Positions 1 to 64,000 of a DNA stretch of 64,000 bases are shown here, in pieces. A program made the translations under genes and the position numbers. Every line of letters starts with the position of its first letter. Position 1 is the first letter of the stretch. The notes under the pieces are model-generated. The model had not been told where the DNA came from and did no database searches. It saw nothing but the letters and a program-made list of their open reading frames with translations. Origin of the DNA: a virus; IMG/VR virus record IMGVR_UViG_3300029985_000017, positions 1 through 64,000 of that record; one strand, given 5' to 3'.

Positions 1-105
1 GAATTTAAAAAGATAGGGAAAAATGAAAACTATACACCAAAAGAAATCGAAGCATATGGGAGAGGTATTAAGTTTATTGAAAGCGAATTGAAGAAACAAA
101 AGTGA
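1..105 (+). CDS. 3'-partial copy of pentapeptide-repeat protein C-terminus
   Basis: The reading frame is open from base 1 to a TGA at 103-105 and encodes 34 residues identical to the end of the protein at 2998-3405. Only the lysine-rich tail after the pentapeptide repeats is present. If the duplication is real, a second pentapeptide gene lies upstream of the window. If base 1 is an assembly junction, this fragment is an artefact of the same gene. Confidence 0.6.
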   Translation, partial: EFKKIGKNENYTPKEIEAYGRGIKFIESELKKQK

Positions 106-127
106 ATTTTAACAAAGGAGAAAATAT
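1..127. repeat. 127-nt perfect direct repeat, copy 1
   Basis: Every base from 1 to 127 is identical to 3301-3427; the next base differs (a versus g). The repeat covers the 3' end of a pentapeptide-repeat gene, its stop codon and the following ribosome binding site. The identity ends exactly at 127 nt, a common maximum k-mer length in short-read assembly, so it may be an assembly-graph overlap at a contig start. A real duplicated gene end is the alternative. Confidence 0.95.
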
Positions 128-535
128 ATGAAAACTAAATCTAATAAAATGTTTGTATCGGCTTTTCAATCTGGGTTCACTGGCGATGCTAATTGGATTA
201 ACCATAACAAAGCCCGCGAGATGCTCAAGCGTGAGGGTGTAGTGTTCGGAGAAGTCAAGGGCTGTTACAAGGGTAAACTTGAATACGCTTTTATATTGGT
301 ATCAGACAGTCAACAAGGGCATAAGGACAACTTTCAATTGGCCTATAGCTTGGGTCAATTGTTTAATCAAGAATCGATTCTAGAGGTTCACAACGACGAT
401 ACGGCAGTATTGCATTACTTGGGTGGCGATAGTGTGAAGCTTGGGCAATTGGTTGAGGTTCCTTCTGCGGAAGCATTGGCTAGCGATTCGTATACCTTTG
501 AGCCTGTAACTGGCCGTTATTTTGTGGTGAAGTGA
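128..535 (+). CDS. hypothetical protein, DUF3293-like pattern
   Basis: This 135-residue soluble protein starts 7 nt after an AAGGAG ribosome binding site carried in the repeat. The spacing of an Asn-rich helix (NHNKARE), a conserved-looking Glu before a hydrophobic strand (EYAFILV) and a later Gly-Gln-rich helix (SLGQLFNQES) recalls the DUF3293 family of small phage and bacterial proteins of unknown role. That match is by eye and weak. It opens the run of small accessory genes. Confidence 0.75.
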   Translation: MKTKSNKMFVSAFQSGFTGDANWINHNKAREMLKREGVVFGEVKGCYKGKLEYAFILVSDSQQGHKDNFQLAYSLGQLFNQESILEVHNDDTAVLHYLGGDSVKLGQLVEVPSAEALASDSYTFEPVTGRYFVVK

Positions 536-541
536 GGGGAT

Positions 542-766
542 ATGAATAAACCAAAAATAAAGCATATTGAATCATTAGTCCTTAATGCAAAATATGGTAA
601 ATTTGAAATACATCGTCAAGATAATGGCGCATATTGTTTTTCACTAGAAGATACCTCGTGTGGTCTTGATGAAGAAGGTGACTTTCCATCAGTTGCTATA
701 GGAGGGTTATCGGACGAACATTTAGAAGCTTTGGTAGTTATGATCAAAGCGGCATTAAAGGAATAA
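542..766 (+). CDS. hypothetical protein, 74 aa
   Basis: This small acidic protein begins 6 nt after the previous stop, with a GAGGGG ribosome binding site directly upstream. It has a mixed strand/helix pattern and ends in a helix rich in Leu, Val and Ala. No signal peptide, membrane segment or known motif is visible. Tight spacing on both sides places it in the same transcription unit as its neighbours. Confidence 0.7.
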   Translation: MNKPKIKHIESLVLNAKYGKFEIHRQDNGAYCFSLEDTSCGLDEEGDFPSVAIGGLSDEHLEALVVMIKAALKE

Positions 767-768
767 AT

Positions 769-990
769 ATGATCACAACCTATCTAATTGAATCGCCTGA
801 TAAGCATGTAGTGCAATACTTTCGTAAGTTGTATGAAGCCAAGAATGTACTACTTGCAATTAACAATCCTGAATATAGAATCTTATGTATGAAAGGACAA
901 TACTTCGGAGAAGGCTTTCATAGGTATCAAATAGTATGCCATAAGGGAAGCTATCCGGGGGCTGTTTTTTTGAAGACTAAGTTAAGATAA
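769..990 (+). CDS. hypothetical protein, 73 aa
   Basis: The ATG follows the preceding stop by 2 nt and has an AAAGGA site before it. The protein is basic and rich in Tyr, His and Phe, with no membrane segment. I recognise no family. Position and spacing indicate cotranscription in the accessory cassette. Confidence 0.65.
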   Translation: MITTYLIESPDKHVVQYFRKLYEAKNVLLAINNPEYRILCMKGQYFGEGFHRYQIVCHKGSYPGAVFLKTKLR

Positions 991-1005
991 CCAAGAGGGA
1001 ATTTT

Positions 1006-1191
1006 ATGAGTAAACCAAAAACTTATGTTGTGTCGATCTTTGTGCCTGTAACAATTAATGCGTTAGTTTACGCCGAGGTTACGGCAGAAAACAAAGCTAA
1101 AGCAATTCAAGACGTAAAGAAAAACTTTAAGGATTTCAATCTAGAAAATTCAATTTTGGACGATGCTAAGCTTTTACTAGATGAAAAATAA
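1006..1191 (+). CDS. hypothetical protein, 61 aa
   Basis: This protein of 61 residues starts after a GAGGGA site. It has an N-terminal strand pattern (YVVSIFVPV) and a charged lysine-rich C-terminal helix. The same frame stays open for 31 codons beyond its TAA stop, to 1287, so the gene may be a shortened version of a longer one. No function is recognised. Confidence 0.65.
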   Translation: MSKPKTYVVSIFVPVTINALVYAEVTAENKAKAIQDVKKNFKDFNLENSILDDAKLLLDEK

Positions 1192-1287
1192 ATAGAATTA
1201 GGCAAAATATCCTACACAGTAGATAGGGCAAATCAATATCACGGTGCATCTGAGTGTAAAATGTGTGAAGCTAACGGAGAAGAGTGA
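1192..1287 (+). pseudogene. possible orphaned 3' part of the preceding gene
   Basis: After the TAA at 1189 the frame continues without a stop to TGA at 1285-1287. The stretch has no start codon or ribosome binding site at its beginning, and it contains a CxxC pair (CKMC) near the end. This could be a remnant left by a nonsense mutation, or chance. Confidence 0.2.
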
Positions 1288-1302
1288 ATTTTAGGAGAGA
1301 AT

Positions 1303-1659
1303 ATGTTTAAAATAGGAGACAAAGTAGAATGCCTTGATACTAGTAGTAGTGGTAGTTTTATTACTGGCCATTTTTACACTGTTAAATCTTATGATTCACG
1401 TACGAGATTAGTTTATGTAGAAAAAGACGAAAAAGGAAATTCTAATGGATGGATGGAACGTCATTTCAAATTAGTTACCAGAAATTCTGGCAACGCGTTT
1501 TTATCGGTTTTAAACGTTGCCATAGCCGCTTTAGAAGGATCAACAAAGGAAGCTCATGCCGTACCAAAAGTGAATTCTTGGTGTGAATGCGGCAATCCTA
1601 AGAATCCAAAAGGCCAAGGTCATAGTCATTGGTGTCAAATGTTTAAACAGGAGTTTTAA
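1303..1659 (+). CDS. hypothetical protein with SH3-like N-terminus and Cys/His tail
   Basis: The protein has 118 residues. The first 60 (FKIGDKVECLD, then strands ending in HFKLV) resemble a small SH3-like barrel of the kind seen in KOW-type phage proteins. The last 25 hold two Cys in CECG followed by His and a further Cys, a possible metal site. A GGAGAG site precedes the ATG. Role unknown. Confidence 0.7.
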   Translation: MFKIGDKVECLDTSSSGSFITGHFYTVKSYDSRTRLVYVEKDEKGNSNGWMERHFKLVTRNSGNAFLSVLNVAIAALEGSTKEAHAVPKVNSWCECGNPKNPKGQGHSHWCQMFKQEF

Positions 1660-1660
1660 T

Positions 1661-1879
1661 ATGAAAAAAAGATATGAAGACGCAGTTAATAGCTGGCAAA
1701 TAGATAGCATTGCTTATTATCTCATTCAGGTATCTAAGTATCCCAGTGACTCCTATATGGTTAGGATCGTGCCAGAAGACGGGGAGACTAGCTGGCTTAA
1801 CGATGGTCAAAGTTGGGAAACAGAGTCGGGAGCGGCATGGTCAATTTTGGCCTATCTAGACAAAATAAGCCAAAAGTGA
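1661..1879 (+). CDS. hypothetical protein, 72 aa
   Basis: I chose the ATG at 1661 because it follows an AGGAG site and lies 1 nt after the preceding stop. A longer upstream reading would overlap the previous gene. The 72-residue protein is acidic with several Trp and Tyr. It has no membrane segment and no family I recognise. Its stop lies in the recurring junction AAAAGTGAATTTTA. Confidence 0.7.
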   Translation: MKKRYEDAVNSWQIDSIAYYLIQVSKYPSDSYMVRIVPEDGETSWLNDGQSWETESGAAWSILAYLDKISQK

Positions 1880-1898
1880 ATTTTAGGAGAACAACTAT

Positions 1899-2270
1899 AT
1901 GAGTTTAGACGTATCATTGCGTACAGGTCCAACAGAACACCATTGCCATGAATGTAATGGCACTGGAGTTATAAAAGAATACGAGTATTTATTTGAGGCC
2001 AACATTACCCATAATCTAATTATAATGGCCTCAGAAGCCGGTATCTATAAACACCTATGGCGACCTGAAGAGTTGGGCATAACGAAAGCTAAAGAGCTAA
2101 TAGAGCCGCTACGCCATGGTTTAGAGCTTATGCGTTCAGATAGGGCTAGGTTTGAAGCCTTTGATTCACCCAATGGATGGGGCCTTTATGTGAATTTCTT
2201 GCCTTGGATTGAGAAGTACTTGAAAGCGTGTGAAGAATATCCCGATGCTACTATTAGGGTAAGTAGGTAG
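1899..2270 (+). CDS. conserved phage hypothetical protein with CxxCxGxG finger
   Basis: The N-terminus carries CHECNGTG, half of a DnaJ-type zinc finger. The remainder contains stretches typical of a widespread phage/prophage family of unknown function: ANITHNL, a Met-Ala helix, LWRPEELGI, LIEPL and a final PNGWG...FLPW..KYL block. Proteins of this type are usually about 110-130 residues, matching the 123 here. It has a GGAGA ribosome binding site. The function of the family is not known to me. Confidence 0.85.
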   Translation: MSLDVSLRTGPTEHHCHECNGTGVIKEYEYLFEANITHNLIIMASEAGIYKHLWRPEELGITKAKELIEPLRHGLELMRSDRARFEAFDSPNGWGLYVNFLPWIEKYLKACEEYPDATIRVSR

Positions 2271-2273
2271 ACC

Positions 2274-2495
2274 ATGAATATGGTAAGCATAGAGATTCCA
2301 ATGGTTAGAGAAATCGTTAAGACTATTGGCAGAATTGCGGACAATGCTAAAGTTAATCAATTAGCTTCACATTTTAAACTAGAGCAATTGATGAGGATTA
2401 AATCTAAGCTAGAATCGACCAAGGATTTTACAGAGTCTAAAAGTTCGACAGATTTAGTTTGGAATATCTTAAATAAATCCTTTAATTACAACTAA
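2274..2495 (+). CDS. hypothetical protein, 73 aa
   Basis: This gene begins 3 nt after the preceding stop and is probably translationally coupled. A second in-frame ATG at 2280 is an equally possible start. The product is a helical basic protein without membrane segments or recognisable motifs. A promoter-like element follows its stop, so it may end a transcription unit. Confidence 0.6.
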   Translation: MNMVSIEIPMVREIVKTIGRIADNAKVNQLASHFKLEQLMRIKSKLESTKDFTESKSSTDLVWNILNKSFNYN

Positions 2496-2502
2496 CCAAC
2501 AT

Positions 2503-2520
2503 TGGCATGGTCTAAGCAAT
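2503..2520 (+). promoter_or_regulatory. recurrent promoter-like element 1 (GG-N10-GC type)
   Basis: The sequence TGGCATGGTCTAAGCAATAG has GG and GC doublets 12 nt apart, the spacing of sigma-54 -24/-12 promoters. The same core recurs at 6462 and 7549, each time upstream of a gene start. As an alternative, TTGGCA with TATACT 17 nt later resembles sigma-70, but the ATG at 2532 then lies upstream of the expected start site. Confidence 0.5.
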
Positions 2521-2531
2521 AGTATATACTT

Positions 2532-2669
2532 ATGAAGACACAATATAAAAATGTAGATACCAGTACTTTAGCGGGATTAAAGCAAGCCGAAAAATTAAAG
2601 GCTAGTGGATGGATTATTTATAGTATTGGACTATTTATTATTCGTTTTTATAAAAAGGAGATTCTATGA
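2532..2669 (+). CDS. small membrane protein, 45 aa
   Basis: This short reading frame encodes 45 residues with a charged N-terminal half and a hydrophobic segment (WIIYSIGLFII) followed by Arg and Lys, the pattern of a single-pass inner membrane peptide. It lies just after a promoter-like element, and its TGA overlaps the ATG of the next gene. It lacks an obvious ribosome binding site, which lowers confidence. Confidence 0.5.
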   Translation: MKTQYKNVDTSTLAGLKQAEKLKASGWIIYSIGLFIIRFYKKEIL

Positions 2670-2857
2670 CTAAACTAGAACAACTAATGCTAAAGGATTT
2701 TGAAAGGCATCTAATCAAAGTTGAAAAGAACTTGGTTAGACATTGTGAAGGATGCGGGTATCTATTGGACACTACTGAAGAACACGTTAAGCTTTGTATT
2801 TATTGTTGGAACGGTGGCAATAAAAAGGAAACATTTTATGCAAGTCAAAGTGTATGA
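2666..2857 (+). CDS. zinc-ribbon protein, 63 aa
   Basis: An AAAAGGAG site precedes the ATG. Two CxxC pairs (CEGC and CIYC) 18 residues apart form a small zinc ribbon after a charged N-terminal helix. Such proteins in phages are usually nucleic-acid or protein binders, but no partner can be named. It overlaps the preceding gene by ATGA and the following gene by 20 nt. Confidence 0.7.
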   Translation: MTKLEQLMLKDFERHLIKVEKNLVRHCEGCGYLLDTTEEHVKLCIYCWNGGNKKETFYASQSV

Positions 2858-2996
2858 AAGTATTCTAGATATGAGTGGCATCGGAGAAGAATGGCTTCTT
2901 GATCTCCATGGCAATGTATTGGCTAAGTTTTTCGATGGTAATTTGAGTGTGTCGATTGTGGTTAACAATAGCAGAGAAGTAACGAAAGGGATTTGA
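2838..2996 (+). CDS. hypothetical protein, 52 aa
   Basis: The start at 2838 is preferred because an AAAAAGGA site lies upstream inside the previous gene; earlier in-frame starts would overlap most of the zinc-ribbon gene. The product has a beta-rich pattern (WLLDLHGNVLAKF) and no membrane segment. The next gene follows at once. Confidence 0.55.
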   Translation: MQVKVYESILDMSGIGEEWLLDLHGNVLAKFFDGNLSVSIVVNNSREVTKGI

Positions 2997-2997
2997 A

Positions 2998-3405
2998 ATG
3001 AAGTTTCAAATTAAAAATCGTTTTGATTCATCGGTTATCTTTGAATGTGAAGCAGAATCTTTTGGCATTGCTGTTGAACTAGCTATTAAAGCTGGGGCGA
3101 ATCTCTCTAGGGCGAATCTCTCTAGGGCGGATCTCTCTGGGGCGGATCTCTCTAGGGCGGATCTCTCTGGGGCGGATCTCTCTTTTACTTGTATCTTTGG
3201 ATTATACTTAGGGAAACATTTTGTATTCGGATGGAAAAAGACCAAAGAAATCGTCATCAAAATTGGCTGTATAGAACACACGGCCAAAGAGTGGAAAAAG
3301 GAATTTAAAAAGATAGGGAAAAATGAAAACTATACACCAAAAGAAATCGAAGCATATGGGAGAGGTATTAAGTTTATTGAAAGCGAATTGAAGAAACAAA
3401 AGTGA
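2998..3405 (+). CDS. pentapeptide-repeat protein
   Basis: The protein has 135 residues. About residues 33-62 are six pentapeptides of the form A(N/D)LS(R/G), the signature of right-handed quadrilateral beta helices. The flanks are a 30-residue N-terminal domain and a lysine-rich C-terminal tail. Pentapeptide proteins can mimic DNA or act as scaffolds, but six repeats is short. The repeats are encoded by nearly identical 15-bp DNA units, which indicates recent expansion. The gene end is duplicated at the window start. Confidence 0.85.
   Translation: MKFQIKNRFDSSVIFECEAESFGIAVELAIKAGANLSRANLSRADLSGADLSRADLSGADLSFTCIFGLYLGKHFVFGWKKTKEIVIKIGCIEHTAKEWKKEFKKIGKNENYTPKEIEAYGRGIKFIESELKKQK
3094..3183 (+). 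repeat. six tandem 15-bp units encoding pentapeptides
   Basis: Six in-frame copies of a 15-bp unit (GGGGCGGATCTCTCT with a/g variants) occupy 90 nt. The near-identity of units, with the same few substitutions alternating, suggests slippage or unequal recombination. Repeat number could vary between isolates without breaking the frame. Confidence 0.95.
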
Positions 3406-3427
3406 ATTTTAACAAAGGAGAAAATAT
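3301..3427. repeat. 127-nt perfect direct repeat, copy 2
   Basis: Identical to bases 1-127 over the 3' end of the pentapeptide gene, its stop and the following ribosome binding site. After this copy the downstream gene is the lipoprotein at 3426, whereas after copy 1 it is the unrelated gene at 128. Confidence 0.95.
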
Positions 3428-3665
3428 GAAGAAGTTGATTTTGATTGTAAGTTTGATTCTAACGGGTTGTGGTGCAGCTACTACTTCAGGTGGTACTACT
3501 ACTTCAGCTAGTGGAAGTAGTGGAGCTTATTGTGGAACTGGCCAATGTTATTCGTATCTATTGGCTTATTGCTGTCCAAATTACGCTCCATATGCGTGCG
3601 GCGGAAGCTGCTATACCTATTCAGGTGGTGGGGGCTGTACAAGTTATAAAACTCAGTGTTATTAA
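3426..3665 (+). CDS. small Cys-rich lipoprotein
   Basis: The ATG at 3426 follows AAAGGAG by 5 nt and gives a classic lipoprotein signal: MKK, a hydrophobic run, then the lipobox LTGC. The mature part is rich in Ser, Thr, Gly and Tyr and holds about ten Cys, probably disulfide-bonded in the periplasm or at the cell surface. It is the first of three consecutive exported proteins. Export during infection suggests a role at the host envelope, for example blocking superinfection, but this is inference. Confidence 0.85.
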   Translation: MKKLILIVSLILTGCGAATTSGGTTTSASGSSGAYCGTGQCYSYLLAYCCPNYAPYACGGSCYTYSGGGGCTSYKTQCY

Positions 3666-3695
3666 TCCAAAAGTGTTTTTTACGAAAGGAAATAT

Positions 3696-4814
3696 ATGAA
3701 TAAGAATGTATTGATTATTGTGAGTATTTTGTTTCTTAATGGTTGTGCTACTAAAACTTATCAGGCTACTGCAACTGGAGCTACAGGCCAAGCAGGTCAG
3801 AATGGTGCTAACGGTTCTAGCTGTTCTGCTATCCAAGTAGCTGGAGGTCTTAGTATTACTTGCGGATCAGCCGCACCCATTTTATTGTCGAATGGTACTA
3901 ACGGAACCAATGGGAGTAATGGCGCGAACGGAACCAACGGAACTAATGGCACAAATGGTGCTAGCTGTAGTGGTTCTATTGTTTCGGGAGGTGTTGATAT
4001 TAAATGTGGTTCTAATCCTACTGTATTCTTGGCTAATGGAACCAATGGAACTAATGGTGCAACTGGAGCAACAGGTGCCACGGGCTCTACTGGAGCCGCT
4101 GGTAAAAATGGTTCTAATGGCACGAACGGAACCAACGGAACTAATGGCACAAATGGTGCTAGCTGTGCGGCTGTTAACGTAACCAATGGGGTCAATATCG
4201 TTTGTGGTTCTAATCCACCTATCTTTTTGGCTAGCGGAACGAATGGAACCAATGGTGCAAACGGCGCAACTGGAGCTACAGGGGCTCAAGGTGCGGCAGG
4301 TGCGGGCTTCACTTCAGGACTATTGTGTAATGCTTATACAGTTCTAGCCAAGGATGAAGCTACACCCATTAATTGGTTTGGAATGCTTACGGATGGTACG
4401 GTTGAATTCTCTACTGTTCTGGCTAACTTCAGCGTAGCTAATCAAAGCAATACCAACATCTTCCCAGGATTTACTGCGGCAGAACAAGCGTTGATTGGTT
4501 ATACTAATTACGCTCTTGATTGTAGTGGTTACTTGGATATTCCAGCCGATGGTGATTATACCTTCACTCTATCGAGTGATGATGGTTCAGAGATGGCTAT
4601 TGATGAAACGGTTCTAATCAATATGCCTGATTTGCAACCAATGACTTCGGCTAGTGCAACCAATGTTCCATTGTTTTCGGGTCGGCATAGCTTCAATCTA
4701 ACCTATTTGCAAGGTCCTCCAACTAACATTGGTTTGACGCTTCAATGGCAAGGTCCTGCTAACGTTGGATTGGGAACTTTGAGCACCGTCCCCACATCTG
4801 TATTTTCACACTAA
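3696..4814 (+). CDS. collagen-like lipoprotein with PA14-type C-terminal domain
   Basis: The protein has 372 residues. A lipoprotein signal ends in the lipobox LNGC. Three blocks of Gly-X-Y triplets (GTN, GAN, GAT, GSN) follow, separated by a repeated module of about 28 residues with two Cys (S/A-S-C ... C-G-S). From about residue 200 the sequence fits a PA14-like beta sandwich: a strand-rich start, YTNYALDCSGYLDIPADGDYTF, then the SDDGSEMAID calcium/carbohydrate-loop pattern. PA14 domains bind glycans. The architecture predicts a lipid-anchored stalk carrying a lectin on the infected cell, or a virion-associated adhesin. The Gly-X-Y DNA is highly repetitive. Confidence 0.88.
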   Translation: MNKNVLIIVSILFLNGCATKTYQATATGATGQAGQNGANGSSCSAIQVAGGLSITCGSAAPILLSNGTNGTNGSNGANGTNGTNGTNGASCSGSIVSGGVDIKCGSNPTVFLANGTNGTNGATGATGATGSTGAAGKNGSNGTNGTNGTNGTNGASCAAVNVTNGVNIVCGSNPPIFLASGTNGTNGANGATGATGAQGAAGAGFTSGLLCNAYTVLAKDEATPINWFGMLTDGTVEFSTVLANFSVANQSNTNIFPGFTAAEQALIGYTNYALDCSGYLDIPADGDYTFTLSSDDGSEMAIDETVLINMPDLQPMTSASATNVPLFSGRHSFNLTYLQGPPTNIGLTLQWQGPANVGLGTLSTVPTSVFSH

Positions 4815-4824
4815 AGGAGTATTT

Positions 4825-5298
4825 ATGAAGAGTGTTTTTTTGATCGGATTGTTGTTGGTGGCTTCAGTATCACGAGCAGATGAAACGCATAGTTGCAAGC
4901 TTCATCCAAAGAAAGGTAGTGAATGCGATGTAGTTAAAGTCTGGACTCGTTGCGATGTAGAAAAGCAAAAACTTAGGAATAGGATTGTTCAATTAGAACG
5001 ACGGGTTAAGGAACTTGAATCACAAAAGACTACTAATACTGTAATTGAAAAGACAGTTGTAACCAAGAAAGTGGTAGTTGAAAAGGAAGTTATCAAGCAT
5101 CATATTCTTGGGTTGTACGCTGCTAGGGATGTTAGTAGTGCAGGAGTTAATCAAAGCAATGGCACAGCTACCGGCACTGTACAAACGGCATATGAACCAG
5201 GATTGAAGTATCAATATCAGTTCAACTTTGGATTGGTTCCTGAAGTAGGTATTAATATCAAAGGTAATCCAATGGTTGGATTGGGTTTTGAATTCTAA
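4825..5298 (+). CDS. exported coiled-coil protein with outer-membrane-like C-terminus
   Basis: A signal peptide (MKSVFLIGLLLVASVSRA, cleavage after SRA) is followed by a Cys-containing segment, a coiled coil of about 35 residues with heptad Leu/Val, and a Val/Lys-rich stretch. The C-terminal 60 residues alternate polar and hydrophobic residues and end in GLGFEF; a terminal Phe is typical of beta-barrel outer membrane proteins. It may be an envelope-spanning or surface protein acting with the two lipoproteins upstream. It starts 10 nt after the previous stop with an AAAGGAG site. Confidence 0.8.
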   Translation: MKSVFLIGLLLVASVSRADETHSCKLHPKKGSECDVVKVWTRCDVEKQKLRNRIVQLERRVKELESQKTTNTVIEKTVVTKKVVVEKEVIKHHILGLYAARDVSSAGVNQSNGTATGTVQTAYEPGLKYQYQFNFGLVPEVGINIKGNPMVGLGFEF

Positions 5299-5308
5299 TA
5301 ATTTAATT

Positions 5309-5385
5309 GCACGGTGGTCGGGGCTGGTTGCTCCAATGGGTCTTATAAGCCTATGACTCAGGTTCAATTCCTGAGCCGTGTACCA
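5309..5385 (+). tRNA. tRNA-Ile (anticodon UAU)
   Basis: The 77-nt cloverleaf has a GCACGGT/GCCGTGT acceptor stem with two G-U pairs, an encoded CCA end, a T arm TCAGG-TTCAATT-CCTGA and an anticodon stem TGGGT/GCCTA around the loop CTTATAA, which gives anticodon UAU for AUA codons. The D arm (GGGG/CTCC) is joined to the acceptor by four bases rather than two, a small irregularity. It sits between protein genes in the accessory cassette. An AUA-reading tRNA suits an AT-rich phage. Confidence 0.75.
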
Positions 5386-5397
5386 AAAAAGGTATAT

Positions 5398-5664
5398 ATG
5401 ATTGAACTAATGAACGCCCTCGATTGTAGTATTAAAACTTCTAAAGCTATGCAAACCATTGATGGCAAATTACTCGCGGACTTTCTTTCTAAGGTAGCTA
5501 ATTCTATAGAATCGGCAGCTGAGGATGGAAGGCATGAAATCATTATTAAAGCTCCTAAAAATATCGATGTACAAAAGATTGAGATGATGCTAAATTTTAA
5601 AGGGTATCGAGTTAGTTGGGTTAGACCAAAGTATGACCTTTGGTTTGAAATTAGCTGGAGATAA
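5398..5664 (+). CDS. hypothetical protein, 88 aa
   Basis: The start at 5398 is chosen because upstream in-frame codons fall inside the tRNA; an AAAAAGG site lies just before it. The protein has an N-terminal helix, a Lys/Asp-rich middle and a C-terminal segment with several Trp. No family is recognised. The next gene begins 1 nt after the stop. Confidence 0.65.
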   Translation: MIELMNALDCSIKTSKAMQTIDGKLLADFLSKVANSIESAAEDGRHEIIIKAPKNIDVQKIEMMLNFKGYRVSWVRPKYDLWFEISWR

Positions 5665-5665
5665 T

Positions 5666-5848
5666 ATGACAAAACAAGAAGTGTTGGCCGTGCTAGATTA
5701 TAGAATCAATATGCTTAGGAAAGGTATTGATTGTCTGTTGGATAATAGTGATCCGAATAGCAAAGAGCTTGATTATGCATGCTGTGACCATGAATCCAGG
5801 ATTGATGAACTTGAGAGCTTTAGGAATTATTTGAGAGGTCAAAAATAA
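5666..5848 (+). CDS. hypothetical helical protein, 60 aa
   Basis: The ATG at 5666 is preceded by GGAG in the end of the preceding gene. The product is two or three amphipathic helices with an acidic bias and a Cys-Cys pair in the middle. Its stop overlaps the next start (TAATG), indicating translational coupling. Function unknown. Confidence 0.65.
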   Translation: MTKQEVLAVLDYRINMLRKGIDCLLDNSDPNSKELDYACCDHESRIDELESFRNYLRGQK

Positions 5849-6045
5849 TGAGTAAAGTTACATATTCAGAAGATGTGGCTAAATTAAAGGCTAGCAATTC
5901 AGAACTGGCTTCTCTATCCGATAGAGTTGTAGAATTGCTTTATGGAAGATTTAGCGAAGATTACTATTGTGCAAGTTGGCTTATTCTAGATGAGCAAGCT
6001 ATTAGACAATTCAATCAATGGCTAGATAGCGAATCAGGAGATTAA
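5848..6045 (+). CDS. hypothetical protein, 65 aa
   Basis: Start and previous stop share one base, as TAATG. The short acidic protein has no membrane segment and no motif I recognise. It is followed after 1 nt by the next gene, consistent with a polycistronic accessory operon. Confidence 0.65.
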   Translation: MSKVTYSEDVAKLKASNSELASLSDRVVELLYGRFSEDYYCASWLILDEQAIRQFNQWLDSESGD

Positions 6046-6046
6046 T

Positions 6047-6301
6047 ATGACTAAAGAACAAATGGAGTCTCTAAGCAGAGTTAAAGCTACATGGGCTCAC
6101 GCCAATGATCTCGATATAGACTCAATCGTATATAGAAGCGAAGATATTTTTAATGTATTAAACTTGCTAAAAGATAAACAAGATTTACTAAATCAAACTA
6201 AAAATGATCTTGAGAATGTTCAAAGTTCATTACTTTCTAAACAACTTGATGAAGCTGTTACGCTATTAAATTGGACTTTATTGATTTTGAAGGAGAGTTA
6301 A
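6047..6301 (+). CDS. hypothetical helical protein, 84 aa
   Basis: The ATG follows a CAGGAG site. The second half (KDKQDLLNQTKNDLENVQSS and onward) has a coiled-coil-like heptad pattern, suggesting a small oligomeric protein. No enzymatic motif is visible. Confidence 0.65.
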   Translation: MTKEQMESLSRVKATWAHANDLDIDSIVYRSEDIFNVLNLLKDKQDLLNQTKNDLENVQSSLLSKQLDEAVTLLNWTLLILKES

Positions 6302-6302
6302 T

Positions 6303-6398
6303 ATGAAATATCTTATTTGGGGACTGCTAGCAAGTTTTATGTTATGTACGATGTATCAGGCTTTTGTTGTGATTATGGAACTACTTGGCTATCGTTAA
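6303..6398 (+). CDS. 31-aa membrane peptide
   Basis: The ATG lies 6 nt after an AAGGAGAG site in the end of the previous gene. The peptide is almost wholly hydrophobic between an N-terminal Lys and a C-terminal Arg, enough for one transmembrane helix. Small phage membrane peptides of this kind often modulate host membrane proteins or lysis. Here the role is unknown. Confidence 0.5.
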   Translation: MKYLIWGLLASFMLCTMYQAFVVIMELLGYR

Positions 6399-6461
6399 TT
6401 CGATTGATTAAAAGTTAGTCTATATATAATAATTACCTATATGAAATCATTAAGAAATAAT

Positions 6462-6479
6462 TGGCATGATTAAAGCAAT
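6462..6479 (+). promoter_or_regulatory. recurrent promoter-like element 2
   Basis: TGGCATGATTAAAGCAAT has the same GG-N10-GC spacing and the same flanking AAGCAATAG as the elements at 2503 and 7549. The expected start site, about 12 nt after GC, lies upstream of the AAGGAG site and ATG at 6502. A sigma-70 reading (TTGGCA-N16-TATAAA) is also possible here. Confidence 0.5.
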
Positions 6480-6501
6480 AGATATAAACAAGGAGAATGA
6501 G

Positions 6502-6738
6502 ATGGATAAGGAAAAAGCTAAAGCATTAAATGAATCGGCCAAGAAACTAATTCAAGATGAAGATTTTACTTGTTTTCAAAAGGATTCATGGGCTAAGATA
6601 TATGTAGAAGCTGAGAAGTCAATTCCAATAAAGTTTAGGAATGATTTTATTGATGAATTGACTAGCTCCAATGAAGAATACAGGAAAGCTTTAGAAGAAT
6701 CAGTACGCTATTTTGGTGTACGTTGGACAAAGGAATAA
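6502..6738 (+). CDS. hypothetical helical protein, 78 aa
   Basis: An earlier in-frame ATG at 6466 lies inside the promoter-like element and lacks a ribosome binding site, so the ATG at 6502, six bases after AAGGAG, is preferred. The product is a charged, lysine- and glutamate-rich helical protein of unknown role. Confidence 0.65.
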   Translation: MDKEKAKALNESAKKLIQDEDFTCFQKDSWAKIYVEAEKSIPIKFRNDFIDELTSSNEEYRKALEESVRYFGVRWTKE

Positions 6739-6741
6739 TTT

Positions 6742-6993
6742 ATGAAAAAGAAAGTAACTAAGACCACTCTATCGAGTTTAAGTGCTAATCAAATTGCCGC
6801 CAATCTAAAAAAGAGTTTTCCTTATAATCCAGTTGAGAAGAGGTATAAGGCACTTGAAATCGCTAGGCAAATGTCTACTGCACTAAACAAAACTAGTCTA
6901 GCAGATGTAAATGGAGAATTTTATACCATTCAAGAAGTTAAAAAGAATGCCAGAACTTGGGAACAAGTAGTCAACATTTTGGAAAAGAAATAA
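6742..6993 (+). CDS. hypothetical basic protein, 83 aa
   Basis: It begins 3 nt after the previous stop, with an AAAGGA site. The N-terminal 30 residues are rich in Lys, Thr and Ser and the rest is helical. No motif is recognised. It precedes the zincin gene in the same unit. Confidence 0.65.
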   Translation: MKKKVTKTTLSSLSANQIAANLKKSFPYNPVEKRYKALEIARQMSTALNKTSLADVNGEFYTIQEVKKNARTWEQVVNILEKK

Positions 6994-7002
6994 GGAGCAT
7001 AT

Positions 7003-7479
7003 ATGTCTAAAGTAAATCAATCACTAGTGAGTTCTGTTAATAAGCTTCTAAGGGCTGTAGAAATTAAAGTACTGGCTTATTCTGAAATTAAAGACCAACT
7101 AAAGGAAATCTCTCCAATCATTGCTGAGTCAATGGATAGTCAACGCGCTTTTCATGATAATACTCTAGATATTATTTGTGTGGATGATGACTATCTGCAA
7201 GATTCAACTGAATTAGTTTTACATGAACTAGTTCATATGGCACTATCATCTTCAAGGCTTAATGTCAGGTTCAATAATACTAGGGAAGATAGGGATACGG
7301 AAGACGCTGCGGCTCAAATGGGCATTCTAAGCGTTCTAGCTGCTCTTAATATCAATCCTGCCAGCTACGAGAATATATTGGTTGATTATGTAAAGACATT
7401 ACACTATGCCAACTTAGATCGTGCTGATCGATTGGCTCAAGTGGCCACTAATTATTTAATTGGTTTTCTTGTAAAATAA
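7003..7479 (+). CDS. ArdC-like zincin metallopeptidase domain
   Basis: The protein has 158 residues. The zinc site HELVH is at about 74-78, followed by a Thr-Arg-Glu-Asp-Arg segment and EDAAAQMG. The C-terminus (YENILVDYVKTL...ADRLAQVATNYL) matches the last helices of ArdC-type antirestriction proteins, where a zincin follows an N-terminal ssDNA-binding domain. That N-terminal domain is missing here. ArdC-type proteins protect incoming DNA from restriction. A similar role is inferred, not shown. A stand-alone peptidase acting on a host protein is the alternative. The gene has an AAGGAG site. Confidence 0.7.
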   Translation: MSKVNQSLVSSVNKLLRAVEIKVLAYSEIKDQLKEISPIIAESMDSQRAFHDNTLDIICVDDDYLQDSTELVLHELVHMALSSSRLNVRFNNTREDRDTEDAAAQMGILSVLAALNINPASYENILVDYVKTLHYANLDRADRLAQVATNYLIGFLVK

Positions 7480-7499
7480 ATATACAGATGTAATGACAA

Positions 7500-7514
7500 T
7501 TTACAATTTGTAAA
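7500..7514. repeat. 15-bp palindrome upstream of the recombinase gene
   Basis: TTTACAA-T-TTGTAAA is a perfect 7+1+7 inverted repeat between the zincin gene and the tyrosine recombinase. A further GTTACAATA follows 14 nt later. It could be an operator for the downstream promoter or a core site for the recombinase. No second copy was noticed in the window. Confidence 0.4.
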
Positions 7515-7548
7515 CTGTGGAGTTACAATAAAATCAACAGGTTATGAG

Positions 7549-7566
7549 TGGCATTATTAAAGCAAT
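7549..7566 (+). promoter_or_regulatory. recurrent promoter-like element 3
   Basis: TGGCATTATTAAAGCAAT keeps the GG-N10-GC spacing and the AAGCAATAG context of the other two elements. No good -10 hexamer follows at sigma-70 spacing, which favours the sigma-54-like or phage-specific reading. It precedes the recombinase gene. Confidence 0.5.
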
Positions 7567-7587
7567 AGATGGTGTAAGAGGTAATTT

Positions 7588-8133
7588 ATGAGTGTAGGAA
7601 GCAGACCACTTACAGATCAAGAAATCGAAGTAGTTTTAAACAATTTAAATACTCTTAGAGATAAGACCATGTTCTTTATTGGTTTAAAGTGTGGATTTAG
7701 AATAAGTGAAATTCTTAGCCTAACAGTTAAAAACGTAACACAATATGGAGAAGTTGCCAATCAAATTACGGTTGATCGTTGTAATATGAAAGGTAAACGT
7801 TCATCTAGAACCGTTCCACTTCATGATCAAGCTAAACAATTTTTGAAAGAGTATCTGCCTACTATTGATATAGCAAATCCAGAAACTAAGCTATTCCCTA
7901 TTACTAGATATGGTGCCCATTACGTTCTTAAGACGGCTTTTAATAAAGCTAAACTTGAAGGTAAGACAAGTACACACAGTTTAAGGAAGACATTCGCCAA
8001 TAAAGTCCATAAAGCTCTTGGAGAGAATATCTTTAAGACACAAAAAGCTATGGGCCATGCCAATTTAAGTTCAACAGCGCATTATATTTCTTTTATGCAA
8101 GAAGAAATTGACAATGCTATATTGGGAGTGTAA
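7588..8133 (+). CDS. minimal tyrosine recombinase (catalytic domain only)
   Basis: All catalytic positions of the phage-integrase/Xer family are visible: Arg38 in GFRISE, a beta-hairpin Lys near residue 68-70, His130 and Arg133 in HSLRKT, His157 in MGHAN and Tyr166 in HYISF. At 181 residues the protein has only the catalytic domain; the N-terminal SAM-like and arm-binding domains of full integrases (over 300 residues) are absent. It may resolve or invert phage DNA, or be a remnant of a temperate lifestyle. An AGAGG site precedes the ATG. Confidence 0.88.
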   Translation: MSVGSRPLTDQEIEVVLNNLNTLRDKTMFFIGLKCGFRISEILSLTVKNVTQYGEVANQITVDRCNMKGKRSSRTVPLHDQAKQFLKEYLPTIDIANPETKLFPITRYGAHYVLKTAFNKAKLEGKTSTHSLRKTFANKVHKALGENIFKTQKAMGHANLSSTAHYISFMQEEIDNAILGV

Positions 8134-8134
8134 T

Positions 8135-8386
8135 ATGAGAATTTATGTTGTTCAAGGTTCAACAGGTCAGTACGATGATCATTGCGAGTGGTTAGTAAAA
8201 GCTTTTAAGAGCAAGGATAAAGCTAAAGAATTTGTAGCTCAGGCGAATGAACATGCTGAAAATCTTAAATCTAATAGAGAAAGTGAATACTCTTTTTCAG
8301 ATGAAGCTCATCCTATGGATCCTAATTATATTACAGACTATACAGGCAGTAGTTATACATTCCACCCTGTAGAATTGGAGGATTAA
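8135..8386 (+). CDS. conserved small phage protein, 83 aa
   Basis: The ATG at 8135, just after the recombinase stop and a GGGAG site, is preferred to an earlier start inside that gene. The beginning MRIYVVQGSTG followed by EWLVKAF and a lysine-rich helix resembles a small phage family of unknown function. Strands alternate with one helix. Confidence 0.7.
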   Translation: MRIYVVQGSTGQYDDHCEWLVKAFKSKDKAKEFVAQANEHAENLKSNRESEYSFSDEAHPMDPNYITDYTGSSYTFHPVELED

Positions 8387-8387
8387 A

Positions 8388-8705
8388 ATGGATACTAATT
8401 TCTTACTTTCAAGAGTGAAATTTATCACTAACCATCAAAGTGAATCTTTTCTTTCAAAGAAAGAAAAACAATATTATTTGGCCTATGCTTCCAAGATCAT
8501 TGTTGAGCTGGAGTTTAGAAGCAGACAAAATAATCAAGTAGATCTTGTGAGGGTAGTGGAGGGATTTAATCGTAAAGAATCTTATTCTGTTACCAAAAGT
8601 CTTTTTTTTAGTCCTAAGAAAGCACTGGACCAAGCTTGTAGAGATGCCTGTGATGTGATAGATAGTCTTTATAAATGTGATGGTTATTATGGAGGAGTAT
8701 TTTAA
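8388..8705 (+). CDS. hypothetical protein, 105 aa
   Basis: It starts 1 nt after the preceding stop with a GGAGG site. The protein is basic, mostly helical, with no membrane segment. I recognise no family. Confidence 0.65.
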   Translation: MDTNFLLSRVKFITNHQSESFLSKKEKQYYLAYASKIIVELEFRSRQNNQVDLVRVVEGFNRKESYSVTKSLFFSPKKALDQACRDACDVIDSLYKCDGYYGGVF

Positions 8706-8706
8706 A

Positions 8707-8892
8707 GTGTCTGAAGAGTTAACTATTTTGAGAGAATATTTTGAAGATCTTCGTTTGGATATATATAATCTTACTAAAGAAGATATGACTAAGCTAGAAA
8801 CAGCATTAAGAGCTGGTGGCGAAAAAGCATTAGCTAATTGGCTATCAAATTTAAATGATCCAGAAGATCTACTAGATTATCTAGGAGAATAA
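8707..8892 (+). CDS. hypothetical acidic protein, 61 aa, GTG start
   Basis: A strong GGAGGAG site at 8691-8697 lies 9 nt before GTG at 8707, which immediately follows the previous stop. ATG codons further upstream would overlap that gene and precede the site. The product is an acidic helical protein ending in DLLDYLGE. Function unknown. Confidence 0.6.
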   Translation: MSEELTILREYFEDLRLDIYNLTKEDMTKLETALRAGGEKALANWLSNLNDPEDLLDYLGE

Positions 8893-8894
8893 AA

Positions 8895-9110
8895 ATGAAT
8901 TTTACTAAAGGACAGCTTTATACTCATAGGAATATGCTAGATGTAGCTTTTAATGTTATTATCGTTTTATGGGAATCTGATAAAGGAGTTACATTAAAAG
9001 TTCGTTGGTATAATAAAGCTGGTTGGGATATGAATATAGTAGAAGTGATTTTTATAAAAGCAGACCAATATAAACATTGGTATAAATGGGATCAAAATCT
9101 ATGTGGATAG
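8895..9110 (+). CDS. hypothetical protein, 71 aa
   Basis: This last gene of the first + strand block follows GGAG. It is rich in Trp, Tyr and Lys and beta-like. Its 3' end overlaps by 19 nt the end of the convergent lipoprotein gene at 9092-9244. Confidence 0.65.
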   Translation: MNFTKGQLYTHRNMLDVAFNVIIVLWESDKGVTLKVRWYNKAGWDMNIVEVIFIKADQYKHWYKWDQNLCG

Positions 9111-9244
9111 CGTGGTTCAAATGAACTATAGTCTTTTTCAGAACAATAAAAGGTTGATCCATCCAAATTAGTGCAAATCTTTTTATTTATTGTCGTTGTA
9201 GAGCAACCCATAATGAATACCGATAGAATAAATAAATACTTCAT
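9092..9244 (-). CDS. small lipoprotein, 50 aa
   Basis: On the reverse strand an AGGAG site precedes an ATG at 9244. The product has a Lys-Tyr start, a hydrophobic run and the lipobox IMGC at residues 11-14, then about 37 mature residues with two more Cys. It is the third gene of the reverse operon 10240-9092. Its size and lipobox suit an outer-membrane lipoprotein such as an o-spanin or an exclusion lipoprotein. Neither can be shown from sequence. Confidence 0.7.
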   Translation of the reverse strand: MKYLFILSVFIMGCSTTTINKKICTNLDGSTFYCSEKDYSSFEPRYPHRF

Positions 9245-9260
9245 ATTAAAATTCTCCTGA

Positions 9261-9734
9261 TTATTTCTCATCGTTCTGTAATTGTCTAATAAGATTCATA
9301 TTTATACCACCAGATTTTGGAAGCTCTTTAGCTGGTGCTGATGGTTGATCCTTCGTGATAACTCTTTTATCTTTTTCAAGACTCTTATGAATAGCTTTAC
9401 CTTCTGCAATACGCTGACGTTCTTCTTCTTCCATCTTTTTATCAGCTTCTCTAAGGGCACGTTCACGTTTCGCATCAAATTCCGGATCACGTAATCCGCC
9501 AATGATATCAAGTAGATCGTCCATACGTTCTTCGATATCCCAATCCGCCAATTGATCAGACATAACTTGTGTAATTACAAATTCCGGATTGAGTTCCATT
9601 ACTTGTAAAAGTGGGGTATGGAACATTTTACTGTAATTCCGGCAGTACCGAAGCCATATCGCCGTTTCATCAGGATAGAGTTTGCTGGCTAATGCTACGG
9701 CGGTAGAGGCTTCTACCAGATCGGAGAAGCTCAT
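9261..9734 (-). CDS. probable tail assembly chaperone component, C-terminal partner
   Basis: The 157-residue acidic protein has an N-terminal helical domain containing LYPDETAIWLRYCRNY and a long charged helix (residues about 90-130) rich in Glu, Arg and Lys, then a Pro-rich tail. It overlaps the upstream gene by ATGA. A pair of overlapping genes of this size and character is typical of tail assembly chaperones, which coat the tape measure protein. The assignment is tentative, since no tape measure is nearby and I see no slippery heptamer. Confidence 0.6.
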   Translation of the reverse strand: MSFSDLVEASTAVALASKLYPDETAIWLRYCRNYSKMFHTPLLQVMELNPEFVITQVMSDQLADWDIEERMDDLLDIIGGLRDPEFDAKRERALREADKKMEEEERQRIAEGKAIHKSLEKDKRVITKDQPSAPAKELPKSGGINMNLIRQLQNDEK

Positions 9735-10240
9735 AGCTCATCTTTATCCTTAGCCTTTAAACGATCCTGCATGGCTTTGGTTGCGGTTTCGGCCCTAGCT
9801 AGGGCTTCTTCCTTCTTTTTAGCTAAGTCTTCTTTATAGAGCTGCTCAGACGTTATAGCACGATCCAGAGCCATTAGTAGGATATTAATATCAGGAATAT
9901 CCCCATTCACCAATGACTGAGTGCTCCAGAAGGGTGGTGCTTTAACAATTCGTTTGGAAAGTTGGCTAATGGCAAAAGCTAAATAACGTTCTTGATCGGA
10001 ACTATCGCGTTCTACAATAAGTTCGCCGTCTTTGATATTTAGATGACCGTAATCGTGGCCAATCAAATCTCTGTACAATCTGCCAATACTGAGTATATCA
10101 GTTGGGGTAAGGTAACACTTGAAGATAAACTTACCTGAATAAGTTTGCCCAAGAGTATCTCCCTCTTCTCTAAGGGTCCATACTGCCGTGCCATCAATAG
10201 GATTGAGAATTAAATCTTCTGGTTTCTTTTTATCTTCCAT
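9731..10240 (-). CDS. probable tail assembly chaperone
   Basis: The protein has 169 residues. The pattern YSGKFIFKCYLTPTDI..IGRLYRDLIG, then AISQLSKRI...PPFW, then DINILLMALDRAI...EQLYKEDLAKK, follows the tail-assembly-chaperone families of myoviruses (an FxGxF start, a single conserved Trp after a Pro, a final helix). There is no ribosome binding site. Instead a TATGATATA element ends 8 nt before the ATG, so the mRNA is probably leaderless. It is followed by an ATGA-overlapping partner. Confidence 0.65.
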   Translation of the reverse strand: MEDKKKPEDLILNPIDGTAVWTLREEGDTLGQTYSGKFIFKCYLTPTDILSIGRLYRDLIGHDYGHLNIKDGELIVERDSSDQERYLAFAISQLSKRIVKAPPFWSTQSLVNGDIPDINILLMALDRAITSEQLYKEDLAKKKEEALARAETATKAMQDRLKAKDKDEL

Positions 10241-10248
10241 GTTTATTA

Positions 10249-10257
10249 TATATCATA
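10249..10257 (-). promoter_or_regulatory. extended -10 (TATGATATA), 8 nt before ATG
   Basis: Read on the reverse strand, TATGATATA ends 8 nt upstream of the ATG at 10240, placing a TGATATAAT-type extended -10 so that transcription should begin at the start codon. No Shine-Dalgarno sequence is present. The same arrangement recurs at other genes in the window. Confidence 0.6.
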
Positions 10258-10303
10258 AACGATTATTAAAATAACTATAGTTTATATATATAATTGCTAT
10301 TTG

Positions 10304-10360
10304 TCTTCTTCTTCTTCTTCTTCTTCTTCTTCTTCTTCTTCGGAAGAGATTTTTCTTCTT
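10304..10360 (+). terminator. TCT triplet repeat ending in a UUCG hairpin and T-rich tail
   Basis: About 12 units of TCT run from 10304 to 10341. The last units pair with GGAAGAG through a UUCG tetraloop to give a 5-6 bp stem, followed by ATTTTTCTTCTT. This resembles a weak intrinsic terminator on the + strand. The simple-sequence tract could change length by slippage. It lies in the 255-bp intergenic region between divergent genes. Confidence 0.45.
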
Positions 10361-10410
10361 ATGGTTTTTTATATATAGTTAGGAAGGGGTTCTTATTAGG
10401 GCGCAGCTCC

Positions 10411-10439
10411 TGCACCCGTGCAGGTGGTGCACCGGTGCA
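10411..10439. promoter_or_regulatory. two tandem 12-bp palindromes, candidate operator
   Basis: TGCACCCGTGCA (10411-10422, one mismatch from a palindrome) and TGCACCGGTGCA (10428-10439, perfect) are spaced 17 bp start to start and form a GC-rich island in AT-rich DNA. They lie just upstream of a TTGACT/TATAGA promoter and the HTH gene at 10496. The arrangement fits autoregulation by that protein. Confidence 0.6.
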
Positions 10440-10448
10440 AAATAGCAC

Positions 10449-10475
10449 TTGACTTTCCAAAAATTATGATATAGA
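10449..10475 (+). promoter_or_regulatory. sigma-70-like promoter for the HTH gene
   Basis: TTGACT (10449-10454) and TATAGA (10470-10475), embedded in TATGATATA, are 15 nt apart. That is slightly short but may be offset by the extended -10 TG. The start of the HTH gene lies about 20 nt downstream with a purine-rich AAAGAGAGA site. Confidence 0.5.
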
Positions 10476-10495
10476 GTTGTTAAAGAGAGACGATT

Positions 10496-10903
10496 ATGAA
10501 TTCTATTCACGTTAATTTTTTTAAGATTCCTAACAAAATCTATGATATTGGTTTATCTTCTGGAGAAATTTTGGTCTTAGGCTATCTTCTTTCCCTTTCT
10601 AATAACAAAGTTGTCCATCCTTCAAAAAGAGTTATTGCCAATAAAATCAAGCTTAGCAAACGTTCTGTAGATGCTGCTATTACTTCATTAGTAAAAAGAG
10701 GTATTTTAGAATATAATCGAGGATATAGCAAAGGCAATGAAAGGATTTGTAATCAATATCATGTTATTATAGAAAATATAGATCCTATTTGTATGCTTAA
10801 AAGTGAAAAACACCATAAAAAAGAAGTTGAAAATTCCATTATTTTTGATAAAATAGTTAAAGAATCGGTAGAAAATATTTGGTCTAAAACAAAGGAGAAC
10901 TAA
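10496..10903 (+). CDS. HTH_36-type DNA-binding protein
   Basis: The protein has 135 residues. Residues about 8-75 match the winged-helix HTH_36 pattern seen in replication initiators and phage regulators: an N-terminal FFKIPNKIYD, a hydrophobic helix (EILVLGYLL), then VHPSKRVIANKIKLSKRSVDAAITSLVKRGIL, with the recognition helix near SKRSVDAAI. The remainder is basic. It probably binds the tandem palindromes upstream of its own promoter, controlling this operon. A replication-initiation role is possible. Confidence 0.8.
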   Translation: MNSIHVNFFKIPNKIYDIGLSSGEILVLGYLLSLSNNKVVHPSKRVIANKIKLSKRSVDAAITSLVKRGILEYNRGYSKGNERICNQYHVIIENIDPICMLKSEKHHKKEVENSIIFDKIVKESVENIWSKTKEN

Positions 10904-10906
10904 GAT

Positions 10907-11176
10907 ATGTTTGAAAAAATGGATGCTAAAGGATATGATTTGTACGAAGCTTTTACAGATCAATGGGTTATTGATCTTAAGAATGGACAAGCTTTTCACG
11001 GGACCTTCAAAGAAGTAGCAAAAGCTATGGTAGGTCAGCTTGGATTTGAAGCCAATGAAATTGAGGATGCTGTTACTTATATGACTAAGCTAGGTCATAA
11101 CGCCGCCCATTTTGGAACTTTTCAAAGATTTATTTTTAGTTTTAATAAAGAAGTTGATAATGAAAAAGCCTCTTGA
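10907..11176 (+). CDS. hypothetical protein, 89 aa
   Basis: It starts 3 nt after the HTH gene with an AAGGAG site further upstream in that gene's end. The protein is helical, with a FEANEIEDAVTYMTKLGHNAAHFG segment. I recognise no family. It overlaps the following zinc-ribbon gene by 17 nt. Confidence 0.65.
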   Translation: MFEKMDAKGYDLYEAFTDQWVIDLKNGQAFHGTFKEVAKAMVGQLGFEANEIEDAVTYMTKLGHNAAHFGTFQRFIFSFNKEVDNEKAS

Positions 11177-11342
11177 TAAGAATAGTCCAGTAGTCACTCT
11201 TATCAAAACAAACTCTGGACCTAAATGTTCTAGATGTGAAAGGCACGACTTTATTAAATATGGATTAGGATGGGCATGCTTTTATTGTGGGCTTTATATT
11301 TACCCACAATTGACTCGTGATATAAACAGACTAAAGGGGTAA
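11160..11342 (+). CDS. zinc-ribbon protein, 60 aa
   Basis: The ATG at 11160 gives a protein with CSRC and CFYC pairs 16 residues apart, a classic zinc ribbon, followed by a short basic tail. An earlier ATG would add 16 residues fully overlapping the preceding gene. Possible nucleic-acid binder in the HTH-gene operon. Confidence 0.6.
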   Translation: MKKPLDKNSPVVTLIKTNSGPKCSRCERHDFIKYGLGWACFYCGLYIYPQLTRDINRLKG

Positions 11343-11347
11343 TTATT

Positions 11348-11605
11348 ATGAATCCTAATACGAGAATTTTAATCCTTCAGCATTATGGCGAAACACCCGA
11401 GCAAAATATGGAAATTACTCTTTGTCCTGTTTTGGTTAAACTTATGGCAGCTACACCCGCTATAGTTCAAGATCGTCCTGTTAAGAAAACTATGATTTTC
11501 TTTTCAGGTGAAGAAGATCCGGTCGAATTTAATTTGAATGAGATTGATTACATACAGATTCAATCTATTGTAGGCGCTTACACTTTAGTAGATTCTTACG
11601 AGTAA
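11348..11605 (+). CDS. hypothetical protein, 85 aa
   Basis: The last gene of the HTH operon, 6 nt after the previous stop with an AAAGGGG site. It is beta-rich with an acidic C-terminal half. It converges tail to tail with the reverse-strand gene at 11606, with no space for a terminator. Confidence 0.65.
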   Translation: MNPNTRILILQHYGETPEQNMEITLCPVLVKLMAATPAIVQDRPVKKTMIFFSGEEDPVEFNLNEIDYIQIQSIVGAYTLVDSYE

Positions 11606-11983
11606 TTAACTATTTTTGTCGATCATCTTGACTAAGATAGACATGAGTTGGGAATGCTGATCATTTAATTGATCTCTAATGGCTCCAATTTTTTCACTTA
11701 GATTTTTAAGCTCTAAAGCATGATTATCTTTGATATTAGATATATCTTTTTGAATGCTTTCTTTTAGATTGTGGACATCTACTTCTAAAAGATCTATTCT
11801 AGCTTTTAATTCTCTTTTGATTTCGGCATCATATTCTTTAGCTTTTTCTAGAACTTCGTTAGAAACACTATTACGCCTTCTACGATACTCTTTAAGCACT
11901 TCTTGCACAGAATACCAAGCCGTAGCTACAGCCGTTATTCCACCCAAAGTGGGTCCAATCCAGTTATATCCACTTAGGTCCAT
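11606..11983 (-). CDS. membrane-anchored coiled-coil protein
   Basis: The N-terminal 25 residues form a hydrophobic segment (GPTLGGITAVATAWYSV), followed by RRRR and then about 80 residues of heptad-patterned helix. This is a membrane anchor with a long coiled coil, as in some phage lysis-accessory proteins. It lies beside the membrane-protein cluster 12051-13032. A candidate late-promoter motif sits 18 nt before its start. Confidence 0.7.
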   Translation of the reverse strand: MDLSGYNWIGPTLGGITAVATAWYSVQEVLKEYRRRRNSVSNEVLEKAKEYDAEIKRELKARIDLLEVDVHNLKESIQKDISNIKDNHALELKNLSEKIGAIRDQLNDQHSQLMSILVKMIDKNS

Positions 11984-12001
11984 ACGGCAATTCCCCTATG
12001 T

Positions 12002-12010
12002 ATAAAGATT
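12002..12010 (-). promoter_or_regulatory. AATCTTTAT motif
   Basis: Reverse-strand AATCTTTAT lies 18 nt upstream of the ATG at 11983. It is one of about a dozen copies found in 5' leaders of structural and lysis genes. Confidence 0.5.
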
Positions 12011-12024
12011 GGCGTTTTGACTTG

Positions 12025-12033
12025 TGATATAAT
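12025..12033 (+). promoter_or_regulatory. extended -10 promoter TGATATAAT
   Basis: TGATATAAT, identical in core to the element before the sigma-factor gene at 60666, stands 17 nt before the ATG at 12051, leaving room for the AGAGG ribosome binding site. No -35 hexamer at standard spacing is visible. Confidence 0.55.
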
Positions 12034-12050
12034 AGGTATGAGAGGTAATT

Positions 12051-12323
12051 ATGGCCGAATATCTAGTTAATTTTCTTAATATTTTCACTGGTTTGCGCAA
12101 AACTATAGTAATGCTTTCTTTAATGTTTATTACGTGTATTTTTAGAATTAAAGGTTATATCGGACCAGACAATTTTGAAGGTATAATGAAATCTACAGTT
12201 TTGGGTTTTTTTGGCTCAAATAGCATAGAACATTATACAGCTATGGTAAAAACCCATCTGGAAAGTAAAAATGGTATTACCAAGGCTGTTACAGAAATTG
12301 ATTCTACCACGGGGACAGGCTAA
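12051..12323 (+). CDS. membrane protein, holin candidate
   Basis: The protein has 90 residues with a transmembrane helix near 15-32 (TIVMLSLMFITCIF) and a second weakly hydrophobic stretch (MKSTVLGFFG). It heads a three-gene cluster of membrane proteins, each joined by overlap or short spacing. Size and context suggest a holin or lysis regulator. The family cannot be fixed by eye. Confidence 0.6.
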   Translation: MAEYLVNFLNIFTGLRKTIVMLSLMFITCIFRIKGYIGPDNFEGIMKSTVLGFFGSNSIEHYTAMVKTHLESKNGITKAVTEIDSTTGTG

Positions 12324-12631
12324 TGTTGAATAAAATTAAATTTTTCTTATCAGCGTTATGGGCTCAAGTCGGGGATATATGGAATAGAAGCAAGATCTTT
12401 ATTTTAGCTTTAGCAACTACTTTAGTTTACTTAGAATGGAATAAAATTAAAGAAGCTTTTGCTACATTGGCAGCTCAACGTGAAATGAAGAAAGACAATA
12501 ATAAAGATCAGGGTCTATCCAATACAGAGAATACAGATAATAATCAAGCAAATGCTCTTGTAAATCAATCAAATGATCTGCCTAATCAAGACAAACCAGC
12601 CACTGATGATTGGTATAAGAACCAAAAATAG
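12323..12631 (+). CDS. membrane-anchored Asn/Gln-rich protein
   Basis: Starts at the last base of the preceding stop. One hydrophobic helix (KIFILALATTLVYLEW, about 24-39) is followed by a basic helix and a low-complexity tail rich in Asn, Asp and Gln. This is the topology of a small bitopic membrane protein such as an i-spanin, although the periplasmic part is short. Function tentative. Confidence 0.6.
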   Translation: MLNKIKFFLSALWAQVGDIWNRSKIFILALATTLVYLEWNKIKEAFATLAAQREMKKDNNKDQGLSNTENTDNNQANALVNQSNDLPNQDKPATDDWYKNQK

Positions 12632-12639
12632 GAGAATTT

Positions 12640-13032
12640 ATGAAAGATGCTTTTATTAGTTTTATAATCTTGTTCTTGGTTTCTGACATGGCTTGGGCAG
12701 ATTGCGACTGGAATACAGGCATCACTCCCGGACCAAACCATACGTATGTTTATTCAGAAGATTGTCATCTAGCTGTAGGGAATTTAGTACAATCTAATAA
12801 AACTCAAACTAAACAAATTACAGATTTAACTAAAGCTATACAACTAAAAGATTTGGCTCTTACAGCTGCTGATAGCCGTACTATTTTATGGCAAAATGCG
12901 AGCGACAAAGAACTGAACAGTTTGAATACTATTCAATCAGATCAGAAGCGATCGGATTGGCTATATTTTGGATTGGGCGCTATCACAGTTCTCGGCGCAG
13001 GCTATATGGCAGCCAAGTTGATTGGACATTGA
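12640..13032 (+). CDS. exported protein with C-terminal membrane helix
   Basis: A signal peptide ends at AWA (about residue 20), followed by a short domain with two Cys, a predicted helical stalk (LVQSNKTQTKQITDLTKAI) and a C-terminal transmembrane helix (WLYFGLGAITVLGAGYMAAKL). A periplasmic stalk anchored at the C-terminus suits an envelope or lysis function together with the two genes upstream. It converges with the papain-like gene. Confidence 0.65.
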   Translation: MKDAFISFIILFLVSDMAWADCDWNTGITPGPNHTYVYSEDCHLAVGNLVQSNKTQTKQITDLTKAIQLKDLALTAADSRTILWQNASDKELNSLNTIQSDQKRSDWLYFGLGAITVLGAGYMAAKLIGH

Positions 13033-13034
13033 GA

Positions 13035-13790
13035 TCACTTACGAAGTGTCATAAACTCACTGCCATATTGACTAATATAACAGTATTCTACAGTGAAATA
13101 GCCATTCATGCCCCAGGTAGTTCCCCATGAATTTCTAATTTTAAATCTACTGGTTGAATCATCGTATCCCACAATGACCACACAATGACCACCTTGTAAT
13201 TTATCTTCTGCAGTTGGCATATTTAAAATACCAGTTTGAGCTACTTCATCTGATTCAATGTTATCAAATACTTCTATACCACAAATAACAGGATATCCAT
13301 CAGCTAAGCAATGTTTAATATCTAAAAAATCATTTAAAGCAAATGAATTTAATATTTTATGATTAGCAGCTTCTTCATAGGCTTCTGTAGAAGGTTTTGT
13401 TTCCCAGTTGTCTTGGGAATAAGGCCAAATAGCTTCATCACAACAGCCTATATTGGCCAATACCCATGCACCAGTAGATATTTGAGAACCGGCATCTTGG
13501 GCAATAGTTCCTTCGTGGTCGCGTTCACAATAATATATGAATTGTCGAGATGCAGGTACAAAACTAGTTGTAGAAAACTCCTCTGGAGCAGCACATTTTT
13601 GTTTTAAATCAAGTAGTTCAAAAAATGCCCAAACTCCGGCCCATCCATTGCCTGTACATGATCCTTCTTGACCTTGATCAAATACAGGTGGGAATGCAGA
13701 TTCGAGATCTATAGATGGAGGCAAAGATTGTACATTAGGAATAGAAAACGTTAGTTTAGATTTAAGCTGGACATTAAATCTATGAGACAT
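13035..13790 (-). CDS. papain-like (C1) cysteine peptidase
   Basis: The catalytic elements of papain-fold peptidases are all visible: oxyanion Gln41 and Cys45 in DQGQEGSC, His202 in GGHCVVIVGYD and Asn220 in RNSWGTTWG. There is no signal peptide. Length (251) equals a mature C1 domain without the long propeptide. The ATG at 13790 is preferred over a TTG two codons upstream. It follows an NlpC-type hydrolase gene with a 11-nt overlap, so the two may act together on the host envelope or in virion processing. C1 peptidases are rare in phages. Confidence 0.85.
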   Translation of the reverse strand: MSHRFNVQLKSKLTFSIPNVQSLPPSIDLESAFPPVFDQGQEGSCTGNGWAGVWAFFELLDLKQKCAAPEEFSTTSFVPASRQFIYYCERDHEGTIAQDAGSQISTGAWVLANIGCCDEAIWPYSQDNWETKPSTEAYEEAANHKILNSFALNDFLDIKHCLADGYPVICGIEVFDNIESDEVAQTGILNMPTAEDKLQGGHCVVIVGYDDSTSRFKIRNSWGTTWGMNGYFTVEYCYISQYGSEFMTLRK

Positions 13791-14304
13791 TTCCAACTCT
13801 ATTCGGTGTAAAACCTTTGTTAACTAGAAAATTATATATATCCTTAGGGGTCATAGAAGAAGGATCTAAATTACCTTCATTTAATTCTATTAGGACATCC
13901 CCTACTAATTCTGAACAAAAATATGATGAGGTACTATAAAATGGATTTTTAACATTTTTACCAAACAATCTCATGAAAAGAACCCAAGCAAATCCAAATA
14001 TTTGTGCTATTCCATAAGGGGTTCCGACCTTATCAATAGCTCCTTGAATTACGCCTTCTTTTGTAGACTCTGAAATGGGTAAACTAAATTCATCACATAT
14101 ATTTTCTTCAGAATCAAACATTGTTTGTCCAATAAAGTTCGTTTTCAAGCCACTGGCTTGAAAAATTATCCATCTATCTGAATATGAATCATAATATTTT
14201 ATATAAGCATGAGAATATGGGGACCAAGTTGCAAGCCTTATAATCCATGAGAAAGGTTCAAACCAACTATCAGGACGAGATAATCCTATGATTATAGTTT
14301 CCAT
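13780..14304 (-). CDS. permuted NlpC/P60 (YiiX-like) hydrolase
   Basis: The order His first (WSPYSHAYIKYY, about residue 32) and Cys later (YFCSELVGDVL, about 133) is that of circularly permuted NlpC/P60 enzymes of the YiiX/LRAT-like group, which cleave amide or ester bonds in peptidoglycan or lipids. A hydrophobic helix (GIAQIFGFAWVLFMRLF) lies between the two motifs. It has no ribosome binding site; a degenerate late-type motif GGTCTTTAT lies just before the ATG. The C-terminal end overlaps the papain-like gene. Confidence 0.75.
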   Translation of the reverse strand: METIIIGLSRPDSWFEPFSWIIRLATWSPYSHAYIKYYDSYSDRWIIFQASGLKTNFIGQTMFDSEENICDEFSLPISESTKEGVIQGAIDKVGTPYGIAQIFGFAWVLFMRLFGKNVKNPFYSTSSYFCSELVGDVLIELNEGNLDPSSMTPKDIYNFLVNKGFTPNRVGNVS

Positions 14305-14305
14305 A

Positions 14306-14965
14306 TTATAAAGACCCTTGATAAGAGATGATATTTATAACCACTTGGGAGTTAATAGTAGGAGAAGTATTAGTGTAAATAAATCTCATATATAATCCTA
14401 CAGGTATTTCATTACTAAGAGAAATATCTTCCACTTCGTTTAAAATAGAAGGTATTACATACCAATTATTAACATAGGTGGCCAGTATAGTAGGATTATC
14501 TGAAGTACCACCTTTTCCAATTATATTGTTTTTATCAATTATTTGAACCGTGATAAAATCACCAATATTTCCAGGTGAAGAGTACATTATTCCACCTTTA
14601 ATATAAAAGGAACTACTAATTAACATATCAAAAGTGGTTGATTGATTAGCAGCAGCTAAAAATGTGGTTCCAAATGGACATAGAATTACACTATCAACGC
14701 CCAGTTTCTGTATAACTTTAGGAATAATAGTCTGCACCACAGGTAGTGGTTGATCCGTATAGGATGACATTAAAGTATTCAATGTAGCTTGATCTTCAGT
14801 AGATAATACATCCTTAAATAATAGAGAGACTGACATAGAAGAACCAGTACCACTAGTTTCTATATTAACTAGAACAGTCACTATACTACTAGACTGTATT
14901 AATGAAACAAGATTGTCAGTGTAAAGAACTTGTTGTGTAAAAGTATATTGAGTTGGAGTAGCCAT
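14306..14965 (-). CDS. putative virion/fibre-associated protein
   Basis: This 219-residue protein is rich in Ser, Thr, Ile and Val with repeated strand patterns and no signal peptide. It lies in the reverse-strand block of fibre-like genes, 2 nt after the gene at 14967. No family is recognised. A tail-fibre tip or fibre chaperone is possible. Confidence 0.6.
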   Translation of the reverse strand: MATPTQYTFTQQVLYTDNLVSLIQSSSIVTVLVNIETSGTGSSMSVSLLFKDVLSTEDQATLNTLMSSYTDQPLPVVQTIIPKVIQKLGVDSVILCPFGTTFLAAANQSTTFDMLISSSFYIKGGIMYSSPGNIGDFITVQIIDKNNIIGKGGTSDNPTILATYVNNWYVIPSILNEVEDISLSNEIPVGLYMRFIYTNTSPTINSQVVINIISYQGSL

Positions 14966-14966
14966 A

Positions 14967-15443
14967 TTATGATAACCTCACTACGTCGAAATTTAATCCA
15001 GTTACAGTTACAGTACCGGCACTGGTGACTGCTTGCACTGCTATTGCTTGTGAACCATTTACGGTTACTATTTTATTAGTACTTAAACTCATATTTTGAA
15101 AAGCGTTAAAAGAACCTGTTCCAGTTGGCATTGTTTGTCTCTTAGTATCAGCTTGTGCAGTTCCGGCGAGATATATCTGAATTGATATAACATTACCAGC
15201 ACCACTGGAAGCTGTAACATTACAACTAAACATAACCAAATAAGTTCCTGCTACAGGTGTAACCGTAGAACTGCCTATAGTACCATTAGTAGTGGTAACC
15301 GTAATAGCAGCAGAACTATTTACTTCGTTATTGTAGAGACCAAAAGCAAGGTTGCCACCATTGTCAACCAATGGGGCACCGGAGTTAACTCCGGGAGCAT
15401 TAATATATTGTCCTTGAAAAAGGATTGAACCGTTAACAGGCAT
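14967..15443 (-). CDS. C1q/TNF-like jelly-roll fibre protein
   Basis: The 158-residue protein is a beta sandwich by pattern: N-terminal NNEVNSSAAITVT, VAGTYLVMFSC, ISIQIYLAG, then strands ending LNFDVVRLS. This resembles C1q/TNF-type or other trimeric jelly-roll domains at the tips of phage fibres. An AGGAGAT site precedes the ATG, which overlaps the stop of the large fibre gene. It may be the receptor-binding head of that fibre. Confidence 0.65.
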   Translation of the reverse strand: MPVNGSILFQGQYINAPGVNSGAPLVDNGGNLAFGLYNNEVNSSAAITVTTTNGTIGSSTVTPVAGTYLVMFSCNVTASSGAGNVISIQIYLAGTAQADTKRQTMPTGTGSFNAFQNMSLSTNKIVTVNGSQAIAVQAVTSAGTVTVTGLNFDVVRLS

Positions 15444-18400
15444 TAGGTTATCTCCTGAATACCAATGTATGTGGTAGAACCAGAAGTAATAGCGTATATA
15501 GCTCCAGTACTAAATGAATACTCATCCATCCAAAACTTTTCTCCAGGAAATAATGTAAGTCCATATTGATAGGCAGCTGCATTCCCATTAAATCCAAAAG
15601 ATATCTGTTGAGTAGCTGTAGTATTACTTAAGTAGAGACCTTTTCTGTTTGCATTTGCAGCAAGAATCAAGGTTGAAGTAGTATTAACCAAAGCAGTCGT
15701 AGGTGCAGAGTAAGTTCTTGGAACTTTTGTGGAAACCAACTGCGCACCGTTTGCGTCTGATTGATTATCCGCTCTTTGTCCGTTTGTAAAAGTCGGTAAA
15801 GTAGAGTTGTAAACCGCCGATGTTTTTACCCCATTACCAGAATCTGCCGTTCCAGAAACAACGTTACCAACGATTTGTTGATTTCCGTTTGCATCGACAG
15901 CCAATGTTTGAGCGCTTCCAGAAGAAGCGTCCATAGTCACATTGACTGTTCCAGAAGTATATGCAGATGCCCTAACTCTAACTTGGGTAAATCCGCCCGA
16001 ACCTACAGTGTAAAGGTTGTTTGCAGTAAAAGAAGAAATATTTAATCCGCCGTTTGGGTTTCCAACGGCAAGAGCATACCAAATTCCGTCTCCAGATTGG
16101 CCTTCCATGACAAGAGTTCCAACCCATGTACCAGAAACGGAAGCGTTTACAGAACTAGTTCCATTTGCTGCAATGACGACGGTTCCATTCAAAGCCGTAA
16201 TCGTTCCAGTTACGTTTTTGTCTGAATCCGTCGCTATCACCTTAACATTGGTAAGAAGATTTGCCGCATTATCTAACTGGAGAGGAGAACTGTTGCCGGA
16301 TGAAATGGTGGTAGGGGTTGTATTAAACTGCCCAAGAACAGCAATAGCAGATGCTGGCGTTGTTACGTTTTGAGTAGTTAAGGCATCGATGATTCCAGTG
16401 ACGCCAGAAACACGTAAGCCACCAGAAGTATTTAAAGACAATGGCTGGTTAGTTGAAGTAGAGTATGTTGGTGCGGCAGTGGTAACCGACCCATTATTAA
16501 GAACGCTTAAGTTAGCGGCATTAAATTGAACAACTTCTACGTTTGCTGGAGCGGCAGAAGCGTTGATGACGACCGTTGCTGTTCCTGAAGTATAAGCCGT
16601 CATTACTGCTTGAATACTTGTAAAACCAGCTGGCAATGCAATACGCACGCCACCATTAGCAGTAAAGCCAGCGGTAGAATAAGCGTTTGTAGGACCGCCT
16701 TGAACGGCTTCAAGAGGAACAAAATTGGTTCCATTGACGCTGCCCTGGAATTGAATCGTACCAACCCAAGTTCCAGTGATAAGAGCGTATGCGGAAGAAA
16801 CGTCGTTTATTGGAAGGTTTAATGTAGCGTTTAACGCTCCAAGCGTTCCCGTAGTAGAATTGTCTGGTTTAATAGTGTAAAGAGAAGCGCCTGTTTGCGC
16901 ACTAGACCCAATAATGTTACCGTTGCCGTCAAGCGTATAAGCATTGGTTAAAACGTTTAATGGACTATTTGGATTATAAATTTGCAATTGATGTGGATAA
17001 GCAGCCGTATTCCAAGAAACAGTAGCCGTACCGGAAGTCCAAGCAGTCGCAATAGCTCTTACTTGATAATAACCAGCACAGTTTAGTTGAGCTGTCGAAT
17101 TCACAGTGGTTGAACTAGAGGTATAAGAACCAGTACTACTTAAATATACATAGATATTTTCCCAAACTCCATCACCATTATTTGCTTGAAAAGTTATAGT
17201 TCCAACCCAAGTACCAGTGATATTGAAGAATGAACTACCATAGCCAGCAGTAACGGCAATTACCGTTTGATTCAATGCTGTAATCGTTCCCGAACCATCT
17301 ATAAAATCTGATTGAGAAGTAGAAGATAAGGCTTCAGAAGCACTCAATATAGAACTTGCAGTCCCACTCGTATAGGCAGTCACGATAACACGGACATTAG
17401 TGGAACCGCTTACTGGTACTATTCCTAATATAGTTAAAGTATTTGATGTAGTAAAAGTAAAACTATTAGATATACCACCCGTCGCCGGATTTAAGAAAGA
17501 ACATGTAACCCAATTAGTTCCACCATCTATAGAACATTGAGGTGTAACAGTTCCAATAAAAGTTCCAGCAGCTAATTGAAATCCAACGGTTTGTAAACCA
17601 GCCATTGCGATAGACACAAAAGCATTTAAGGCATTTAAAGCTACTGGAGCTACAGTGGTGTTTGGAACTTGAACGTTTAATAATTGTTGTCCTGCGTTAC
17701 CATTACTAGCAGAAGTAATGGCATTTCCGAAACCGTCGTAAGTATTGGCTGCTACTCTTAAGGTCTGGGCTCCAGTAGTACCGGCACCAAAATTAGCAAG
17801 CCCCGACTGATTACCTATAATACTAGCTGTCCTTAAAGTTGTAGCACCAACGGTACCCCAGTTAGTATCATATCCTAGATTTGCAGGTGTGGAACTTACA
17901 ACCCAAGGAGAAGTAGATTGAACTACGGAGACAGAATCAGTACCAGAAGCCAAAGTCCAGGTTCTACCGGTAGTCCAGGTTCCAGATTGCGATACAGGTA
18001 AGGCAGATTGATTACTGGCTATAGTAACAGGAAAAGAGGCAGACATGGTAGTCTGACCCAGAGCAATTGCTGAGCCACCAACTTGAGTCAAATTTTGAGT
18101 CCAAGGTCCGCTAGCCTGAGTTACAGCGCCAATAGTGTTAGCGCCAGCGGGCAATGCGGTTTTTAAATTTACTAAGAGATTTCCAGAAGAATCACCTTGT
18201 AATGCAACTTGTTGGCCAGTAGTAAGAGTAGGAGCCGCAGTATTGAAAACTAAACCCGCTAGGCTTGAGAATGAAGCAGCAGTACCTGCAGCAACTGAGC
18301 CATCTGATTGATCTTTAGTAACCCAAGGAGAAGTTGATTGGGTTACAGCAACTGGATTAGTAATAGTAGCTACAGTACCAATATTCCAAGTACCAGACTG

Positions 18401-19300
18401 TGAAGCATTTACAGCAAATGCATCAGTACCCGTAGCAACAATTAAAGCACCACGAGCAGTTGATTGGGCTTCAACAGTTTGTCCAGTAGTAACAGTTGGC
18501 TGTGTAGTGTTAAATACACCACCGATTTGGACTGGATTACCAGCTTTAGATGCACCGGAAGCAGAATCACCTTGAATGATCCAAGGAGGAGTTCCTTGTT
18601 GTACAGTCCAACTACCAGATTGTACTGCTGAAACCACATCAGATGATGTAAGCGGTCTAATTATTATTCTACCACTAGAATCTAGCTGTATAGCCGATTG
18701 TTGAGTAGTTGTTAAGGTTGGCAATGTACTATTATACTGACCGCCAACTAATTGCGAAAAAGAAGCGACAGTTCCAGGAGTAACTGGACCATCTGACTGA
18801 TCTTTAGTGATCCAAGGTGAAGTGCTTTGAGTAACCGCAACTGTCCATGCTCCTGATTGAGAAACTGCCAGGGCGCTTTGGTTAGATGCAATGGTCACAG
18901 GCAATGAAGCAGCCATCAATGCTTGACCAAGCGTAATAGCAGATCCGCTTACTTGTGTCAAGTTCATGGTCCAAGGACCACTTGCTTGAGTTACTGCACC
19001 AATTGTGTTTGCGCCAGCAGGAATAGAAGTTCCAAGAACAACTATTTGGCGACCAGAAGAATCTAATTGAATGGCGGCTTGTTGCCCGTTGGTAAGCGTA
19101 GGGAGTGCGGTATTAAATATGCCGCCCCCAAGAGAGGAAACTGTAGCCGCTGTGCCACCAGTAGCTGATCCGCTAGACCAATTGATGACTTGAAGGTTTC
19201 CATTTGCGTCCGCACCAACATAATTAACACGATCGCCGACAGAATCCTGTCCGACGATTTTTACTTCGCCATCCCTATCTATATAGTTTAGGTCTGCCAT
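15443..19300 (-). CDS. large repeat-built tail fibre/adhesin, 1285 aa
   Basis: The ATG at 19300 is preferred over an earlier start, because the TATGATATA promoter element would otherwise lie inside the gene. The protein is built of repeating beta modules: GG(Y/F)N..(L)PTLT.GQQ...Q.DSSG (about six copies), QSGTWTV...STSPW(V/I)TKDQSDG, LGYDTN.GTVGA.TLRTA, and SG(T/S)WVGT(I/L).FQ...GDG.W with following ALNAT/TAYTSGTA segments. Such arrays form trimeric fibres. It shares modules with the protein at 19382-20629. The C-terminal 60 residues differ and probably attach the jelly-roll protein encoded next. Confidence 0.85.
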   Translation of the reverse strand: MADLNYIDRDGEVKIVGQDSVGDRVNYVGADANGNLQVINWSSGSATGGTAATVSSLGGGIFNTALPTLTNGQQAAIQLDSSGRQIVVLGTSIPAGANTIGAVTQASGPWTMNLTQVSGSAITLGQALMAASLPVTIASNQSALAVSQSGAWTVAVTQSTSPWITKDQSDGPVTPGTVASFSQLVGGQYNSTLPTLTTTQQSAIQLDSSGRIIIRPLTSSDVVSAVQSGSWTVQQGTPPWIIQGDSASGASKAGNPVQIGGVFNTTQPTVTTGQTVEAQSTARGALIVATGTDAFAVNASQSGTWNIGTVATITNPVAVTQSTSPWVTKDQSDGSVAAGTAASFSSLAGLVFNTAAPTLTTGQQVALQGDSSGNLLVNLKTALPAGANTIGAVTQASGPWTQNLTQVGGSAIALGQTTMSASFPVTIASNQSALPVSQSGTWTTGRTWTLASGTDSVSVVQSTSPWVVSSTPANLGYDTNWGTVGATTLRTASIIGNQSGLANFGAGTTGAQTLRVAANTYDGFGNAITSASNGNAGQQLLNVQVPNTTVAPVALNALNAFVSIAMAGLQTVGFQLAAGTFIGTVTPQCSIDGGTNWVTCSFLNPATGGISNSFTFTTSNTLTILGIVPVSGSTNVRVIVTAYTSGTASSILSASEALSSTSQSDFIDGSGTITALNQTVIAVTAGYGSSFFNITGTWVGTITFQANNGDGVWENIYVYLSSTGSYTSSSTTVNSTAQLNCAGYYQVRAIATAWTSGTATVSWNTAAYPHQLQIYNPNSPLNVLTNAYTLDGNGNIIGSSAQTGASLYTIKPDNSTTGTLGALNATLNLPINDVSSAYALITGTWVGTIQFQGSVNGTNFVPLEAVQGGPTNAYSTAGFTANGGVRIALPAGFTSIQAVMTAYTSGTATVVINASAAPANVEVVQFNAANLSVLNNGSVTTAAPTYSTSTNQPLSLNTSGGLRVSGVTGIIDALTTQNVTTPASAIAVLGQFNTTPTTISSGNSSPLQLDNAANLLTNVKVIATDSDKNVTGTITALNGTVVIAANGTSSVNASVSGTWVGTLVMEGQSGDGIWYALAVGNPNGGLNISSFTANNLYTVGSGGFTQVRVRASAYTSGTVNVTMDASSGSAQTLAVDANGNQQIVGNVVSGTADSGNGVKTSAVYNSTLPTFTNGQRADNQSDANGAQLVSTKVPRTYSAPTTALVNTTSTLILAANANRKGLYLSNTTATQQISFGFNGNAAAYQYGLTLFPGEKFWMDEYSFSTGAIYAITSGSTTYIGIQEIT

Positions 19301-19309
19301 ATAACCTTT

Positions 19310-19318
19310 TATATCATA
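19310..19318 (-). promoter_or_regulatory. TATGATATA element, 9 nt before ATG
   Basis: Reverse-strand TATGATATA ends 9 nt upstream of the fibre gene start at 19300, with no clear ribosome binding site between them. It matches the leaderless arrangement seen at 10240, 23595, 26655, 45638 and 60680. Confidence 0.5.
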
Positions 19319-19381
19319 AAGGGGATATGCCTTTTTAAGACACATCCCCTCTATTAACTATTTCTTAATAATAATTAAATA

Positions 19382-20629
19382 TTAAACTTCTGTGCCTGAG
19401 ATAGTCGAATAAACATCCATAGCTTTTTTATCAACGTTTGTACGAATAATTTGAACTGTTGCTCCAGATCCGCTTTCTAAGAAAACTAGTTCATCCAAAT
19501 CAATAGTAATATTTGGGGTTGCAGTGGAATTAAACCCAACCCATAGAGTACTATAAGTAGAACCATCTGGAGAAACTTGAACTTCGATTTTCAACGCACC
19601 AGAAGCACTGGCCCAGATTTTTTTACCTTGAAAAGTCTTGGCAGCAGTAATAGTATATACATGATTACTACTTGCACCGGCTGCCAATGCAGCAACAGTA
19701 TTATAATTATTAACAGAAGTACCTACAAGAGCACCTGTAATTGTTACCGGAACAGGATTCGTAGCAGATACATTTGCACCTGCAACAGCTAGATTAGCAG
19801 CTACACGAAGGGTTTGTGCTCCAGTTGCTCCATTATTAAAATCAGCAGCGCCAGTAGCATTACCAATTTGCGCAGCGGTTCTAATAGTAGAAGCACCAAC
19901 TGTACCATAATTAGTATCTACAGTTGCAGGAAAATTATTAACACTAGTAACCCATGGACTTGTACCCTGATTAACAGAACCAATATTATTTGAACCAGCA
20001 GGAAGAGGTTGAGTAATATCTACTTTAACTTCTCCAGATGCAGTGATAGAAGCAGTATTTGTGCCATCTGTAAGCTTTACAAACCAACCGTTAGCAGCCG
20101 TACCAGGAGCACCTTGATTAGCACTTACTCTAAGAGTTTGAGCACCGGTTGCACCAGCATTGAAATCTGCTGCACCAGTTGCATTACCAATTTGAGCAGC
20201 GGTTCTAAGAGTATCAGCACCTACAACCCCATAATTAGTATCATATCCAAGACTTGCAGGAGAAACGGCGACTAGCAAATAACCACTAGAGTTTAATTGT
20301 AAAGATGACTGTTGTCCATTTGTAAGAGTAGCTGGAGTAGCATTGTAAATCCCACCGGCTAAACTAGAAAAAGCAGCCGCAGTACCGGGAGCAGCAGGTC
20401 CAATACTAGGATCTACAACCTGTAGCCAATAACTAGCACTTAAATTTTGATCGCCAATTGCGTTTCCGGAAATATCTTTTAGAACTGAAAACTGGCTACC
20501 AAACGTGTCAACAGCAGCCTGTTGGGTAGTTGGGTTAGTAGCATCACCAAGCTTAATAATTACGTCTTGGTATACGCTTTGACCAACGAGTTCTGTTCTA
20601 ATGGGAAGGGCGCTATTAAAATCACTCAT
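19382..20629 (-). CDS. fibre-type structural protein sharing repeats with the large fibre
   Basis: The protein has 415 residues. After an N-terminal domain of about 85 residues it contains the module SLAGGIYN..PATLTNGQQSSLQLNSSG and two copies of (V/L)(G)YDTNYG.VGA.T(L/I)RTAAQIGN..GAADFN, both homologous to modules in the neighbouring 1285-aa fibre. The C-terminal 120 residues form a separate beta-rich domain. It is probably a proximal fibre segment or connector. An AAGGA site precedes the ATG. Confidence 0.8.
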   Translation of the reverse strand: MSDFNSALPIRTELVGQSVYQDVIIKLGDATNPTTQQAAVDTFGSQFSVLKDISGNAIGDQNLSASYWLQVVDPSIGPAAPGTAAAFSSLAGGIYNATPATLTNGQQSSLQLNSSGYLLVAVSPASLGYDTNYGVVGADTLRTAAQIGNATGAADFNAGATGAQTLRVSANQGAPGTAANGWFVKLTDGTNTASITASGEVKVDITQPLPAGSNNIGSVNQGTSPWVTSVNNFPATVDTNYGTVGASTIRTAAQIGNATGAADFNNGATGAQTLRVAANLAVAGANVSATNPVPVTITGALVGTSVNNYNTVAALAAGASSNHVYTITAAKTFQGKKIWASASGALKIEVQVSPDGSTYSTLWVGFNSTATPNITIDLDELVFLESGSGATVQIIRTNVDKKAMDVYSTISGTEV

Positions 20630-20650
20630 ATTTTTTCCTTATTTATAAGT

Positions 20651-20839
20651 TTAGTTACTGGATTGAGCTTCGCTTATTCTAGCTAAAAGCTCCTGTTCTT
20701 TGGCCAATGATACGTCCACACTTTTTTGTATTTTGTCAATTTGATCTTGCATTTCCAAGATTCTTAGTTCTTGCTCTTCTCTAGCCGCATTAACCCTTTT
20801 ATACTCTACTTGAATTTTTTTAAGTTCGTATGGACTCAT
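20651..20839 (-). CDS. short coiled-coil protein, 62 aa
   Basis: The whole protein is a heptad-patterned helix (LKKIQVEYKRVNAAREEQEL, then DQIDKIQKSV). It has an AGGAAGG site and a candidate late motif further upstream. It lies among fibre genes and could be a trimerisation or assembly factor. Confidence 0.7.
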   Translation of the reverse strand: MSPYELKKIQVEYKRVNAAREEQELRILEMQDQIDKIQKSVDVSLAKEQELLARISEAQSSN

Positions 20840-20855
20840 AAATGACTACCTTCCT

Positions 20856-20864
20856 ATAAAGATT
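20856..20864 (-). promoter_or_regulatory. AATCTTTAT motif
   Basis: Reverse-strand AATCTTTAT, 16 nt before the ATG at 20839 and between two genes of the fibre block. Candidate late promoter. Confidence 0.5.
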
Positions 20865-20879
20865 CTTTTCATTCAAAAA

Positions 20880-21770
20880 TTATGCTGGAAATACAAGTAC
20901 TTGTATGCGAGCTTCAAAACTAGCAGCCATAGGTCTTACGTTATAAACTTGAACTTGAATAGTATTTCCAGCCGTTAATATTAAACCCGTATCATTCCCA
21001 GTTTCAAAATTAAATTCACCAGTTAGATCTCCACCAAACATAGTTCTAGCAGTATCTTGTGGCACACCATTTATAAATAAGTCATATCTAGCAATATTCT
21101 CTCCAGAAAAAGCAGCTCTTTGAAAAATACCTTGTTTTCCTGCAGGTATTGTATAATTAACAATAAAAGCCGTGGCTCCAGATGCCAAGCTAATAAGCTC
21201 ATTGTAAGTATTTACTACTGTGGTATTAGGACTAGGTGTAGATTCGACTATAACGTTAATAGAGCCATCAGGATTAACTACAAGCTCATTATTAGAAGGG
21301 GATGGGCCAATGATGTGGACATCACTGATGGCTATAGAGCCCGCTATAGCTACAGGGATGGGGTTAGAATCGGTATAGATGTTACCATAGCCATCGACCG
21401 GTATAACCCTATCAGCCATGACTGGAGCAGGCATATAGACGGTATTATAGTGGTCATCCCCAGGGATAGGAAAATTGTTTTGTTCTGGTGCTGAAATTGT
21501 GGCACTTGAAGCAACCGTATATGCTGTAAGGTCGCTTATATTTTTAGGAGAAGCATTTAAACTATTATTGGTTGGACCAACAATAAGTTGGGTGTTACTT
21601 AGGATATTTTTGACTTGAAATTTAGCTTGTGGAAGGGTATTGGATTGCAGATTAACAGTCTGCTTTATGTAAAAACCAGTAGTATCGGCGATCGTAACGA
21701 CGCCTAAGGACGTACCATCGGCGATAAAAGTCTGCGGAGAAACCGCAGCTAGTTTCTGTTCAAAAGCCAT
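20880..21770 (-). CDS. virion structural protein (fibre/baseplate type)
   Basis: The ATG at 21770, nine bases after AAGGA, is preferred over a TTG three codons upstream. The 296-residue protein begins with a small domain (QTFIADGTSLGVVTIADTTG), has a central Pro/Ile-rich linker (PIPVAIAGSIAISDV) as found in phage fibre proteins, and ends in a beta sandwich of about 110 residues (IFQRAAFSGENIARYDLFINGV...). It is probably part of the same adhesion apparatus. Confidence 0.7.
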   Translation of the reverse strand: MAFEQKLAAVSPQTFIADGTSLGVVTIADTTGFYIKQTVNLQSNTLPQAKFQVKNILSNTQLIVGPTNNSLNASPKNISDLTAYTVASSATISAPEQNNFPIPGDDHYNTVYMPAPVMADRVIPVDGYGNIYTDSNPIPVAIAGSIAISDVHIIGPSPSNNELVVNPDGSINVIVESTPSPNTTVVNTYNELISLASGATAFIVNYTIPAGKQGIFQRAAFSGENIARYDLFINGVPQDTARTMFGGDLTGEFNFETGNDTGLILTAGNTIQVQVYNVRPMAASFEARIQVLVFPA

Positions 21771-21866
21771 TTTTTCCAATCCTTACCAGAGGTTAGGAAC
21801 TATTGCCACCAATAGCAGTACTCTTGACCCACGTCAAAAGCGCTTACACATAGTGCAAGCTATAAG

Positions 21867-21875
21867 GTAAAGATT
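21867..21875 (-). promoter_or_regulatory. AATCTTTAC motif
   Basis: Reverse-strand AATCTTTAC lies across the stop of the HNH-Mom gene and about 97 nt before the next gene start at 21770. It would allow that gene to be transcribed independently of the inserted nuclease gene. Confidence 0.5.
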
Positions 21876-23595
21876 AGTTTGGATTAAAACTCCTTCGTTT
21901 AGGATAAGGAATAGACTTTCCAAAGATAGATTCATAAATTAAATTTATAATTTTCTTATCTATTTTATTTTTACCTAAAATCAGCACATATTTTCCTTTA
22001 GGCGCTTCGGTAACTTGTTCACAATTTTGCATATGAACTTTTCCCTTTTTCGTTAAAATACTATATATTTCTGAAGGAATAGCTTCTTTATTCATATATT
22101 TATTGCTTTTTGTCCATTCTTTTTCCCAAACTATTCCCAATTTTTTGGCATAATGCCTAAAAGTAGAAGTTTTTCTAAAATGTCTGCTATTAACTAATTT
22201 TCCATTTTCTAATCTATATCGCACTTTAGCACCAAAATATCCCCCTAAATAATTAAAATTACAAGCTTGATAGATAGTTCCGATTTCTCCTGCGGCATGA
22301 TCTGAATAACCAAAAAATAGTCTTTTGGTAGTATTTTTAACCATCCATCTACAAGAATACATTAATAATTTAGAACCTAAATTTTTAGGTGTCCAAGAAG
22401 CCGTAGCCCCTCTTGCAATTTGAGCTTCTAATTTAGAGCCTTCTTTTGTATTAGTATATGCATTAGGTTCTGCAATAATAATAACACCACCTAAAAAGTT
22501 TTTAGTCCTAGCTGTAAAAATCCATTTGGGAGAATAACCTATGGTACCGAGCCATTCATATTTTTGTATAAAAATACGGTGTTCTTCGGTAAATTTTTCG
22601 ATTTCAAAATCAAACTCCTCAATAGCAGAGTCTATAGGCATTCCTAGATTAATATCTTCTAATCTTGTATCTAACTTTCTTTTATATTGATGACATTCCC
22701 CAACATTAATATTGCCGTCTACAAAAGTATTTCCTTTACTTTCATTTTGATATTCTGGCAAATATTGTAAATTCCATGGAACGTGGAGTCCACATACGTT
22801 TTCTCCACCGATAGGAATTATGTGATCTACGCAGTTCCCATTAGGTCTATCCCTATATATTTGTTTAATTTCTTCTATTTGTTTAATAGAAAGCCATTGA
22901 GGCATAGCTTGTTTTTTTCTAGCCCTATAATTAGCGGTTCTAGCAACTTTTTCTTTCTTTGTTTTTTGAGCGTACTTCTGTTCAATTTCTTTTCTTTTAG
23001 CAGGATTTTCGTTGGCCCATTTAATGGCTTTTTCTATATATTTATCTTTATTATTTTCATAATGTTTTTCATAGTTATACTGCGTTTTTTCTGGATTGTT
23101 TTCTCTATATTCAGTATTTCTTTCAATAATAACTTCTTTATTTTCTCCATAATAGATTTGGTAGCAGTCTTTGCAAGCCGATACGACCCCCGTAATTCTA
23201 TTGTTATTTTTATGAAAATCATCAATAGATTTAATAAGCTTACATTTTGAACATTCTTTTTTACCATCGACCACTGGTTTATGGTCTTTCCAACGTCTAG
23301 AAATAGCCTTTTTATTTTTTTCTTTGGAAAGTTTAATGCCATTTTCCTGAAAGATTTTTTGTAGGGAAGGTTTTTTAATACCAGTTTGTTCGACAATTTC
23401 CGAAATAATAAGGCCTTGAATTCTTAAAGCAATAGCTAATTCTACTTGTTCATTAGTATATTTCTTTTTTTGTGAAAGCCTTGTCTTTACACACTCATCA
23501 GAACAAATTTTAGTTCCATAGCGTTGTGTTTGAAAGTCTTTATTGCAAACTTCACAGTTTTTATCGTAGATATAAACATATTTTTTCTTGTTCAT
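21874..23595 (-). CDS. HNH endonuclease fused to a Mom-like/GNAT domain
   Basis: The protein has 573 residues. Two zinc-ribbon-like Cys clusters are near 14-35 and 115-144, with an HTH-like segment between (VEQTGIKKPSLQKIF). An HNH nuclease core is at 256-290 (VDHIIPIGG, VCGLHVPWNL, NESKGN). Residues about 340-500 match the Mom-type GNAT fold of DNA-modifying proteins, with the hallmark GYSDHAAGEIGTIYQACNF, and a basic end. Mom of phage Mu adds a carbamoylmethyl group to adenine. A promoter and an upstream terminator set it apart from the capsid operon it interrupts. It could be a homing nuclease whose fused domain protects or marks DNA. The activity is inferred. Confidence 0.85.
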   Translation of the reverse strand: MNKKKYVYIYDKNCEVCNKDFQTQRYGTKICSDECVKTRLSQKKKYTNEQVELAIALRIQGLIISEIVEQTGIKKPSLQKIFQENGIKLSKEKNKKAISRRWKDHKPVVDGKKECSKCKLIKSIDDFHKNNNRITGVVSACKDCYQIYYGENKEVIIERNTEYRENNPEKTQYNYEKHYENNKDKYIEKAIKWANENPAKRKEIEQKYAQKTKKEKVARTANYRARKKQAMPQWLSIKQIEEIKQIYRDRPNGNCVDHIIPIGGENVCGLHVPWNLQYLPEYQNESKGNTFVDGNINVGECHQYKRKLDTRLEDINLGMPIDSAIEEFDFEIEKFTEEHRIFIQKYEWLGTIGYSPKWIFTARTKNFLGGVIIIAEPNAYTNTKEGSKLEAQIARGATASWTPKNLGSKLLMYSCRWMVKNTTKRLFFGYSDHAAGEIGTIYQACNFNYLGGYFGAKVRYRLENGKLVNSRHFRKTSTFRHYAKKLGIVWEKEWTKSNKYMNKEAIPSEIYSILTKKGKVHMQNCEQVTEAPKGKYVLILGKNKIDKKIINLIYESIFGKSIPYPKRRSFNPN

Positions 23596-23603
23596 GTATT
23601 TAA

Positions 23604-23629
23604 TATATCATACATGATATAAAAGTCAA
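23604..23629 (-). promoter_or_regulatory. promoter for the HNH-Mom gene, leaderless type
   Basis: On the reverse strand, TTGACT (23629-23624) is followed after 16 nt by the TATATT of TATGATATATT, whose TATGATATA ends 8 nt before the ATG at 23595. There is no ribosome binding site. Geometry places the transcript start at the ATG. The promoter at 26621 has the same layout. Confidence 0.7.
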
Positions 23630-23647
23630 GAAAAAAAGATAATAAAA

Positions 23648-23680
23648 AACCCCCAATCCTACATAGTAAGATTGAGGGTT
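23648..23680 (-). terminator. intrinsic terminator after the major capsid gene
   Basis: Read on the reverse strand, AACCCTCAATC pairs with GATTGGGGGTT around an 11-nt loop, followed by TTTTTATT. It lies 27 nt past the capsid stop at 23707 and before the separately promoted HNH-Mom gene. Confidence 0.85.
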
Positions 23681-23706
23681 AAGATTATTTTAATTTATTG
23701 ATTTAA

Positions 23707-25092
23707 TTAGCTTAATTGGCCAGTAATGTTAGAAATCAATACGTTTTTTCTTGGTTGATATGCAGCGAGTGATAAAAATCTAAAGTGGGCCTCTGGCAAA
23801 CTTAAATCTGAGACGGCCAATTTTAGTTTGCTATAAGGAGCAAGCTGAGCGAACCCAAGGGTGTTACCTTGGATCAAGAACCCAGTCACAGCGCCTGGCG
23901 AGAAGTTGCCAAGATCGGTGAACACTGGATTGCCACTTCCCTGCTTAATTTTACCAATGAACTTAGCATTGTGGTAGTTACCACCAAGCTCAGAACGGTA
24001 AACATTGTAATAAGCAGCTCCAGATGAAGCCGTAATCGTAACGGTAACTTTGTCCCCGTTAGCGGTTACAGTAGCAGTCTGAGGAGCGCTAGGAAGCGAT
24101 TCGCCCAAGATCGAGCAAGCCGTCGCATAGTACACATACGCACCAGCAAACAACATCGATCCAGCAGCGCCTGCATCAGCTACAGCGATAGCTGGAGCAG
24201 AAGGAGTTCCCATACGTGAACGAGCTGGCTGCGTCTTTCCAGACAAGAAACGTGAAGCTTCTAGAGAAACTACAGCGCTTGAAGTCCATTGAGTACGAAG
24301 ATGCGCACCGGTAGCTTCTTGAGCCGATCCAGCGAGCATGATACGTTCTTTAGCGAAAGCGATCTTGTTATAAGCTGACAAGCTGATAGGATCGAGGATA
24401 AGACGATCAGCAGCCCCCATGTTCATGGCAGAACGAACAGAAGAGTCTTCGATGATGGATTGCGTGAGCGTTCCATTAGCCGAAAGAACTACCGTCTGAT
24501 TCGAACCGAATTCAGCGAACATAAGATCTTGCGTATTCAACTGTCCATCAGACTGACGGATCTGTTGATCAACACCAATCATATTAGGCATTTGAGCTAC
24601 GCAGGTAGGGTTACCATCGAAAACACCAGCGTTTGAGAAATCTGATTGACCACGGAATGAGTCAAACTCGATATCCCCAGCAAGCTTCATAGCAGCATCA
24701 GCAGAAGAACGATCTTCAGCTTTAACGCCATCAAAAGCACCAATCATATTGGCAGCAACCGTAACACGACGAATCGTGCTGTAGTAAGCCATAGGAACCA
24801 CCGCACGGATGAAGTTCGAGACATCTTCTTCGCCGACGCCGCCTTCAAACTGGGCAGATCCACCAAAGATCCCGTAATCTAGTTGGCGATTGAATTGATG
24901 AAGTTGAGATTTAACTTCCTTGGAAGGAAGGATTTTCTGCAACTTAATATGACTATCATCAAAAGTGACATTCTGCATCACAGGCGAAAGATCTTCGACC
25001 ATGAGGGCTGCGCCCTGTTCCAAATTACCCGGAGAGGCCATGTAACTGCCTGCTTCAAGGGCTTTCATTAGTGACTGAAGTTGTTCAATCAT
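23707..25092 (-). CDS. major capsid protein
   Basis: The protein has 461 residues. Its order and content fit HK97-fold capsid proteins of SPO1/T4-like myoviruses: an N-terminal arm with GAALMVEDLSPV, a central region with many Ala/Gly and FGGSAQFEGG, a middle domain (AADRLILDPISLSAYN), and a C-terminal domain. Residues about 300-385 look like an inserted Ig/Fn3-type sandwich (PSAPAIA...YVYYATACSILGES...AAYYNVYRSE) that would protrude from the capsid surface. The ATG at 25092 is preferred because it lies 8 nt from GGAG, while the ATG at 25098 is only 2 nt away. Scaffold-like and head genes precede it, and a strong terminator follows. Confidence 0.88.
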   Translation of the reverse strand: MIEQLQSLMKALEAGSYMASPGNLEQGAALMVEDLSPVMQNVTFDDSHIKLQKILPSKEVKSQLHQFNRQLDYGIFGGSAQFEGGVGEEDVSNFIRAVVPMAYYSTIRRVTVAANMIGAFDGVKAEDRSSADAAMKLAGDIEFDSFRGQSDFSNAGVFDGNPTCVAQMPNMIGVDQQIRQSDGQLNTQDLMFAEFGSNQTVVLSANGTLTQSIIEDSSVRSAMNMGAADRLILDPISLSAYNKIAFAKERIMLAGSAQEATGAHLRTQWTSSAVVSLEASRFLSGKTQPARSRMGTPSAPAIAVADAGAAGSMLFAGAYVYYATACSILGESLPSAPQTATVTANGDKVTVTITASSGAAYYNVYRSELGGNYHNAKFIGKIKQGSGNPVFTDLGNFSPGAVTGFLIQGNTLGFAQLAPYSKLKLAVSDLSLPEAHFRFLSLAAYQPRKNVLISNITGQLS

Positions 25093-25119
25093 TTTCATTT
25101 CTCCTTTTAAAAAGACACC

Positions 25120-25974
25120 TTATTTAAGCAGGTGACTAATACTGTTAACGTTGACTTTGCTGCCCAGATAAAATGCGTTAATTGCATCTCTATCAGATTT
25201 TTTAAGACTAGGATCTGCTGTCTTAGCCTTAAGAATTTCATGGATTTCCTTATCAGAAAGCTTCTTTTCTTCAGTGTGCGCTTCCGATTTTTGGATAACG
25301 TCCAATGAATTGATTGCTTTACCTTGAGGCACTGTCTTTTTAGCAAGTGCCGTCAAGAACTCCTTAATTGCTGCTTTTTCAGCTTTTTCAGCTGCTAATT
25401 CAGACTTAAGAAGTTCCATTTCTGTGTTTTCTGATTTTTCCATTTGCATTCCTTCTGCCTTACTAGCTGGTGATTTAGCACCAGGACCGTCCTTAGGCGC
25501 ACAAGCAGACTCTTCGCCACCACTTTTGTGGCCTGCATCTCCCATGTCCTTAGGCTTTTCGGCCTTTTCCATCTCGGCTGGCTTTTCTTCAGATTTACCC
25601 ATACACTTTTGAATACAACCATGATGAGCAGCTAGTTCACCTTTTGACATTGAGCGATACATTTTTTCCATGTGCTCCATGTCTTCGGCATCGTAGTCAT
25701 GGCCTTGATGCTCTTCGCCTTCTTTGCCATGCTCTTCATGTGATTCTTTACCTTCTTCATGATGCTCTTCAGAACTGTGTTCCTTGGCTTCATGTTTAGG
25801 TTCTTCTTTATGTTCAGGCTTTTCTTCGTGCTCTTTATGCTCTTCTTTATGGTCTTTTTCACCATCTTCAGATTTAGCAAGAGAGCTAGATTCTGACTTA
25901 GCAAGCTGAGAGGTAAACGCTTCTTCTACCTGAGCGATAAGATTTGCGACATCTTTTTCGGTATAACGTTGCAT
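25120..25974 (-). CDS. probable scaffold/prohead core protein, KSE-rich
   Basis: The 284-residue protein is extremely charged. A His/Glu/Lys-rich low-complexity middle (residues about 38-100) is flanked by helices, with a C-terminal domain ending in HLLK. It contains KSE six times (LAKSES, LAKSED, GKSEEK, EKSENT, LKSELA, QKSEAH). A charged helical protein encoded directly before the major capsid gene is the usual position of a scaffold. The KSE sites may be processing points for the prohead protease. AGGAG precedes the ATG. Confidence 0.65.
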   Translation of the reverse strand: MQRYTEKDVANLIAQVEEAFTSQLAKSESSSLAKSEDGEKDHKEEHKEHEEKPEHKEEPKHEAKEHSSEEHHEEGKESHEEHGKEGEEHQGHDYDAEDMEHMEKMYRSMSKGELAAHHGCIQKCMGKSEEKPAEMEKAEKPKDMGDAGHKSGGEESACAPKDGPGAKSPASKAEGMQMEKSENTEMELLKSELAAEKAEKAAIKEFLTALAKKTVPQGKAINSLDVIQKSEAHTEEKKLSDKEIHEILKAKTADPSLKKSDRDAINAFYLGSKVNVNSISHLLK

Positions 25975-26013
25975 AGTTTACTCCTCTTGTTCTTGTTCTC
26001 GTTTCGATTAACC

Positions 26014-26493
26014 TTAGTTTCCTTTTGTAGGCCAGTAAAGTTGATCGATGCTGAGAGCAGGAGCAGCCAAAGAAGCAGCTGCCGATGCTTGAGTAACAGC
26101 AGTTCCATTAGCGATTGGAGCAAGATTGTATTGAACACCAAATGGGAAAAGCTCCCATTTTACGGTATCAAGATCAACTTGAGTAGGAATTGGAGCGCCA
26201 GCGCCATTCAATTCATAAGAAATTGAAGAAGTAGAAGGCGTATAAGCAAGTTCAGGATTTCCGAAGATATCCGTGCTCACCATTGGGACCTGTTGCAAAT
26301 AAATAAGAATTACTGGGCTGCCTTCAGCAAGACTGCCTGCAGCTGACAAGAAAATCAACTGTCCACCGTTAGAATCTTGGGCGTAACTTACAGTGTTAAC
26401 ACCACCAGCTTCAGCATTGTTTTGAAAACGAATAGCAAGCCTATTACCAAGGTCGCGGGCAATACTGGCAATTTTTTGATTTGAGGTAATCAT
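26014..26493 (-). CDS. head protein, decoration or minor capsid candidate
   Basis: Start at 26493 after AAAAGGAG; a longer frame upstream would run into the divergent promoter region. The 159-residue protein is Ala/Ser-rich and beta-patterned, with no signal peptide, and is the first gene of the capsid operon (this gene, scaffold, major capsid). That position suggests a head-decoration or early head protein. No family is recognised. Confidence 0.65.
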   Translation of the reverse strand: MITSNQKIASIARDLGNRLAIRFQNNAEAGGVNTVSYAQDSNGGQLIFLSAAGSLAEGSPVILIYLQQVPMVSTDIFGNPELAYTPSTSSISYELNGAGAPIPTQVDLDTVKWELFPFGVQYNLAPIANGTAVTQASAAASLAAPALSIDQLYWPTKGN

Positions 26494-26567
26494 GTTTTTT
26501 CTAGCTCCTTTTAAAAGTTCAGCCCTATAGAGGGCACGTAAGCATACGTATCTATTAGTAAAGCTTA

Positions 26568-26576
26568 ATGCTCCCA
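26568..26576 (-). promoter_or_regulatory. degenerate late motif AAGCTTTAC
   Basis: One mismatch from AATCTTTAC, on the reverse strand, 74 nt before the first gene of the capsid operon. It is the only candidate late element in this leader. Confidence 0.3.
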
Positions 26577-26620
26577 TAGCTAAAATGAATGATATCAAGT
26601 ATTTAGAAGAAAGAAAGCTG

Positions 26621-26648
26621 TTGACTTTTATTAAAGATATGATATATA
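26621..26648 (+). promoter_or_regulatory. promoter TTGACT-N16-TATATA, leaderless type
   Basis: TTGACT (26621-26626) and TATATA (26643-26648) are 16 nt apart with an extended -10 (TATGATATA, 26638-26646) ending 8 nt before the ATG at 26655. Transcription should start at the ATG; no ribosome binding site is present. Confidence 0.75.
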
Positions 26649-26654
26649 TAGAAT

Positions 26655-27317
26655 ATGAGACTGATAGCAATTTCTGATACTCATTGTAGAATTCGGAAAG
26701 TAAAAATACCTGATGGTGATCTTCTTGTACATAGTGGAGACCTTACTTTTAGAGGCGATATTCAAGAAATCTCTCAAGAATTAAGAGCATTAGGCGCTGT
26801 AGCCAAGAAATTTAAGCATGGCTGCATCTTTATAAGCGGTAATCACGATTGGCTTGGAGAACGTAATCCTAGTTTAATGAAACAAATGGCTATAGATGAG
26901 GGTTTAATTTATTTAGACCATTCTTCTATTCAAATAGAAGGCATCAACATATTCGGCTCTGCTTATACACCAGAATTCTGCAATTGGGCTTATAATGTTC
27001 CTAGAGGACCTGCATTAGCTCAAAAGTGGGCTCAAATCCCTGACGACACTAATATTCTTGTCACCCACGGACCTCCAATGGAAATTATGGATATAGTCAA
27101 TCGGTATGATCCCTTTAATGGCTGGAGTATAGAACATGTTGGATGTGAAGATTTATCCAATAGAATTAAAGAACTAAAAGATCTTAAACTCCATTTATTC
27201 GGCCACATACACGGCTCATACGGCCAAATTAAAATTGGGGATATTACTTATATCAATGCTTCTATATGTACTGAAGAATACAAGCCTTTTAATGCTCCAA
27301 TCTCTTTTGAGTTATAG
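26655..27317 (+). CDS. calcineurin-like metallophosphoesterase (MPPED-like)
   Basis: All five metal-binding blocks are present in order: SDTH (residues 7-10), GDLT, GNHDW, THGPP and GHIHGSYG. Together they bind a dimetal centre for phosphodiester or phosphomonoester hydrolysis. The THGPP and GHIHGSYG blocks resemble the MPPED1/2 group of small cytosolic phosphodiesterases. The 220-residue length suits a single-domain enzyme. It is transcribed alone, divergently from the capsid operon, as a predicted leaderless mRNA. The substrate (nucleic acid, cyclic nucleotide or other) is unknown. Confidence 0.88.
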   Translation: MRLIAISDTHCRIRKVKIPDGDLLVHSGDLTFRGDIQEISQELRALGAVAKKFKHGCIFISGNHDWLGERNPSLMKQMAIDEGLIYLDHSSIQIEGINIFGSAYTPEFCNWAYNVPRGPALAQKWAQIPDDTNILVTHGPPMEIMDIVNRYDPFNGWSIEHVGCEDLSNRIKELKDLKLHLFGHIHGSYGQIKIGDITYINASICTEEYKPFNAPISFEL

Positions 27318-27325
27318 CTCGTACT

Positions 27326-27334
27326 AATCTTTAT
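27326..27334 (+). promoter_or_regulatory. AATCTTTAT motif
   Basis: AATCTTTAT stands 50 nt before the ATG at 27385, in the short gap after the phosphoesterase gene. Candidate late promoter for the ice-binding-like virion gene. Confidence 0.5.
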
Positions 27335-27384
27335 CGTAGATATCTACTGGAATAATTACCCAGTCAAAAATTTAGGAGAACTCC

Positions 27385-29226
27385 ATGGCTTTATCCCAAA
27401 ACACCGTTCTATATCTTCAAGACGCTCTTACTGACGTAGCTGCTGGTAATGAATTGGCAAATGCAATCAACAATCGTTTGGTCCTTTCTACCAACACTTT
27501 CAATAGGTTAGTAGCAGCTCTTACAAACCCTGCTGCAGCAGCTGATTTTCAAGCTGCTATGTTGGGCCAATACATCCTTACCCCTACCGATATTCAATTT
27601 CTCATAAGTGGATTTGATTGCACAAGAAATCCTGATATGCTGGCAGATATTTTAGCTAACATGCCTGTATCACCTAATACTTTTCCATTGCCTCCACGAA
27701 ATGTGACGATGCCCGCTGGTTTTACCATCTCACCTTCTTATGTAGGACCTTCTCAGCAACTTCTCGCAGCTCTTACTCTTCCAGCTGGCAGCACCTTTCC
27801 AAATTTCGGTCCCGGCGCTTACTTTATTGTTTCTACTGCTGGAAATACTAATCAGTATGATGTTTGGTATAATGTGACTGGCGGTACTAACACTAATCCA
27901 GCTCCTATCGGATTTACCGGCATCGAAGTTACTATTGGTGCAAGCGATTCGGCAGCTACTGTTGCAACTAAAACCAATACAGCTTTGGCAGCTCTTGCAG
28001 CAGCCAGCACTTCTGTAACTGGCGCAGTAGTTACTATTGCTCCTACCACCGTTCCTTCTGCAGCAGTTGCCATTCCTACGTTTACTCCTTCTGCTGGAAC
28101 GTATGGGAGCACTCAAACGGTAGCCATTAGCTCTGTTACTCCTGGAACTAGCATCTATTACACCACCGATGGATCTACCCCTTCTACTTCAAGCACAGCC
28201 TATTCAACGCCAATTACTGTTAGCGCTAGCCAACAAGTTAAAGCTATTGCCGTTAAAACTGGTTTTGCTAACTCTACTATTGGAACCGCTGCTTTTATTA
28301 TCGGCGGCTCTACGGTTGCAACTCCTACTTTCTCCCCAGTTGCTGGAACTTACTCTGGAACCCAATCGGTTACGGTTAGTTCTTTGACTGCTGGCGCAGC
28401 TTTTTATTACACATTGAATGGATCAACTCCTACTACGGGAAGTACTCTTTATACTGGCCCAATCTCTGTAAATCAAAGTGAAACAGTTAAAGTTTTGGCA
28501 ACCCATGCAGGTCTTACCAATTCTACAGTAGCTTCTGCAGCTTATACTATTACGGCTATCGGCCCAGCTCTCCCAAGTTTGGGTGCAGCAGCTACGTACA
28601 GGATTCTGTCTGAAGCTGGTATTAGTACTACGGCTGGAACGGCTATTACAGGAAATATTGCTGTAAGCCCTATAGCTCATACGGCGATTACTGGATTTAC
28701 GTATACGCCAAATCTATCAGCAACTTTTGGTACAGCTACTCAAGTATCTGGAGGAGTATATACCCCAGACAATCTATCGCCTACTCCAGCAAATTTGACC
28801 ACTGCAGTTGCGAACATGGGAACGGCATATACTAATGCTCAGGGACTTACGTCTCCTACCCAGCTAAATCCTGGATCAGGAGCTTTGGGTGGCCTTACAC
28901 TTACTGGCGGTCTTTATAAGCTAACAGTACCGACCTCTATCGCTGGAACACTCACCTTAAGCGGTGGACCTAGCGATACTTGGGTATTCCAAATGTCATC
29001 CACGTTCACTATGGCGACATCTGCACAGATCGTTATGAGCGGTGGAGCTTTGGCATCAAATGTTTACTGGGTTGCTGCTGGAGCCATTACCTTGGGAGTT
29101 TCCTCTAGCTTCAGTGGTATCGCTCTTAGTGCCACTAGCATTGCGGTTCAAACGTCTGCAACGGTACACGGTCAACTTTTTGCTCAGACAGCTGTTACCC
29201 TTGACGATAACGCAATCGGTAACTAA
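27385..29226 (+). CDS. virion-type protein with two chitobiase-C repeats and an ice-binding-like domain
   Basis: The protein has 613 residues. It begins with about 110 residues typical of phage attachment domains, then a beta region. Two tandem modules follow (about 225-305 and 308-390): FTPSAGTYGSTQTVAISS...IYYTTDGSTPSTSS...VKAIAVK, the chitobiase/beta-hexosaminidase C-terminal fold. Residues about 395-613 match the DUF3494 ice-binding-protein family: LGAAATYRILSEAGIS, ITGNIAVSP, ITGF, LGGLTLTGGLYKL, GTLTLSGG, WVFQMSSTFTMA, NVYWVAAGAITLG, VHGQLFAQTAVTLDDNAI. There is no signal peptide. A strong terminator follows, so it forms its own unit. It may bind ice, or use the same beta solenoid as an adhesin. 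Confidence 0.85.
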   Translation: MALSQNTVLYLQDALTDVAAGNELANAINNRLVLSTNTFNRLVAALTNPAAAADFQAAMLGQYILTPTDIQFLISGFDCTRNPDMLADILANMPVSPNTFPLPPRNVTMPAGFTISPSYVGPSQQLLAALTLPAGSTFPNFGPGAYFIVSTAGNTNQYDVWYNVTGGTNTNPAPIGFTGIEVTIGASDSAATVATKTNTALAALAAASTSVTGAVVTIAPTTVPSAAVAIPTFTPSAGTYGSTQTVAISSVTPGTSIYYTTDGSTPSTSSTAYSTPITVSASQQVKAIAVKTGFANSTIGTAAFIIGGSTVATPTFSPVAGTYSGTQSVTVSSLTAGAAFYYTLNGSTPTTGSTLYTGPISVNQSETVKVLATHAGLTNSTVASAAYTITAIGPALPSLGAAATYRILSEAGISTTAGTAITGNIAVSPIAHTAITGFTYTPNLSATFGTATQVSGGVYTPDNLSPTPANLTTAVANMGTAYTNAQGLTSPTQLNPGSGALGGLTLTGGLYKLTVPTSIAGTLTLSGGPSDTWVFQMSSTFTMATSAQIVMSGGALASNVYWVAAGAITLGVSSSFSGIALSATSIAVQTSATVHGQLFAQTAVTLDDNAIGN

Positions 29227-29248
29227 TTCTTATTTGTCCTAATTTAAG

Positions 29249-29280
29249 GGCCTCCAACTTTATAGTTGGGGGCCTTTTTC
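29249..29280 (+). terminator. intrinsic terminator
   Basis: GGCCTCCAACT pairs with AGTTGGGGGCC around TTAT, followed by TTTTTC. It ends the ice-binding-like gene. The convergent dNMP kinase gene ends 12 nt beyond. Confidence 0.9.
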
Positions 29281-29291
29281 TTTTAGTTAGC

Positions 29292-29987
29292 TTATAGTTT
29301 AGATACGATTTCTTGTAGTTGACTATATAATTGTTCTTTTGTTCCCTTATTTTCCAAAGTATAGTCGAATCTATGATCGTTTAAGTCATTCTCGCTTGGA
29401 TCAGAAGAAGGAGATGAATCAAAACGATTAACTCTAATTGTAATTAAACTTTCTCCAAAAGCTTCTTTAAATTGAGATACTTCCGATTTATAACGTAGGT
29501 CTGTAACAACTATATTTTGACCATGCTTAAGCCTATGAGTTATTTCTTCAAAAGCTTTAGAAGTCCAGTAATTAGATTGAACAGACCTATTTACAGATCC
29601 CTTTAGGATAGCCAAGGCGCGAGGGGTCCAATAAACCAATCGATGCGATTCCACAACAGTATTAGCGCCTATGATTCCGAGGAAATTGCCTTCGCGATAC
29701 ACAAATCCATCTGGCTGTAGTCCACGGCTTGTTCTAAATTCTTTAACCATGAATTCGCACAAATTGCGCGAGAAACCATCTTGGGGCTTCACTGGCATCG
29801 TAAGTATTGGAGCTTCCTTACGATTAGGATCATCTAAAGATCCACGATCTATACCATATTCTTTAGCTACCGCATCTTTCAAAGGATCTGCGAGGGCCAC
29901 TCTAAAAAAACCATAGCTTTCAATTAGATATTCTGCACAGCTATCTTTACCAGAGCGCTTCCATCCAGAAAAAGCAATTACTTTCAT
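29292..29987 (-). CDS. deoxynucleoside monophosphate kinase
   Basis: The protein has 231 residues with a P-loop GWKRSGKDS at 8-16, then LADPLKDAV, and the family-typical middle block (FLGIIGANTVVESHRLVYWTPRAL), plus VTDLRYKSEV near the Walker B position. This fits the phage T4 gp1-like dNMP kinase family, which phosphorylates dNMPs to supply DNA synthesis. It is a single reverse-strand gene between convergent and divergent neighbours. Confidence 0.85.
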   Translation of the reverse strand: MKVIAFSGWKRSGKDSCAEYLIESYGFFRVALADPLKDAVAKEYGIDRGSLDDPNRKEAPILTMPVKPQDGFSRNLCEFMVKEFRTSRGLQPDGFVYREGNFLGIIGANTVVESHRLVYWTPRALAILKGSVNRSVQSNYWTSKAFEEITHRLKHGQNIVVTDLRYKSEVSQFKEAFGESLITIRVNRFDSSPSSDPSENDLNDHRFDYTLENKGTKEQLYSQLQEIVSKL

Positions 29988-30028
29988 ATAGTTACCTATG
30001 TAGTTGTTTTTAAAATCGATTTAAGACC

Positions 30029-30037
30029 AATCTTTAC
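30029..30037 (+). promoter_or_regulatory. AATCTTTAC motif
   Basis: AATCTTTAC, 53 nt before the first gene of the neck/tail operon at 30091. Candidate late promoter. Confidence 0.5.
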
Positions 30038-30090
30038 CTTAAAGCATACCCTTATTTTGGGTGCTTGTCAAGTTAATTTAGGGGTAAACA

Positions 30091-30525
30091 ATGCCTAACA
30101 GACTATCAGCTAGACCAATAGTAAATTTCCAAAATATCAATAGCTTTAAGTATGCGAATCAATGGAGCATTTCTTCTGGAAATACAACAACCTTATATTT
30201 TCAGATGGTTGATCCAGATCAGTGTGAACTACGCTATATAATGGGGATTGGAAGTTCTAATCAACCGGATGCAGTACGTGTAACTTTTCCATCCATTGAT
30301 AACGCACAAGTATTAAGTTTATTTGCTACGCAAGATCCAAATGATGGATCTATTTGGTCTATAAATATTCCCTTTACTAATACGCCATGTGGTGGGAATG
30401 TACTGTTTCAAGTTTATGAAGGTAATAATATTAAGACTTTCACTGTATTACAAATGATTGTGGTTGGAACCCCTGAAAGCAATGGTGGAGATCAAGGTCT
30501 GCCAGATAATACATTTTTCTTTTAA
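30091..30525 (+). CDS. putative virion protein, 144 aa
   Basis: The first gene of the long + strand structural operon. The protein is beta-rich (TTLYFQMVDPDQCELRYI, FQVYEGNNIKTFTVLQM), without signal peptide. It may be a small head or neck protein. I recognise no family. A TAGGGG site lies upstream. Confidence 0.65.
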   Translation: MPNRLSARPIVNFQNINSFKYANQWSISSGNTTTLYFQMVDPDQCELRYIMGIGSSNQPDAVRVTFPSIDNAQVLSLFATQDPNDGSIWSINIPFTNTPCGGNVLFQVYEGNNIKTFTVLQMIVVGTPESNGGDQGLPDNTFFF

Positions 30526-30541
30526 GAATTAGGAGTCAATC

Positions 30542-31393
30542 TTGGCTGATTATACCCAATCTCGAAGTTTTAAAACTGCCACTTATCCGGTCCATGCCAT
30601 CCAAACTTCTGGATTGCTTAGACGTGTGGAACCATTTCTTACTCCGGAATTATTTCATAGTAGATATCTAAAAGGTATTCCAATTATATTTCCTGAGCAA
30701 CGATTCACACCGGACGAACTCAAAGACCGTATCATGATGGCAATGAATGAAACTGAAGCTCAAATCGGAACTACAGTTACGAGAGAAGAATTTGTAGACA
30801 AACTTCCATTTGATTGGTCACTTTATAAAAGTTTTATTCATATTAAACCAAGGCATTCTCCTATTCTAAGTTTAGAAAGCTTGGCTATTGTTGCTTCAAA
30901 TGATGAGATTATTTTTCAAGTCCCAAGTGTTTGGTGTGATATGGCCAACGCATCTATTGGACAGATTAATGTTATACCACTTCTTGCAGCTTTTGGTGCA
31001 ACTAATGCAAGTGGAACTCCTATAACTGCACTTAACCAAGGTGCTGGCATTGCCTTTCTAGCGATTTGGGGTGCCTCTGGCGCTACTACACAAGTACCAA
31101 GTTATTGGCAAGTGACCTATTCAAGTGGACTTTCCAATACAGAAGGACAAGTTCCAGTTATAGTAAACCAACTTATTGGAACTAATGCCGCTATTAATAT
31201 TATTTCTCAAATTGCTCAAATGTTTTTGTATACCTCTCAAGCTCAAAGTCAAGATGGATTATCTCAGTCTTCTTCTCTTCTTGGCCCTCGTTCTTTTCAA
31301 CTTCGTTTAGAAGAACTAATTAAAAATCGTGATGAATTAATAGCTAAAATTAAAGGTATATTTGCCAAGAAATATGTAATTGGGGAGTACTAA
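30542..31393 (+). CDS. putative head-tail connector protein, TTG start
   Basis: An AGGAGT site lies 5 nt before TTG at 30542, and no better start exists, so initiation at TTG is likely. The 283-residue protein has an N-terminal helix-rich part (TPDELKDRIMMAMNETEAQIG), a middle with FIHIKPRHSPILSLESLAI and a C-terminal basic helix (LIKNRDELIAKIKGIF). The layout resembles neck or connector proteins of myoviruses. Its last base overlaps the next start. Confidence 0.65.
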   Translation: MADYTQSRSFKTATYPVHAIQTSGLLRRVEPFLTPELFHSRYLKGIPIIFPEQRFTPDELKDRIMMAMNETEAQIGTTVTREEFVDKLPFDWSLYKSFIHIKPRHSPILSLESLAIVASNDEIIFQVPSVWCDMANASIGQINVIPLLAAFGATNASGTPITALNQGAGIAFLAIWGASGATTQVPSYWQVTYSSGLSNTEGQVPVIVNQLIGTNAAINIISQIAQMFLYTSQAQSQDGLSQSSSLLGPRSFQLRLEELIKNRDELIAKIKGIFAKKYVIGEY

Positions 31394-33021
31394 TGTCTCT
31401 TCGTAAAAGTCTTTTAGCAGCTTTAAGATACGATTCTCTTCAGAAGGCCGAAAAAGCTAAATTAGGAGAAGGTGTACACGATATATACAAAGAGCGTGCA
31501 GCTAAAGGTGGAGATATTCTCTGGTATGCCACTGTAAAGGGACAAAAAGAGTTAACACCCGGAATACCCTTACATATGTCTTTAAAAGTATTTGAAGATA
31601 AAAAAGACATGGATTTAGATAAAATTAAAGAAAAAATAAAAAAATTCGATATAAAAACTCCTAAACCAGAAAAATTGAATTTTAAAACAACTATTTTTAC
31701 ATCTGAACGAGATGGCAAAAAATATTATATGTTGTTAATTAGTGGAACAGATAAAACTTATTCTGATTTTTACGAAGCATTTAAACATACTGGAACTGTT
31801 TATAAAAAGTTTATGCCTCATATCACTATTGACAAAGGATTATACGATAAAATTAATAAAGAAGGTTTAAAACCAGAAGAAATTACTTTTAGTGATCTCA
31901 GTATTGAAGCAGGAGCAGGAAACACCATTCATTCTTTTGAAAAATCTGAAGGTTTAAATAAATCTGAAAATGCTTCTATTCCTACAGCGCATATTCCAGT
32001 TCACCATAATGAATTTCACCAGCATTTAGGAAATGCCATCACAAATAACTCTAAAGTTAAAGAGTTTGTCCATCATTATCAACCCCATGAATATTCTAAA
32101 ATGAAAACTTTTTTACATCCTGATAAAAAAAGCGGATTTGCAGTTAAACCAGATGGAGATATAGTTAGTGTATTCAGTACCGAAAAGGGTCGGGGAGATC
32201 AAATTGTACAGCATGCAGTTAAAGCGGGTGGCAATAAATTAGATGCTTTTGATGGCTATTTACCTAAACTGTATGCTAAACATGGATTTAAAGAAACACA
32301 CAGAGAAAAGAATTGGACTCCTGGTGGTCCTGATGTAGTTTATATGAAATTGCACCACAATGATATTAAAAAATCTGAAGAAAGTTCTATTATTAAAAAT
32401 AAATATAATGAAAAATTGAATAAATCAGAAAAACAAATTAATCCCGGTGATTATGGTAATGTAAAACCTCATATTGGTCATAAAGAAATGAAAAATATGG
32501 GTAGAAACTATAAAACTCTAGATTTCCATCCAAAACAAAGCATCCTTCATAGAAAACATTCAGAAGCGGCTAAAACAAAAGGTGATCATAATTTATCAGA
32601 AAAACATGCCAAAATGGCTCAAATGCACGATCATTATGACACAGCCAATCATTTTGGACCACATTCAACAGAACATTATAATGATAGAAGAAATGCTTTA
32701 AAAGAACATACAGATAAAGCCAAAAAACTTCATATAGAATTGAGTAAATCTGAATTTTTTCAGAAATCTGAAGCTCTTTTTTCTATTATCGTCAAAGAAA
32801 CTATCTCTTTAAATCCAGATTTATTTGAGCACAAAAAAGCACTTAGACTTAATGGTGAAGATTTTACACATTATCTTCAAGACAATCCTGATCTTAAAGA
32901 AATAGCTTTAAAAAAGCATGAAGATCGCGCTAAACATCATTTTGGAGATGATCTTATTTTAATCAATGTAGCTTTGAAAAAAGGTATTCAAGAAGCATAT
33001 AAGGCAAAAAGAGGAAAATAA
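31393..33021 (+). CDS. 2H phosphoesterase-GNAT-like multidomain head protein
   Basis: The protein has 542 residues. Residues about 40-180 carry the two signature motifs of 2H phosphoesterases, His61-Met-Ser63 (PLHMSLKV) and His143-Ile-Thr145 (MPHITID). Residues about 230-335 form a GNAT-like region (SGFAVKPDGDIVSVFS, GRGDQIVQHAV, LPKLYAKHGFKE). Then follow a His/Lys-rich helical domain homologous to one in the protein at 40988, and KSE motifs (seven). Enzymes of the 2H class cleave 2',3' or cyclic-oligonucleotide phosphodiesters; phage Acb1 is an example. Being in the head/neck operon, it may be packaged or virion-bound. Confidence 0.8.
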   Translation: MSLRKSLLAALRYDSLQKAEKAKLGEGVHDIYKERAAKGGDILWYATVKGQKELTPGIPLHMSLKVFEDKKDMDLDKIKEKIKKFDIKTPKPEKLNFKTTIFTSERDGKKYYMLLISGTDKTYSDFYEAFKHTGTVYKKFMPHITIDKGLYDKINKEGLKPEEITFSDLSIEAGAGNTIHSFEKSEGLNKSENASIPTAHIPVHHNEFHQHLGNAITNNSKVKEFVHHYQPHEYSKMKTFLHPDKKSGFAVKPDGDIVSVFSTEKGRGDQIVQHAVKAGGNKLDAFDGYLPKLYAKHGFKETHREKNWTPGGPDVVYMKLHHNDIKKSEESSIIKNKYNEKLNKSEKQINPGDYGNVKPHIGHKEMKNMGRNYKTLDFHPKQSILHRKHSEAAKTKGDHNLSEKHAKMAQMHDHYDTANHFGPHSTEHYNDRRNALKEHTDKAKKLHIELSKSEFFQKSEALFSIIVKETISLNPDLFEHKKALRLNGEDFTHYLQDNPDLKEIALKKHEDRAKHHFGDDLILINVALKKGIQEAYKAKRGK

Positions 33022-33022
33022 T

Positions 33023-33505
33023 ATGAATTTACAGCCAGACGATATTGATCAAATCGAAGATGCCGGTATCCTTGATGGAAGACCAGTCAAACTCGCAAGA
33101 ACAAAAGGCGGATTCTGGATGGGCATCTGCAATGGTAAAGTTCTATCAGGTGGCTCTCATCCAGCTATTGTAAAACATACAATTTCTAAAATGCATCCAA
33201 ACTTTCAACCTGTAATGTGTAAATCTGAAGCGTTCTCAGATGCCATTGTAGAAAGACATTCTCATTTTCTTTCAGATGACTTGCGCAAATCTGGGCACGA
33301 TATTTATTCTATTCAAAATGCTCAAGATATTGAATTTCAGATCACTAAAAATAATCTAAAAATATCCTCTGTTTTTGGTGTTATTCAAGACGAGTCTTTA
33401 ATTATTAAAGAAATTAACTTTCCGAAACAATTCTCCAGAGCTATGGCTGGAGCAACCACTGAAAAAGCTTTAAGCTGTAACAGTAAGAGTATTAAGGTCA
33501 AATAA
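33023..33505 (+). CDS. hypothetical virion-operon protein, 160 aa
   Basis: It begins 1 nt after the previous stop. The first 60 residues form a compact domain (DGRPVKLARTKGGFWMGICNGKVL, GGSHPAIVKHTI). A CKSE motif follows and then a beta-rich C-terminus. Function unknown; it shares the KSE tripeptide with other structural proteins. Confidence 0.65.
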   Translation: MNLQPDDIDQIEDAGILDGRPVKLARTKGGFWMGICNGKVLSGGSHPAIVKHTISKMHPNFQPVMCKSEAFSDAIVERHSHFLSDDLRKSGHDIYSIQNAQDIEFQITKNNLKISSVFGVIQDESLIIKEINFPKQFSRAMAGATTEKALSCNSKSIKVK

Positions 33506-33506
33506 T

Positions 33507-33698
33507 ATGAGTGCAGAATCAACAAATAAAAAAGTCATTGATGTTAAAATCTTCAAAAAAAACAAGAAGATAAAAAAAGATGAAGCGGTAGATGATATAA
33601 TAAATAAGTTGGTTCTATTGCATAAATCCGCTGATGATGGATTGAAAGAATTGGCTCAAATGTGTTGCTGCGAGGATAAAGACGAAGATGGCAGATAA
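33507..33698 (+). CDS. hypothetical lysine-rich protein, 63 aa
   Basis: A short protein with a Lys-rich N-terminal half and a helix ending in MCCCEDKDEDGR. It overlaps the next gene by 11 nt. No recognised family. Confidence 0.55.
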   Translation: MSAESTNKKVIDVKIFKKNKKIKKDEAVDDIINKLVLLHKSADDGLKELAQMCCCEDKDEDGR

Positions 33699-34713
33699 AA
33701 AACCGGAAGGCTCACAGCTTCCTACTATCATACCTTTTGCACCTTACGTTCAAGAATCTTTTGATTTGAATCGTTCGGATGCCTTTGTTAAAAGCCTTGG
33801 CACGGAATTTGTACATTGGAAAGCCACTCCCAGCCCAATTGGACTAAATGATCGTGGGGACTACCGTAGAAATAATGAAGTTGATGTAATCACCTCAAAT
33901 GGCTATGTTTATAGCCTCGGCGGTAAACTCACAGGCACAATGACAAATAATCAAAAAGATCAGGTTAGGCCTTCTGAGGGCGCTTTAATTGACGCCTCGA
34001 CTGCCTACTTGGTTCTGCCTAGATTTTATGATGATGCTTCTGACGCCCCATTCAATGGAAATGGATCATCTGGAAGTGGTAATTGCAATGATTGCTCAAG
34101 TGAAACAAATAAGATGGGTGGCTGCGAAGACGACGCGGGAGCTTTATCCAAAAAAAGAATCTATTTGACTCCAGGCGACAGGCTCTATCATGGCGATAAG
34201 CAAGCTAATGATCTTGTTGTCAATAAAGAATTAATGACCTTTTCTTATGATAGCGCTAATGTTCCAATGTATCCGATAGTTCAAATGGACGCACCTTTGA
34301 TTGATTCCAGGGGCATTAGATATACTCAAGGAACTGATTACAATATAGATTGTAGTGGGAATATACTTTGGACTCTTGGAGCAGCTAACCCCGGCATAGA
34401 TCCCAATACTGGCGAGGGTAGAACTTATAGTATCAGGTATCTATATCGTGCTTTTTATTATGTAAGTCGCATACTTAGAGAAGTTAGAATCACCGATGTT
34501 ACGGTTGGCAATGTAAGAAAATCTGAAAGAATGCCATATTATGTGGAGGTAGTCCGAGAATATTTATTCCATAATATTAATAAAGGCGATTTGACCAATC
34601 CTCCAGCTTCTCCTGCAGTAGCTAATAGACAAACAGTACAACCCACAGAAACTATTGAAATAAATCAGGGTATAGTTCGCGTGGAAACTACGGATATTTT
34701 AAACGATAATTAA
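33688..34713 (+). CDS. neck/structural protein, 341 aa
   Basis: The protein has no signal peptide. It has beta-rich N- and C-terminal parts separated by a Gly/Ser/Asn/Cys linker (residues about 128-150), and a segment ITDVTVGNVRKSERMPYYVEVVREYLF that looks like the tail-contacting helix of neck proteins. It lies between head-connector and decoration-like genes. Function by context only. Confidence 0.65.
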   Translation: MADKKPEGSQLPTIIPFAPYVQESFDLNRSDAFVKSLGTEFVHWKATPSPIGLNDRGDYRRNNEVDVITSNGYVYSLGGKLTGTMTNNQKDQVRPSEGALIDASTAYLVLPRFYDDASDAPFNGNGSSGSGNCNDCSSETNKMGGCEDDAGALSKKRIYLTPGDRLYHGDKQANDLVVNKELMTFSYDSANVPMYPIVQMDAPLIDSRGIRYTQGTDYNIDCSGNILWTLGAANPGIDPNTGEGRTYSIRYLYRAFYYVSRILREVRITDVTVGNVRKSERMPYYVEVVREYLFHNINKGDLTNPPASPAVANRQTVQPTETIEINQGIVRVETTDILNDN

Positions 34714-34720
34714 GACGAGT

Positions 34721-34729
34721 AATCTTTAA
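34721..34729 (+). promoter_or_regulatory. AATCTTTAA motif
   Basis: AATCTTTAA, 26 nt before the ATG at 34756, in a 42-nt intergenic gap. Candidate late promoter inside the structural operon. Confidence 0.5.
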
Positions 34730-34755
34730 GAAAAGATAAGGAAAAACGGTGACTT

Positions 34756-35247
34756 ATGGCTAATCCAAGCAATCCAATCATGAAACGTAACTTCCCTGGC
34801 AATAAAACCCAGGATCCAGGCGCGATTGATATGCTTCAATATAATAATGCTGCCGGAGCACGCAAATCCATGAACATGGGTCAGCATTTGTTGCCTCTCG
34901 CGGTTCCAGGAGTTGGAAACGGATATACCACCAATGCTTCTTCGGCTCCATACGCTCTTCCAGGTGCTGGTAAATCTGTTGCTGTATATAACAACTCCGG
35001 CTCTATGGGGGCTATCGTTCTTGGAACAAGCAGTTCAATTACCGCTTTGTCTGCAGGGGCTACAGATTCAAATGGAAATGTTGGCCTTCCATGCCCACCT
35101 AATTCTTGGACTACCTTTGCCTCTGGTTATGCTAATTGGATAATTACTAGTGCCTCTACCCTTCTTGTATTTTTAGTAAATGATGAAACTAGTATCACTC
35201 CAGTAGCTAATCCATTAGTTAGTAACCCTAATTTTCCTAATTTGTAA
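34756..35247 (+). CDS. probable abundant structural protein, 163 aa
   Basis: A Ser/Gly/Asn-rich beta protein with its own late-type motif. The strand pattern (KSVAVYNNSGSMGAIVLG, TFASGYANWIITSASTLLVFLV) is like small capsid-decoration or tail proteins. It lacks KSE motifs and signal peptide. Which particle part it belongs to is not clear. Confidence 0.65.
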   Translation: MANPSNPIMKRNFPGNKTQDPGAIDMLQYNNAAGARKSMNMGQHLLPLAVPGVGNGYTTNASSAPYALPGAGKSVAVYNNSGSMGAIVLGTSSSITALSAGATDSNGNVGLPCPPNSWTTFASGYANWIITSASTLLVFLVNDETSITPVANPLVSNPNFPNL

Positions 35248-35250
35248 TAT

Positions 35251-36180
35251 ATGAAAAAGAATGCTAAGACCTTCCTAGATAAAACTTTAGGAAGTGACTT
35301 TTTAGAGTCGCTTGGCACTTCTTTGTCAAAATCTGAAGTATATAAACAAGGTACTAGAACTGTTACAGATACAGATGATCTATTCCAAGGTTTGCAAATT
35401 GTACCTAGGGCATTGTTGAGTTTATTGGTTCGTGAATTATCCCCCATGCAAATTGGGGAAACTAAAGAAATTAGAATTCCTGGAAAAGAAGACACTATAG
35501 TTTCAGCTACAAAACATGAACGTGATTCATATTCTGGACAAGTAATACAAAATAATGTTAAAATAAATGATTTTTTGCATCGCTCACTACCTGGTCTTGG
35601 ATTAGTCTTAATGACCATGCTAGAATTGTATGATTTTGAAGATCTTGAAAAAAAGCCTTCTATTCATCAAGATAAACAAGCACAAGTTCAAAAAATAATT
35701 GACGATCGAATGCAACTCCATTCCCTTGTTAATCAGGTTGTAGATGGTAAAATGCTACAACGTGACGCCATAAATCAGTTACTTATGAGTAAATTGACAC
35801 AATTATTGCATGAACATGAACAAATTAAAGAAGACCATAAAGAAATTATGGCTGAAGCACCTAAAGAAAAGTCTCCAGTAGTTATAGTTTTAAAACCACA
35901 AAAAAAGTCTCTACCTCTTGCCAGTTTCGTAGAAAATAGAAAAAAGAAATTAACAAAGAAAGAATTTTTGGTAGATATTTGTAAGGGAGAAACAAGAGAA
36001 TGCCCAGATTGTGGGCATACTGTTTTTGATGGTTCCGGCCTCTCAAGCTGCATATGTTTTGGCGACTCTAAAAAAGTTTTCTTAAAAAAGACTGAAACTG
36101 GCATTAAGTTATCTTTTAGCCGCCAATGGGATGCAGAGAATATCTCTATGCTATTAGAAGTCTTGAGGAGCAAGTCATGA
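35251..36180 (+). CDS. structural-operon protein with C-terminal zinc ribbon
   Basis: The protein has 309 residues: an N-terminal part with SLSKSEV, a central helical part (VNQVVDGKMLQRDAINQLLM) and a C-terminal ribbon CPDCG...SSCIC at about 250-270. It overlaps the HNH gene start by ATGA. It could be a small-terminase-like or head-packaging adaptor, but no defining motif is seen. Confidence 0.65.
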   Translation: MKKNAKTFLDKTLGSDFLESLGTSLSKSEVYKQGTRTVTDTDDLFQGLQIVPRALLSLLVRELSPMQIGETKEIRIPGKEDTIVSATKHERDSYSGQVIQNNVKINDFLHRSLPGLGLVLMTMLELYDFEDLEKKPSIHQDKQAQVQKIIDDRMQLHSLVNQVVDGKMLQRDAINQLLMSKLTQLLHEHEQIKEDHKEIMAEAPKEKSPVVIVLKPQKKSLPLASFVENRKKKLTKKEFLVDICKGETRECPDCGHTVFDGSGLSSCICFGDSKKVFLKKTETGIKLSFSRQWDAENISMLLEVLRSKS

Positions 36181-36677
36181 AAACTTGCAAAACCTGTAAA
36201 TTAGAAAAAGAAGATAGTTCTTATAGAATTTCTAAAAAAACAAAGAAACTTTTAAATCCTTGTTTTGACTGTAGAAAAAACATAAAAGAAGAATATAACA
36301 AAACTCATTTAGAAATTAATAATGCGACAAAAGATGCTTGGAAATTAAGAAATATAGATAAAGTAAGAGCCGCGAAAAAAAAATGGAAAGAAGAAAATAT
36401 AGGGAAAGTAAAAGCCGATAGGGCACGTAGAAAATTTCGCATAGAACAGGCAACACCTAAATGGCTTAGTTCTCAACAAATAGAAGCCATGGAATTCTTT
36501 TATTTATGGGCTGATCTTAGAAGTAAAAGCGGTGTAAAATATCATGTAGATCATATTATACCCATAGCAGGAAAAGATGTTTGCGGTCTCAATGTACCGT
36601 GGAATTTAGAAACTCTTAAAGAAGAAGAAAATCTTAAAAAAAGAAATAAATTGCTTTGGTGGAGGACAAATGGATAA
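36177..36677 (+). CDS. HNH homing endonuclease
   Basis: The 166-residue protein starts with CKTCKLEK and CFDC pairs (zinc ribbon), has a basic helical linker and ends with an HNH core (VDHIIPIAGKDVCGLNVPWNL). The linker-to-HNH stretch (QATPKWLSSQQIEAM) is clearly paralogous to the HNH-Mom protein at 21874. It is a free-standing insertion between structural genes, overlapping the upstream gene by ATGA and the downstream gene by 8 nt. Confidence 0.88.
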   Translation: MKTCKTCKLEKEDSSYRISKKTKKLLNPCFDCRKNIKEEYNKTHLEINNATKDAWKLRNIDKVRAAKKKWKEENIGKVKADRARRKFRIEQATPKWLSSQQIEAMEFFYLWADLRSKSGVKYHVDHIIPIAGKDVCGLNVPWNLETLKEEENLKKRNKLLWWRTNG

Positions 36678-38376
36678 TTCTAATACGTTCTTCGTATCTT
36701 TCGATGCAGATGACGCTGGCAGAAGAATAGGGCAAGCTATTTTAAATGATGACCCAGATTCTCTTAGGGATGCTTCACAAAAAATAGATCACGGTAACGA
36801 AATCGTAGCACAATGGGCACAAAAATATAATGGCGTACAGTACTCCTCTGGAGGAGATCAGGGTGTATGGTTAGTTCCAGTTGAAGCATTGCAGGAACTA
36901 GAATCCCTACGTAAAGACTATGAATTTGCTACTGGAATGACCATTTCAATAGGTGTTGCTGATACTCTTAGTGGCTCAGGAAGAAGTTTATTAGTCGCTA
37001 AAGTTAAAGGTAAAAACCAAATAGTTTTTTATGGTCCAGAAATAGAAAAAGAAATTCAACAAATTACTGAGAATGTTAGATCTGGACACGGTTCTTCAGA
37101 GGAACAAAAATTAGCAGAATCATATATAGAACCTACTCAGCATTCAGAGGCTTCCGATGATGATGAAGGCGTTGGACATGACCAAGTTCTTCCTACCGGT
37201 GCCGATGCTGCTCAAAATGAGCCTACTTTGTGTGAACCACCAAAAGACGATAATAATCGCGGCTATGATTCTGGATATAAAAATTCCGATGTAGAAGAGC
37301 GTAGGGATTCATATCAAGCTCAAGATCTAACGCCTCCTATTATTAGGAAACCAAACCTTACTCCTAAGCCTCGAGTGGAAGAAAGTTTTTCAACCGATAT
37401 ACCTGAAAGCGATAGAGTTATGAATAATGACCTACCTGATCCAAAAGATATGCCAGCAAAAGACTTAAAACCAGCCCCAAAAGACTATCATGGACAAGCG
37501 GAAGGTGCTCCCCCAGCTCCAGAAGGTTTGGCACAACCTATGCAAGGTAAGCCTAGCGACCTTAAATATAATGGCAATGACGAAAAGGGAATTCAAGAAC
37601 CCGACATGCCTAGGGAAAATGCTACTACGGATGAAGCCGAACAAACCGAAGAAAGTGATATGCTGGGAGATGATAAACATTGCCCTAGCTGCACCTGTGG
37701 CGCTCATGGGGATTCTGCAGAAGACACTTTAGATCAACACGTAGACAATGCTCAAGATTTCGCAGACGCTATTGGCAATGAACAAGAAGAAGATAGTGCT
37801 GAAGACACACTAGATGCTCATGTTAGTAATGCTAGCGAAATGAATGATGACATGGATGAAAACGGTGTTAGTCGTCCTGCTGATTACGATCAAAGAAATG
37901 AAGATATGGGTCTATCAGAAGAAGATGCTGATGACTCTAATTTAAACGACGTATTTAAAGATGGTTTAGATGCTCATGCAGACAGTATTCAACGTGAAAA
38001 AGTTGTTAATATGGTTGGTGAAGCTCTAGAAGCTTTCAAAGGCCAGAAAGCCATATTGGACAAAGCTAAAGCACAAGCCCCAGAACTTTATGATGCTTGT
38101 ATAGCCATGCTAAGAAGTATGATCGAACTTTGCTCGTTAGCTGGTATTGATGAAGGTCAAGCTGAGCAAGAAGTAAACGAAATCGAAGGCCAAAGTAAAG
38201 CTCCCGAAGAAGCTTCTGGTGAAGAAGGCGAAGGGTTTATACCTGAATCTGAAGATAATGGAGCTGAATCTGAAGAAGCCCCTGAATCAGAAGAAGGCGA
38301 ATCATGCCCTACTTGCGGAACACCACATGAAAAAGAAGCAGCTCCAGGAGGGGCTGCTCCATTCCCAAAAAAGTAA
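36670..38376 (+). CDS. GGDEF/mCpol-like palm-domain protein with acidic tail
   Basis: The protein has 568 residues. Residues 7-130 look like a nucleotidyl-cyclase/polymerase palm: FFVSFDADDAGRR (Asp12/Asp14 metal site), YSSGGDQGVWLVP (GGD at 61-63 in place of GGDEF or GGDD), and TISIGVA ... LLVAKVKGKNQIVFY as at the end of GGDEF domains. The rest is acidic and low in order, with Asp/Glu repeats, a CPSCTCGAHG cluster and a repeated (E)DTLD(Q/A)HV(D/S)NA motif. Such palm domains make cyclic dinucleotides in signalling or defence. The stop is preceded by a dnaX-like slippery site, so a 642-residue form is predicted. Confidence 0.75.
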   Translation: MDNSNTFFVSFDADDAGRRIGQAILNDDPDSLRDASQKIDHGNEIVAQWAQKYNGVQYSSGGDQGVWLVPVEALQELESLRKDYEFATGMTISIGVADTLSGSGRSLLVAKVKGKNQIVFYGPEIEKEIQQITENVRSGHGSSEEQKLAESYIEPTQHSEASDDDEGVGHDQVLPTGADAAQNEPTLCEPPKDDNNRGYDSGYKNSDVEERRDSYQAQDLTPPIIRKPNLTPKPRVEESFSTDIPESDRVMNNDLPDPKDMPAKDLKPAPKDYHGQAEGAPPAPEGLAQPMQGKPSDLKYNGNDEKGIQEPDMPRENATTDEAEQTEESDMLGDDKHCPSCTCGAHGDSAEDTLDQHVDNAQDFADAIGNEQEEDSAEDTLDAHVSNASEMNDDMDENGVSRPADYDQRNEDMGLSEEDADDSNLNDVFKDGLDAHADSIQREKVVNMVGEALEAFKGQKAILDKAKAQAPELYDACIAMLRSMIELCSLAGIDEGQAEQEVNEIEGQSKAPEEASGEEGEGFIPESEDNGAESEEAPESEEGESCPTCGTPHEKEAAPGGAAPFPKK

Positions 38377-38403
38377 CGCCAGGGTCTGAAGAGGCTGCTG
38401 GCG
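38346..38403 (+). promoter_or_regulatory. programmed -1 frameshift signal
   Basis: Three elements stand in order: an internal Shine-Dalgarno-like AGGAGGGG (38346-38353), the heptamer A AAA AAG in the correct frame (38367-38373) directly before the TAA, and a stem-loop CGCCAG/CTGGCG (38377-38382 with 38398-38403). This is the architecture of the bacterial dnaX frameshift. A -1 shift opens a frame running 74 codons to 38597. Confidence 0.75.
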
Positions 38404-38597
38404 GCGGCGTGGGATCAATAAAAAAGTTACCTACTAAGAATAGTACCCCACATATTGCCAAAGAAACTACGCCAGTTGGTGGAATTAATGCTAAGGGCCA
38501 AAAACGTTATAAAGATCCTACAACTGGTAAGGACGCCTATATCAACATGAAAAATGGTATGGTAATGGGACCTAGGGGTATTCCTGTTAAGGGCTAA
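38373..38597 (+). CDS. -1 frame extension of the palm-domain protein, 74 aa
   Basis: This frame is open from the slippery site to TAA at 38595-38597 and encodes a Gly/Ala linker followed by a basic domain (KGQKRYKDPTTGKDAYINM). There is no ATG. The only internal start is GTG at 38409, 14 nt after a weak GAGG, which would give a 62-aa protein. Frameshift fusion (568 + 74 residues) is the better explanation. The basic tail contrasts with the acidic body and could provide virion or nucleic-acid binding. Confidence 0.65.
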   Translation, partial: VTPGSEEAAGGGVGSIKKLPTKNSTPHIAKETTPVGGINAKGQKRYKDPTTGKDAYINMKNGMVMGPRGIPVKG

Positions 38598-38598
38598 T

Positions 38599-39465
38599 AT
38601 GATTAATATCAAATTAGATCCTTCATCACTTTTAGAAGCATGTAAAGAATCTTACAATGAAGTTAAGAAAGCCTTAACCAAATCTGTGACTAAACTTGCT
38701 AGTGCTGCAGAGACCCATTTGATCGAATTAACAAAAGAAGAATTAAATTCTCATCAATATAAAATGTTTGTGGGTGGAGACGATATGAAAAATATCGAAT
38801 TAACATCGCCAGATCCAAATGTTCATATTCTAACCATTAAAAATAAAGCGGTTCTTATAGATAATGGCGAAAGAATGGACATGAAAACCGATGATTGGCT
38901 TTTTAGTAGCTCCAAAACTAAAACTGGTAAAAAGGGTAAATATTTAGTTATTCCTTTTCAGCATGCTGAAAAAAATTCTAAATCTGAATCTGCAACTAAT
39001 AGACTTAAAATAGAACTTACCAATAGAATAAAAGAAGAACTAGATTTTCAAAATAGAAAAAGAAAAGCTAAAAAGCAACGCTCTATAAGCGTTGGTGGAA
39101 TAGAACGTTACCAAGAAGACTCTATGGGTCACAAAAAAGGCGAAATCATAGAAGGTAAACTTCATGAGTTTAACATCTTTGGCAGCAAGAAAAAGTCTCA
39201 TTGGTCAGATATGCCTTTAACCAGAGTAGGTGTTTATCAAAAGATAAAAAGAGATGATCAAGGAAATCCTGTCACGGATAAAAATGGCAAAGTAAAAGCT
39301 ATTCGTTCTTGGATGACCTTTAGAACTGCTTCAGAAGGGTCCCCAGATAAATTTTGGTATCCAGCACCTAAAACCAAAGATTTTTTAGCTAGAACTGGTG
39401 ATTGGGTTGAAAAAGAATTTTATGAAAACATAGTCCCAAATATCTTAAAAGAGTGGAAGGACTAA
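38599..39465 (+). CDS. HK97 gp10-like head-tail joining protein
   Basis: The 288-residue protein has an N-terminal helix and a middle basic region, and ends with WMTFRTASEGSPDKFWYPAPKTKDFL, a long helix, and NILKEWKD. This ending is characteristic of gp10-like tail completion or neck proteins, where a WxTFRT..G...W.hPg motif precedes the final helix. It contains one KSE. It starts 1 nt after the frameshift product ends. Confidence 0.75.
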   Translation: MINIKLDPSSLLEACKESYNEVKKALTKSVTKLASAAETHLIELTKEELNSHQYKMFVGGDDMKNIELTSPDPNVHILTIKNKAVLIDNGERMDMKTDDWLFSSSKTKTGKKGKYLVIPFQHAEKNSKSESATNRLKIELTNRIKEELDFQNRKRKAKKQRSISVGGIERYQEDSMGHKKGEIIEGKLHEFNIFGSKKKSHWSDMPLTRVGVYQKIKRDDQGNPVTDKNGKVKAIRSWMTFRTASEGSPDKFWYPAPKTKDFLARTGDWVEKEFYENIVPNILKEWKD

Positions 39466-39468
39466 TTT

Positions 39469-40497
39469 ATGGGCGGTATATTTCAAACAGATGTTTTATT
39501 AAAAACGATATTAGAAGAATGGTTAGAAGACATTAAAAATAATCTATGGCTTTTAGATCATATTTTAGAAGATTTTGTTGATAGTCCATTACTTAGAACT
39601 AAATATGGACAAAAACAAATTCAGGCTGCTAAAGAGTACTTTACCAACAATAATGTAAATATATTTAATCAATTTGTTAAAGATAAAGATAAATTTCCAT
39701 GCATAGTATTAACTCTAGGCTCTTCAAATGAAGTTCAAGAGATGCGTACACTTGGAGATATAGATACACCTACAATTAATTTTTTACCACCAAATCTGGT
39801 GGGACAGAAGATACCTTATGTAGTTCCTCCATTTATTCCTTCTAGCTACGAGGCATCTACCGGTATAGTAACAGCCCCCATTGGTGTGGATATAGAGCCA
39901 GTGACTGCAGGCATGATTTTACTCAACCCAACTACTGGAACGGGTACTCCAGTTTTAAGTATTAATGGCCAAGAAATTTATGTTCAACCAAATGTACAAT
40001 TGGATACTAGTCAACTTGGAGTTGTACCACAGTACAGATTTTTCCAATCTAGACTAGGAAGAAGTTTCTTCGAAGAAAACTGGAATATTACGATCGCCAC
40101 AAATGATCCCCAATCTCTTCTATGGCTGTGGTCAATCGTGACCTATGGACTTTTAAGATATAGGGAGTACATGGAGCACAATGGGTTATTAGAAACACAT
40201 TTTAATAGTACAGATATTTTTAATCCCGAATTCTCTAATGCTGGTGCGGAAGAAATTTATTGTCGTCAAATAACCATGGCTGGCAAAGTATACAATAACT
40301 TTATCAGAGGACTGCATAGAAAAATTGAATCGGTAATACTTAGAGATACTAATCCTGCAGCCATCACTTTATCGGATCCATCAGGTTATGTAGGCGGAAT
40401 TAAATTCGTTTCAAATCAAGAGACTCCACCTGCACAGCAGAATCAAACTAATTGGTTTACCGTAACTCAAGCTGAAGATGAGGCAAATGAAGATTAA
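39469..40497 (+). CDS. tail completion/neck protein, 342 aa
   Basis: The N-terminal 100 residues resemble tail-terminator-type proteins (a helix, then FPCIVLTLGSSNEVQEM). A long insertion is followed by a second domain with SFFEENWNITIATNDPQSLLWLWSIVTYGLLRYREY, a pattern of myovirus tail-completion proteins such as T4 gp15. It has a location between gp10-like and sheath genes. The exact role is inferred from context. Confidence 0.65.
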   Translation: MGGIFQTDVLLKTILEEWLEDIKNNLWLLDHILEDFVDSPLLRTKYGQKQIQAAKEYFTNNNVNIFNQFVKDKDKFPCIVLTLGSSNEVQEMRTLGDIDTPTINFLPPNLVGQKIPYVVPPFIPSSYEASTGIVTAPIGVDIEPVTAGMILLNPTTGTGTPVLSINGQEIYVQPNVQLDTSQLGVVPQYRFFQSRLGRSFFEENWNITIATNDPQSLLWLWSIVTYGLLRYREYMEHNGLLETHFNSTDIFNPEFSNAGAEEIYCRQITMAGKVYNNFIRGLHRKIESVILRDTNPAAITLSDPSGYVGGIKFVSNQETPPAQQNQTNWFTVTQAEDEANED

Positions 40498-40500
40498 ATC

Positions 40501-40509
40501 AATCTTTAT
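40501..40509 (+). promoter_or_regulatory. AATCTTTAT motif
   Basis: AATCTTTAT ends 8 nt before the ATG at 40518, in the only gap upstream of that gene. There is no ribosome binding site, so a leaderless start is possible here too. Confidence 0.45.
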
Positions 40510-40517
40510 CTATATCT

Positions 40518-40919
40518 ATGCCATATAAATCAGATTCACAGCGCAGATGGGCTCACACCGAAGCAGGTAAAAAAGCTTTAGGCGGTGAGGCCAATGTACA
40601 TGAATGGGATGAGGCCACTAAAGGCAAAAAACTCCCTGAAAAAGTCAAAAAATCTGAAAATCTTACAAAATCCGTGCCAACTCCCCCAAAACTAGGCTCT
40701 ACCCTTGGTTCTACTTTAAGTGCTCCCCAAAATCAACCAAAAGATATTTCTAAGGCCGGTAAGCAAAACGTAACCGCTAAAATATCTAAGCCCAAAAAGC
40801 CAGGTGACGCTTTTGCTCCTCCCAGTGTCTTTTTTGGTAAATCCGAAGATTTTAATGGTCCTAAACACCCAAGTACGCGAAGACTATGGGATTTTATAAC
40901 AAAAAAACATAAAAAGTAA
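40518..40919 (+). CDS. small basic protein with MPYKS-RRW N-terminal domain, KSE motifs
   Basis: The first 45 residues (KSDSQRRWAHTEAGKKALGG, VHEW, KGKKLPEKV) match a short domain common in phage genomes, sometimes fused to structural proteins, function unknown. The rest is Lys/Pro/Ser-rich and disordered, with two KSE motifs. It may be packaged inside the head. Confidence 0.7.
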   Translation: MPYKSDSQRRWAHTEAGKKALGGEANVHEWDEATKGKKLPEKVKKSENLTKSVPTPPKLGSTLGSTLSAPQNQPKDISKAGKQNVTAKISKPKKPGDAFAPPSVFFGKSEDFNGPKHPSTRRLWDFITKKHKK

Positions 40920-40958
40920 TAAAATCAATAAGTTAAAGGGTATAAAAAAATCAGAACT

Positions 40959-40967
40959 AATCTTTAA
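40959..40967 (+). promoter_or_regulatory. AATCTTTAA motif
   Basis: AATCTTTAA, 20 nt before the ATG at 40988, followed by a GGGAG ribosome binding site. Candidate late promoter in a 68-nt gap. Confidence 0.5.
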
Positions 40968-40987
40968 GAAGACAGGGAGTTCCTTTT

Positions 40988-42607
40988 ATGGCAGATGACA
41001 ACAAAAAGCTATTTACACCTCGTGAAGCTGCGCAAGCTGTGTTAGCTAAGACCTATGAGCTATTGTCTAAATCTGAAACTTTAAATAAATACGAGACAGA
41101 AAATCGTAAAGCACCCGGCGTTAAATACGGTAAAATTGAAAAAGATCAAAAACCTATTGAACGTGATTATCCAGAGTATGAAGTAAAGTCTGCGAGTTTT
41201 AAAGACTCTTCAGGAAAACGTCTTGAAAGGCAAGTTTCTCCAAGTGGTAATCCAAAAGAGGAAGCTGAAGGAAATAATAACGTAGACGGCATGGAACCAC
41301 GTTATGAATTTAAAGATAAAGTTAAGGGCGATCTAGCCAAAGAAAATGCCCAGCATATGGTTAAGTCTCAGTCAGGCATGCATACGGTTACATATAAAAT
41401 GCACAAAGCCGAAGATAAAGCTATGCCAAAACCCGATTTGGGTAAAGCTGAAACTGGACATGAAAAAGATGCTGAATTAGTGAATAACAATTATAAAAAA
41501 GAAAGAGCCCCAAACTTAAAAATGCCTAAACATAGAGAGACTAAACCAAAACTATCCCATGAACAAATGATGAATGTTAGCTGGGAGAAGCATAATTTGG
41601 CGGGCAATGTGCATAAAGAACATGCAAAAAAGTATCCAGAAAGTATTCCAGAAGCTAAGGCTATCAATGACAAACATAAAAAAGCTGCAGAGATGCATCA
41701 TGCATATTCTACAGCCAAAGCTAGTTTTCCAGATTACGATTATGAAAAATCTAATAGAGTAAAAAAAGAAGCTACTGAAAAAGCAAAAAAGCTTCATGAG
41801 GATCTTTCATCGATGGAAACTAGTGGCCATAAGGTTGGCCATGCGATAGAACATAAAAAATCAGAATCCAATATTTGCGATCTACATAAATCTGGCGAAC
41901 ATCAAATGCCTAAGCCCCATGCTTCTCATGAAGATATGATGAAGATGCCAAAAAATGCGCATGAAGAAAAAAGAGATTTTCATAATTCCGCTGAATCTAA
42001 AGAAGACAAGCTTCCACAAAATCCAGATAAAGAAGCTGATGCCGAACTTGGTGAAAAAGTAGAGCACGACGTAGAAGATCATTTTAAAGAAAATCAGGAA
42101 GCCGAAGCTAAAGAAGGACATGAACTCATGGCTAAACCAGAGAATAAATCTGAAAGTGAAACTGAAAAGTCCGTTATTCCTCGTTTAGTTCTTTCTGCTA
42201 AACTAAGCAAGTTTATGGAGCATATGCATTCTAAACGTAAAAATGCCGAAGCTCAATCGCCACAAGCCGTTGGCCATGAAGCCACTGACGCTCCGGCTCC
42301 TAGATCTACTGAAGCTGGACAGCCAATTGAAAAACGTGAAGGAGAAAGAGGAATACATCTTCCTCATTCTGAAACGGATATCGCTCCAGGATCTAAATTA
42401 AAGGGCGATATGGGCCAAAGCGGTGTGGGCTCTGATGTTCGCGATATGAAAAGGGATATAAAGCATCTTTCAAATAAAAAAACTAAGGGCGCGGATCGCA
42501 GAGAAACCATAGAACATCATGATATTAATAGAAATAGGGCAATAAATGAGCACAAACAAGTTCTTAGTGATATGAAAGCCATGCCGAAACCAAAGCTTCC
42601 AGGATAA
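40988..42607 (+). CDS. large charged structural protein, KSE and PKPxL motifs
   Basis: The 539-residue protein is mostly low complexity, rich in Lys, Glu, His and Ala. It contains three KSE motifs, two MPKP(D/K)L motifs also found in the prohead-protease protein at 54344, and a helical His-rich domain (about 195-275) homologous to one in the protein at 31393 (both share the block AKKLH near its end). It could be an internal head protein or scaffold cleaved on maturation. No enzyme motif is seen. Confidence 0.7.
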   Translation: MADDNKKLFTPREAAQAVLAKTYELLSKSETLNKYETENRKAPGVKYGKIEKDQKPIERDYPEYEVKSASFKDSSGKRLERQVSPSGNPKEEAEGNNNVDGMEPRYEFKDKVKGDLAKENAQHMVKSQSGMHTVTYKMHKAEDKAMPKPDLGKAETGHEKDAELVNNNYKKERAPNLKMPKHRETKPKLSHEQMMNVSWEKHNLAGNVHKEHAKKYPESIPEAKAINDKHKKAAEMHHAYSTAKASFPDYDYEKSNRVKKEATEKAKKLHEDLSSMETSGHKVGHAIEHKKSESNICDLHKSGEHQMPKPHASHEDMMKMPKNAHEEKRDFHNSAESKEDKLPQNPDKEADAELGEKVEHDVEDHFKENQEAEAKEGHELMAKPENKSESETEKSVIPRLVLSAKLSKFMEHMHSKRKNAEAQSPQAVGHEATDAPAPRSTEAGQPIEKREGERGIHLPHSETDIAPGSKLKGDMGQSGVGSDVRDMKRDIKHLSNKKTKGADRRETIEHHDINRNRAINEHKQVLSDMKAMPKPKLPG

Positions 42608-42611
42608 TAGT

Positions 42612-42878
42612 ATGGCTAAACAAGAATTTGAAAATAAAGAAATGTCCCTAGAAGAATCAAAAGCTTATCGTGCTTCTCTGTATAAAGAAGTTAAAAAGAC
42701 TCTTACTCAAAAACAAAAACGCGATGCTTTTAAGATTTATTGGACAGAAAATAAAAAGAAATACGGAATGACTGGAAAATTAGAGCAAGTCCTTTGGTTG
42801 CATCTAGTTAGCACTGGGAATGATAGTCCTGAGAATTTTGCTAAGGGACTACAAAATTTTGGAATTAAGAAAGTTTAA
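42612..42878 (+). CDS. hypothetical protein preceding the sheath gene, 88 aa
   Basis: A basic helical protein (LEESKAYRASLYKEVKKTL, then FKIYWTENKKKYG) starting 4 nt after the previous stop, with weak ribosome binding site. The next gene is the tail sheath. Function unknown. Confidence 0.65.
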   Translation: MAKQEFENKEMSLEESKAYRASLYKEVKKTLTQKQKRDAFKIYWTENKKKYGMTGKLEQVLWLHLVSTGNDSPENFAKGLQNFGIKKV

Positions 42879-42892
42879 TAGGGAGAAATCAC

Positions 42893-45052
42893 ATGTCGCA
42901 AAGACTATCCACGACGTTCGTTAATACTAATGTTCCAGGAACATATGTTAATTATTCAGTACTTACGCAGCCTGTTGGGGTTACTTCCTCAGGTATAGCG
43001 GTTATCATGGGCGAAGCCGATGGTGGACCTAGCTTTAGCCAAACTACTTTAGCTGCTAGCCTTTATACGCCATCTCAGCTTCAGCAAATGACCCAAGTTT
43101 ATACTAGTGGTCAACTTGTTGACGGCTTTACGGCATTGTGTTCTCCTTCGAATGATGCTAATATCACGGGAACTGCTACTCAGATCTACGTTGTTAAAAC
43201 CAATACCGGTACTACAGCTACCGCTACCCTGCCTTCTTATGGTGACCTTAGTTACCTTAATTATGGTATTTTAGGCAATCAAACTCAGTATCAAGTTCTA
43301 TCTACGGCTGCAGAAGTTGCTCCTACGGTTACCGGGACCACGATCCCTGCTTTTGGAGCCCCTTTGAATGGCGCTAGTTTTACTATTCGTCTAAACGGTG
43401 GTGTTAGCCATATTATTACTTTGAGCGCAACGCCTTCTCTTCATAATAGCATTTCTACCTTGGTCACAGAACTTAATACTCTTTTAGTTGCTGTAACCGC
43501 TGCTCCTACCGGAATCACGGCTTCTCCAGGTACTCCTTTGAATACCCTCACTCTAACTGTTGGTGCTGATTCAAATGCTTATAGCGAAGGATGGGGAAAA
43601 TCGTTTGAATTGATTGATTCTACTCCCGGTGACTTGGCTGCTTTAGGTCTATCCCCAGGACTTACGATTTCTTCACAAGAAGCTGAAATTGAACAACAGA
43701 ACAGTAATTCTACTACCGGTACTAGTGAAACTCTAGCCGTTAACTCACAAATTGCTTTGTTGGTAGGTTATCAAGGTACTTCAGCAACTATCACTATTAC
43801 CAACGTGGCTTTAACTACGGCAGTAGTAGGTGGCGCTGGTATTGGTCTTAGTTTGACCTTAAGTGAATATTCCACGATTGGTCTATTGGCTTCCTTCATC
43901 AATTCTCAACCAGGATATACGGCGGCAGCTCTTCCTGCGGCTAGCAGCCAACCAGCAACTTCATTGGATGCTGTATCTGCTCAAGGAATTTGTTCTACCG
44001 AATCAGAACTTACACCAGGTAGAATTAAAATTGCTTTAGCTAATTATGAACAAGCTATGACTACTTCTAGGTTGCTTGCTTTTTCACCTACGGCAAGCGC
44101 TGGACTTCCGGCTCCTACGTCTGCTCCAGCCTATCTTGCTGGTGGCAGCAGAGGACCAACTTTGGCTATAGATATTGTGGATGCGCTTACGCTTCTTCAA
44201 AGTGTTAATTGTAATATCATTGTTCCATTGTTTTCTCAAAATGCTTCAGCAGATATCGCTGCCGGTCAAACGGATCCAAATTCAACCTACACGATTGCTG
44301 CAATTGATGCTCTATTGAAGAGCCATTGTTTGGAAATGAGCAACCCAAGTTTGAACAGGAATCGTATTTGTATCTTGTCAAATCTTGGCACATTTGCTGC
44401 AGCTGCTGCAACAGCTCAGACTTTGGCAAGCGATCGTTGTTCATTGACTTTCCAACAGGTAACGCAGGTTAATTCAACTGGAGTGGTCACGACCTTCCAG
44501 CCGTGGTATGCTGCATGTGTCGCAATGGGAATGCAACTTGGTGGTTTCTATAAAGCGATTGTTGGAAAATACGCTAATGTTATTAGCATTATCGATCCAT
44601 CAGATTACAATAACGGGAATCCAGGGGACACAAGCGAAGCTCTAACTGCTGGTTTGTTGCCATTGTATGAAGACGTTGGCGGCCCTAAGTGGGTTAGCGA
44701 TCAAACGACCTATAGCGTTGATGACAATTTCGTATACAATTCAATTCAGGCTATGTATGATGCTGACTTGATTGCTATTGACTTGAAATCTAGCTTCACG
44801 GATGCTTTCGTTGGTCAATCTCTTGCAGATGTTTCTGCTGCTTCAGCTTCAGCTTTCTTGACGCAAAAGATGGCTAGCTACATGCAATTGAAACTGATTG
44901 CTCCAAGCAATGGGGCTCCATTGGGATTCAACAATGCGAAGGTTTCCATTAACGCACCTACTATGACTATAGCGGTTAATATCTATCTTGCAACTGCGAT
45001 TTACTTTATTCCGATCAGCTTCACCATTTCAGCGGTTCAGCAATCGGCTTAA
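42893..45052 (+). CDS. tail sheath protein
   Basis: The 719-residue protein begins with the sheath-typical VPGTYVNYSVLTQPVGVTSSGIAVIMGEADGGP, contains insertion domains, and ends with a C-terminal domain with RNRICIL, a long helix region, FTDAFVGQSLADVSAASASAFLTQKM and final strands (VSINAPTMTIAVNIYLATAIYFIPISFTI) as in contractile tail sheaths. It forms the contractile outer tube around the tail tube encoded next. The presence of a sheath defines the phage as a myovirus. It has a GGGAG site. Confidence 0.88.
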   Translation: MSQRLSTTFVNTNVPGTYVNYSVLTQPVGVTSSGIAVIMGEADGGPSFSQTTLAASLYTPSQLQQMTQVYTSGQLVDGFTALCSPSNDANITGTATQIYVVKTNTGTTATATLPSYGDLSYLNYGILGNQTQYQVLSTAAEVAPTVTGTTIPAFGAPLNGASFTIRLNGGVSHIITLSATPSLHNSISTLVTELNTLLVAVTAAPTGITASPGTPLNTLTLTVGADSNAYSEGWGKSFELIDSTPGDLAALGLSPGLTISSQEAEIEQQNSNSTTGTSETLAVNSQIALLVGYQGTSATITITNVALTTAVVGGAGIGLSLTLSEYSTIGLLASFINSQPGYTAAALPAASSQPATSLDAVSAQGICSTESELTPGRIKIALANYEQAMTTSRLLAFSPTASAGLPAPTSAPAYLAGGSRGPTLAIDIVDALTLLQSVNCNIIVPLFSQNASADIAAGQTDPNSTYTIAAIDALLKSHCLEMSNPSLNRNRICILSNLGTFAAAAATAQTLASDRCSLTFQQVTQVNSTGVVTTFQPWYAACVAMGMQLGGFYKAIVGKYANVISIIDPSDYNNGNPGDTSEALTAGLLPLYEDVGGPKWVSDQTTYSVDDNFVYNSIQAMYDADLIAIDLKSSFTDAFVGQSLADVSAASASAFLTQKMASYMQLKLIAPSNGAPLGFNNAKVSINAPTMTIAVNIYLATAIYFIPISFTISAVQQSA

Positions 45053-45075
45053 TTTTAGAATAAGGAGAAATAAAA

Positions 45076-45561
45076 ATGCCACAATCTCAAACACTTACTG
45101 GAGCAAGATGCCAGCTCTATGTCCCAAACAATGTGGGAACTCTGGTTTTAGCCGGTGTCTATGAAACGGTTTCTAAGAACGTTTCATTGGGAACTGAAGG
45201 GATCTGGACTTTAGGTCAGTATTCTGCTCATGAAGTTGCAATCACTAGTTATGAACTGGTTTCATTAAATTGCAGTGGATTCAGAGTTCTTGACTTCGGT
45301 GTGACACAAATGGGTAATTTTCCTACTCTAGCAGATCTTTTGAACTATAATAGCGTAGTTCTTAAAGTTGTCGATAGACAAAGTGGAAAAACTATTTTGG
45401 TCGTAACGGGTTGCGTTCCAAATGCGAACACGGAAAATACCAACGTAAAAGCAACCTCAAAGATTTCAATTTCTTATGTAGGCATTGCAGCATTTTCGGA
45501 AAATGAAGTCGATCCTTCTGGAAATCCAACGGATGGCGAAGGTACCCCGTCTTGGCCATAA
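45076..45561 (+). CDS. tail tube protein
   Basis: A 161-residue protein right after the sheath with an AAGGAG site. The order of strands (TGARCQLYVPNNVGTLVLAG, VAITSYELVSLNCSGFRVLDF, KISISYVGIAAFSE) fits the tail-tube fold shared with Hcp and phage tubes. The length is also typical. It ends the operon at a strong terminator. Confidence 0.8.
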   Translation: MPQSQTLTGARCQLYVPNNVGTLVLAGVYETVSKNVSLGTEGIWTLGQYSAHEVAITSYELVSLNCSGFRVLDFGVTQMGNFPTLADLLNYNSVVLKVVDRQSGKTILVVTGCVPNANTENTNVKATSKISISYVGIAAFSENEVDPSGNPTDGEGTPSWP

Positions 45562-45589
45562 GTTTTTAATAATAATCAATAATATTGAG

Positions 45590-45617
45590 GGCTCCCAGTT
45601 TTCTGGGGGCCTTTTTT
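45590..45617 (+). terminator. intrinsic terminator after the tail tube gene
   Basis: GGCTCCCAG pairs with CTGGGGGCC around TTTT, followed by TTTTTTA. It separates the tail operon from the terminase operon, which has its own promoter directly downstream. Confidence 0.9.
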
Positions 45618-45620
45618 ATT

Positions 45621-45629
45621 TATGATATA
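45621..45629 (+). promoter_or_regulatory. TATGATATA element, 8 nt before the terminase ATG
   Basis: TATGATATA lies directly after the terminator and ends 8 nt before the ATG at 45638. No ribosome binding site exists, so a leaderless mRNA is expected. No -35 hexamer is visible because the terminator occupies that position. Confidence 0.6.
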
Positions 45630-45637
45630 TACTATAT

Positions 45638-47494
45638 ATGGACTTTGCCCTATTACCAGAAGATAAAAAAATTGAATTAGCAAAGTTAATGCTAACCCCC
45701 CTTAATTCTGCCTTGGAAATTAAGGATTGGGCGAAATTTTTTTTAGATCTTGAAATTCCAACCGAAAATACTGATCCAGAATCTACATCTAATCCATTAG
45801 ATGCTGCTTGGTATATTTATGAAACTTTTAAGCATAATTTAGGTAATCAAAGACCTGGCGCTATCATGATCTCTTGTCGTGAAGGCCTCAAGACTATTAT
45901 TGTTACTATATTAGAACTTTTATTGCTTATTCATTTTCAGCTAGAAATTGGACATGCTGCTGCCATTGAATCTCAGTCCTCAATTGCTCTTGGTTATATC
46001 GAAGGTTTTAAATTTAAAATCGAACCATTATTAGTAGCAATAGGTTGGATATCCCATTCTAATAATAAACGAGTTATCAAGTTCAAAACGCCTCAGGGAA
46101 AAACCCCTTTTATTAAAGTTGTAATATGTAATTCAAAAGGCATGAATGGTTTACATTCCAATGTTTTATTTTTGGATGAACTCGATCTTGCTGACAAAGC
46201 AGCTCTAAAAGAAGGTATGAATATTACTGGATTTTCTAGAGGCATTTATGGCATGATGGTTATGGTCTCCAGCTATAAATACTCATTTGGTAATGTTGCT
46301 GAAGCTATAGAAAAAGCAGATGAAATGAATTACAAGATCCTTAAATGGAATCTTATGGATTTAGCAGAGAGGTGCCCTTCTCAACGTCATAAACCAGATG
46401 GCCCAAAACAAGATATGTATGTAACTAAATCCTTACCTCTTAAGAATTTAACCGTACAAGAGTACGCGGGATTACCTGAAATTGAAAAAAGTAAATATGA
46501 TCTTATTGAACAAGCTTATGAGGGTTGTGTTAAATGTCCATTATTGCCTTTATGTAAAAAAAGACTAGCAGCTAAAGATGCATCAGCTACAGGTGGTTTT
46601 TATAAACCAATTTCCTCTGTTATTCAAAAATTTAGAGAGAATGATCCAGATATAGCTGAATCACAGCTTTTATGCCGTAGACCTGGCAGTGAAGGGTTAG
46701 TGTATCCTAGATTTAGTAAAACCGGCAATGTAATTTCTGTAAAAGAAGCCTATGAAACTTTGATAGGACCTACTAAATATAACAATGTTAGCGAAGCAAC
46801 TTTACTACATCAATTACAGGAATCTGGTGTAGAATTCTACGCCGGGGTTGATTTTGGTTTTACTCATGATTTTGTAATTTTAATTGCTGCCAAAATTCCT
46901 AATGGAGACTGGTGGCTAATGGAAACATATTCTTGCCCTGGCTTAGAATTTGATGATATGCTTGAAACTGCAAAAACTTTTAGAGATAAATATAATCCAG
47001 TTAAATGGTTTTGTGATACTGCTATGCCAGCCTATATTAAGTCATTTAATAAAAATGGCATGCGTTGTGCAGACTTCAAAAAAGATGTTTTGGGTGGGAT
47101 TGCAGCGGTTAGATCTAAGATTGTTAATTCTGCAGGTAAAAGGACTCTTAAGATTATCCAGAATGAAAGTAACAAAAGAACAATTGAGTCTATCGCCAAA
47201 CACCGGTTTTTATTGGATGGCCAAGGCAATGTTACTCCTCAACCTGCAGATGAACCAAGTATTGCCGATAAATGCGATGCCTTGAGATATTTGGGCCAAA
47301 ATCTTTGGCATGTTAAAGGAACCTATAAAGCTATGGTTGAATATACTGACGATCCCGCTAAAGTAGGTATGCCTAAAACAAATTCGAATAACATCAATGA
47401 ACAAATGCGTAACGAGATTGCTAAAAGAATCGCCGGTTCCTCCACCTATATCGGGACTTCTAAGAAGAAGGGCGGATTTCATTTCTCTCAATAA
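45638..47494 (+). CDS. large terminase subunit
   Basis: The protein has 618 residues. It has a deviant Walker A SCREGLKT (79-86), Walker B VLFLDE (176-181) and motif III MVSSYKYS. The RNase H-like nuclease acids are Asp405 (GVDFGFTHDF), Asp460 (WFCDTAMP) and Asp548 (IADKCDALRY). Between ATPase and nuclease lies a Cys-rich insertion (Cys246, Cys297-x2-Cys300-x5-Cys306) that may bind zinc or an Fe-S cluster. TerL packages DNA into the prohead and cuts it. The start at 45638 fits the leaderless promoter. Confidence 0.9.
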   Translation: MDFALLPEDKKIELAKLMLTPLNSALEIKDWAKFFLDLEIPTENTDPESTSNPLDAAWYIYETFKHNLGNQRPGAIMISCREGLKTIIVTILELLLLIHFQLEIGHAAAIESQSSIALGYIEGFKFKIEPLLVAIGWISHSNNKRVIKFKTPQGKTPFIKVVICNSKGMNGLHSNVLFLDELDLADKAALKEGMNITGFSRGIYGMMVMVSSYKYSFGNVAEAIEKADEMNYKILKWNLMDLAERCPSQRHKPDGPKQDMYVTKSLPLKNLTVQEYAGLPEIEKSKYDLIEQAYEGCVKCPLLPLCKKRLAAKDASATGGFYKPISSVIQKFRENDPDIAESQLLCRRPGSEGLVYPRFSKTGNVISVKEAYETLIGPTKYNNVSEATLLHQLQESGVEFYAGVDFGFTHDFVILIAAKIPNGDWWLMETYSCPGLEFDDMLETAKTFRDKYNPVKWFCDTAMPAYIKSFNKNGMRCADFKKDVLGGIAAVRSKIVNSAGKRTLKIIQNESNKRTIESIAKHRFLLDGQGNVTPQPADEPSIADKCDALRYLGQNLWHVKGTYKAMVEYTDDPAKVGMPKTNSNNINEQMRNEIAKRIAGSSTYIGTSKKKGGFHFSQ

Positions 47495-47529
47495 TAACAA
47501 TTACTTATCTTATAAATTTTTAAAAGATG

Positions 47530-47538
47530 AATCTTTAT
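47530..47538 (+). promoter_or_regulatory. AATCTTTAT motif
   Basis: AATCTTTAT, 19 nt before the ATG at 47558 and followed by CAGGAG. Candidate late promoter for the structural gene after terminase. Confidence 0.5.
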
Positions 47539-47557
47539 GTAATCAGGAGCGGAATCA

Positions 47558-48502
47558 ATGGCTACCCTTAAAACCCTAGTTTTTCTACAAGCTTATCAAA
47601 ATTCTCTCTCATCTGCCAGTCCAAATAGAAACAGTTTTAAATGGGCAAGAGAGATGGAAGCTCCTATTAATAACGCTACCTCTGAGACGTTCCAGGTTGC
47701 TCCAGGAGCCACGCAAAGCCTATTTAGCGGTTCTATATCTTTAACTCAAGATGGTACAACCCAGTATAGCCTAGCGCCTGTGCCGTTTACCACAACCTTC
47801 TATCAGCTGACCAATGTGGGCGGTACCGCTTCTGGTTTTAGGACACTAAGAGCTATCGGAGCAAACGCTACTACCCAGGTTACGACTACTATTAATGGCC
47901 CATTGCTTACCTATACCTTTACTGGCGGAACTCTTCCCAACTTGTCTTCAGTAATTCCAGGCGACAATGTTCTAATTGGAAATGCTTTTGCTGCCCAAAA
48001 TCAAGGTATTCAGCAGATTGTCTCAGTTACTTCTAACAGTTTTTCCGTAGTTAATTCGACTGGTTATGCTCAAGGACCAATCACCTTAGGCTCTAGTTAT
48101 GCAACCCAACTTCGCATTTTTAGTGGCACGGGAACTCAAATTGGGGATACTTTACAGATTTCAGGTGGATTCAGTCCAATTTCGCAGAACTCATATTTGA
48201 TTACACAAGTTACCGATTTTTATGTACAATTTTCTTATTTAGGCGCCTTACCTACAGAAGGGCCTATTACTACTGAAGCTATAGCTGTTTATTCTTCAGC
48301 TAAATCAATGATTTACCTTGAATGCGATCAAAATACTACCCTATTAATTAATGGGGCTGATATTGGTCCTCAAGTTACCCCAGTGTTTACGATTGGGAAA
48401 ACCTTCCCAGGACTATTTTTACTTAATTCGGTAGTTTATAGTCTATCAGTGATAAATAATTCAATTTCAACAGCTAACATCACACTTTTATCGTCTGAAT
48501 GA
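47558..48502 (+). CDS. virion structural protein, 314 aa
   Basis: A Ser/Thr-rich beta protein between the terminase and portal genes with its own promoter-like motif, so probably abundant. The middle (VIPGDNVLIGNAFAAQNQGI, then QILVSVTSNSFSVV-like strands) resembles beta-barrel tail or head-fibre proteins. No family is recognised. Confidence 0.65.
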   Translation: MATLKTLVFLQAYQNSLSSASPNRNSFKWAREMEAPINNATSETFQVAPGATQSLFSGSISLTQDGTTQYSLAPVPFTTTFYQLTNVGGTASGFRTLRAIGANATTQVTTTINGPLLTYTFTGGTLPNLSSVIPGDNVLIGNAFAAQNQGIQQIVSVTSNSFSVVNSTGYAQGPITLGSSYATQLRIFSGTGTQIGDTLQISGGFSPISQNSYLITQVTDFYVQFSYLGALPTEGPITTEAIAVYSSAKSMIYLECDQNTTLLINGADIGPQVTPVFTIGKTFPGLFLLNSVVYSLSVINNSISTANITLLSSE

Positions 48503-48507
48503 TATAA
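48499..48507 (+). promoter_or_regulatory. AATGATATA element, 9 nt before the portal ATG
   Basis: One mismatch from TATGATATA, 9 nt before ATG at 48517, spanning the stop of the upstream gene. Only a weak AGAG is present as ribosome binding site. Confidence 0.4.
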
Positions 48508-48516
48508 AGAGTATAT

Positions 48517-50364
48517 ATGAGTGATGAAAAGAAAAGCAAGATAAGCCTTAGCTTTGGTGACAGTGATGACGACACTCTTGAAAAATCCGGGCTTTCAGCT
48601 TTAGAGAGCGCCTTAAATAAGATTATTGATACTGGTGATACTTTAGCTAAAGGTGAAACTCCTCTTCAAAAGCTTATTAAGCAAACTACGGGTGAAGCTA
48701 AGAAAAAAGCGCCCGCTCTATCATTCTCTGAACTTCCAGCTCCCCAAGCCAATTTTTTAGGATTGTTTAAGCCTAGGATTAGGCTACTTCCTCCAGAACT
48801 CATCAAGACTATTCGTATTACTGACCATCTTGTAGCTGCGATCTTAAGAACTCGCGGCAACATCATGAAACTTTACGGTCATCTTAAAAAAGATCGTTTT
48901 GATGTTGGTCTTGAAATTGAGATCAAGCCTGAAATCTTAAAAGTTTTGACCCCCGAACAATATGGGAAGGTTACTGAAAGAATTAAGCGTCTTGAAAAAC
49001 TATTACTTAATTGTGGCCATGATGAAGGACTAGAACAGCAAGATCGTATGACTCTTGCCGATTTCATGAGTATTCAAACTATAAACGGACTATCATTTGC
49101 TTCTCATGGCACAGAAATTATTTATGACCGTTCCGGTGAACCTGATTCTCGTGGCAACTATCCATTTCATAGATTTAGGCCAGTAGATATTGCTACCATC
49201 TATCGCGCAGTTCGTAGGGGCGAACAAGTCGGTTCAAATCTAAGAGAATTAGCCTTGAAAGCTTTAGAGGCGATGGAAGGCCATCACTTTGATATTGATA
49301 TCTGTAAATTAAGGGAAGATAAGTACGCATGGTTGCAAGTTATTGAGATGCAGCCAAAACAAGCTTTTACACATGATGAAATGCTTGTTTATAATCTTTT
49401 TCCATCAACCGATATTGAGCACAATGGATATCCTGTTAGCCCTTTAGACACTTGTGTTAATTGTGTTACCACACATATATCTATTGAGGCCTATTGGAAG
49501 ACTTATTTTAGTAATGGTAAATCTGCTAAAGGCATGCTTGTTATCAAGAGCGATGAAGTTGATCAGCAGATGCTTGACGCTATTAAAATGCAATTCAATG
49601 CATCTATTAATTCAGTATCCAATGCGTTTAGAACCCCAATTTTTGGTATTGCAAAAGAAGATGATGTACAATGGACTTCTACTCAAGATAAACTTGAGAA
49701 TGGCGAGTTCAATTTTACTTATGACCAAGTAGCTAGAAATATTCTCTCGGCTTTTGGTGTTTCCCCAGACGAAATTCCCGGATATGGACACCTCAGCAAG
49801 GGGACAAATTCACAAACTTTATCTGAATCTAATAACGAATTTAAGATGACTGCCGCTAGGGATTCTGGACTTCGTCCTTTGATCCTAAGTTGGCAGACAT
49901 GGTTTAATCAGCGTTTATTGCCAATTATTGATAACGAACTTTCTCAAATGGTCGAAGTTAGGTTGTCTGGTTTGGATTCCCAATCTAAAGAACAGGAATC
50001 GGCTCGTTTACAACAAGACTCCGCACTTTTTCATACCTATGATTCTTTGCTAGCAGAAGTCGATGAAGATGGCCCAGGCAAAGCTTTTGGTGGTGAAGTT
50101 CCCTTTAATGAACGTTATCGTCAAGTTTTAGATTTCTACTCTAAAGTTGGAGAAGTTAGATCTAAATTCTTTGGAGATCCTGCTGGTTTAATCGATCCAC
50201 TTCTTCAATTTCAAAGAGATCCTTTTTCGCTTCAATATCTTCAACTTTTGATGCAAATTAATCCAACAGCTTTGAAAGCACAAGCAGCAGCAAAGGCACA
50301 CAATTTGAAATTCTTAAAAATGGCTATCCAAGATCTATTAGATGACGATGGTACCGAGGAGTAA
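48517..50364 (+). CDS. portal protein
   Basis: The 615-residue protein has an N-terminal extension of about 90 residues, then the portal core: LPPELIKTIRITDHLVAAILRTRGN, an ISI/AYWKTYFSNGKSAKGMLVI wing segment, FGVSPDEIPGYGHLSKGTN preceding the stem helix, and LILSWQTWFNQRLLPI. It forms the dodecameric DNA gate of the head. Its position after terminase and before a Mu F-like minor head protein is classic. Confidence 0.88.
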   Translation: MSDEKKSKISLSFGDSDDDTLEKSGLSALESALNKIIDTGDTLAKGETPLQKLIKQTTGEAKKKAPALSFSELPAPQANFLGLFKPRIRLLPPELIKTIRITDHLVAAILRTRGNIMKLYGHLKKDRFDVGLEIEIKPEILKVLTPEQYGKVTERIKRLEKLLLNCGHDEGLEQQDRMTLADFMSIQTINGLSFASHGTEIIYDRSGEPDSRGNYPFHRFRPVDIATIYRAVRRGEQVGSNLRELALKALEAMEGHHFDIDICKLREDKYAWLQVIEMQPKQAFTHDEMLVYNLFPSTDIEHNGYPVSPLDTCVNCVTTHISIEAYWKTYFSNGKSAKGMLVIKSDEVDQQMLDAIKMQFNASINSVSNAFRTPIFGIAKEDDVQWTSTQDKLENGEFNFTYDQVARNILSAFGVSPDEIPGYGHLSKGTNSQTLSESNNEFKMTAARDSGLRPLILSWQTWFNQRLLPIIDNELSQMVEVRLSGLDSQSKEQESARLQQDSALFHTYDSLLAEVDEDGPGKAFGGEVPFNERYRQVLDFYSKVGEVRSKFFGDPAGLIDPLLQFQRDPFSLQYLQLLMQINPTALKAQAAAKAHNLKFLKMAIQDLLDDDGTEE

Positions 50365-50367
50365 TAT

Positions 50368-50988
50368 ATGGCCGGTCGTGTAGATTATAAACAAAAATAT
50401 GAAGAACTTAAAAGCATCTTTATGTCCAGTGTAGATAGCGCATGGCGTGATGGGTATCAACATGGAGCCCAAGATGCTCAAATGGAACAGGCACAACAAC
50501 AGCAACAACAAGCCGATGCCATGGCTCAAGCTCAGTCAGGACAACCTCAACCCAGCGAAGAAGCGGCTCCAGGTGAAGAAGCTTCTGGTCAAGAACAACC
50601 ACAAACTCCAAATTCTCAGAATCCCAATGGTGACGAACTTGATCAACATATTCAAAAATTAGAAGGTATGCTTGGTAAGTCGGAAATCTCTTCCTTGGAA
50701 CTACAAGATCTTAAAAAGACCCTTTCTGATATTCGCAGCCTTCAGGTCCAGATTAACCTAACCAAATCAATGGAGAGCATCAAGAAAACTAAATTGGGTG
50801 GTTTGAATAAGTCTTTAAACTTTAGTCCCAAAACTAAAGCTAATTTGCCAGAAATTGCCAAAAAAACTCTTACACTTCAAGAAAAAATAGTTAATGATGT
50901 TTTTAGTAAATGGGCATCAGATGAGGCCAAAGCCTCTAGTGATATACATAGTGCATTGAACATTGAAAATATTACTAAAAAGGACTAA
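50368..50988 (+). CDS. Gln/Glu-rich coiled head-assembly protein
   Basis: The 206-residue protein starts 3 nt after portal. It has an N-terminal helix, a Gln/Pro/Glu-rich disordered part (about 40-90), then helical segments with GKSE and several KS(M/L) sites. Possibly an internal head or portal-associated assembly factor. No family identified. Confidence 0.65.
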   Translation: MAGRVDYKQKYEELKSIFMSSVDSAWRDGYQHGAQDAQMEQAQQQQQQADAMAQAQSGQPQPSEEAAPGEEASGQEQPQTPNSQNPNGDELDQHIQKLEGMLGKSEISSLELQDLKKTLSDIRSLQVQINLTKSMESIKKTKLGGLNKSLNFSPKTKANLPEIAKKTLTLQEKIVNDVFSKWASDEAKASSDIHSALNIENITKKD

Positions 50989-50990
50989 TT

Positions 50991-51431
50991 ATGGAAAACA
51001 AAACCATTGAAGCACTTGAAAAATTAATTCAAATTAAAGACGAAACGATTAAAGAACTTGAAAAGCAAATTCAATTACTTAAAAATCAACCTATTCAACA
51101 GCCTATTACAGTTCCATATTATCCGCAACCATTCACCGCACCATGGTACCCTAATCCTATTATCGGTCCTACCACCAACCCTTTTACTAACCCACTTAGT
51201 CCCCCTTATATTATCACTAGTACTGGAACTACAGGCCCAGATACTCCCAATCTATCAATTACTTCAAACCAAGTTCTTCCTCCTGGATCGCAACAATTTA
51301 ATGTGCCCAATATCACTACTTCCGGATACATAGCACCAGCCACTGACATTAATTATGCTAATCAACAGTTTGCAGGACCTCAAGTCACCAATAGCACTAA
51401 TGTAGCTCATCTCTACAAAACTGGATGTTAA
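50991..51431 (+). CDS. coiled-coil plus Pro-rich protein, 146 aa
   Basis: A short coiled coil at the N-terminus (about 2-32) is followed by a Pro/Thr/Asn-rich extended region (PYYPQPFTAPWYPNPI, further PPYIITSTG). Extended Pro-rich tails of this sort occur in head-associated and fibre-anchoring proteins. It sits between portal-associated and minor head genes. Confidence 0.65.
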   Translation: MENKTIEALEKLIQIKDETIKELEKQIQLLKNQPIQQPITVPYYPQPFTAPWYPNPIIGPTTNPFTNPLSPPYIITSTGTTGPDTPNLSITSNQVLPPGSQQFNVPNITTSGYIAPATDINYANQQFAGPQVTNSTNVAHLYKTGC

Positions 51432-51434
51432 TTC

Positions 51435-52205
51435 ATGTATGGCATCCACACTTCTACCAAAGAACAAATTAATCGAGTAGTTAGCGACTTATTTGACAAG
51501 TCAGCCCTTCGTTTAGTTGGAAGTGTGCCCAAACTTCATAATAAAAGGCATACTCTAATAGGCTTTGAAACTGGTGTAACTTTAGCTAGCCTATTTGTTT
51601 TAGCAATGGGCAATAAGTATCTTAACAATACTGAACAAGATGTACTTAAAGGTATTTTAGAGGGAGCTTATTCTTACATAGATATTCTTAAAAACAAAAC
51701 ATCAAACGATATTACCCAACGCATAGAAGGATTAGCTAGAGAATCCCGTATAAGTGGGGAGAAGATTCCCGAAACTTCGATCAATAAGATCATTCAAGAA
51801 GAGTTGGGAAAAGCCAAATCTGGACTAGAAAGAATTGCAGCTTCAGAAGGCACTAAAACCCGTAATTTTGGCATGCTAATGGATATTACGAGGGCCTCTG
51901 CTACTATTGGCGAAAAAGATCCTATTGTAGGATTTGCTGTAATTAGAGACCATTCCACTTGTGAAAGCTGTATAAAAGTCTGTTTAATGCCAGACAAAGT
52001 TACGCCTAGGCTATTTAGGCTTAGTGAGCTTTCAGCCGGATATTATAAACGCGGAGATACAGTGCCGAGCATTTTAGGACAACATCCTCATTGCAGATGC
52101 ACTATTTTTTATGTTCCTAAGGATTGGGGCTTTGATAAAAAAGGGCATATTACGTTTATTGGTTCTGGACATAATGAGCTAGATAAGCAAAGAGAAGCCG
52201 CTTAA
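51435..52205 (+). CDS. Mu F/SPP1 gp7-like minor head protein
   Basis: The 256-residue protein is helical at the N-terminus. Its C-terminal 80 residues carry the minor-head motif DHSTCESC ... P..FRL..L.....RGDTVPSILGQHPHCRCTI, with the paired Cys and HxHCRC signature of Mu F-type proteins. These minor capsid proteins are injected or occupy the portal vertex. It follows the portal closely, as in many phages. Confidence 0.85.
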   Translation: MYGIHTSTKEQINRVVSDLFDKSALRLVGSVPKLHNKRHTLIGFETGVTLASLFVLAMGNKYLNNTEQDVLKGILEGAYSYIDILKNKTSNDITQRIEGLARESRISGEKIPETSINKIIQEELGKAKSGLERIAASEGTKTRNFGMLMDITRASATIGEKDPIVGFAVIRDHSTCESCIKVCLMPDKVTPRLFRLSELSAGYYKRGDTVPSILGQHPHCRCTIFYVPKDWGFDKKGHITFIGSGHNELDKQREAA

Positions 52206-52450
52206 GTCTTATCAATCCACCCAGGTAGCCTCCTGCATCTTTGGCATCTTATAAGGGTAACACCTTCCATACCTATTTGATCTTCCCAAGCCCATTTATG
52301 GGGCGGACAAGCCCTTTCTTCTGGAACCTTTTCTGTTTTTGGTTTATCGCCGTCTATCTTCTTATCTAAATGTCTACCTATAATAGTACCAAAAATAAAA
52401 AGCCATGTCACTACTATAAATCCAATGTAAAAATATAGTTGTTTATCCAT
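52202..52450 (-). CDS. membrane protein with CxxC ribbon, 82 aa
   Basis: An N-terminal transmembrane helix (YIGFIVVTWLFIFGTII) is followed by a charged linker and a Cys/His region (CPPHKW ... RCQRCRR). It is probably an inner-membrane protein with a cytoplasmic zinc site. It is the last gene of a four-gene reverse operon and converges with the minor head gene. Confidence 0.7.
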   Translation of the reverse strand: MDKQLYFYIGFIVVTWLFIFGTIIGRHLDKKIDGDKPKTEKVPEERACPPHKWAWEDQIGMEGVTLIRCQRCRRLPGWIDKT

Positions 52451-52704
52451 TACTTATTCTTTTGTTGTTCAAACCATTCTTTATCGAACATCCCATCTTT
52501 AGCTTCTACCAACCCATCAATAGGGTCAGGCCTGAATTCCATGCCCTTTTTTTGAGCTACTCTAATCGCACTATTAAATTCTTCAACGGCATATGTCATA
52601 CGTCCATGTGCATACCTACGAGCCATCCACCAAATTTCTTGGATAATGTGTTTATATACTGCACAGTCGGGACATTCTTTTTCTACATGCTTCTTTTTAG
52701 CCAT
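52450..52704 (-). CDS. hypothetical protein with CxxC, 84 aa
   Basis: Overlaps the next gene start by one base. It has CPDC near the N-terminus, a central helix with Trp and Arg (EIWWMARRYAHGR), then an acidic end. Function unknown. A GGAG site precedes the ATG. Confidence 0.65.
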   Translation of the reverse strand: MAKKKHVEKECPDCAVYKHIIQEIWWMARRYAHGRMTYAVEEFNSAIRVAQKKGMEFRPDPIDGLVEAKDGMFDKEWFEQQKNK

Positions 52705-52713
52705 ATTTTCTCC

Positions 52714-53085
52714 TTATACAAATTCGTGCCATGCTTTTTTACGTCTTTTACCAGCTTTTTTAGCCCTATCATAAAAAAGGCTATATTCTAAAACATTTAT
52801 TTTATTAATTGTTAAAATTTGAGAAGCAAAATAATTAGCTTCATCTTCATTTCTTGTTTTTTTAGACCATACCAACCTATTATTTTTATTTAAAGTAAAT
52901 AGGTGACCGGTTTCATGTACTAATGTAAAATACTTTTCTTTATAAGTCATTTTAGGTTTAATAATAATCATAGCCTTAACGCCGTTTGTTTGGGAACAAT
53001 AACCCCAATAATCATAATCACAAACTTCACATCTTCGATGTCCTAACATTTTGGCAAATTCAATATAAAGATATTTATAATTCAT
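52714..53085 (-). CDS. IrrE/ImmA-like (M78) metallopeptidase
   Basis: The zinc motif HETGH (57-61) lies in YFTLVHETGHLFTL, with the downstream EDEANYFASQIL that supplies the third ligand in IrrE/ImmA-type peptidases. Four Cys near the N-terminus (CEVCDYDYWGYC) add a possible second zinc site. ImmA cleaves repressors of mobile elements; here the target is unknown. It overlaps the upstream gene by 4 nt. Confidence 0.75.
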   Translation of the reverse strand: MNYKYLYIEFAKMLGHRRCEVCDYDYWGYCSQTNGVKAMIIIKPKMTYKEKYFTLVHETGHLFTLNKNNRLVWSKKTRNEDEANYFASQILTINKINVLEYSLFYDRAKKAGKRRKKAWHEFV

Positions 53086-53408
53086 ATTTTATCCCAAGGT
53101 TTCCATTTTTTACAAAAACGCATATGATCGAATTGAAAATTTCTAGAATGCTTTGCACCGCATTCACAATCTTGTTTTTGTACTATAAAAAGATCCTCAA
53201 AGGCTGGCATATAGACATGATAATTAGGATCGTAAGTTGGTATTTCTGCAAAAGTAATATCGTATTCATTGGGACTGATAGAATTATACATTACCCATTC
53301 CCATTTTTTCTTTTTATACATTATAAGTTTATGAAATTTCATGATATCTTCATACCAAGTTATCTGTACTTTGGGTTCTTTTGTACCAAAATTGAGAGTA
53401 AGTACCAT
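53082..53408 (-). CDS. hypothetical protein with Cys/His C-terminus
   Basis: The 108-residue protein has an N-terminal beta part (VQITWYEDIMKFHKLIMYKKK), and ends with CECGAKHSRNFQFDHMRFC, a probable metal-binding region seen in phage proteins of unknown function. It is the first gene of the small reverse operon. Confidence 0.65.
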   Translation of the reverse strand: MVLTLNFGTKEPKVQITWYEDIMKFHKLIMYKKKKWEWVMYNSISPNEYDITFAEIPTYDPNYHVYMPAFEDLFIVQKQDCECGAKHSRNFQFDHMRFCKKWKPWDKI

Positions 53409-53422
53409 ATTATCTCTAAACC

Positions 53423-53431
53423 AATCTTTAT
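53423..53431 (+). promoter_or_regulatory. AATCTTTAT motif
   Basis: AATCTTTAT, 42 nt before the endolysin ATG at 53474, in the 65-nt divergent gap. Late timing would fit lysis. Confidence 0.55.
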
Positions 53432-53473
53432 AGTAGATTAAACCTATTAATTTAATAAGTCAAGGAATATTTT

Positions 53474-54097
53474 ATGGCAGACTCTTTTTGGGCTAGTTTA
53501 GCTAAAACCTTATTGGAACTATTTATTAACAAAGAAACTGAGAAAAATGGTGAAGTTGCTCCAACTAGCATAGATATTGCAATACCATTTGATAAACCTA
53601 AGGAAGAAGTTCCTGCACCAGTAGAATCTGCTCCTTCAAATATTCTCGATTGGACAAATCCTCACAGTATGATCTCAAAACATTTTTCTGTTAAAGAAGC
53701 GCTTTGGTTACCTTCTTGGCAGGTACTACATATTCCTTCTGAAGATGAAAAAGCTAATATATTAAAACAAGCTGCTAAAATGGACTTAATCAGAGAGTTT
53801 TTGGGAGTTCCTATAAATATTCATTGTTGGATTCGTCCTGTATTAAATAATCCTGCCTCAGAGCATAACGGACAAGACTATAATGCCCTAGTTAAGGGCG
53901 CAAAGAATTCAGCCCATAAGATAGGATTAGCAACAGATTATGATGCTAAGGGATTGAATTGCGATGATGTTAGGGCTAAACTTGAACCCAAATTAGATGA
54001 ATGGGAACTTAGAATGGAAAAAATGCCGGGTGGGAATTGGGTTCACAATGACTGTGCTCCATTGGCTCCAGGTGGCCATAGGTATTTTATTCCCTAA
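53474..54097 (+). CDS. M15-type endolysin (L,D/D,D-carboxypeptidase fold)
   Basis: Zinc ligands His148 and Asp155 (SAHKIGLATDYD) and His191 (NWVHND) fit the peptidase M15 layout, with HFSVKEALWLP before and IREFLGVPINIHCWIRP between, as in M15_3 endolysins that cut stem-peptide bonds. The first 60 residues are a Pro/Glu-rich linker, perhaps with an N-terminal anchor helix, and have no signal peptide. It probably acts with the membrane proteins at 12051-13032 at lysis. Confidence 0.85.
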   Translation: MADSFWASLAKTLLELFINKETEKNGEVAPTSIDIAIPFDKPKEEVPAPVESAPSNILDWTNPHSMISKHFSVKEALWLPSWQVLHIPSEDEKANILKQAAKMDLIREFLGVPINIHCWIRPVLNNPASEHNGQDYNALVKGAKNSAHKIGLATDYDAKGLNCDDVRAKLEPKLDEWELRMEKMPGGNWVHNDCAPLAPGGHRYFIP

Positions 54098-54306
54098 GGA
54101 TTTCCACATTCCGCATAGTAGTCCTGAAATCCTAGTTTATAAAACTTTTTAAGGCAAGGTGCGTCTTTATACTCATGGGGACACCTGTCCTGACAATAGT
54201 ACATTTCCATACGATCGTATGGTACCCAAGGCAACTTCGATCTATTGATCATTTTGGTAGGTGGACAAGCAACAGAAAGAATAAAAGCTGCTAAAATTGG
54301 ATCCAT
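54094..54306 (-). CDS. small exported or anchored Cys-rich protein
   Basis: The 70-residue protein has a hydrophobic N-terminus followed by a Cys (AAFILSVACPPT), a weak lipobox-like pattern, and five further Cys. It converges with the endolysin gene by 4 nt. An ATG at 54312 is the alternative start. Location beside the endolysin suggests a spanin-like or lysis-related role, but evidence is thin. Confidence 0.5.
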   Translation of the reverse strand: MDPILAAFILSVACPPTKMINRSKLPWVPYDRMEMYYCQDRCPHEYKDAPCLKKFYKLGFQDYYAECGNP

Positions 54307-54326
54307 GCACATAGTTTACATGGATC
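54300..54326. repeat. inverted repeat covering the start of the small Cys-rich gene
   Basis: GATCCATG (54300-54307) and CATGGATC (54319-54326) form an 8-bp stem with an 11-nt loop. In the reverse-strand transcript it would hide the ATG at 54306 and could limit translation. Confidence 0.4.
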
Positions 54327-54343
54327 TAATATAAAGTCAACTA

Positions 54344-56089
54344 TTATTTTTCTTTTTTCTCAATCCAGGAATCTTGACCTTGATCGGTTACCATCTTTTT
54401 TAGAGCTTTTTCAGCTTTTAAAGATTTTCTTAAGCAGATGGTTTGACCAATAACTTGTATCTCAGATTTTGTAAGATTTGGCATAGCTTTTGCCATAAAA
54501 TTTTCAAATTCTTCGCGTTTAGACCATTGTGAGTACTCTTGCTCGGCGCGTTGAAGAAGTTCTGATTTGTCTAGTTTAGGTTTTGGAGCAGATTTAATAC
54601 TCTGCAATCTTTCCTTATGGGCGTCTTTAGCACCTTCCATTGCAATAGTATGGCCAAGTTTATCCCCTTGTTGCTTATACCCAGACGCTCTTTTAATACG
54701 ATTTCCTGCGATTGGATTTAAAGGATCTTCACCCTTACCTAGATCAGGTTTTGGAGCATCTTTAAGTCTTTTAAGATTTTTTTCTGCGATTTGTTTTGCT
54801 CTAACTTTAGACGTTTCTTTTGAACTATCACTAGATTTAGGATTACTTTGATTACGAACATGAGCACCCATATTAGATTGGCCAATTCCACTTTTAATTC
54901 CAGGATTCCAAGCCTTTAATTCTTTTCCAGGAACACCACTAAAGACCGGTTCATTAAGCCTATCAGCTTTTTTCATCTTCTTGTCTAATTCTTCTTTACC
55001 TAAAGCAGCGCCACCCGTAAGTGTTCCAGGGCCAGCCATTCCTGACCCAGCAGACATAGCCTTTGCAAGCTGCGGTCCACCAGGAGCTTTTTTAGGAGCC
55101 ATAGAGACTTTAGGGGCTATAGGACCAAATTTAGGCGGCCCAATAGTGAGGGCAGGAGCCTTCCCTTTTGCAGCTGCCGAAGAGGGATATTTGCTACCAG
55201 GAACTTCAGCTTTGCCCATACCAGCCATCTGTGGAGACGACCTATCGTGCATTTTATGAGACGATATTTGCCCATTACTTACTGCACCCATATAAGCCTT
55301 AGCATGGCTTCCAGCGTCTTGCGGATTTGAGAAAACACCTTTATTACCTTTTAGACCAGCGGGGGCACCATTATGCTTTACATGAAAGGAATCGTCTTCT
55401 TTAGTAACACTAACGGTACCGTGCTCAGGATGGGTAAAGTGCATAGCATTACCCTTTTGTTTACCAGCAGACCATGGAAGGGATTTTTTCATAGGTTCAG
55501 CCTTTTTCAACTCTTCGGATTTTCCGAATAGTTCGATTGTATGAGAAGGTTCAGATTTGAAGATAGAGTCTTCAGCGGATTCTTTGGATTCTGGTCCAGG
55601 AATTAATTCGGCGACACATGTTTTATTGGCCGGGCAATTTGTTATGGTTATTTTTCGTGCAATAGATTTATCAACAATCATACCATTTTTTGAAATTTTA
55701 CTTCCCTCGACGCTGAATCCAACCATAGGATGTTCATTTGGGTGTTCGGCATCGTCCAAAAACAAAGCAGCGCATTCTTTACTAGAATCTTTTTTGTCAT
55801 CAAATAGGCGCCCCATCACATATAAAAATGGAGTTTTACACTTATTCCAATAATATTTATGTCGATCGTTCTCACAATCTTTATCTGAGAATATTTTTTT
55901 ATATTCTAAGATCTTTCCAACTAGTTGATTTGGTTGATCATTTTTATGTTCCCATGTGAATGGGCCGCCTATCAATGAACTACAATCAAGACCGGAGATA
56001 TCGATAATCTCCGAGGAAGTATCTATTGCGGAACTGGAGCCGATTCCATCGATCCAAGAACAAGGTGTTTTTTCTTTTTCTTCAGCCAT
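54344..56089 (-). CDS. prohead protease with long C-terminal extension
   Basis: The protein has 581 residues from the ATG at 56089; a longer frame upstream overlaps the neighbouring gene. Residues about 28-165 match phage prohead proteases: FTWEHKND with catalytic His48 and a following GK, YVMGRLFDD, AALFLDDAEHP, then MVGFSVEGS with nucleophile Ser126, and KITITNCPANKTC. The C-terminal 400 residues are Lys/Ala/Gly/Pro-rich with four KSE motifs and APKP(D/K)L motifs, perhaps a fused scaffold. The enzyme would cleave scaffold and capsid proteins during maturation. Confidence 0.82.
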   Translation of the reverse strand: MAEEKEKTPCSWIDGIGSSSAIDTSSEIIDISGLDCSSLIGGPFTWEHKNDQPNQLVGKILEYKKIFSDKDCENDRHKYYWNKCKTPFLYVMGRLFDDKKDSSKECAALFLDDAEHPNEHPMVGFSVEGSKISKNGMIVDKSIARKITITNCPANKTCVAELIPGPESKESAEDSIFKSEPSHTIELFGKSEELKKAEPMKKSLPWSAGKQKGNAMHFTHPEHGTVSVTKEDDSFHVKHNGAPAGLKGNKGVFSNPQDAGSHAKAYMGAVSNGQISSHKMHDRSSPQMAGMGKAEVPGSKYPSSAAAKGKAPALTIGPPKFGPIAPKVSMAPKKAPGGPQLAKAMSAGSGMAGPGTLTGGAALGKEELDKKMKKADRLNEPVFSGVPGKELKAWNPGIKSGIGQSNMGAHVRNQSNPKSSDSSKETSKVRAKQIAEKNLKRLKDAPKPDLGKGEDPLNPIAGNRIKRASGYKQQGDKLGHTIAMEGAKDAHKERLQSIKSAPKPKLDKSELLQRAEQEYSQWSKREEFENFMAKAMPNLTKSEIQVIGQTICLRKSLKAEKALKKMVTDQGQDSWIEKKEK

Positions 56090-56092
56090 AAC

Positions 56093-56101
56093 ATAAAGAT
56101 T
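56093..56101 (-). promoter_or_regulatory. AATCTTTAT motif
   Basis: Reverse-strand AATCTTTAT ends 3 nt before the ATG of the prohead protease at 56089, closer than the other copies. If it is a -10 element, the transcript would start inside the gene, which is a point against a pure promoter reading here. Confidence 0.4.
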
Positions 56102-56120
56102 ATTCTTAGTTTGTTTTAGA

Positions 56121-57239
56121 TTATAAGATACCGATTTCTTTAAGTTTTTTCTTATCCCAAAGTTCTGAATTAGGATGCTCAGATTTAAACCAATCCCATT
56201 TTTCTTGGGCATCTTTTCGCATGTAACCTTTGATTTCTACCCAAATATCTTGATCGGCCAAATAAAGGTCAGGACGATAAGTAGTTAATCTGCCTTTTTC
56301 TGTAGTACAAATGCTGAATGGAACTTCAAAAACCTTAGGCTGCCAATCATAACTTATTTTATTGCTATTCAAATAATCTACAGTTTTGGCTTCGTAAGAA
56401 CCGATACAAACTATTTCCTTATTGGTTTTCCAATGGCATTTAATTTGACAACCATTAGTTGCTTTAGCGTTTTTTAATGCTATCACAGGATCATGCATGA
56501 TGCTAGCTACTCCGTATTTTTTTAAATTCGTATTGGCCTGTTTTTGTCTGACATCTTCGTTTTGTGAAGGATACTCTGTACCAAAGTTCTTAAGAGTAGT
56601 CTCTCTTTTTTTAGCTTTGATTTCTTCGTTACTTGAAATATTTTTAGTCCCATACTTTTTCAAAACTGTCGCATTAGCTTTATTTCTTAAAGCTTTGTTT
56701 TGCATGGGATGTTCTGTTCCATATCTTTCTAAATTTGTTTCTTTAATTTGTTTTTTGACCCTATCGGGATGATTTCTTCCATCCAAAACAGAGCCCACCC
56801 AAGTTTCCCATTCTCCATATTCCTTATCTATAAATTTTGCTTTTTTGCTAGCGCATACATAGGTATTTTCTACAATTTTAATAACATCACCATATAAGTT
56901 ACTAATACGCTTAACAATTTCATTTATAGGAATTTTTCTGTTTGGCACTATTTTTCTGGGTAAAATATCGTATAGTATCCCAAACCTAACAGCGGCTTTA
57001 TAAGCACCACTACTACTTTTTTGAAAATGACTTATTGTTTTGTATTTACGCATTTCTTCCAGAACAGTTTCCTTAGTCCATGGGAAATGAAGGTACCTCA
57101 TGTGGGTACAAATTTCACCCAACCAGCCATTGGCATGAGATATTTGATAAGCACTGCTACTACTTTTTTGAAAAGCCACACGCGTATTGTATTTAAGAGC
57201 TTCTTCTTTACATTTATCAAATGTCCAAATCTGTTTCAT
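56121..57239 (-). CDS. homing-type endonuclease with PD-(D/E)XK C-terminus
   Basis: The protein has 372 residues. Two N-terminal modules repeat a pattern (W(T)FDKCKEEALKY...FQKSSSSAYQ and W(T)KETVLEEMRKY...FQKSSSGAYK). The middle contains four YGT/FGT..(N/H)P-type repeats (ERYGTEHPMQNK, KKYGTKNISSNE, KNFGTEYPSQNE) as in phage homing nucleases. The end has YRPDLYLADQDIWVEIKGY, the PD-(D/E)XK metal site. It interrupts the spacing between prohead protease and GroEL. A host-type promoter precedes it. Confidence 0.75.
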   Translation of the reverse strand: MKQIWTFDKCKEEALKYNTRVAFQKSSSSAYQISHANGWLGEICTHMRYLHFPWTKETVLEEMRKYKTISHFQKSSSGAYKAAVRFGILYDILPRKIVPNRKIPINEIVKRISNLYGDVIKIVENTYVCASKKAKFIDKEYGEWETWVGSVLDGRNHPDRVKKQIKETNLERYGTEHPMQNKALRNKANATVLKKYGTKNISSNEEIKAKKRETTLKNFGTEYPSQNEDVRQKQANTNLKKYGVASIMHDPVIALKNAKATNGCQIKCHWKTNKEIVCIGSYEAKTVDYLNSNKISYDWQPKVFEVPFSICTTEKGRLTTYRPDLYLADQDIWVEIKGYMRKDAQEKWDWFKSEHPNSELWDKKKLKEIGIL

Positions 57240-57246
57240 ACTATAA

Positions 57247-57276
57247 AAATTACCATACTATATATGTATATGTCAA
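57247..57276 (-). promoter_or_regulatory. promoter for the homing endonuclease gene
   Basis: On the reverse strand, TTGACA (57276-57271) is followed after 18 nt by TAATTT preceded by TATGG, close to the ATG at 57239. No ribosome binding site. This is a weaker fit to the leaderless pattern. Confidence 0.4.
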
Positions 57277-57303
57277 GATAATTCTATAACTTATTAATAT
57301 TAT

Positions 57304-59070
57304 TCAGAATCTTTCATTGGCTTCATTCACATTAGACATAGGATCATTAGCGTTTTTCATAAATTCATTGTCTGCTCTAGCTTCTGACCTTTCAAATTGA
57401 TCATCCCTAGGAGCTACTACAATGCCTCCCAAAGTACCTAAAACACCAGCAATACTTACGGAATTAGTTAAACTCTCTTCTACTGCTTTTGTAGAGTCGA
57501 ATAGCCCAAGTTCCATGGCATCCCCATAGACTTCATTTTCTACATCGTAAACCAAATCTGGATTACCTATTAGAGTTGTAACCACCTCTTTGATTTCATC
57601 GACATTGTGACCAGAATTATCTAGCAGAATTCTAGGTAGACTCAACAAAGCTTCAGTTAGCACAATTCTTGCTGGATCATCCTCTGAGAGTTTTTCAGCA
57701 AGTTTAATCGCCATATCAATGGCAATCCTAGTTCCACCAGGTAAACAGCCATGCTTAATAGCCGAACGCATAGCCATAGTCGCGTCTTCAATTCTATCAT
57801 GCTTTTCTTTAAGATCTGCACCGGAACCTGCATAAACTGTAAGTTTAGCAATACCACATGTCAATAGAGCAACACGTTCTTGCAACCAGATAGTTTCAGC
57901 TTTAGATTCTGAATTTTTAATCATTTTTTTAAGATCATCAGCACGAACTTCAACATTTAGTGCGTCTGGTTCTCCAACAACAGTAGATCTATACCTATGA
58001 CTTTCAAAATAATCCATACCATGGCCTAGATCATTAATATTAGCACCAGAGAGTTGATCTTTTAATCCGAATACCTTAGCCCCTGTAAAAGCGGCCAAGT
58101 CATATAGGAAAGCTTGTTGTGAATTGGTGAATTGCCTCATAGGAGTTTTAAGAGGCATAATATTGATAGTTGAACTGTTAACAAAATTAAGAACTAGGGT
58201 AGTTAAAACCTGATCTGAAAATCCATGCGCCACAATAATTGTGTTCTTAAAATTTTCATCTCCGCTGGCATATCTTTCGCCAACCTCATTCAAAATAGGA
58301 GTGATTTGAATCAAATCAGTAATCATACCATCAAACAAAATGAACAGTGGTTTTTCAAGATAGGTTCTTTGGTTACCGATATCGTTAATAAAAACATTAC
58401 TGAATTTCCCAAGGTCTTCGTGCCCACTATAGATAGGAAGGCCGTCTACACGATCAATTTTATAACCTTCTTCTCCCGGAAGTTCTTTAATAGTAACGTG
58501 GCTAGAATCACCAAAACCTACAAGTTCAAAACACTCATAAACTTTATTAGCCATTTCTTCATCGCCATTGGCACTAATCTTGCCAACTTTTTTAAGAAGC
58601 TCTTGATTGTCGGCGGTGATTTGAATTGCTCTTTCACGAATATACGGCACTAGGATTTCACTAACTGCTTTTTTAATTTTACGAACAGCTTTTTGAGGAG
58701 AATATTTAGGATTTTCTTTACAATACTCGAAAAGATTTTTAATAAGTTGATGGGCTAGAATTGTGGTTGTAGTCGTTCCATCCCCAGCGCCTTCGCCTAC
58801 GCGCTGAGCGCAATCCCTAGCTGTCTCAATGATAACGTGGTCAATTGAATCAATTGCACCTAGATTGGAGAATACAGAGGTACCATCTTTAGAAACCCTA
58901 TTAGACACTCCAGGAAGATCACTTTCAATCAAAACCGTTTTTCCACCGGGACCGAGAGTGCCTCCAACGATGTCGGCTATCCTACTGGTAATATTAAGAA
59001 CTTTCCTTTTGATAAGTTCACGATCCGAGATAAAGATTTTAGGGGTTGTCTTAGCTTTTCTGTGGGACAT
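57304..59070 (-). CDS. GroEL-like chaperonin
   Basis: The 588-residue protein shows group I chaperonin blocks: TLGPGGKTVLIE near the N-terminus, VSKDGTSV, the ATP-site GEGAGDGTTTTTILA and the RIEDATMAMRSAIKHGCLPGGT region with the Asp matching the GroEL catalytic Asp398. The C-terminus (NVNEANERF) lacks the GGM tail. No co-chaperonin is seen in the window. Phage chaperonins of this type assist folding of phage proteins in large phages such as EL. An AAGGAG site precedes the ATG. Confidence 0.9.
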   Translation of the reverse strand: MSHRKAKTTPKIFISDRELIKRKVLNITSRIADIVGGTLGPGGKTVLIESDLPGVSNRVSKDGTSVFSNLGAIDSIDHVIIETARDCAQRVGEGAGDGTTTTTILAHQLIKNLFEYCKENPKYSPQKAVRKIKKAVSEILVPYIRERAIQITADNQELLKKVGKISANGDEEMANKVYECFELVGFGDSSHVTIKELPGEEGYKIDRVDGLPIYSGHEDLGKFSNVFINDIGNQRTYLEKPLFILFDGMITDLIQITPILNEVGERYASGDENFKNTIIVAHGFSDQVLTTLVLNFVNSSTINIMPLKTPMRQFTNSQQAFLYDLAAFTGAKVFGLKDQLSGANINDLGHGMDYFESHRYRSTVVGEPDALNVEVRADDLKKMIKNSESKAETIWLQERVALLTCGIAKLTVYAGSGADLKEKHDRIEDATMAMRSAIKHGCLPGGTRIAIDMAIKLAEKLSEDDPARIVLTEALLSLPRILLDNSGHNVDEIKEVVTTLIGNPDLVYDVENEVYGDAMELGLFDSTKAVEESLTNSVSIAGVLGTLGGIVVAPRDDQFERSEARADNEFMKNANDPMSNVNEANERF

Positions 59071-59093
59071 TTGAGGATTCTCCTTATCCTTTA

Positions 59094-59102
59094 TATATCA
59101 TA
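59094..59102 (-). promoter_or_regulatory. TATGATATA element upstream of GroEL
   Basis: Reverse-strand TATGATATA lies 23 nt before the ATG at 59070, leaving room for the ribosome binding site, unlike the leaderless cases. No good -35 is seen. Confidence 0.5.
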
Positions 59103-59114
59103 ATCAAATAATCC

Positions 59115-59143
59115 TTGACTTTTAATAATATATTTTATATTAT
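59115..59143 (+). promoter_or_regulatory. sigma-70-type promoter TTGACT-N17-TATTAT
   Basis: TTGACT (59115-59120) and TATTAT (59138-59143) have ideal 17-nt spacing. The ATG at 59153 lies 9 nt after the -10, so the transcript has almost no leader. It faces the GroEL promoter in a short divergent gap. Confidence 0.75.
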
Positions 59144-59152
59144 ATACAAAAT

Positions 59153-60652
59153 ATGAAACTTACCCTCACTTCCCCCACAAAAGCCTATATCCAGGGAACT
59201 GATGAAGAACTAACTTCTCTTAAGGCACAGCTTTCTTACAAAGATCTTGCTGCTAAGCATGCCCTCAACCGTCTATCTAAAAACTTCTATTTTCGCAATG
59301 CCAGTCCCCTAAAATGGAAATTAGAATGCGATTTACTTTGTGAACAGATCGACCAATGTCTTTTATTTGAGGAAGGTCCACTTAGATATATGCGACCTGG
59401 CAGCATTTCTTATATTGAAGGGTTGACTTTAGAAGTAGATGATCAGATCAAATATGCTACCCCAAAGAAGATCCCATGGGCAAAACCACTTCCATTCTCT
59501 CTCTACAATTACCAACAGGAATCGGTAGATAAGCTTATTGAAGTAAAACACGGCAATGTAGACATTTGTACTGGAGGTGGAAAAACTGCAATAATTCTAA
59601 AGATTTGTAGGGAACTAGGTCTTCCTGCAGTTATTGTTACTCCCAGTTCTAGCATCTTTAATGAAATCCTAAAAAGTGCCGAACTTTATTTGGGTAAAGG
59701 TAAAGTAGGGGCCTATGGAGATGGTAAGAAACGTCTAGGTAAGCTTATTACAGTCGCTATATCTAAATCCTTGGCAATGATTAAGAAAGATAGTCCTGAA
59801 TACGAATTTTTCTCTAAAACCCAAGTCTTTCTTGGAGATGAGTGTCATACCCTACCAGCTGAGACCCTTGAGGCCGTCTGTCATGGTGTTCTTCAGGATG
59901 CCCCATACAGATTCTTTTTTTCTGGGAGCCCCACTAGGGCCGATGGAGCAGAAAAGCTACTACAGAGTATTATAGGCAAAACAGTTGTTAGACTTACTAC
60001 CAAAGAGGCCGTGGAGAAAGGTTTTGTTTCTCCCCATGATTTTAGGATAGTCCAAATAGAATCTAGCAATCCCAATTTCAATTCGCCAGATGTTTTGGAG
60101 CAGAAACGTGAGCATTTCCTACGTAATAAAAATATATGCGCCTTTGTAGCCAAACTATGCAATACCATGGCCTCAAGGGGAGAACAAGTATTGGTTTTAA
60201 CCGAAGAATTGAATCAGCTAGCTATGTTGATCCCTAAACTAATCGTTCCGGTTGCTATAGCCCATAGCGAGAAAAATGCAGCTAGGTTGGCAGAGTTAGG
60301 ACTTGAAAAAGTGGATCCAGCTGAAAGTGTAAAGAAGTTCAACAAAAGAGAGGCCATGGTTTTAGTCGGGACCTCTTGCGTGTCCACTGGCACAAATATT
60401 TACCCTATGACCCATACTGTGAACTGGCAAGGAGGGTCTAGCGAAGTAAAATCTAAGCAAGGAGCCGTAGGACGTAGCGTAAGGCTTCCACAAGCTAACC
60501 CATGGGCAAAGTTATGCGGTCCTAAGGATAGGTGTACTATTTGGGACTTCAATGTAATTGGTCAATACGTGCTAGAAAGGCACTTAGAGGAGCGCCTGAA
60601 AGTTTATCTTGATTCTGGAGAAAATTTGATTAAATTCTTAAAATTTACTTGA
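59153..60652 (+). CDS. SF2 DNA helicase (UvsW-like)
   Basis: The 499-residue protein has Q-like LYNYQQESV, Walker A CTGGGKTA (about 140), the DEAH-box variant DECH, motif III SGSPTR and motif VI GAVGRSVR. The N-terminal 120 residues form an accessory domain as in UvsW. SF2 helicases of this group remodel branched DNA and drive replication-fork regression in T4. It begins the replication/transcription block and has a near-leaderless start. Confidence 0.85.
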   Translation: MKLTLTSPTKAYIQGTDEELTSLKAQLSYKDLAAKHALNRLSKNFYFRNASPLKWKLECDLLCEQIDQCLLFEEGPLRYMRPGSISYIEGLTLEVDDQIKYATPKKIPWAKPLPFSLYNYQQESVDKLIEVKHGNVDICTGGGKTAIILKICRELGLPAVIVTPSSSIFNEILKSAELYLGKGKVGAYGDGKKRLGKLITVAISKSLAMIKKDSPEYEFFSKTQVFLGDECHTLPAETLEAVCHGVLQDAPYRFFFSGSPTRADGAEKLLQSIIGKTVVRLTTKEAVEKGFVSPHDFRIVQIESSNPNFNSPDVLEQKREHFLRNKNICAFVAKLCNTMASRGEQVLVLTEELNQLAMLIPKLIVPVAIAHSEKNAARLAELGLEKVDPAESVKKFNKREAMVLVGTSCVSTGTNIYPMTHTVNWQGGSSEVKSKQGAVGRSVRLPQANPWAKLCGPKDRCTIWDFNVIGQYVLERHLEERLKVYLDSGENLIKFLKFT

Positions 60653-60673
60653 CATATAACCTTATGATATAAT
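60649..60673 (+). promoter_or_regulatory. promoter for the sigma factor gene, leaderless type
   Basis: TATAAT (60668-60673) with an extended TG, in TATGATATAAT, has its TATGATATA ending 8 nt before ATG at 60680. TTGACA (60649-60654) is 13 nt away, shorter than standard. No ribosome binding site is present. Confidence 0.65.
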
Positions 60674-60679
60674 AGGTGC

Positions 60680-61735
60680 ATGAGTAAAGCACCTAAGAAA
60701 CAATACGAATCCTATGGAAATGAGCTATATTGGCTTGCTGACAATATTGCACTTATCCTAGCAGAAAATAAATTAGACAATACTTCCCAAAAAGAGCAAG
60801 TAAACGAACTTTTTTTGGCTGAAAAACTGTTTAAAAAAGAAATCCTAAGATACAAGTGGTCTAGTCAAGTATATAAGAAATTTATCCAAAAAATCAGATA
60901 TGTAGACCGTAATATTCTTTACTCAAAGATCTATTTTCGTGAATCAGCCGAAATCTTCTCTAGTGACATAACTCCTTGTTTAAAAACAGAAAATATAGAA
61001 GGCCTAAAGAAATTCAATATCAATTTTAACTTGATTCAGTTCATAAAAGAAAATTGGAGAGGTCCCCTAGGCAAAGATGCTGACTCCCTTTATCAAAGGG
61101 TAGAAAGAGCTAGACGAGTTCTGATGGAAAACAACCTTCCTTTGGCTATTAATGCTGCCAAGCTTTTCTATAGGAAAGTACCTAAAAATGGATCGGCTAC
61201 CCTAATGGATATGATTGCCGTTAGTGCCCAAGGATTGGCCAGTGCCGTAGATAAATATACGGGCGATAAGAACGGTAATTATAGCGAAGTATTTCGTAGC
61301 GTTATCCTAGGAAGAGCTACTGGTAACTTAATTAAATTGTACTCTGAAACTCCCTTGCATTTTTATCCTAGTGACCGTAGAGTTATGTATAAAGCCAACT
61401 CTATTCGTGGGCGCCAAGGAATTACCGATGTAACTGAGCTGGCTGCAGCTGTAAATGAAGCCTTTTCACAAGACAGTAAAAACGGTTTGAACGTACCCAA
61501 GAATCAAGTTACTCCTGCTGAATTACAAGAGCTTTTAAATGCCGCTAGTCTGGTTTCTGTAGAGCTAACAATGGATGAAGAATGCTATACCGCATATGAT
61601 TATACCCCGGACGATAAAGATACCCCGGAAGAAAGTATGATTCGGACAGAAATTAGTGAAAAGATTGGCGAATTGATTAGAGAATTGCCTCCTCTTTATA
61701 GGAAGATCATAAAATTAAAAGGCATTAACTTTTAA
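60680..61735 (+). CDS. phage sigma factor lacking region 4.2
   Basis: The protein has 351 residues. Region 2 is visible at about 145-245: RVERARRVLMENNLPLAINAAKLFYRK, then GSATLMDMIAVSAQGLASAVDKYTG, followed by FRSVILGRATGNLIKLY, matching the core-binding and -10-recognition helices of sigma-70 proteins. The C-terminus has the region-4.1 phrase ELIRELPPLYRKIIKLKG and stops just there, without the helix-turn-helix that reads the -35 box. T4 gp55 is a comparable reduced sigma for late genes. It probably directs host RNA polymerase to -10-only promoters. Confidence 0.75.
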   Translation: MSKAPKKQYESYGNELYWLADNIALILAENKLDNTSQKEQVNELFLAEKLFKKEILRYKWSSQVYKKFIQKIRYVDRNILYSKIYFRESAEIFSSDITPCLKTENIEGLKKFNINFNLIQFIKENWRGPLGKDADSLYQRVERARRVLMENNLPLAINAAKLFYRKVPKNGSATLMDMIAVSAQGLASAVDKYTGDKNGNYSEVFRSVILGRATGNLIKLYSETPLHFYPSDRRVMYKANSIRGRQGITDVTELAAAVNEAFSQDSKNGLNVPKNQVTPAELQELLNAASLVSVELTMDEECYTAYDYTPDDKDTPEESMIRTEISEKIGELIRELPPLYRKIIKLKGINF

Positions 61736-61755
61736 ACTTGACTTTTTTGTATAAC

Positions 61756-61761
61756 TATAAT
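61756..61761 (+). promoter_or_regulatory. promoter -10 TATAAT upstream of the 61785 gene
   Basis: TATAAT at 61756-61761, with TTGACT 12 nt before it at 61738, follows directly after the sigma factor gene. The short spacer makes the -35 doubtful. A GGAG site lies 7 nt before the ATG at 61785. Confidence 0.5.
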
Positions 61762-61784
61762 ACATTACTTAATGGAGAATAGAT

Positions 61785-62105
61785 ATGGATAGAGCCGCTT
61801 CTTTTAATGGTAAATTGATTTTGGAAGCCTATACTCAGACAGAGATTAAGGCTGAAATTCGTTCTGGATGGGCCACTACGAGTCAAAAAAATAATCTAAA
61901 AGGTTTAAAACTTTTAGTTGATTCCAAAGATTTAAATGGAAAAATCATTCCCGCTGGATCTACTGCTTTTATCAAGGAAGAACTTTTACATACTCAGCCC
62001 TGGGCGAAAGCTAAATTTAAATGTGATACTTTGACGGGCGAATTTATTGTATGTACTTTGAACGAAATAGAATTTATTAGCCCTCCCTCAGGAGAAGCTG
62101 CATGA
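61785..62105 (+). CDS. hypothetical protein, 106 aa
   Basis: The start has GGAG at good spacing. A beta-rich small domain: SFNGKLILEAY, KGLKLLVDSKDLNGKIIPAGSTAFI, then FKCDTLTGEFIVCTLNEIEF. It resembles small phage beta proteins of unknown role. It overlaps the next gene by ATGA. Confidence 0.7.
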   Translation: MDRAASFNGKLILEAYTQTEIKAEIRSGWATTSQKNNLKGLKLLVDSKDLNGKIIPAGSTAFIKEELLHTQPWAKAKFKCDTLTGEFIVCTLNEIEFISPPSGEAA

Positions 62106-62371
62106 GTACTAAAGGAACCATCGCTCATGGCGAAGATTACCATCTATATCAAGAATGCTTTGAAAGCGGATCTTTGTATTTAGAATTAAGAATGGACGAT
62201 ATATACTTTGAAGCTTACCCAAATAGTGTTACAGTTAGGATACCAAACGAAATTCTAAAGGCTATTTTGGACAATTCGGATAAAATTAAACAATCATTTG
62301 AATATGATTCAGAATTTGTAGAAACTACAGAGCCTTGGGTTAAAAGCGGCGGTAATGATGAGAATCGGTAG
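62102..62371 (+). CDS. hypothetical protein, 89 aa
   Basis: Acidic, alternating strands and one helix (LRMDDIYFEAYPNSVTVRIP, then EILKAILDNSDKI). It overlaps both neighbours. Function unknown. Confidence 0.65.
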   Translation: MSTKGTIAHGEDYHLYQECFESGSLYLELRMDDIYFEAYPNSVTVRIPNEILKAILDNSDKIKQSFEYDSEFVETTEPWVKSGGNDENR

Positions 62372-62552
62372 ACTTGAATTTGGCATTATTCAAGGAGGCT
62401 CAGATTGGAGCATAGATAAAGGTGCTTGTGGATGCCTAATTCTATCACTAGGGCGCTTATATTTTACATGGCTAAGCAAGGACTGCATATGTGGTGCTTG
62501 TAAACAATATAAGTGCATTTGTTTAGATGATGAAGAATCGGATTGCCTATGA
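62355..62552 (+). CDS. small Cys-rich protein, 65 aa
   Basis: Tandem ATGs at 62355 and 62358; either could start. The protein has a beta-rich first half and a CGC...CICGACKQYKCIC cluster, probably a metal site. It overlaps the preceding gene by 17 nt and the next by ATGA. Confidence 0.55.
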   Translation: MMRIGRLEFGIIQGGSDWSIDKGACGCLILSLGRLYFTWLSKDCICGACKQYKCICLDDEESDCL

Positions 62553-63520
62553 AGACACTATTTTTAGGTGATCCGCACGTAACCGTGACCAATCTCAAAG
62601 AATCTGAAAGATTGATGGAATTTGTTATACAGCAAAGATTTCAAGCTGGAAATCTTATTATTTTGGGCGATTTATTTCATAATCATGCCAATGTCCGTGT
62701 AGAAGTTCTTGAGTTTTGGAGTCGTTGGTTTGTTAGATTAAGCGATGTATTTAATAACGTATTTGTACTAGTAGGCAACCATGATATGGTTGGAGATTTT
62801 AACTCAAAATCTCATTCCTTAAGTGTATTCACTGATCTATACGATAATTTTTATATTATTGACTCTCCAACAACCTTAAATGGCTTCGGTTATATGCCCT
62901 ATATACATGATAAAACCGATTTTGTTAGACAAGCCAATGAGCTATGCTCGAAAGGCGCTAAAGTTATCGTTTGTCACGGTGAGTTTGCAGGCGTTAAATA
63001 TGAAAGTGGATTACAGGTTTTAAATGGTACTCAGGCCAGTGGTATTAATGCATCATTGATTATTTCTGGGCACTATCACTCCAGGCAACGTTTTGACAAC
63101 GTTATTTATCCTGGTACTGCCCGTTGGCTTACTGCTGCTGATAAAAATGAGCCCAAGGGTCTTTGGCTTGCCGATTTCGACAATTCATGTAATCTTGTTT
63201 CAGAAGAATTTCTAGACACTTCTAAAGTCTGCACACCTATTTATGCCTATGAATTTAAAGAAGGAGACAACTGTCCGGAGATTCCGGAAGGTTCAAGAGC
63301 TTCAGTTGAACTTATTGGCCCCTCAGAATGGGTTTTAAAGCAAAAAGCTAAGTTTAAAGGAATTGCGTCTATTTCGGCCAAGATTACAGACCGTCAGAAG
63401 GCTTCGAATCGTAAATCTGGTAATAGCCTAGAACATTTTGTTAACAATGTGTTTGAAACCAATAAAAGCATTAAAAAAGAGCGCATGGTTGAATTTATGA
63501 AAGAATTGGGGGTTTTGTAA
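62549..63520 (+). CDS. Mre11/T4 gp47-like nuclease subunit
   Basis: The 323-residue protein has the metal-binding blocks GDPH, GDLFHNHAN, VGNHD, VCHGEF and SGHYHSRQ in order, followed by a capping domain, as in T4 gp47/SbcD. With a gp46-type ATPase it processes DNA ends for recombination-dependent replication. The ATG at 62549 (overlapping the previous stop) is preferred over a TTG at 62543. Confidence 0.88.
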   Translation: MKTLFLGDPHVTVTNLKESERLMEFVIQQRFQAGNLIILGDLFHNHANVRVEVLEFWSRWFVRLSDVFNNVFVLVGNHDMVGDFNSKSHSLSVFTDLYDNFYIIDSPTTLNGFGYMPYIHDKTDFVRQANELCSKGAKVIVCHGEFAGVKYESGLQVLNGTQASGINASLIISGHYHSRQRFDNVIYPGTARWLTAADKNEPKGLWLADFDNSCNLVSEEFLDTSKVCTPIYAYEFKEGDNCPEIPEGSRASVELIGPSEWVLKQKAKFKGIASISAKITDRQKASNRKSGNSLEHFVNNVFETNKSIKKERMVEFMKELGVL

Positions 63521-63873
63521 TGACCGCACCTACAAACGAAATTTTAAGGGATATGGCACGTTTAACAGCTTTGTCTGGTCGTATTTCTGAAGTTCAGATC
63601 AAGAATCTACAGATGTTTCCGCTAGTTTTCTTCAATTCCGTGGAACAGGTTAAGGTTGAGTACGATCTTATTCCTATTAAAGCCATGGATGATTCCCCCA
63701 CATTTAGCAACTCGTTGGTTTCTTATTACCTTACTTTGAGTGAATCCGATAATACCGATCTAGATAAACGATTCTCAGCCTTAGAAGCGTCCGTTAGGCA
63801 ACTTTTTTGGTCAGATGTGAAGGTTGAGGTATACTTTAACGATCAAATTAAATATAAGAGTAAAAAACAATGA
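63520..63873 (+). CDS. hypothetical protein, 117 aa
   Basis: It starts on the last base of the gp47-like stop. The N-terminal helix (NEILRDMARLTALSGRISEV) is followed by beta strands; the C-terminal half has SALEASVRQLFWSDVKVEVYF. It sits where a gp46 or accessory gene is often found, but it is too short to be gp46. It may assist the recombination complex. Confidence 0.65.
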   Translation: MTAPTNEILRDMARLTALSGRISEVQIKNLQMFPLVFFNSVEQVKVEYDLIPIKAMDDSPTFSNSLVSYYLTLSESDNTDLDKRFSALEASVRQLFWSDVKVEVYFNDQIKYKSKKQ

Positions 63874-64000
63874 GTACCCGAACACTTCTTACAGATGGAA
63901 CCGAATCTGATATTACCCCAAAAGAACTTCAATCTATTGAAAAGTTCAAAGAAGAAGGCATGCCTGGGCTTCATGCCGTAGTTACGAATCCTGTTACTAT
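63870..64000 (+). CDS. 3'-partial unknown protein
   Basis: An ATG at 63870 overlaps the previous stop (ATGA), and the frame is open to the window edge for 43 codons. The visible part is polar (DGTESDITPKELQSIEKFKE). No family can be given. Confidence 0.55.
   Translation, partial: MSTRTLLTDGTESDITPKELQSIEKFKEEGMPGLHAVVTNPVT

Follow-up and report, generated by a model that had tools for sequence, protein, structure and literature searches.

An mCpol-type nucleotidyl-cyclase palm domain on a virion-operon protein in a family of large phages

The locus and the phage family

In the 64,000-nucleotide stretch of viral DNA analysed here (hereafter, the window), which comes from a virus record of 163 kb, an open reading frame that starts with an ATG located 5 nucleotides downstream of a Shine-Dalgarno-like GGAGG encodes a protein of 568 amino acids (36670-38376; plus strand, as are its parts and the neighbouring genes from 31393 to 45052 described as such below). 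The protein consists of an N-terminal palm domain of the mCpol type that covers only residues 8-121 or thereabouts (36691-37032), an acidic linker with Cys motifs and a short C-terminal helical region (GLDAHADSIQREKV..QAPELYDACIAMLRSMIELCSLAG; 37942-38190) that is common to the family members without mCpol and is still recognizable in the ortholog from Myxococcus phage Mx1. Neither PHROGs nor PADLOC gave a match for the window protein; the PADLOC model CARF_HEPN_mCpol matches one relative (L020).

The surroundings of this gene bear out the preliminary description of the DNA, in which the domain was said to be encoded among structural genes. Directly upstream lies a gene that is conserved in the virion module of the family (35251-36180), and between the two, an HNH/endonuclease VII-like gene, a probable homing endonuclease, is inserted (36126-36677; matches to PHROGs of endonuclease VII and HNH). 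Downstream come a conserved gene that belongs to a PHROG of unknown function and is syntenic in the relatives including Mx1 (38599-39465), a tail-terminator-like gene with a weak match to SP10_terminator (39469-40497) and the tail sheath gene (42893-45052; PHROG 279, E=2e-26). The tail-terminator-like neighbour, employed as an independent bait, yielded 48 loci, and wherever these cover the stretch in question, a homologue of the mCpol gene is located between the homologues of 35251-36180 and 38599-39465. Thus, the mCpol gene lies just upstream of the tail terminator throughout a family of phages of approximately 150-175 kb that includes Mx1, in which the gene order is kept and which was the single annotated phage to turn up among the relatives; a scan with the Mx1 protein as the query found no relatives. 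In all loci examined, the neighbours are conserved virion genes, and neither S-2TM-beta (OptE) nor any other membrane effector is encoded next to the gene; the locus used for contrast with respect to effector neighbourhood, L103, is a bacterial operon. The arrangement is that of the polyvalent phage proteins, with an enzymatic domain fused onto a multidomain protein that is encoded among virion genes.

The 3' end of the gene shows an additional peculiarity. A small conserved C-terminal domain (KKLPTK..DPTTGK..GIPVKG), which is fused in frame in six relatives (L011, L020, L036, L040, L044 and L050) and in Mx1, is found in the window in the -1 frame, just past the stop codon (38409-38597), and the main reading frame ends with the dnaX-like slippery motif A AAA AAG followed by TAA (38367-38376), a candidate site of -1 ribosomal frameshifting. 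The resumption of this domain in a shifted frame past a stop is seen both in the window (38367-38597) and near mid-gene stops in L001, L003, L005, L007 and L008; the last four of these have an AGGAGGG...CCCCACA stretch in common, and next to it the domain lies in the +1 frame. The number of A AAA AAG motifs in the window is not above chance, and neither is the hairpin downstream of this one (z=-0.72). Programmed frameshifting is a possible route to the small domain, and it is also possible that the domain is started separately, as a small gene of its own.

Identity and active site of the palm domain

The N-terminal part of the protein (residues 1-130) is a nucleotidyl-cyclase palm of the mCpol type. 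The Pfam mCpol profile (PF18182) matches residues 8-121 from end to end with E=1.4e-9 and a score of 38.8 bits that exceeds the cut-off of 26.4, and the NCBIfam mCpol model (NF033576, cut-off 40), for which the window copy stays below the cut-off at 29.7, is passed by the relative L020 at 52.8. All 11 aligned relatives match mCpol, with a best E value of 9e-22, and a profile built from these 11 sequences retrieves both OptS sequences in the PDB at E=6e-15, with GGDEF proteins appearing only at E>=0.05. The AlphaFold2 model of the domain (mean pLDDT 94.2, pTM 0.87) is a palm, and the top six PDB matches in a Foldseek search are all mCpol/OptS structures, including 9mnr, 9pd0 and 9nwn (E 1e-9 to 1e-8, TM 0.78-0.89), followed by GGDEF and Csm1/Cas10 palms.

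Two other classes of palm enzymes were considered. A GGDEF diguanylate cyclase was rejected: there is no Pfam GGDEF match at E<=1, the GGDEF structures rank below all mCpol structures, and the window sequence contains GGDQG in place of a full GG[DE]EF motif. The Cas10/Csm1 palm resembles the phage domain in its fold and its GGDD-like hairpin, and there is a weak match to the Pfam Cas10 palm2 profile (E 6e-4); however, this match is below the Cas10 cut-off, and the phage domain is a single palm without the remainder of Cas10. Accordingly, from the 'GGDEF/mCpol-like' palm postulated in the preliminary description, the palm itself and its mCpol component stand, on the strength of the profile match and of the structure prediction and fold comparison, and the GGDEF component falls. 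The motifs on which that description relied, FDADD (D12, D14), SGGDQG (D63) and KVKGKNQIVFY, are all present and are not due to chance.

The closest characterized relative is Panoptes OptS. The requirement of KpOptS for D6 and D57 and the recognition of the base by S30 and N34 are described in the Panoptes papers (PMC12657218, PMC12657230), with S30 given as the adenine-recognizing serine (PMC12657218). By alignment, D12 of the D12-A-D14 metal-site motif in strand beta1 (36703-36711) corresponds to D6, S36 (36775-36777) corresponds to S30, and D63, in the turn of the GGDQ hairpin (36850-36861; DSSP strands 56-61 and 64-70), corresponds to D57. In a first, pairwise alignment, D57 of KpOptS was set against Q64, which would have made the window site a dead one; this reading was discarded given that the profile and multiple alignments place D57 at D63. 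The phage and bacterial proteins share the palm fold, the Pfam family and these three residues but differ in context. OptS is a stand-alone bacterial defence enzyme of approximately 125 amino acids, with an AAD-G hairpin, encoded beside a 2TM-beta effector, whereas the phage form has a GGD[E/Q] hairpin and is part of a virion-operon protein of 410-840 amino acids without an adjacent effector.

We compared 28 phage mCpol domains, 23 of which comprise a canonical set with a mean pairwise identity of 43%. In this set, 13 columns are invariant (D12, D14, G17, S36, I39, G62, D63, G95, S101, L107, K111, G114 and K115), and they include seven of the eight residues for which a function is expected (hypergeometric probability 2e-7). 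That 13 residues, including D12, D14, S36, G62, D63, K111 and K115, are invariant at 43% identity implies that a working site is selected for; the dN/dS values of 0.07-0.15 for canonical pairs with unsaturated dS were obtained for the same set. The check on D12, D14 and D63 in close homologues that had been proposed along with the preliminary description thus came out in favour of conservation, and the degenerate site that it had allowed for is contradicted by the retention, in the window copy, of the counterparts of both D6 and D57. The Q of GGDQG, which is common to six members, faces a Gly in KpOptS and so need not matter, and S36 is invariant in the canonical members. Position 40, the equivalent of N34, varies among the phage domains, which counts against the favoured explanation given below. 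Judging by these alignments, we predict, with the same modest preference that we give to the explanation of the locus as a whole, that the mCpol domain of the window is catalytically competent.

The site is altered or lost in some members of the family. A clade of four members carries SGDE in the hairpin and N in place of D12. In Mx1 (WNM70340), the ortholog with the same gene order and C-terminal modules, the active-site residues D12, D63 and K111 are replaced with S, A and Q, respectively, so by its sequence the Mx1 copy is a dead mCpol.

Loss and exchange of the mCpol domain and a 2H-phosphoesterase-like neighbour

In three relatives (L040, L044 and L050), the C-terminal part of the protein is kept, and a Cys-rich N-terminus takes the place of mCpol; mCpol is absent from the entire 170-kb record of L050. 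The window protein itself is a mosaic. Its N-terminal domain is 51-59% identical to the domains of L011, L039, L071, L054 and L012 and only 39-44% identical to those of the nearest phages, whereas the rest of the protein shows the opposite pattern, with 60-64% identity to the nearest phages and 29-43% to the former group. Most of the neighbours of the mCpol gene follow the C-terminal part in being closer to the nearest phages, and the gene tree and the domain tree disagree, in line with a domain swap. By these comparisons, the window acquired its mCpol domain through a swap with a distant lineage. Because it is lost in one clade, dead in Mx1 and swapped in the window, mCpol is an accessory of the protein.

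The same virion operon encodes a second domain of interest. The N-terminal part (31393-31965) of a 542-amino-acid protein (31393-33021) contains two H-x-[ST] motifs (H61-x-S and H143-x-T), and its AlphaFold2 model (pLDDT 82.7) has a 2H fold: the top twelve PDB matches are all 2H enzymes, led by the rotavirus 2'-5' phosphodiesterase, the poxvirus cGAMP phosphodiesterase, a Burkholderia phage phosphodiesterase and phage Acb1, with modest scores (best E 4e-4, TM about 0.25-0.55); the best of these matches are thus nucleases by which viruses evade immunity. Both motifs are invariant in 17 phages, at a spacing of 82-83 residues, as is typical of 2H phosphoesterases, in which the two motifs are about 80 residues apart. 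There is no Pfam match for this domain. It shares the double motif and the fold with Acb1 and the viral 2H phosphodiesterases (the C-terminal domain of rotavirus VP3 and the poxvirus cGAMP phosphodiesterase) but differs from Acb1 in the lack of a match to the Acb1 profile (PF23474; 0 of 18 records) and in being followed by variable cargo domains; an assignment to Acb1 was rejected on the profile result. The cargo matches PHROG 2563 in the window and is a transglycosylase SLT domain in L011, and the interval from 30542 to 33023 has the appearance of a hotspot at which virion-borne enzymes are inserted. A role of the 2H domain in RNA repair is not favoured: the record that contains the window lacks an RNA ligase, and the presence of the ligase does not track that of 2H.

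In most relatives, the 2H-like domain is encoded five genes upstream of the mCpol gene. The clade without mCpol is missing precisely this gene, and cleanly so, with the flanking genes abutting; the 2H gene has been swapped as well. Of 11 large records, the eight with a canonical mCpol all have 2H, and none of the three with a lost or altered one does (Fisher 0.006, a value that does not take phylogeny into account). On the tree, the loss of mCpol and 2H is a single co-loss event, with mCpol being older than 2H, and there are canonical mCpol domains without 2H (L052/L053, L055 and L057); for these two reasons, the link between the histories of the two genes that the gene contents point to is only suggestive. 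A sponge family of the Acb2/Tad1 hairpin type is found in three of the mCpol phages and is absent from the record that contains the window.

Possible roles of the phage mCpol

In bacteria, mCpol is a defence enzyme whose product, a decoy immune signal, is sensed by a guard effector. That mCpol is also conserved in a phage virion operon, with an intact active site and in a place that is fixed and yet open to swapping, turns this logic around. The explanation that we somewhat favour is that a competent, accessory mCpol carried on a virion-operon protein interferes with nucleotide second-messenger signalling of the host. As predicted from OptS, the domain would dimerize and bind two NTPs, at least one of them an ATP recognized via S36, with the metals held by D12, D14 and D63, and would make a cyclic dinucleotide, probably from ATP. 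The protein probably is made late and becomes part of the particle or is delivered along with it, and its product most likely would disturb host second-messenger signalling during infection, in an anti-defence role; in many relatives, the 2H domain from the same operon would degrade host signals. The link to nucleotide-based anti-phage defence drawn in the preliminary description is plausible, and the decoy or signal role envisaged there would be one form of it. The combination of mCpol on a virion-operon protein with, often, a signal-degrading enzyme nearby suggests that the virus both makes and destroys host immune messengers. Conceivably, then, a decoy-messenger synthase in the particle keeps guard-type immunity (Panoptes-like or related) silent, or jams it by competition at the effectors, and the phage hydrolase or an Acb2-type sponge clears the alarm signal; this paired make-and-destroy scheme is tentative, and we consider it somewhat unlikely in so specific a form.

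The hosts bear on the choice of the target. Two different phages of this family (L107 and L102) are found in one 'Deltaproteobacteria' metagenome-assembled genome (MAG) from a bog, which, taken with the existence of Myxococcus phage Mx1, gives a hint of the host group. Among 58 genomes of the phylum of this MAG, there is no mCpol beyond the phage copies, and CBASS cyclases (3 of 58) and Cas10 (2 of 58) are rare. These few genomes of putative hosts lack Panoptes, which makes the version in which the phage acts against Panoptes less likely, and the target may be a different one; this evidence is weak given that the binning may be wrong and that Panoptes is rare everywhere.

The rarity of signalling-based defence genes in this one sampled putative host phylum, along with the GGDEF proteins found in other phages by the fold search, would also fit host reprogramming, in which a cyclic dinucleotide (c-di-AMP, cGAMP or similar) alters c-di-NMP pathways and, through them, for example, motility or surface state, as phage-borne GGDEF enzymes do. 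We consider this unlikely: the mCpol family is known so far from defence contexts (PMC12657218, PMC12657230), and an arms race is the better match for both the domain swapping and the joint loss of mCpol and 2H. A palm that binds without turnover, as a nucleotide sponge or as a sensor of ATP or cyclic dinucleotides that controls assembly or ejection, would account for the persistence of the fold or its sequence signature in the clades whose site carries D12N or is gone, an observation that counts against a competent domain, and sponges are common among phage counter-signalling proteins; nevertheless, the strict invariance of the metal-binding and active-site residues in the 23 canonical domains is what catalysis predicts, and binding without turnover appears quite unlikely to us. 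Finally, a purely structural palm, which would serve a neck or head protein as its assembly module and would owe its enzymatic look to inheritance, would agree with the fixed position in the virion operon, including that in Mx1, and with the loss of D12 and D63 in the latter, but is improbable considering that natural members without the domain keep the remaining protein and that the active-site residues rank among the most conserved positions.

The favoured explanation, interference with host second-messenger signalling, has a precedent. In Iyer 2017 (PMC5512222), counter-signalling was proposed for GGDEF and 2H domains of packaged polyvalent phage proteins, in which a cyclic-nucleotide synthase domain is likewise part of a multidomain protein whose gene lies with those of the virion. 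As far as that text goes, the domains in question are GGDEF rather than mCpol, they are not very widespread, in contrast to the fixed gene of one phage family described here, and a pairing with 2H is not noted. A phage-encoded mCpol was not found in the main-text passages searched in the two Panoptes papers (PMC12657218, PMC12657230), and the literature searched yielded no paper that joins phages and mCpol. What is new here, beyond the known idea of counter-signalling by GGDEF and 2H domains, is the mCpol type of the domain, its fixed yet swappable place in one phage family, its conserved site and the co-loss with 2H. With the phage mCpol, it can be tested directly if phages oppose guard-type immunity by producing the messenger, not only by destroying it, and nature supplies the controls in the form of a dead version (Mx1), an altered one (D12N) and deletions (L040/L044/L050).

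Two minor observations concern the virion operon at large. The tripeptide KSE, at which the prohead protease of these phages possibly cleaves, is absent from the mCpol protein, a point against the favoured explanation, and is strongly enriched in the products of 25120-25974, 31393-33021, 40518-40919 and 54344-56212 (6, 6, 2 and 4 copies, respectively, versus 0.1-0.7 expected), often with copies directly after the 2H domain. In addition to the HNH-type gene at 36126-36677, the window contains homing-endonuclease-like genes at 21874-23595 and 56121-57239, and the sites of such insertions in the virion operon differ between the relatives.
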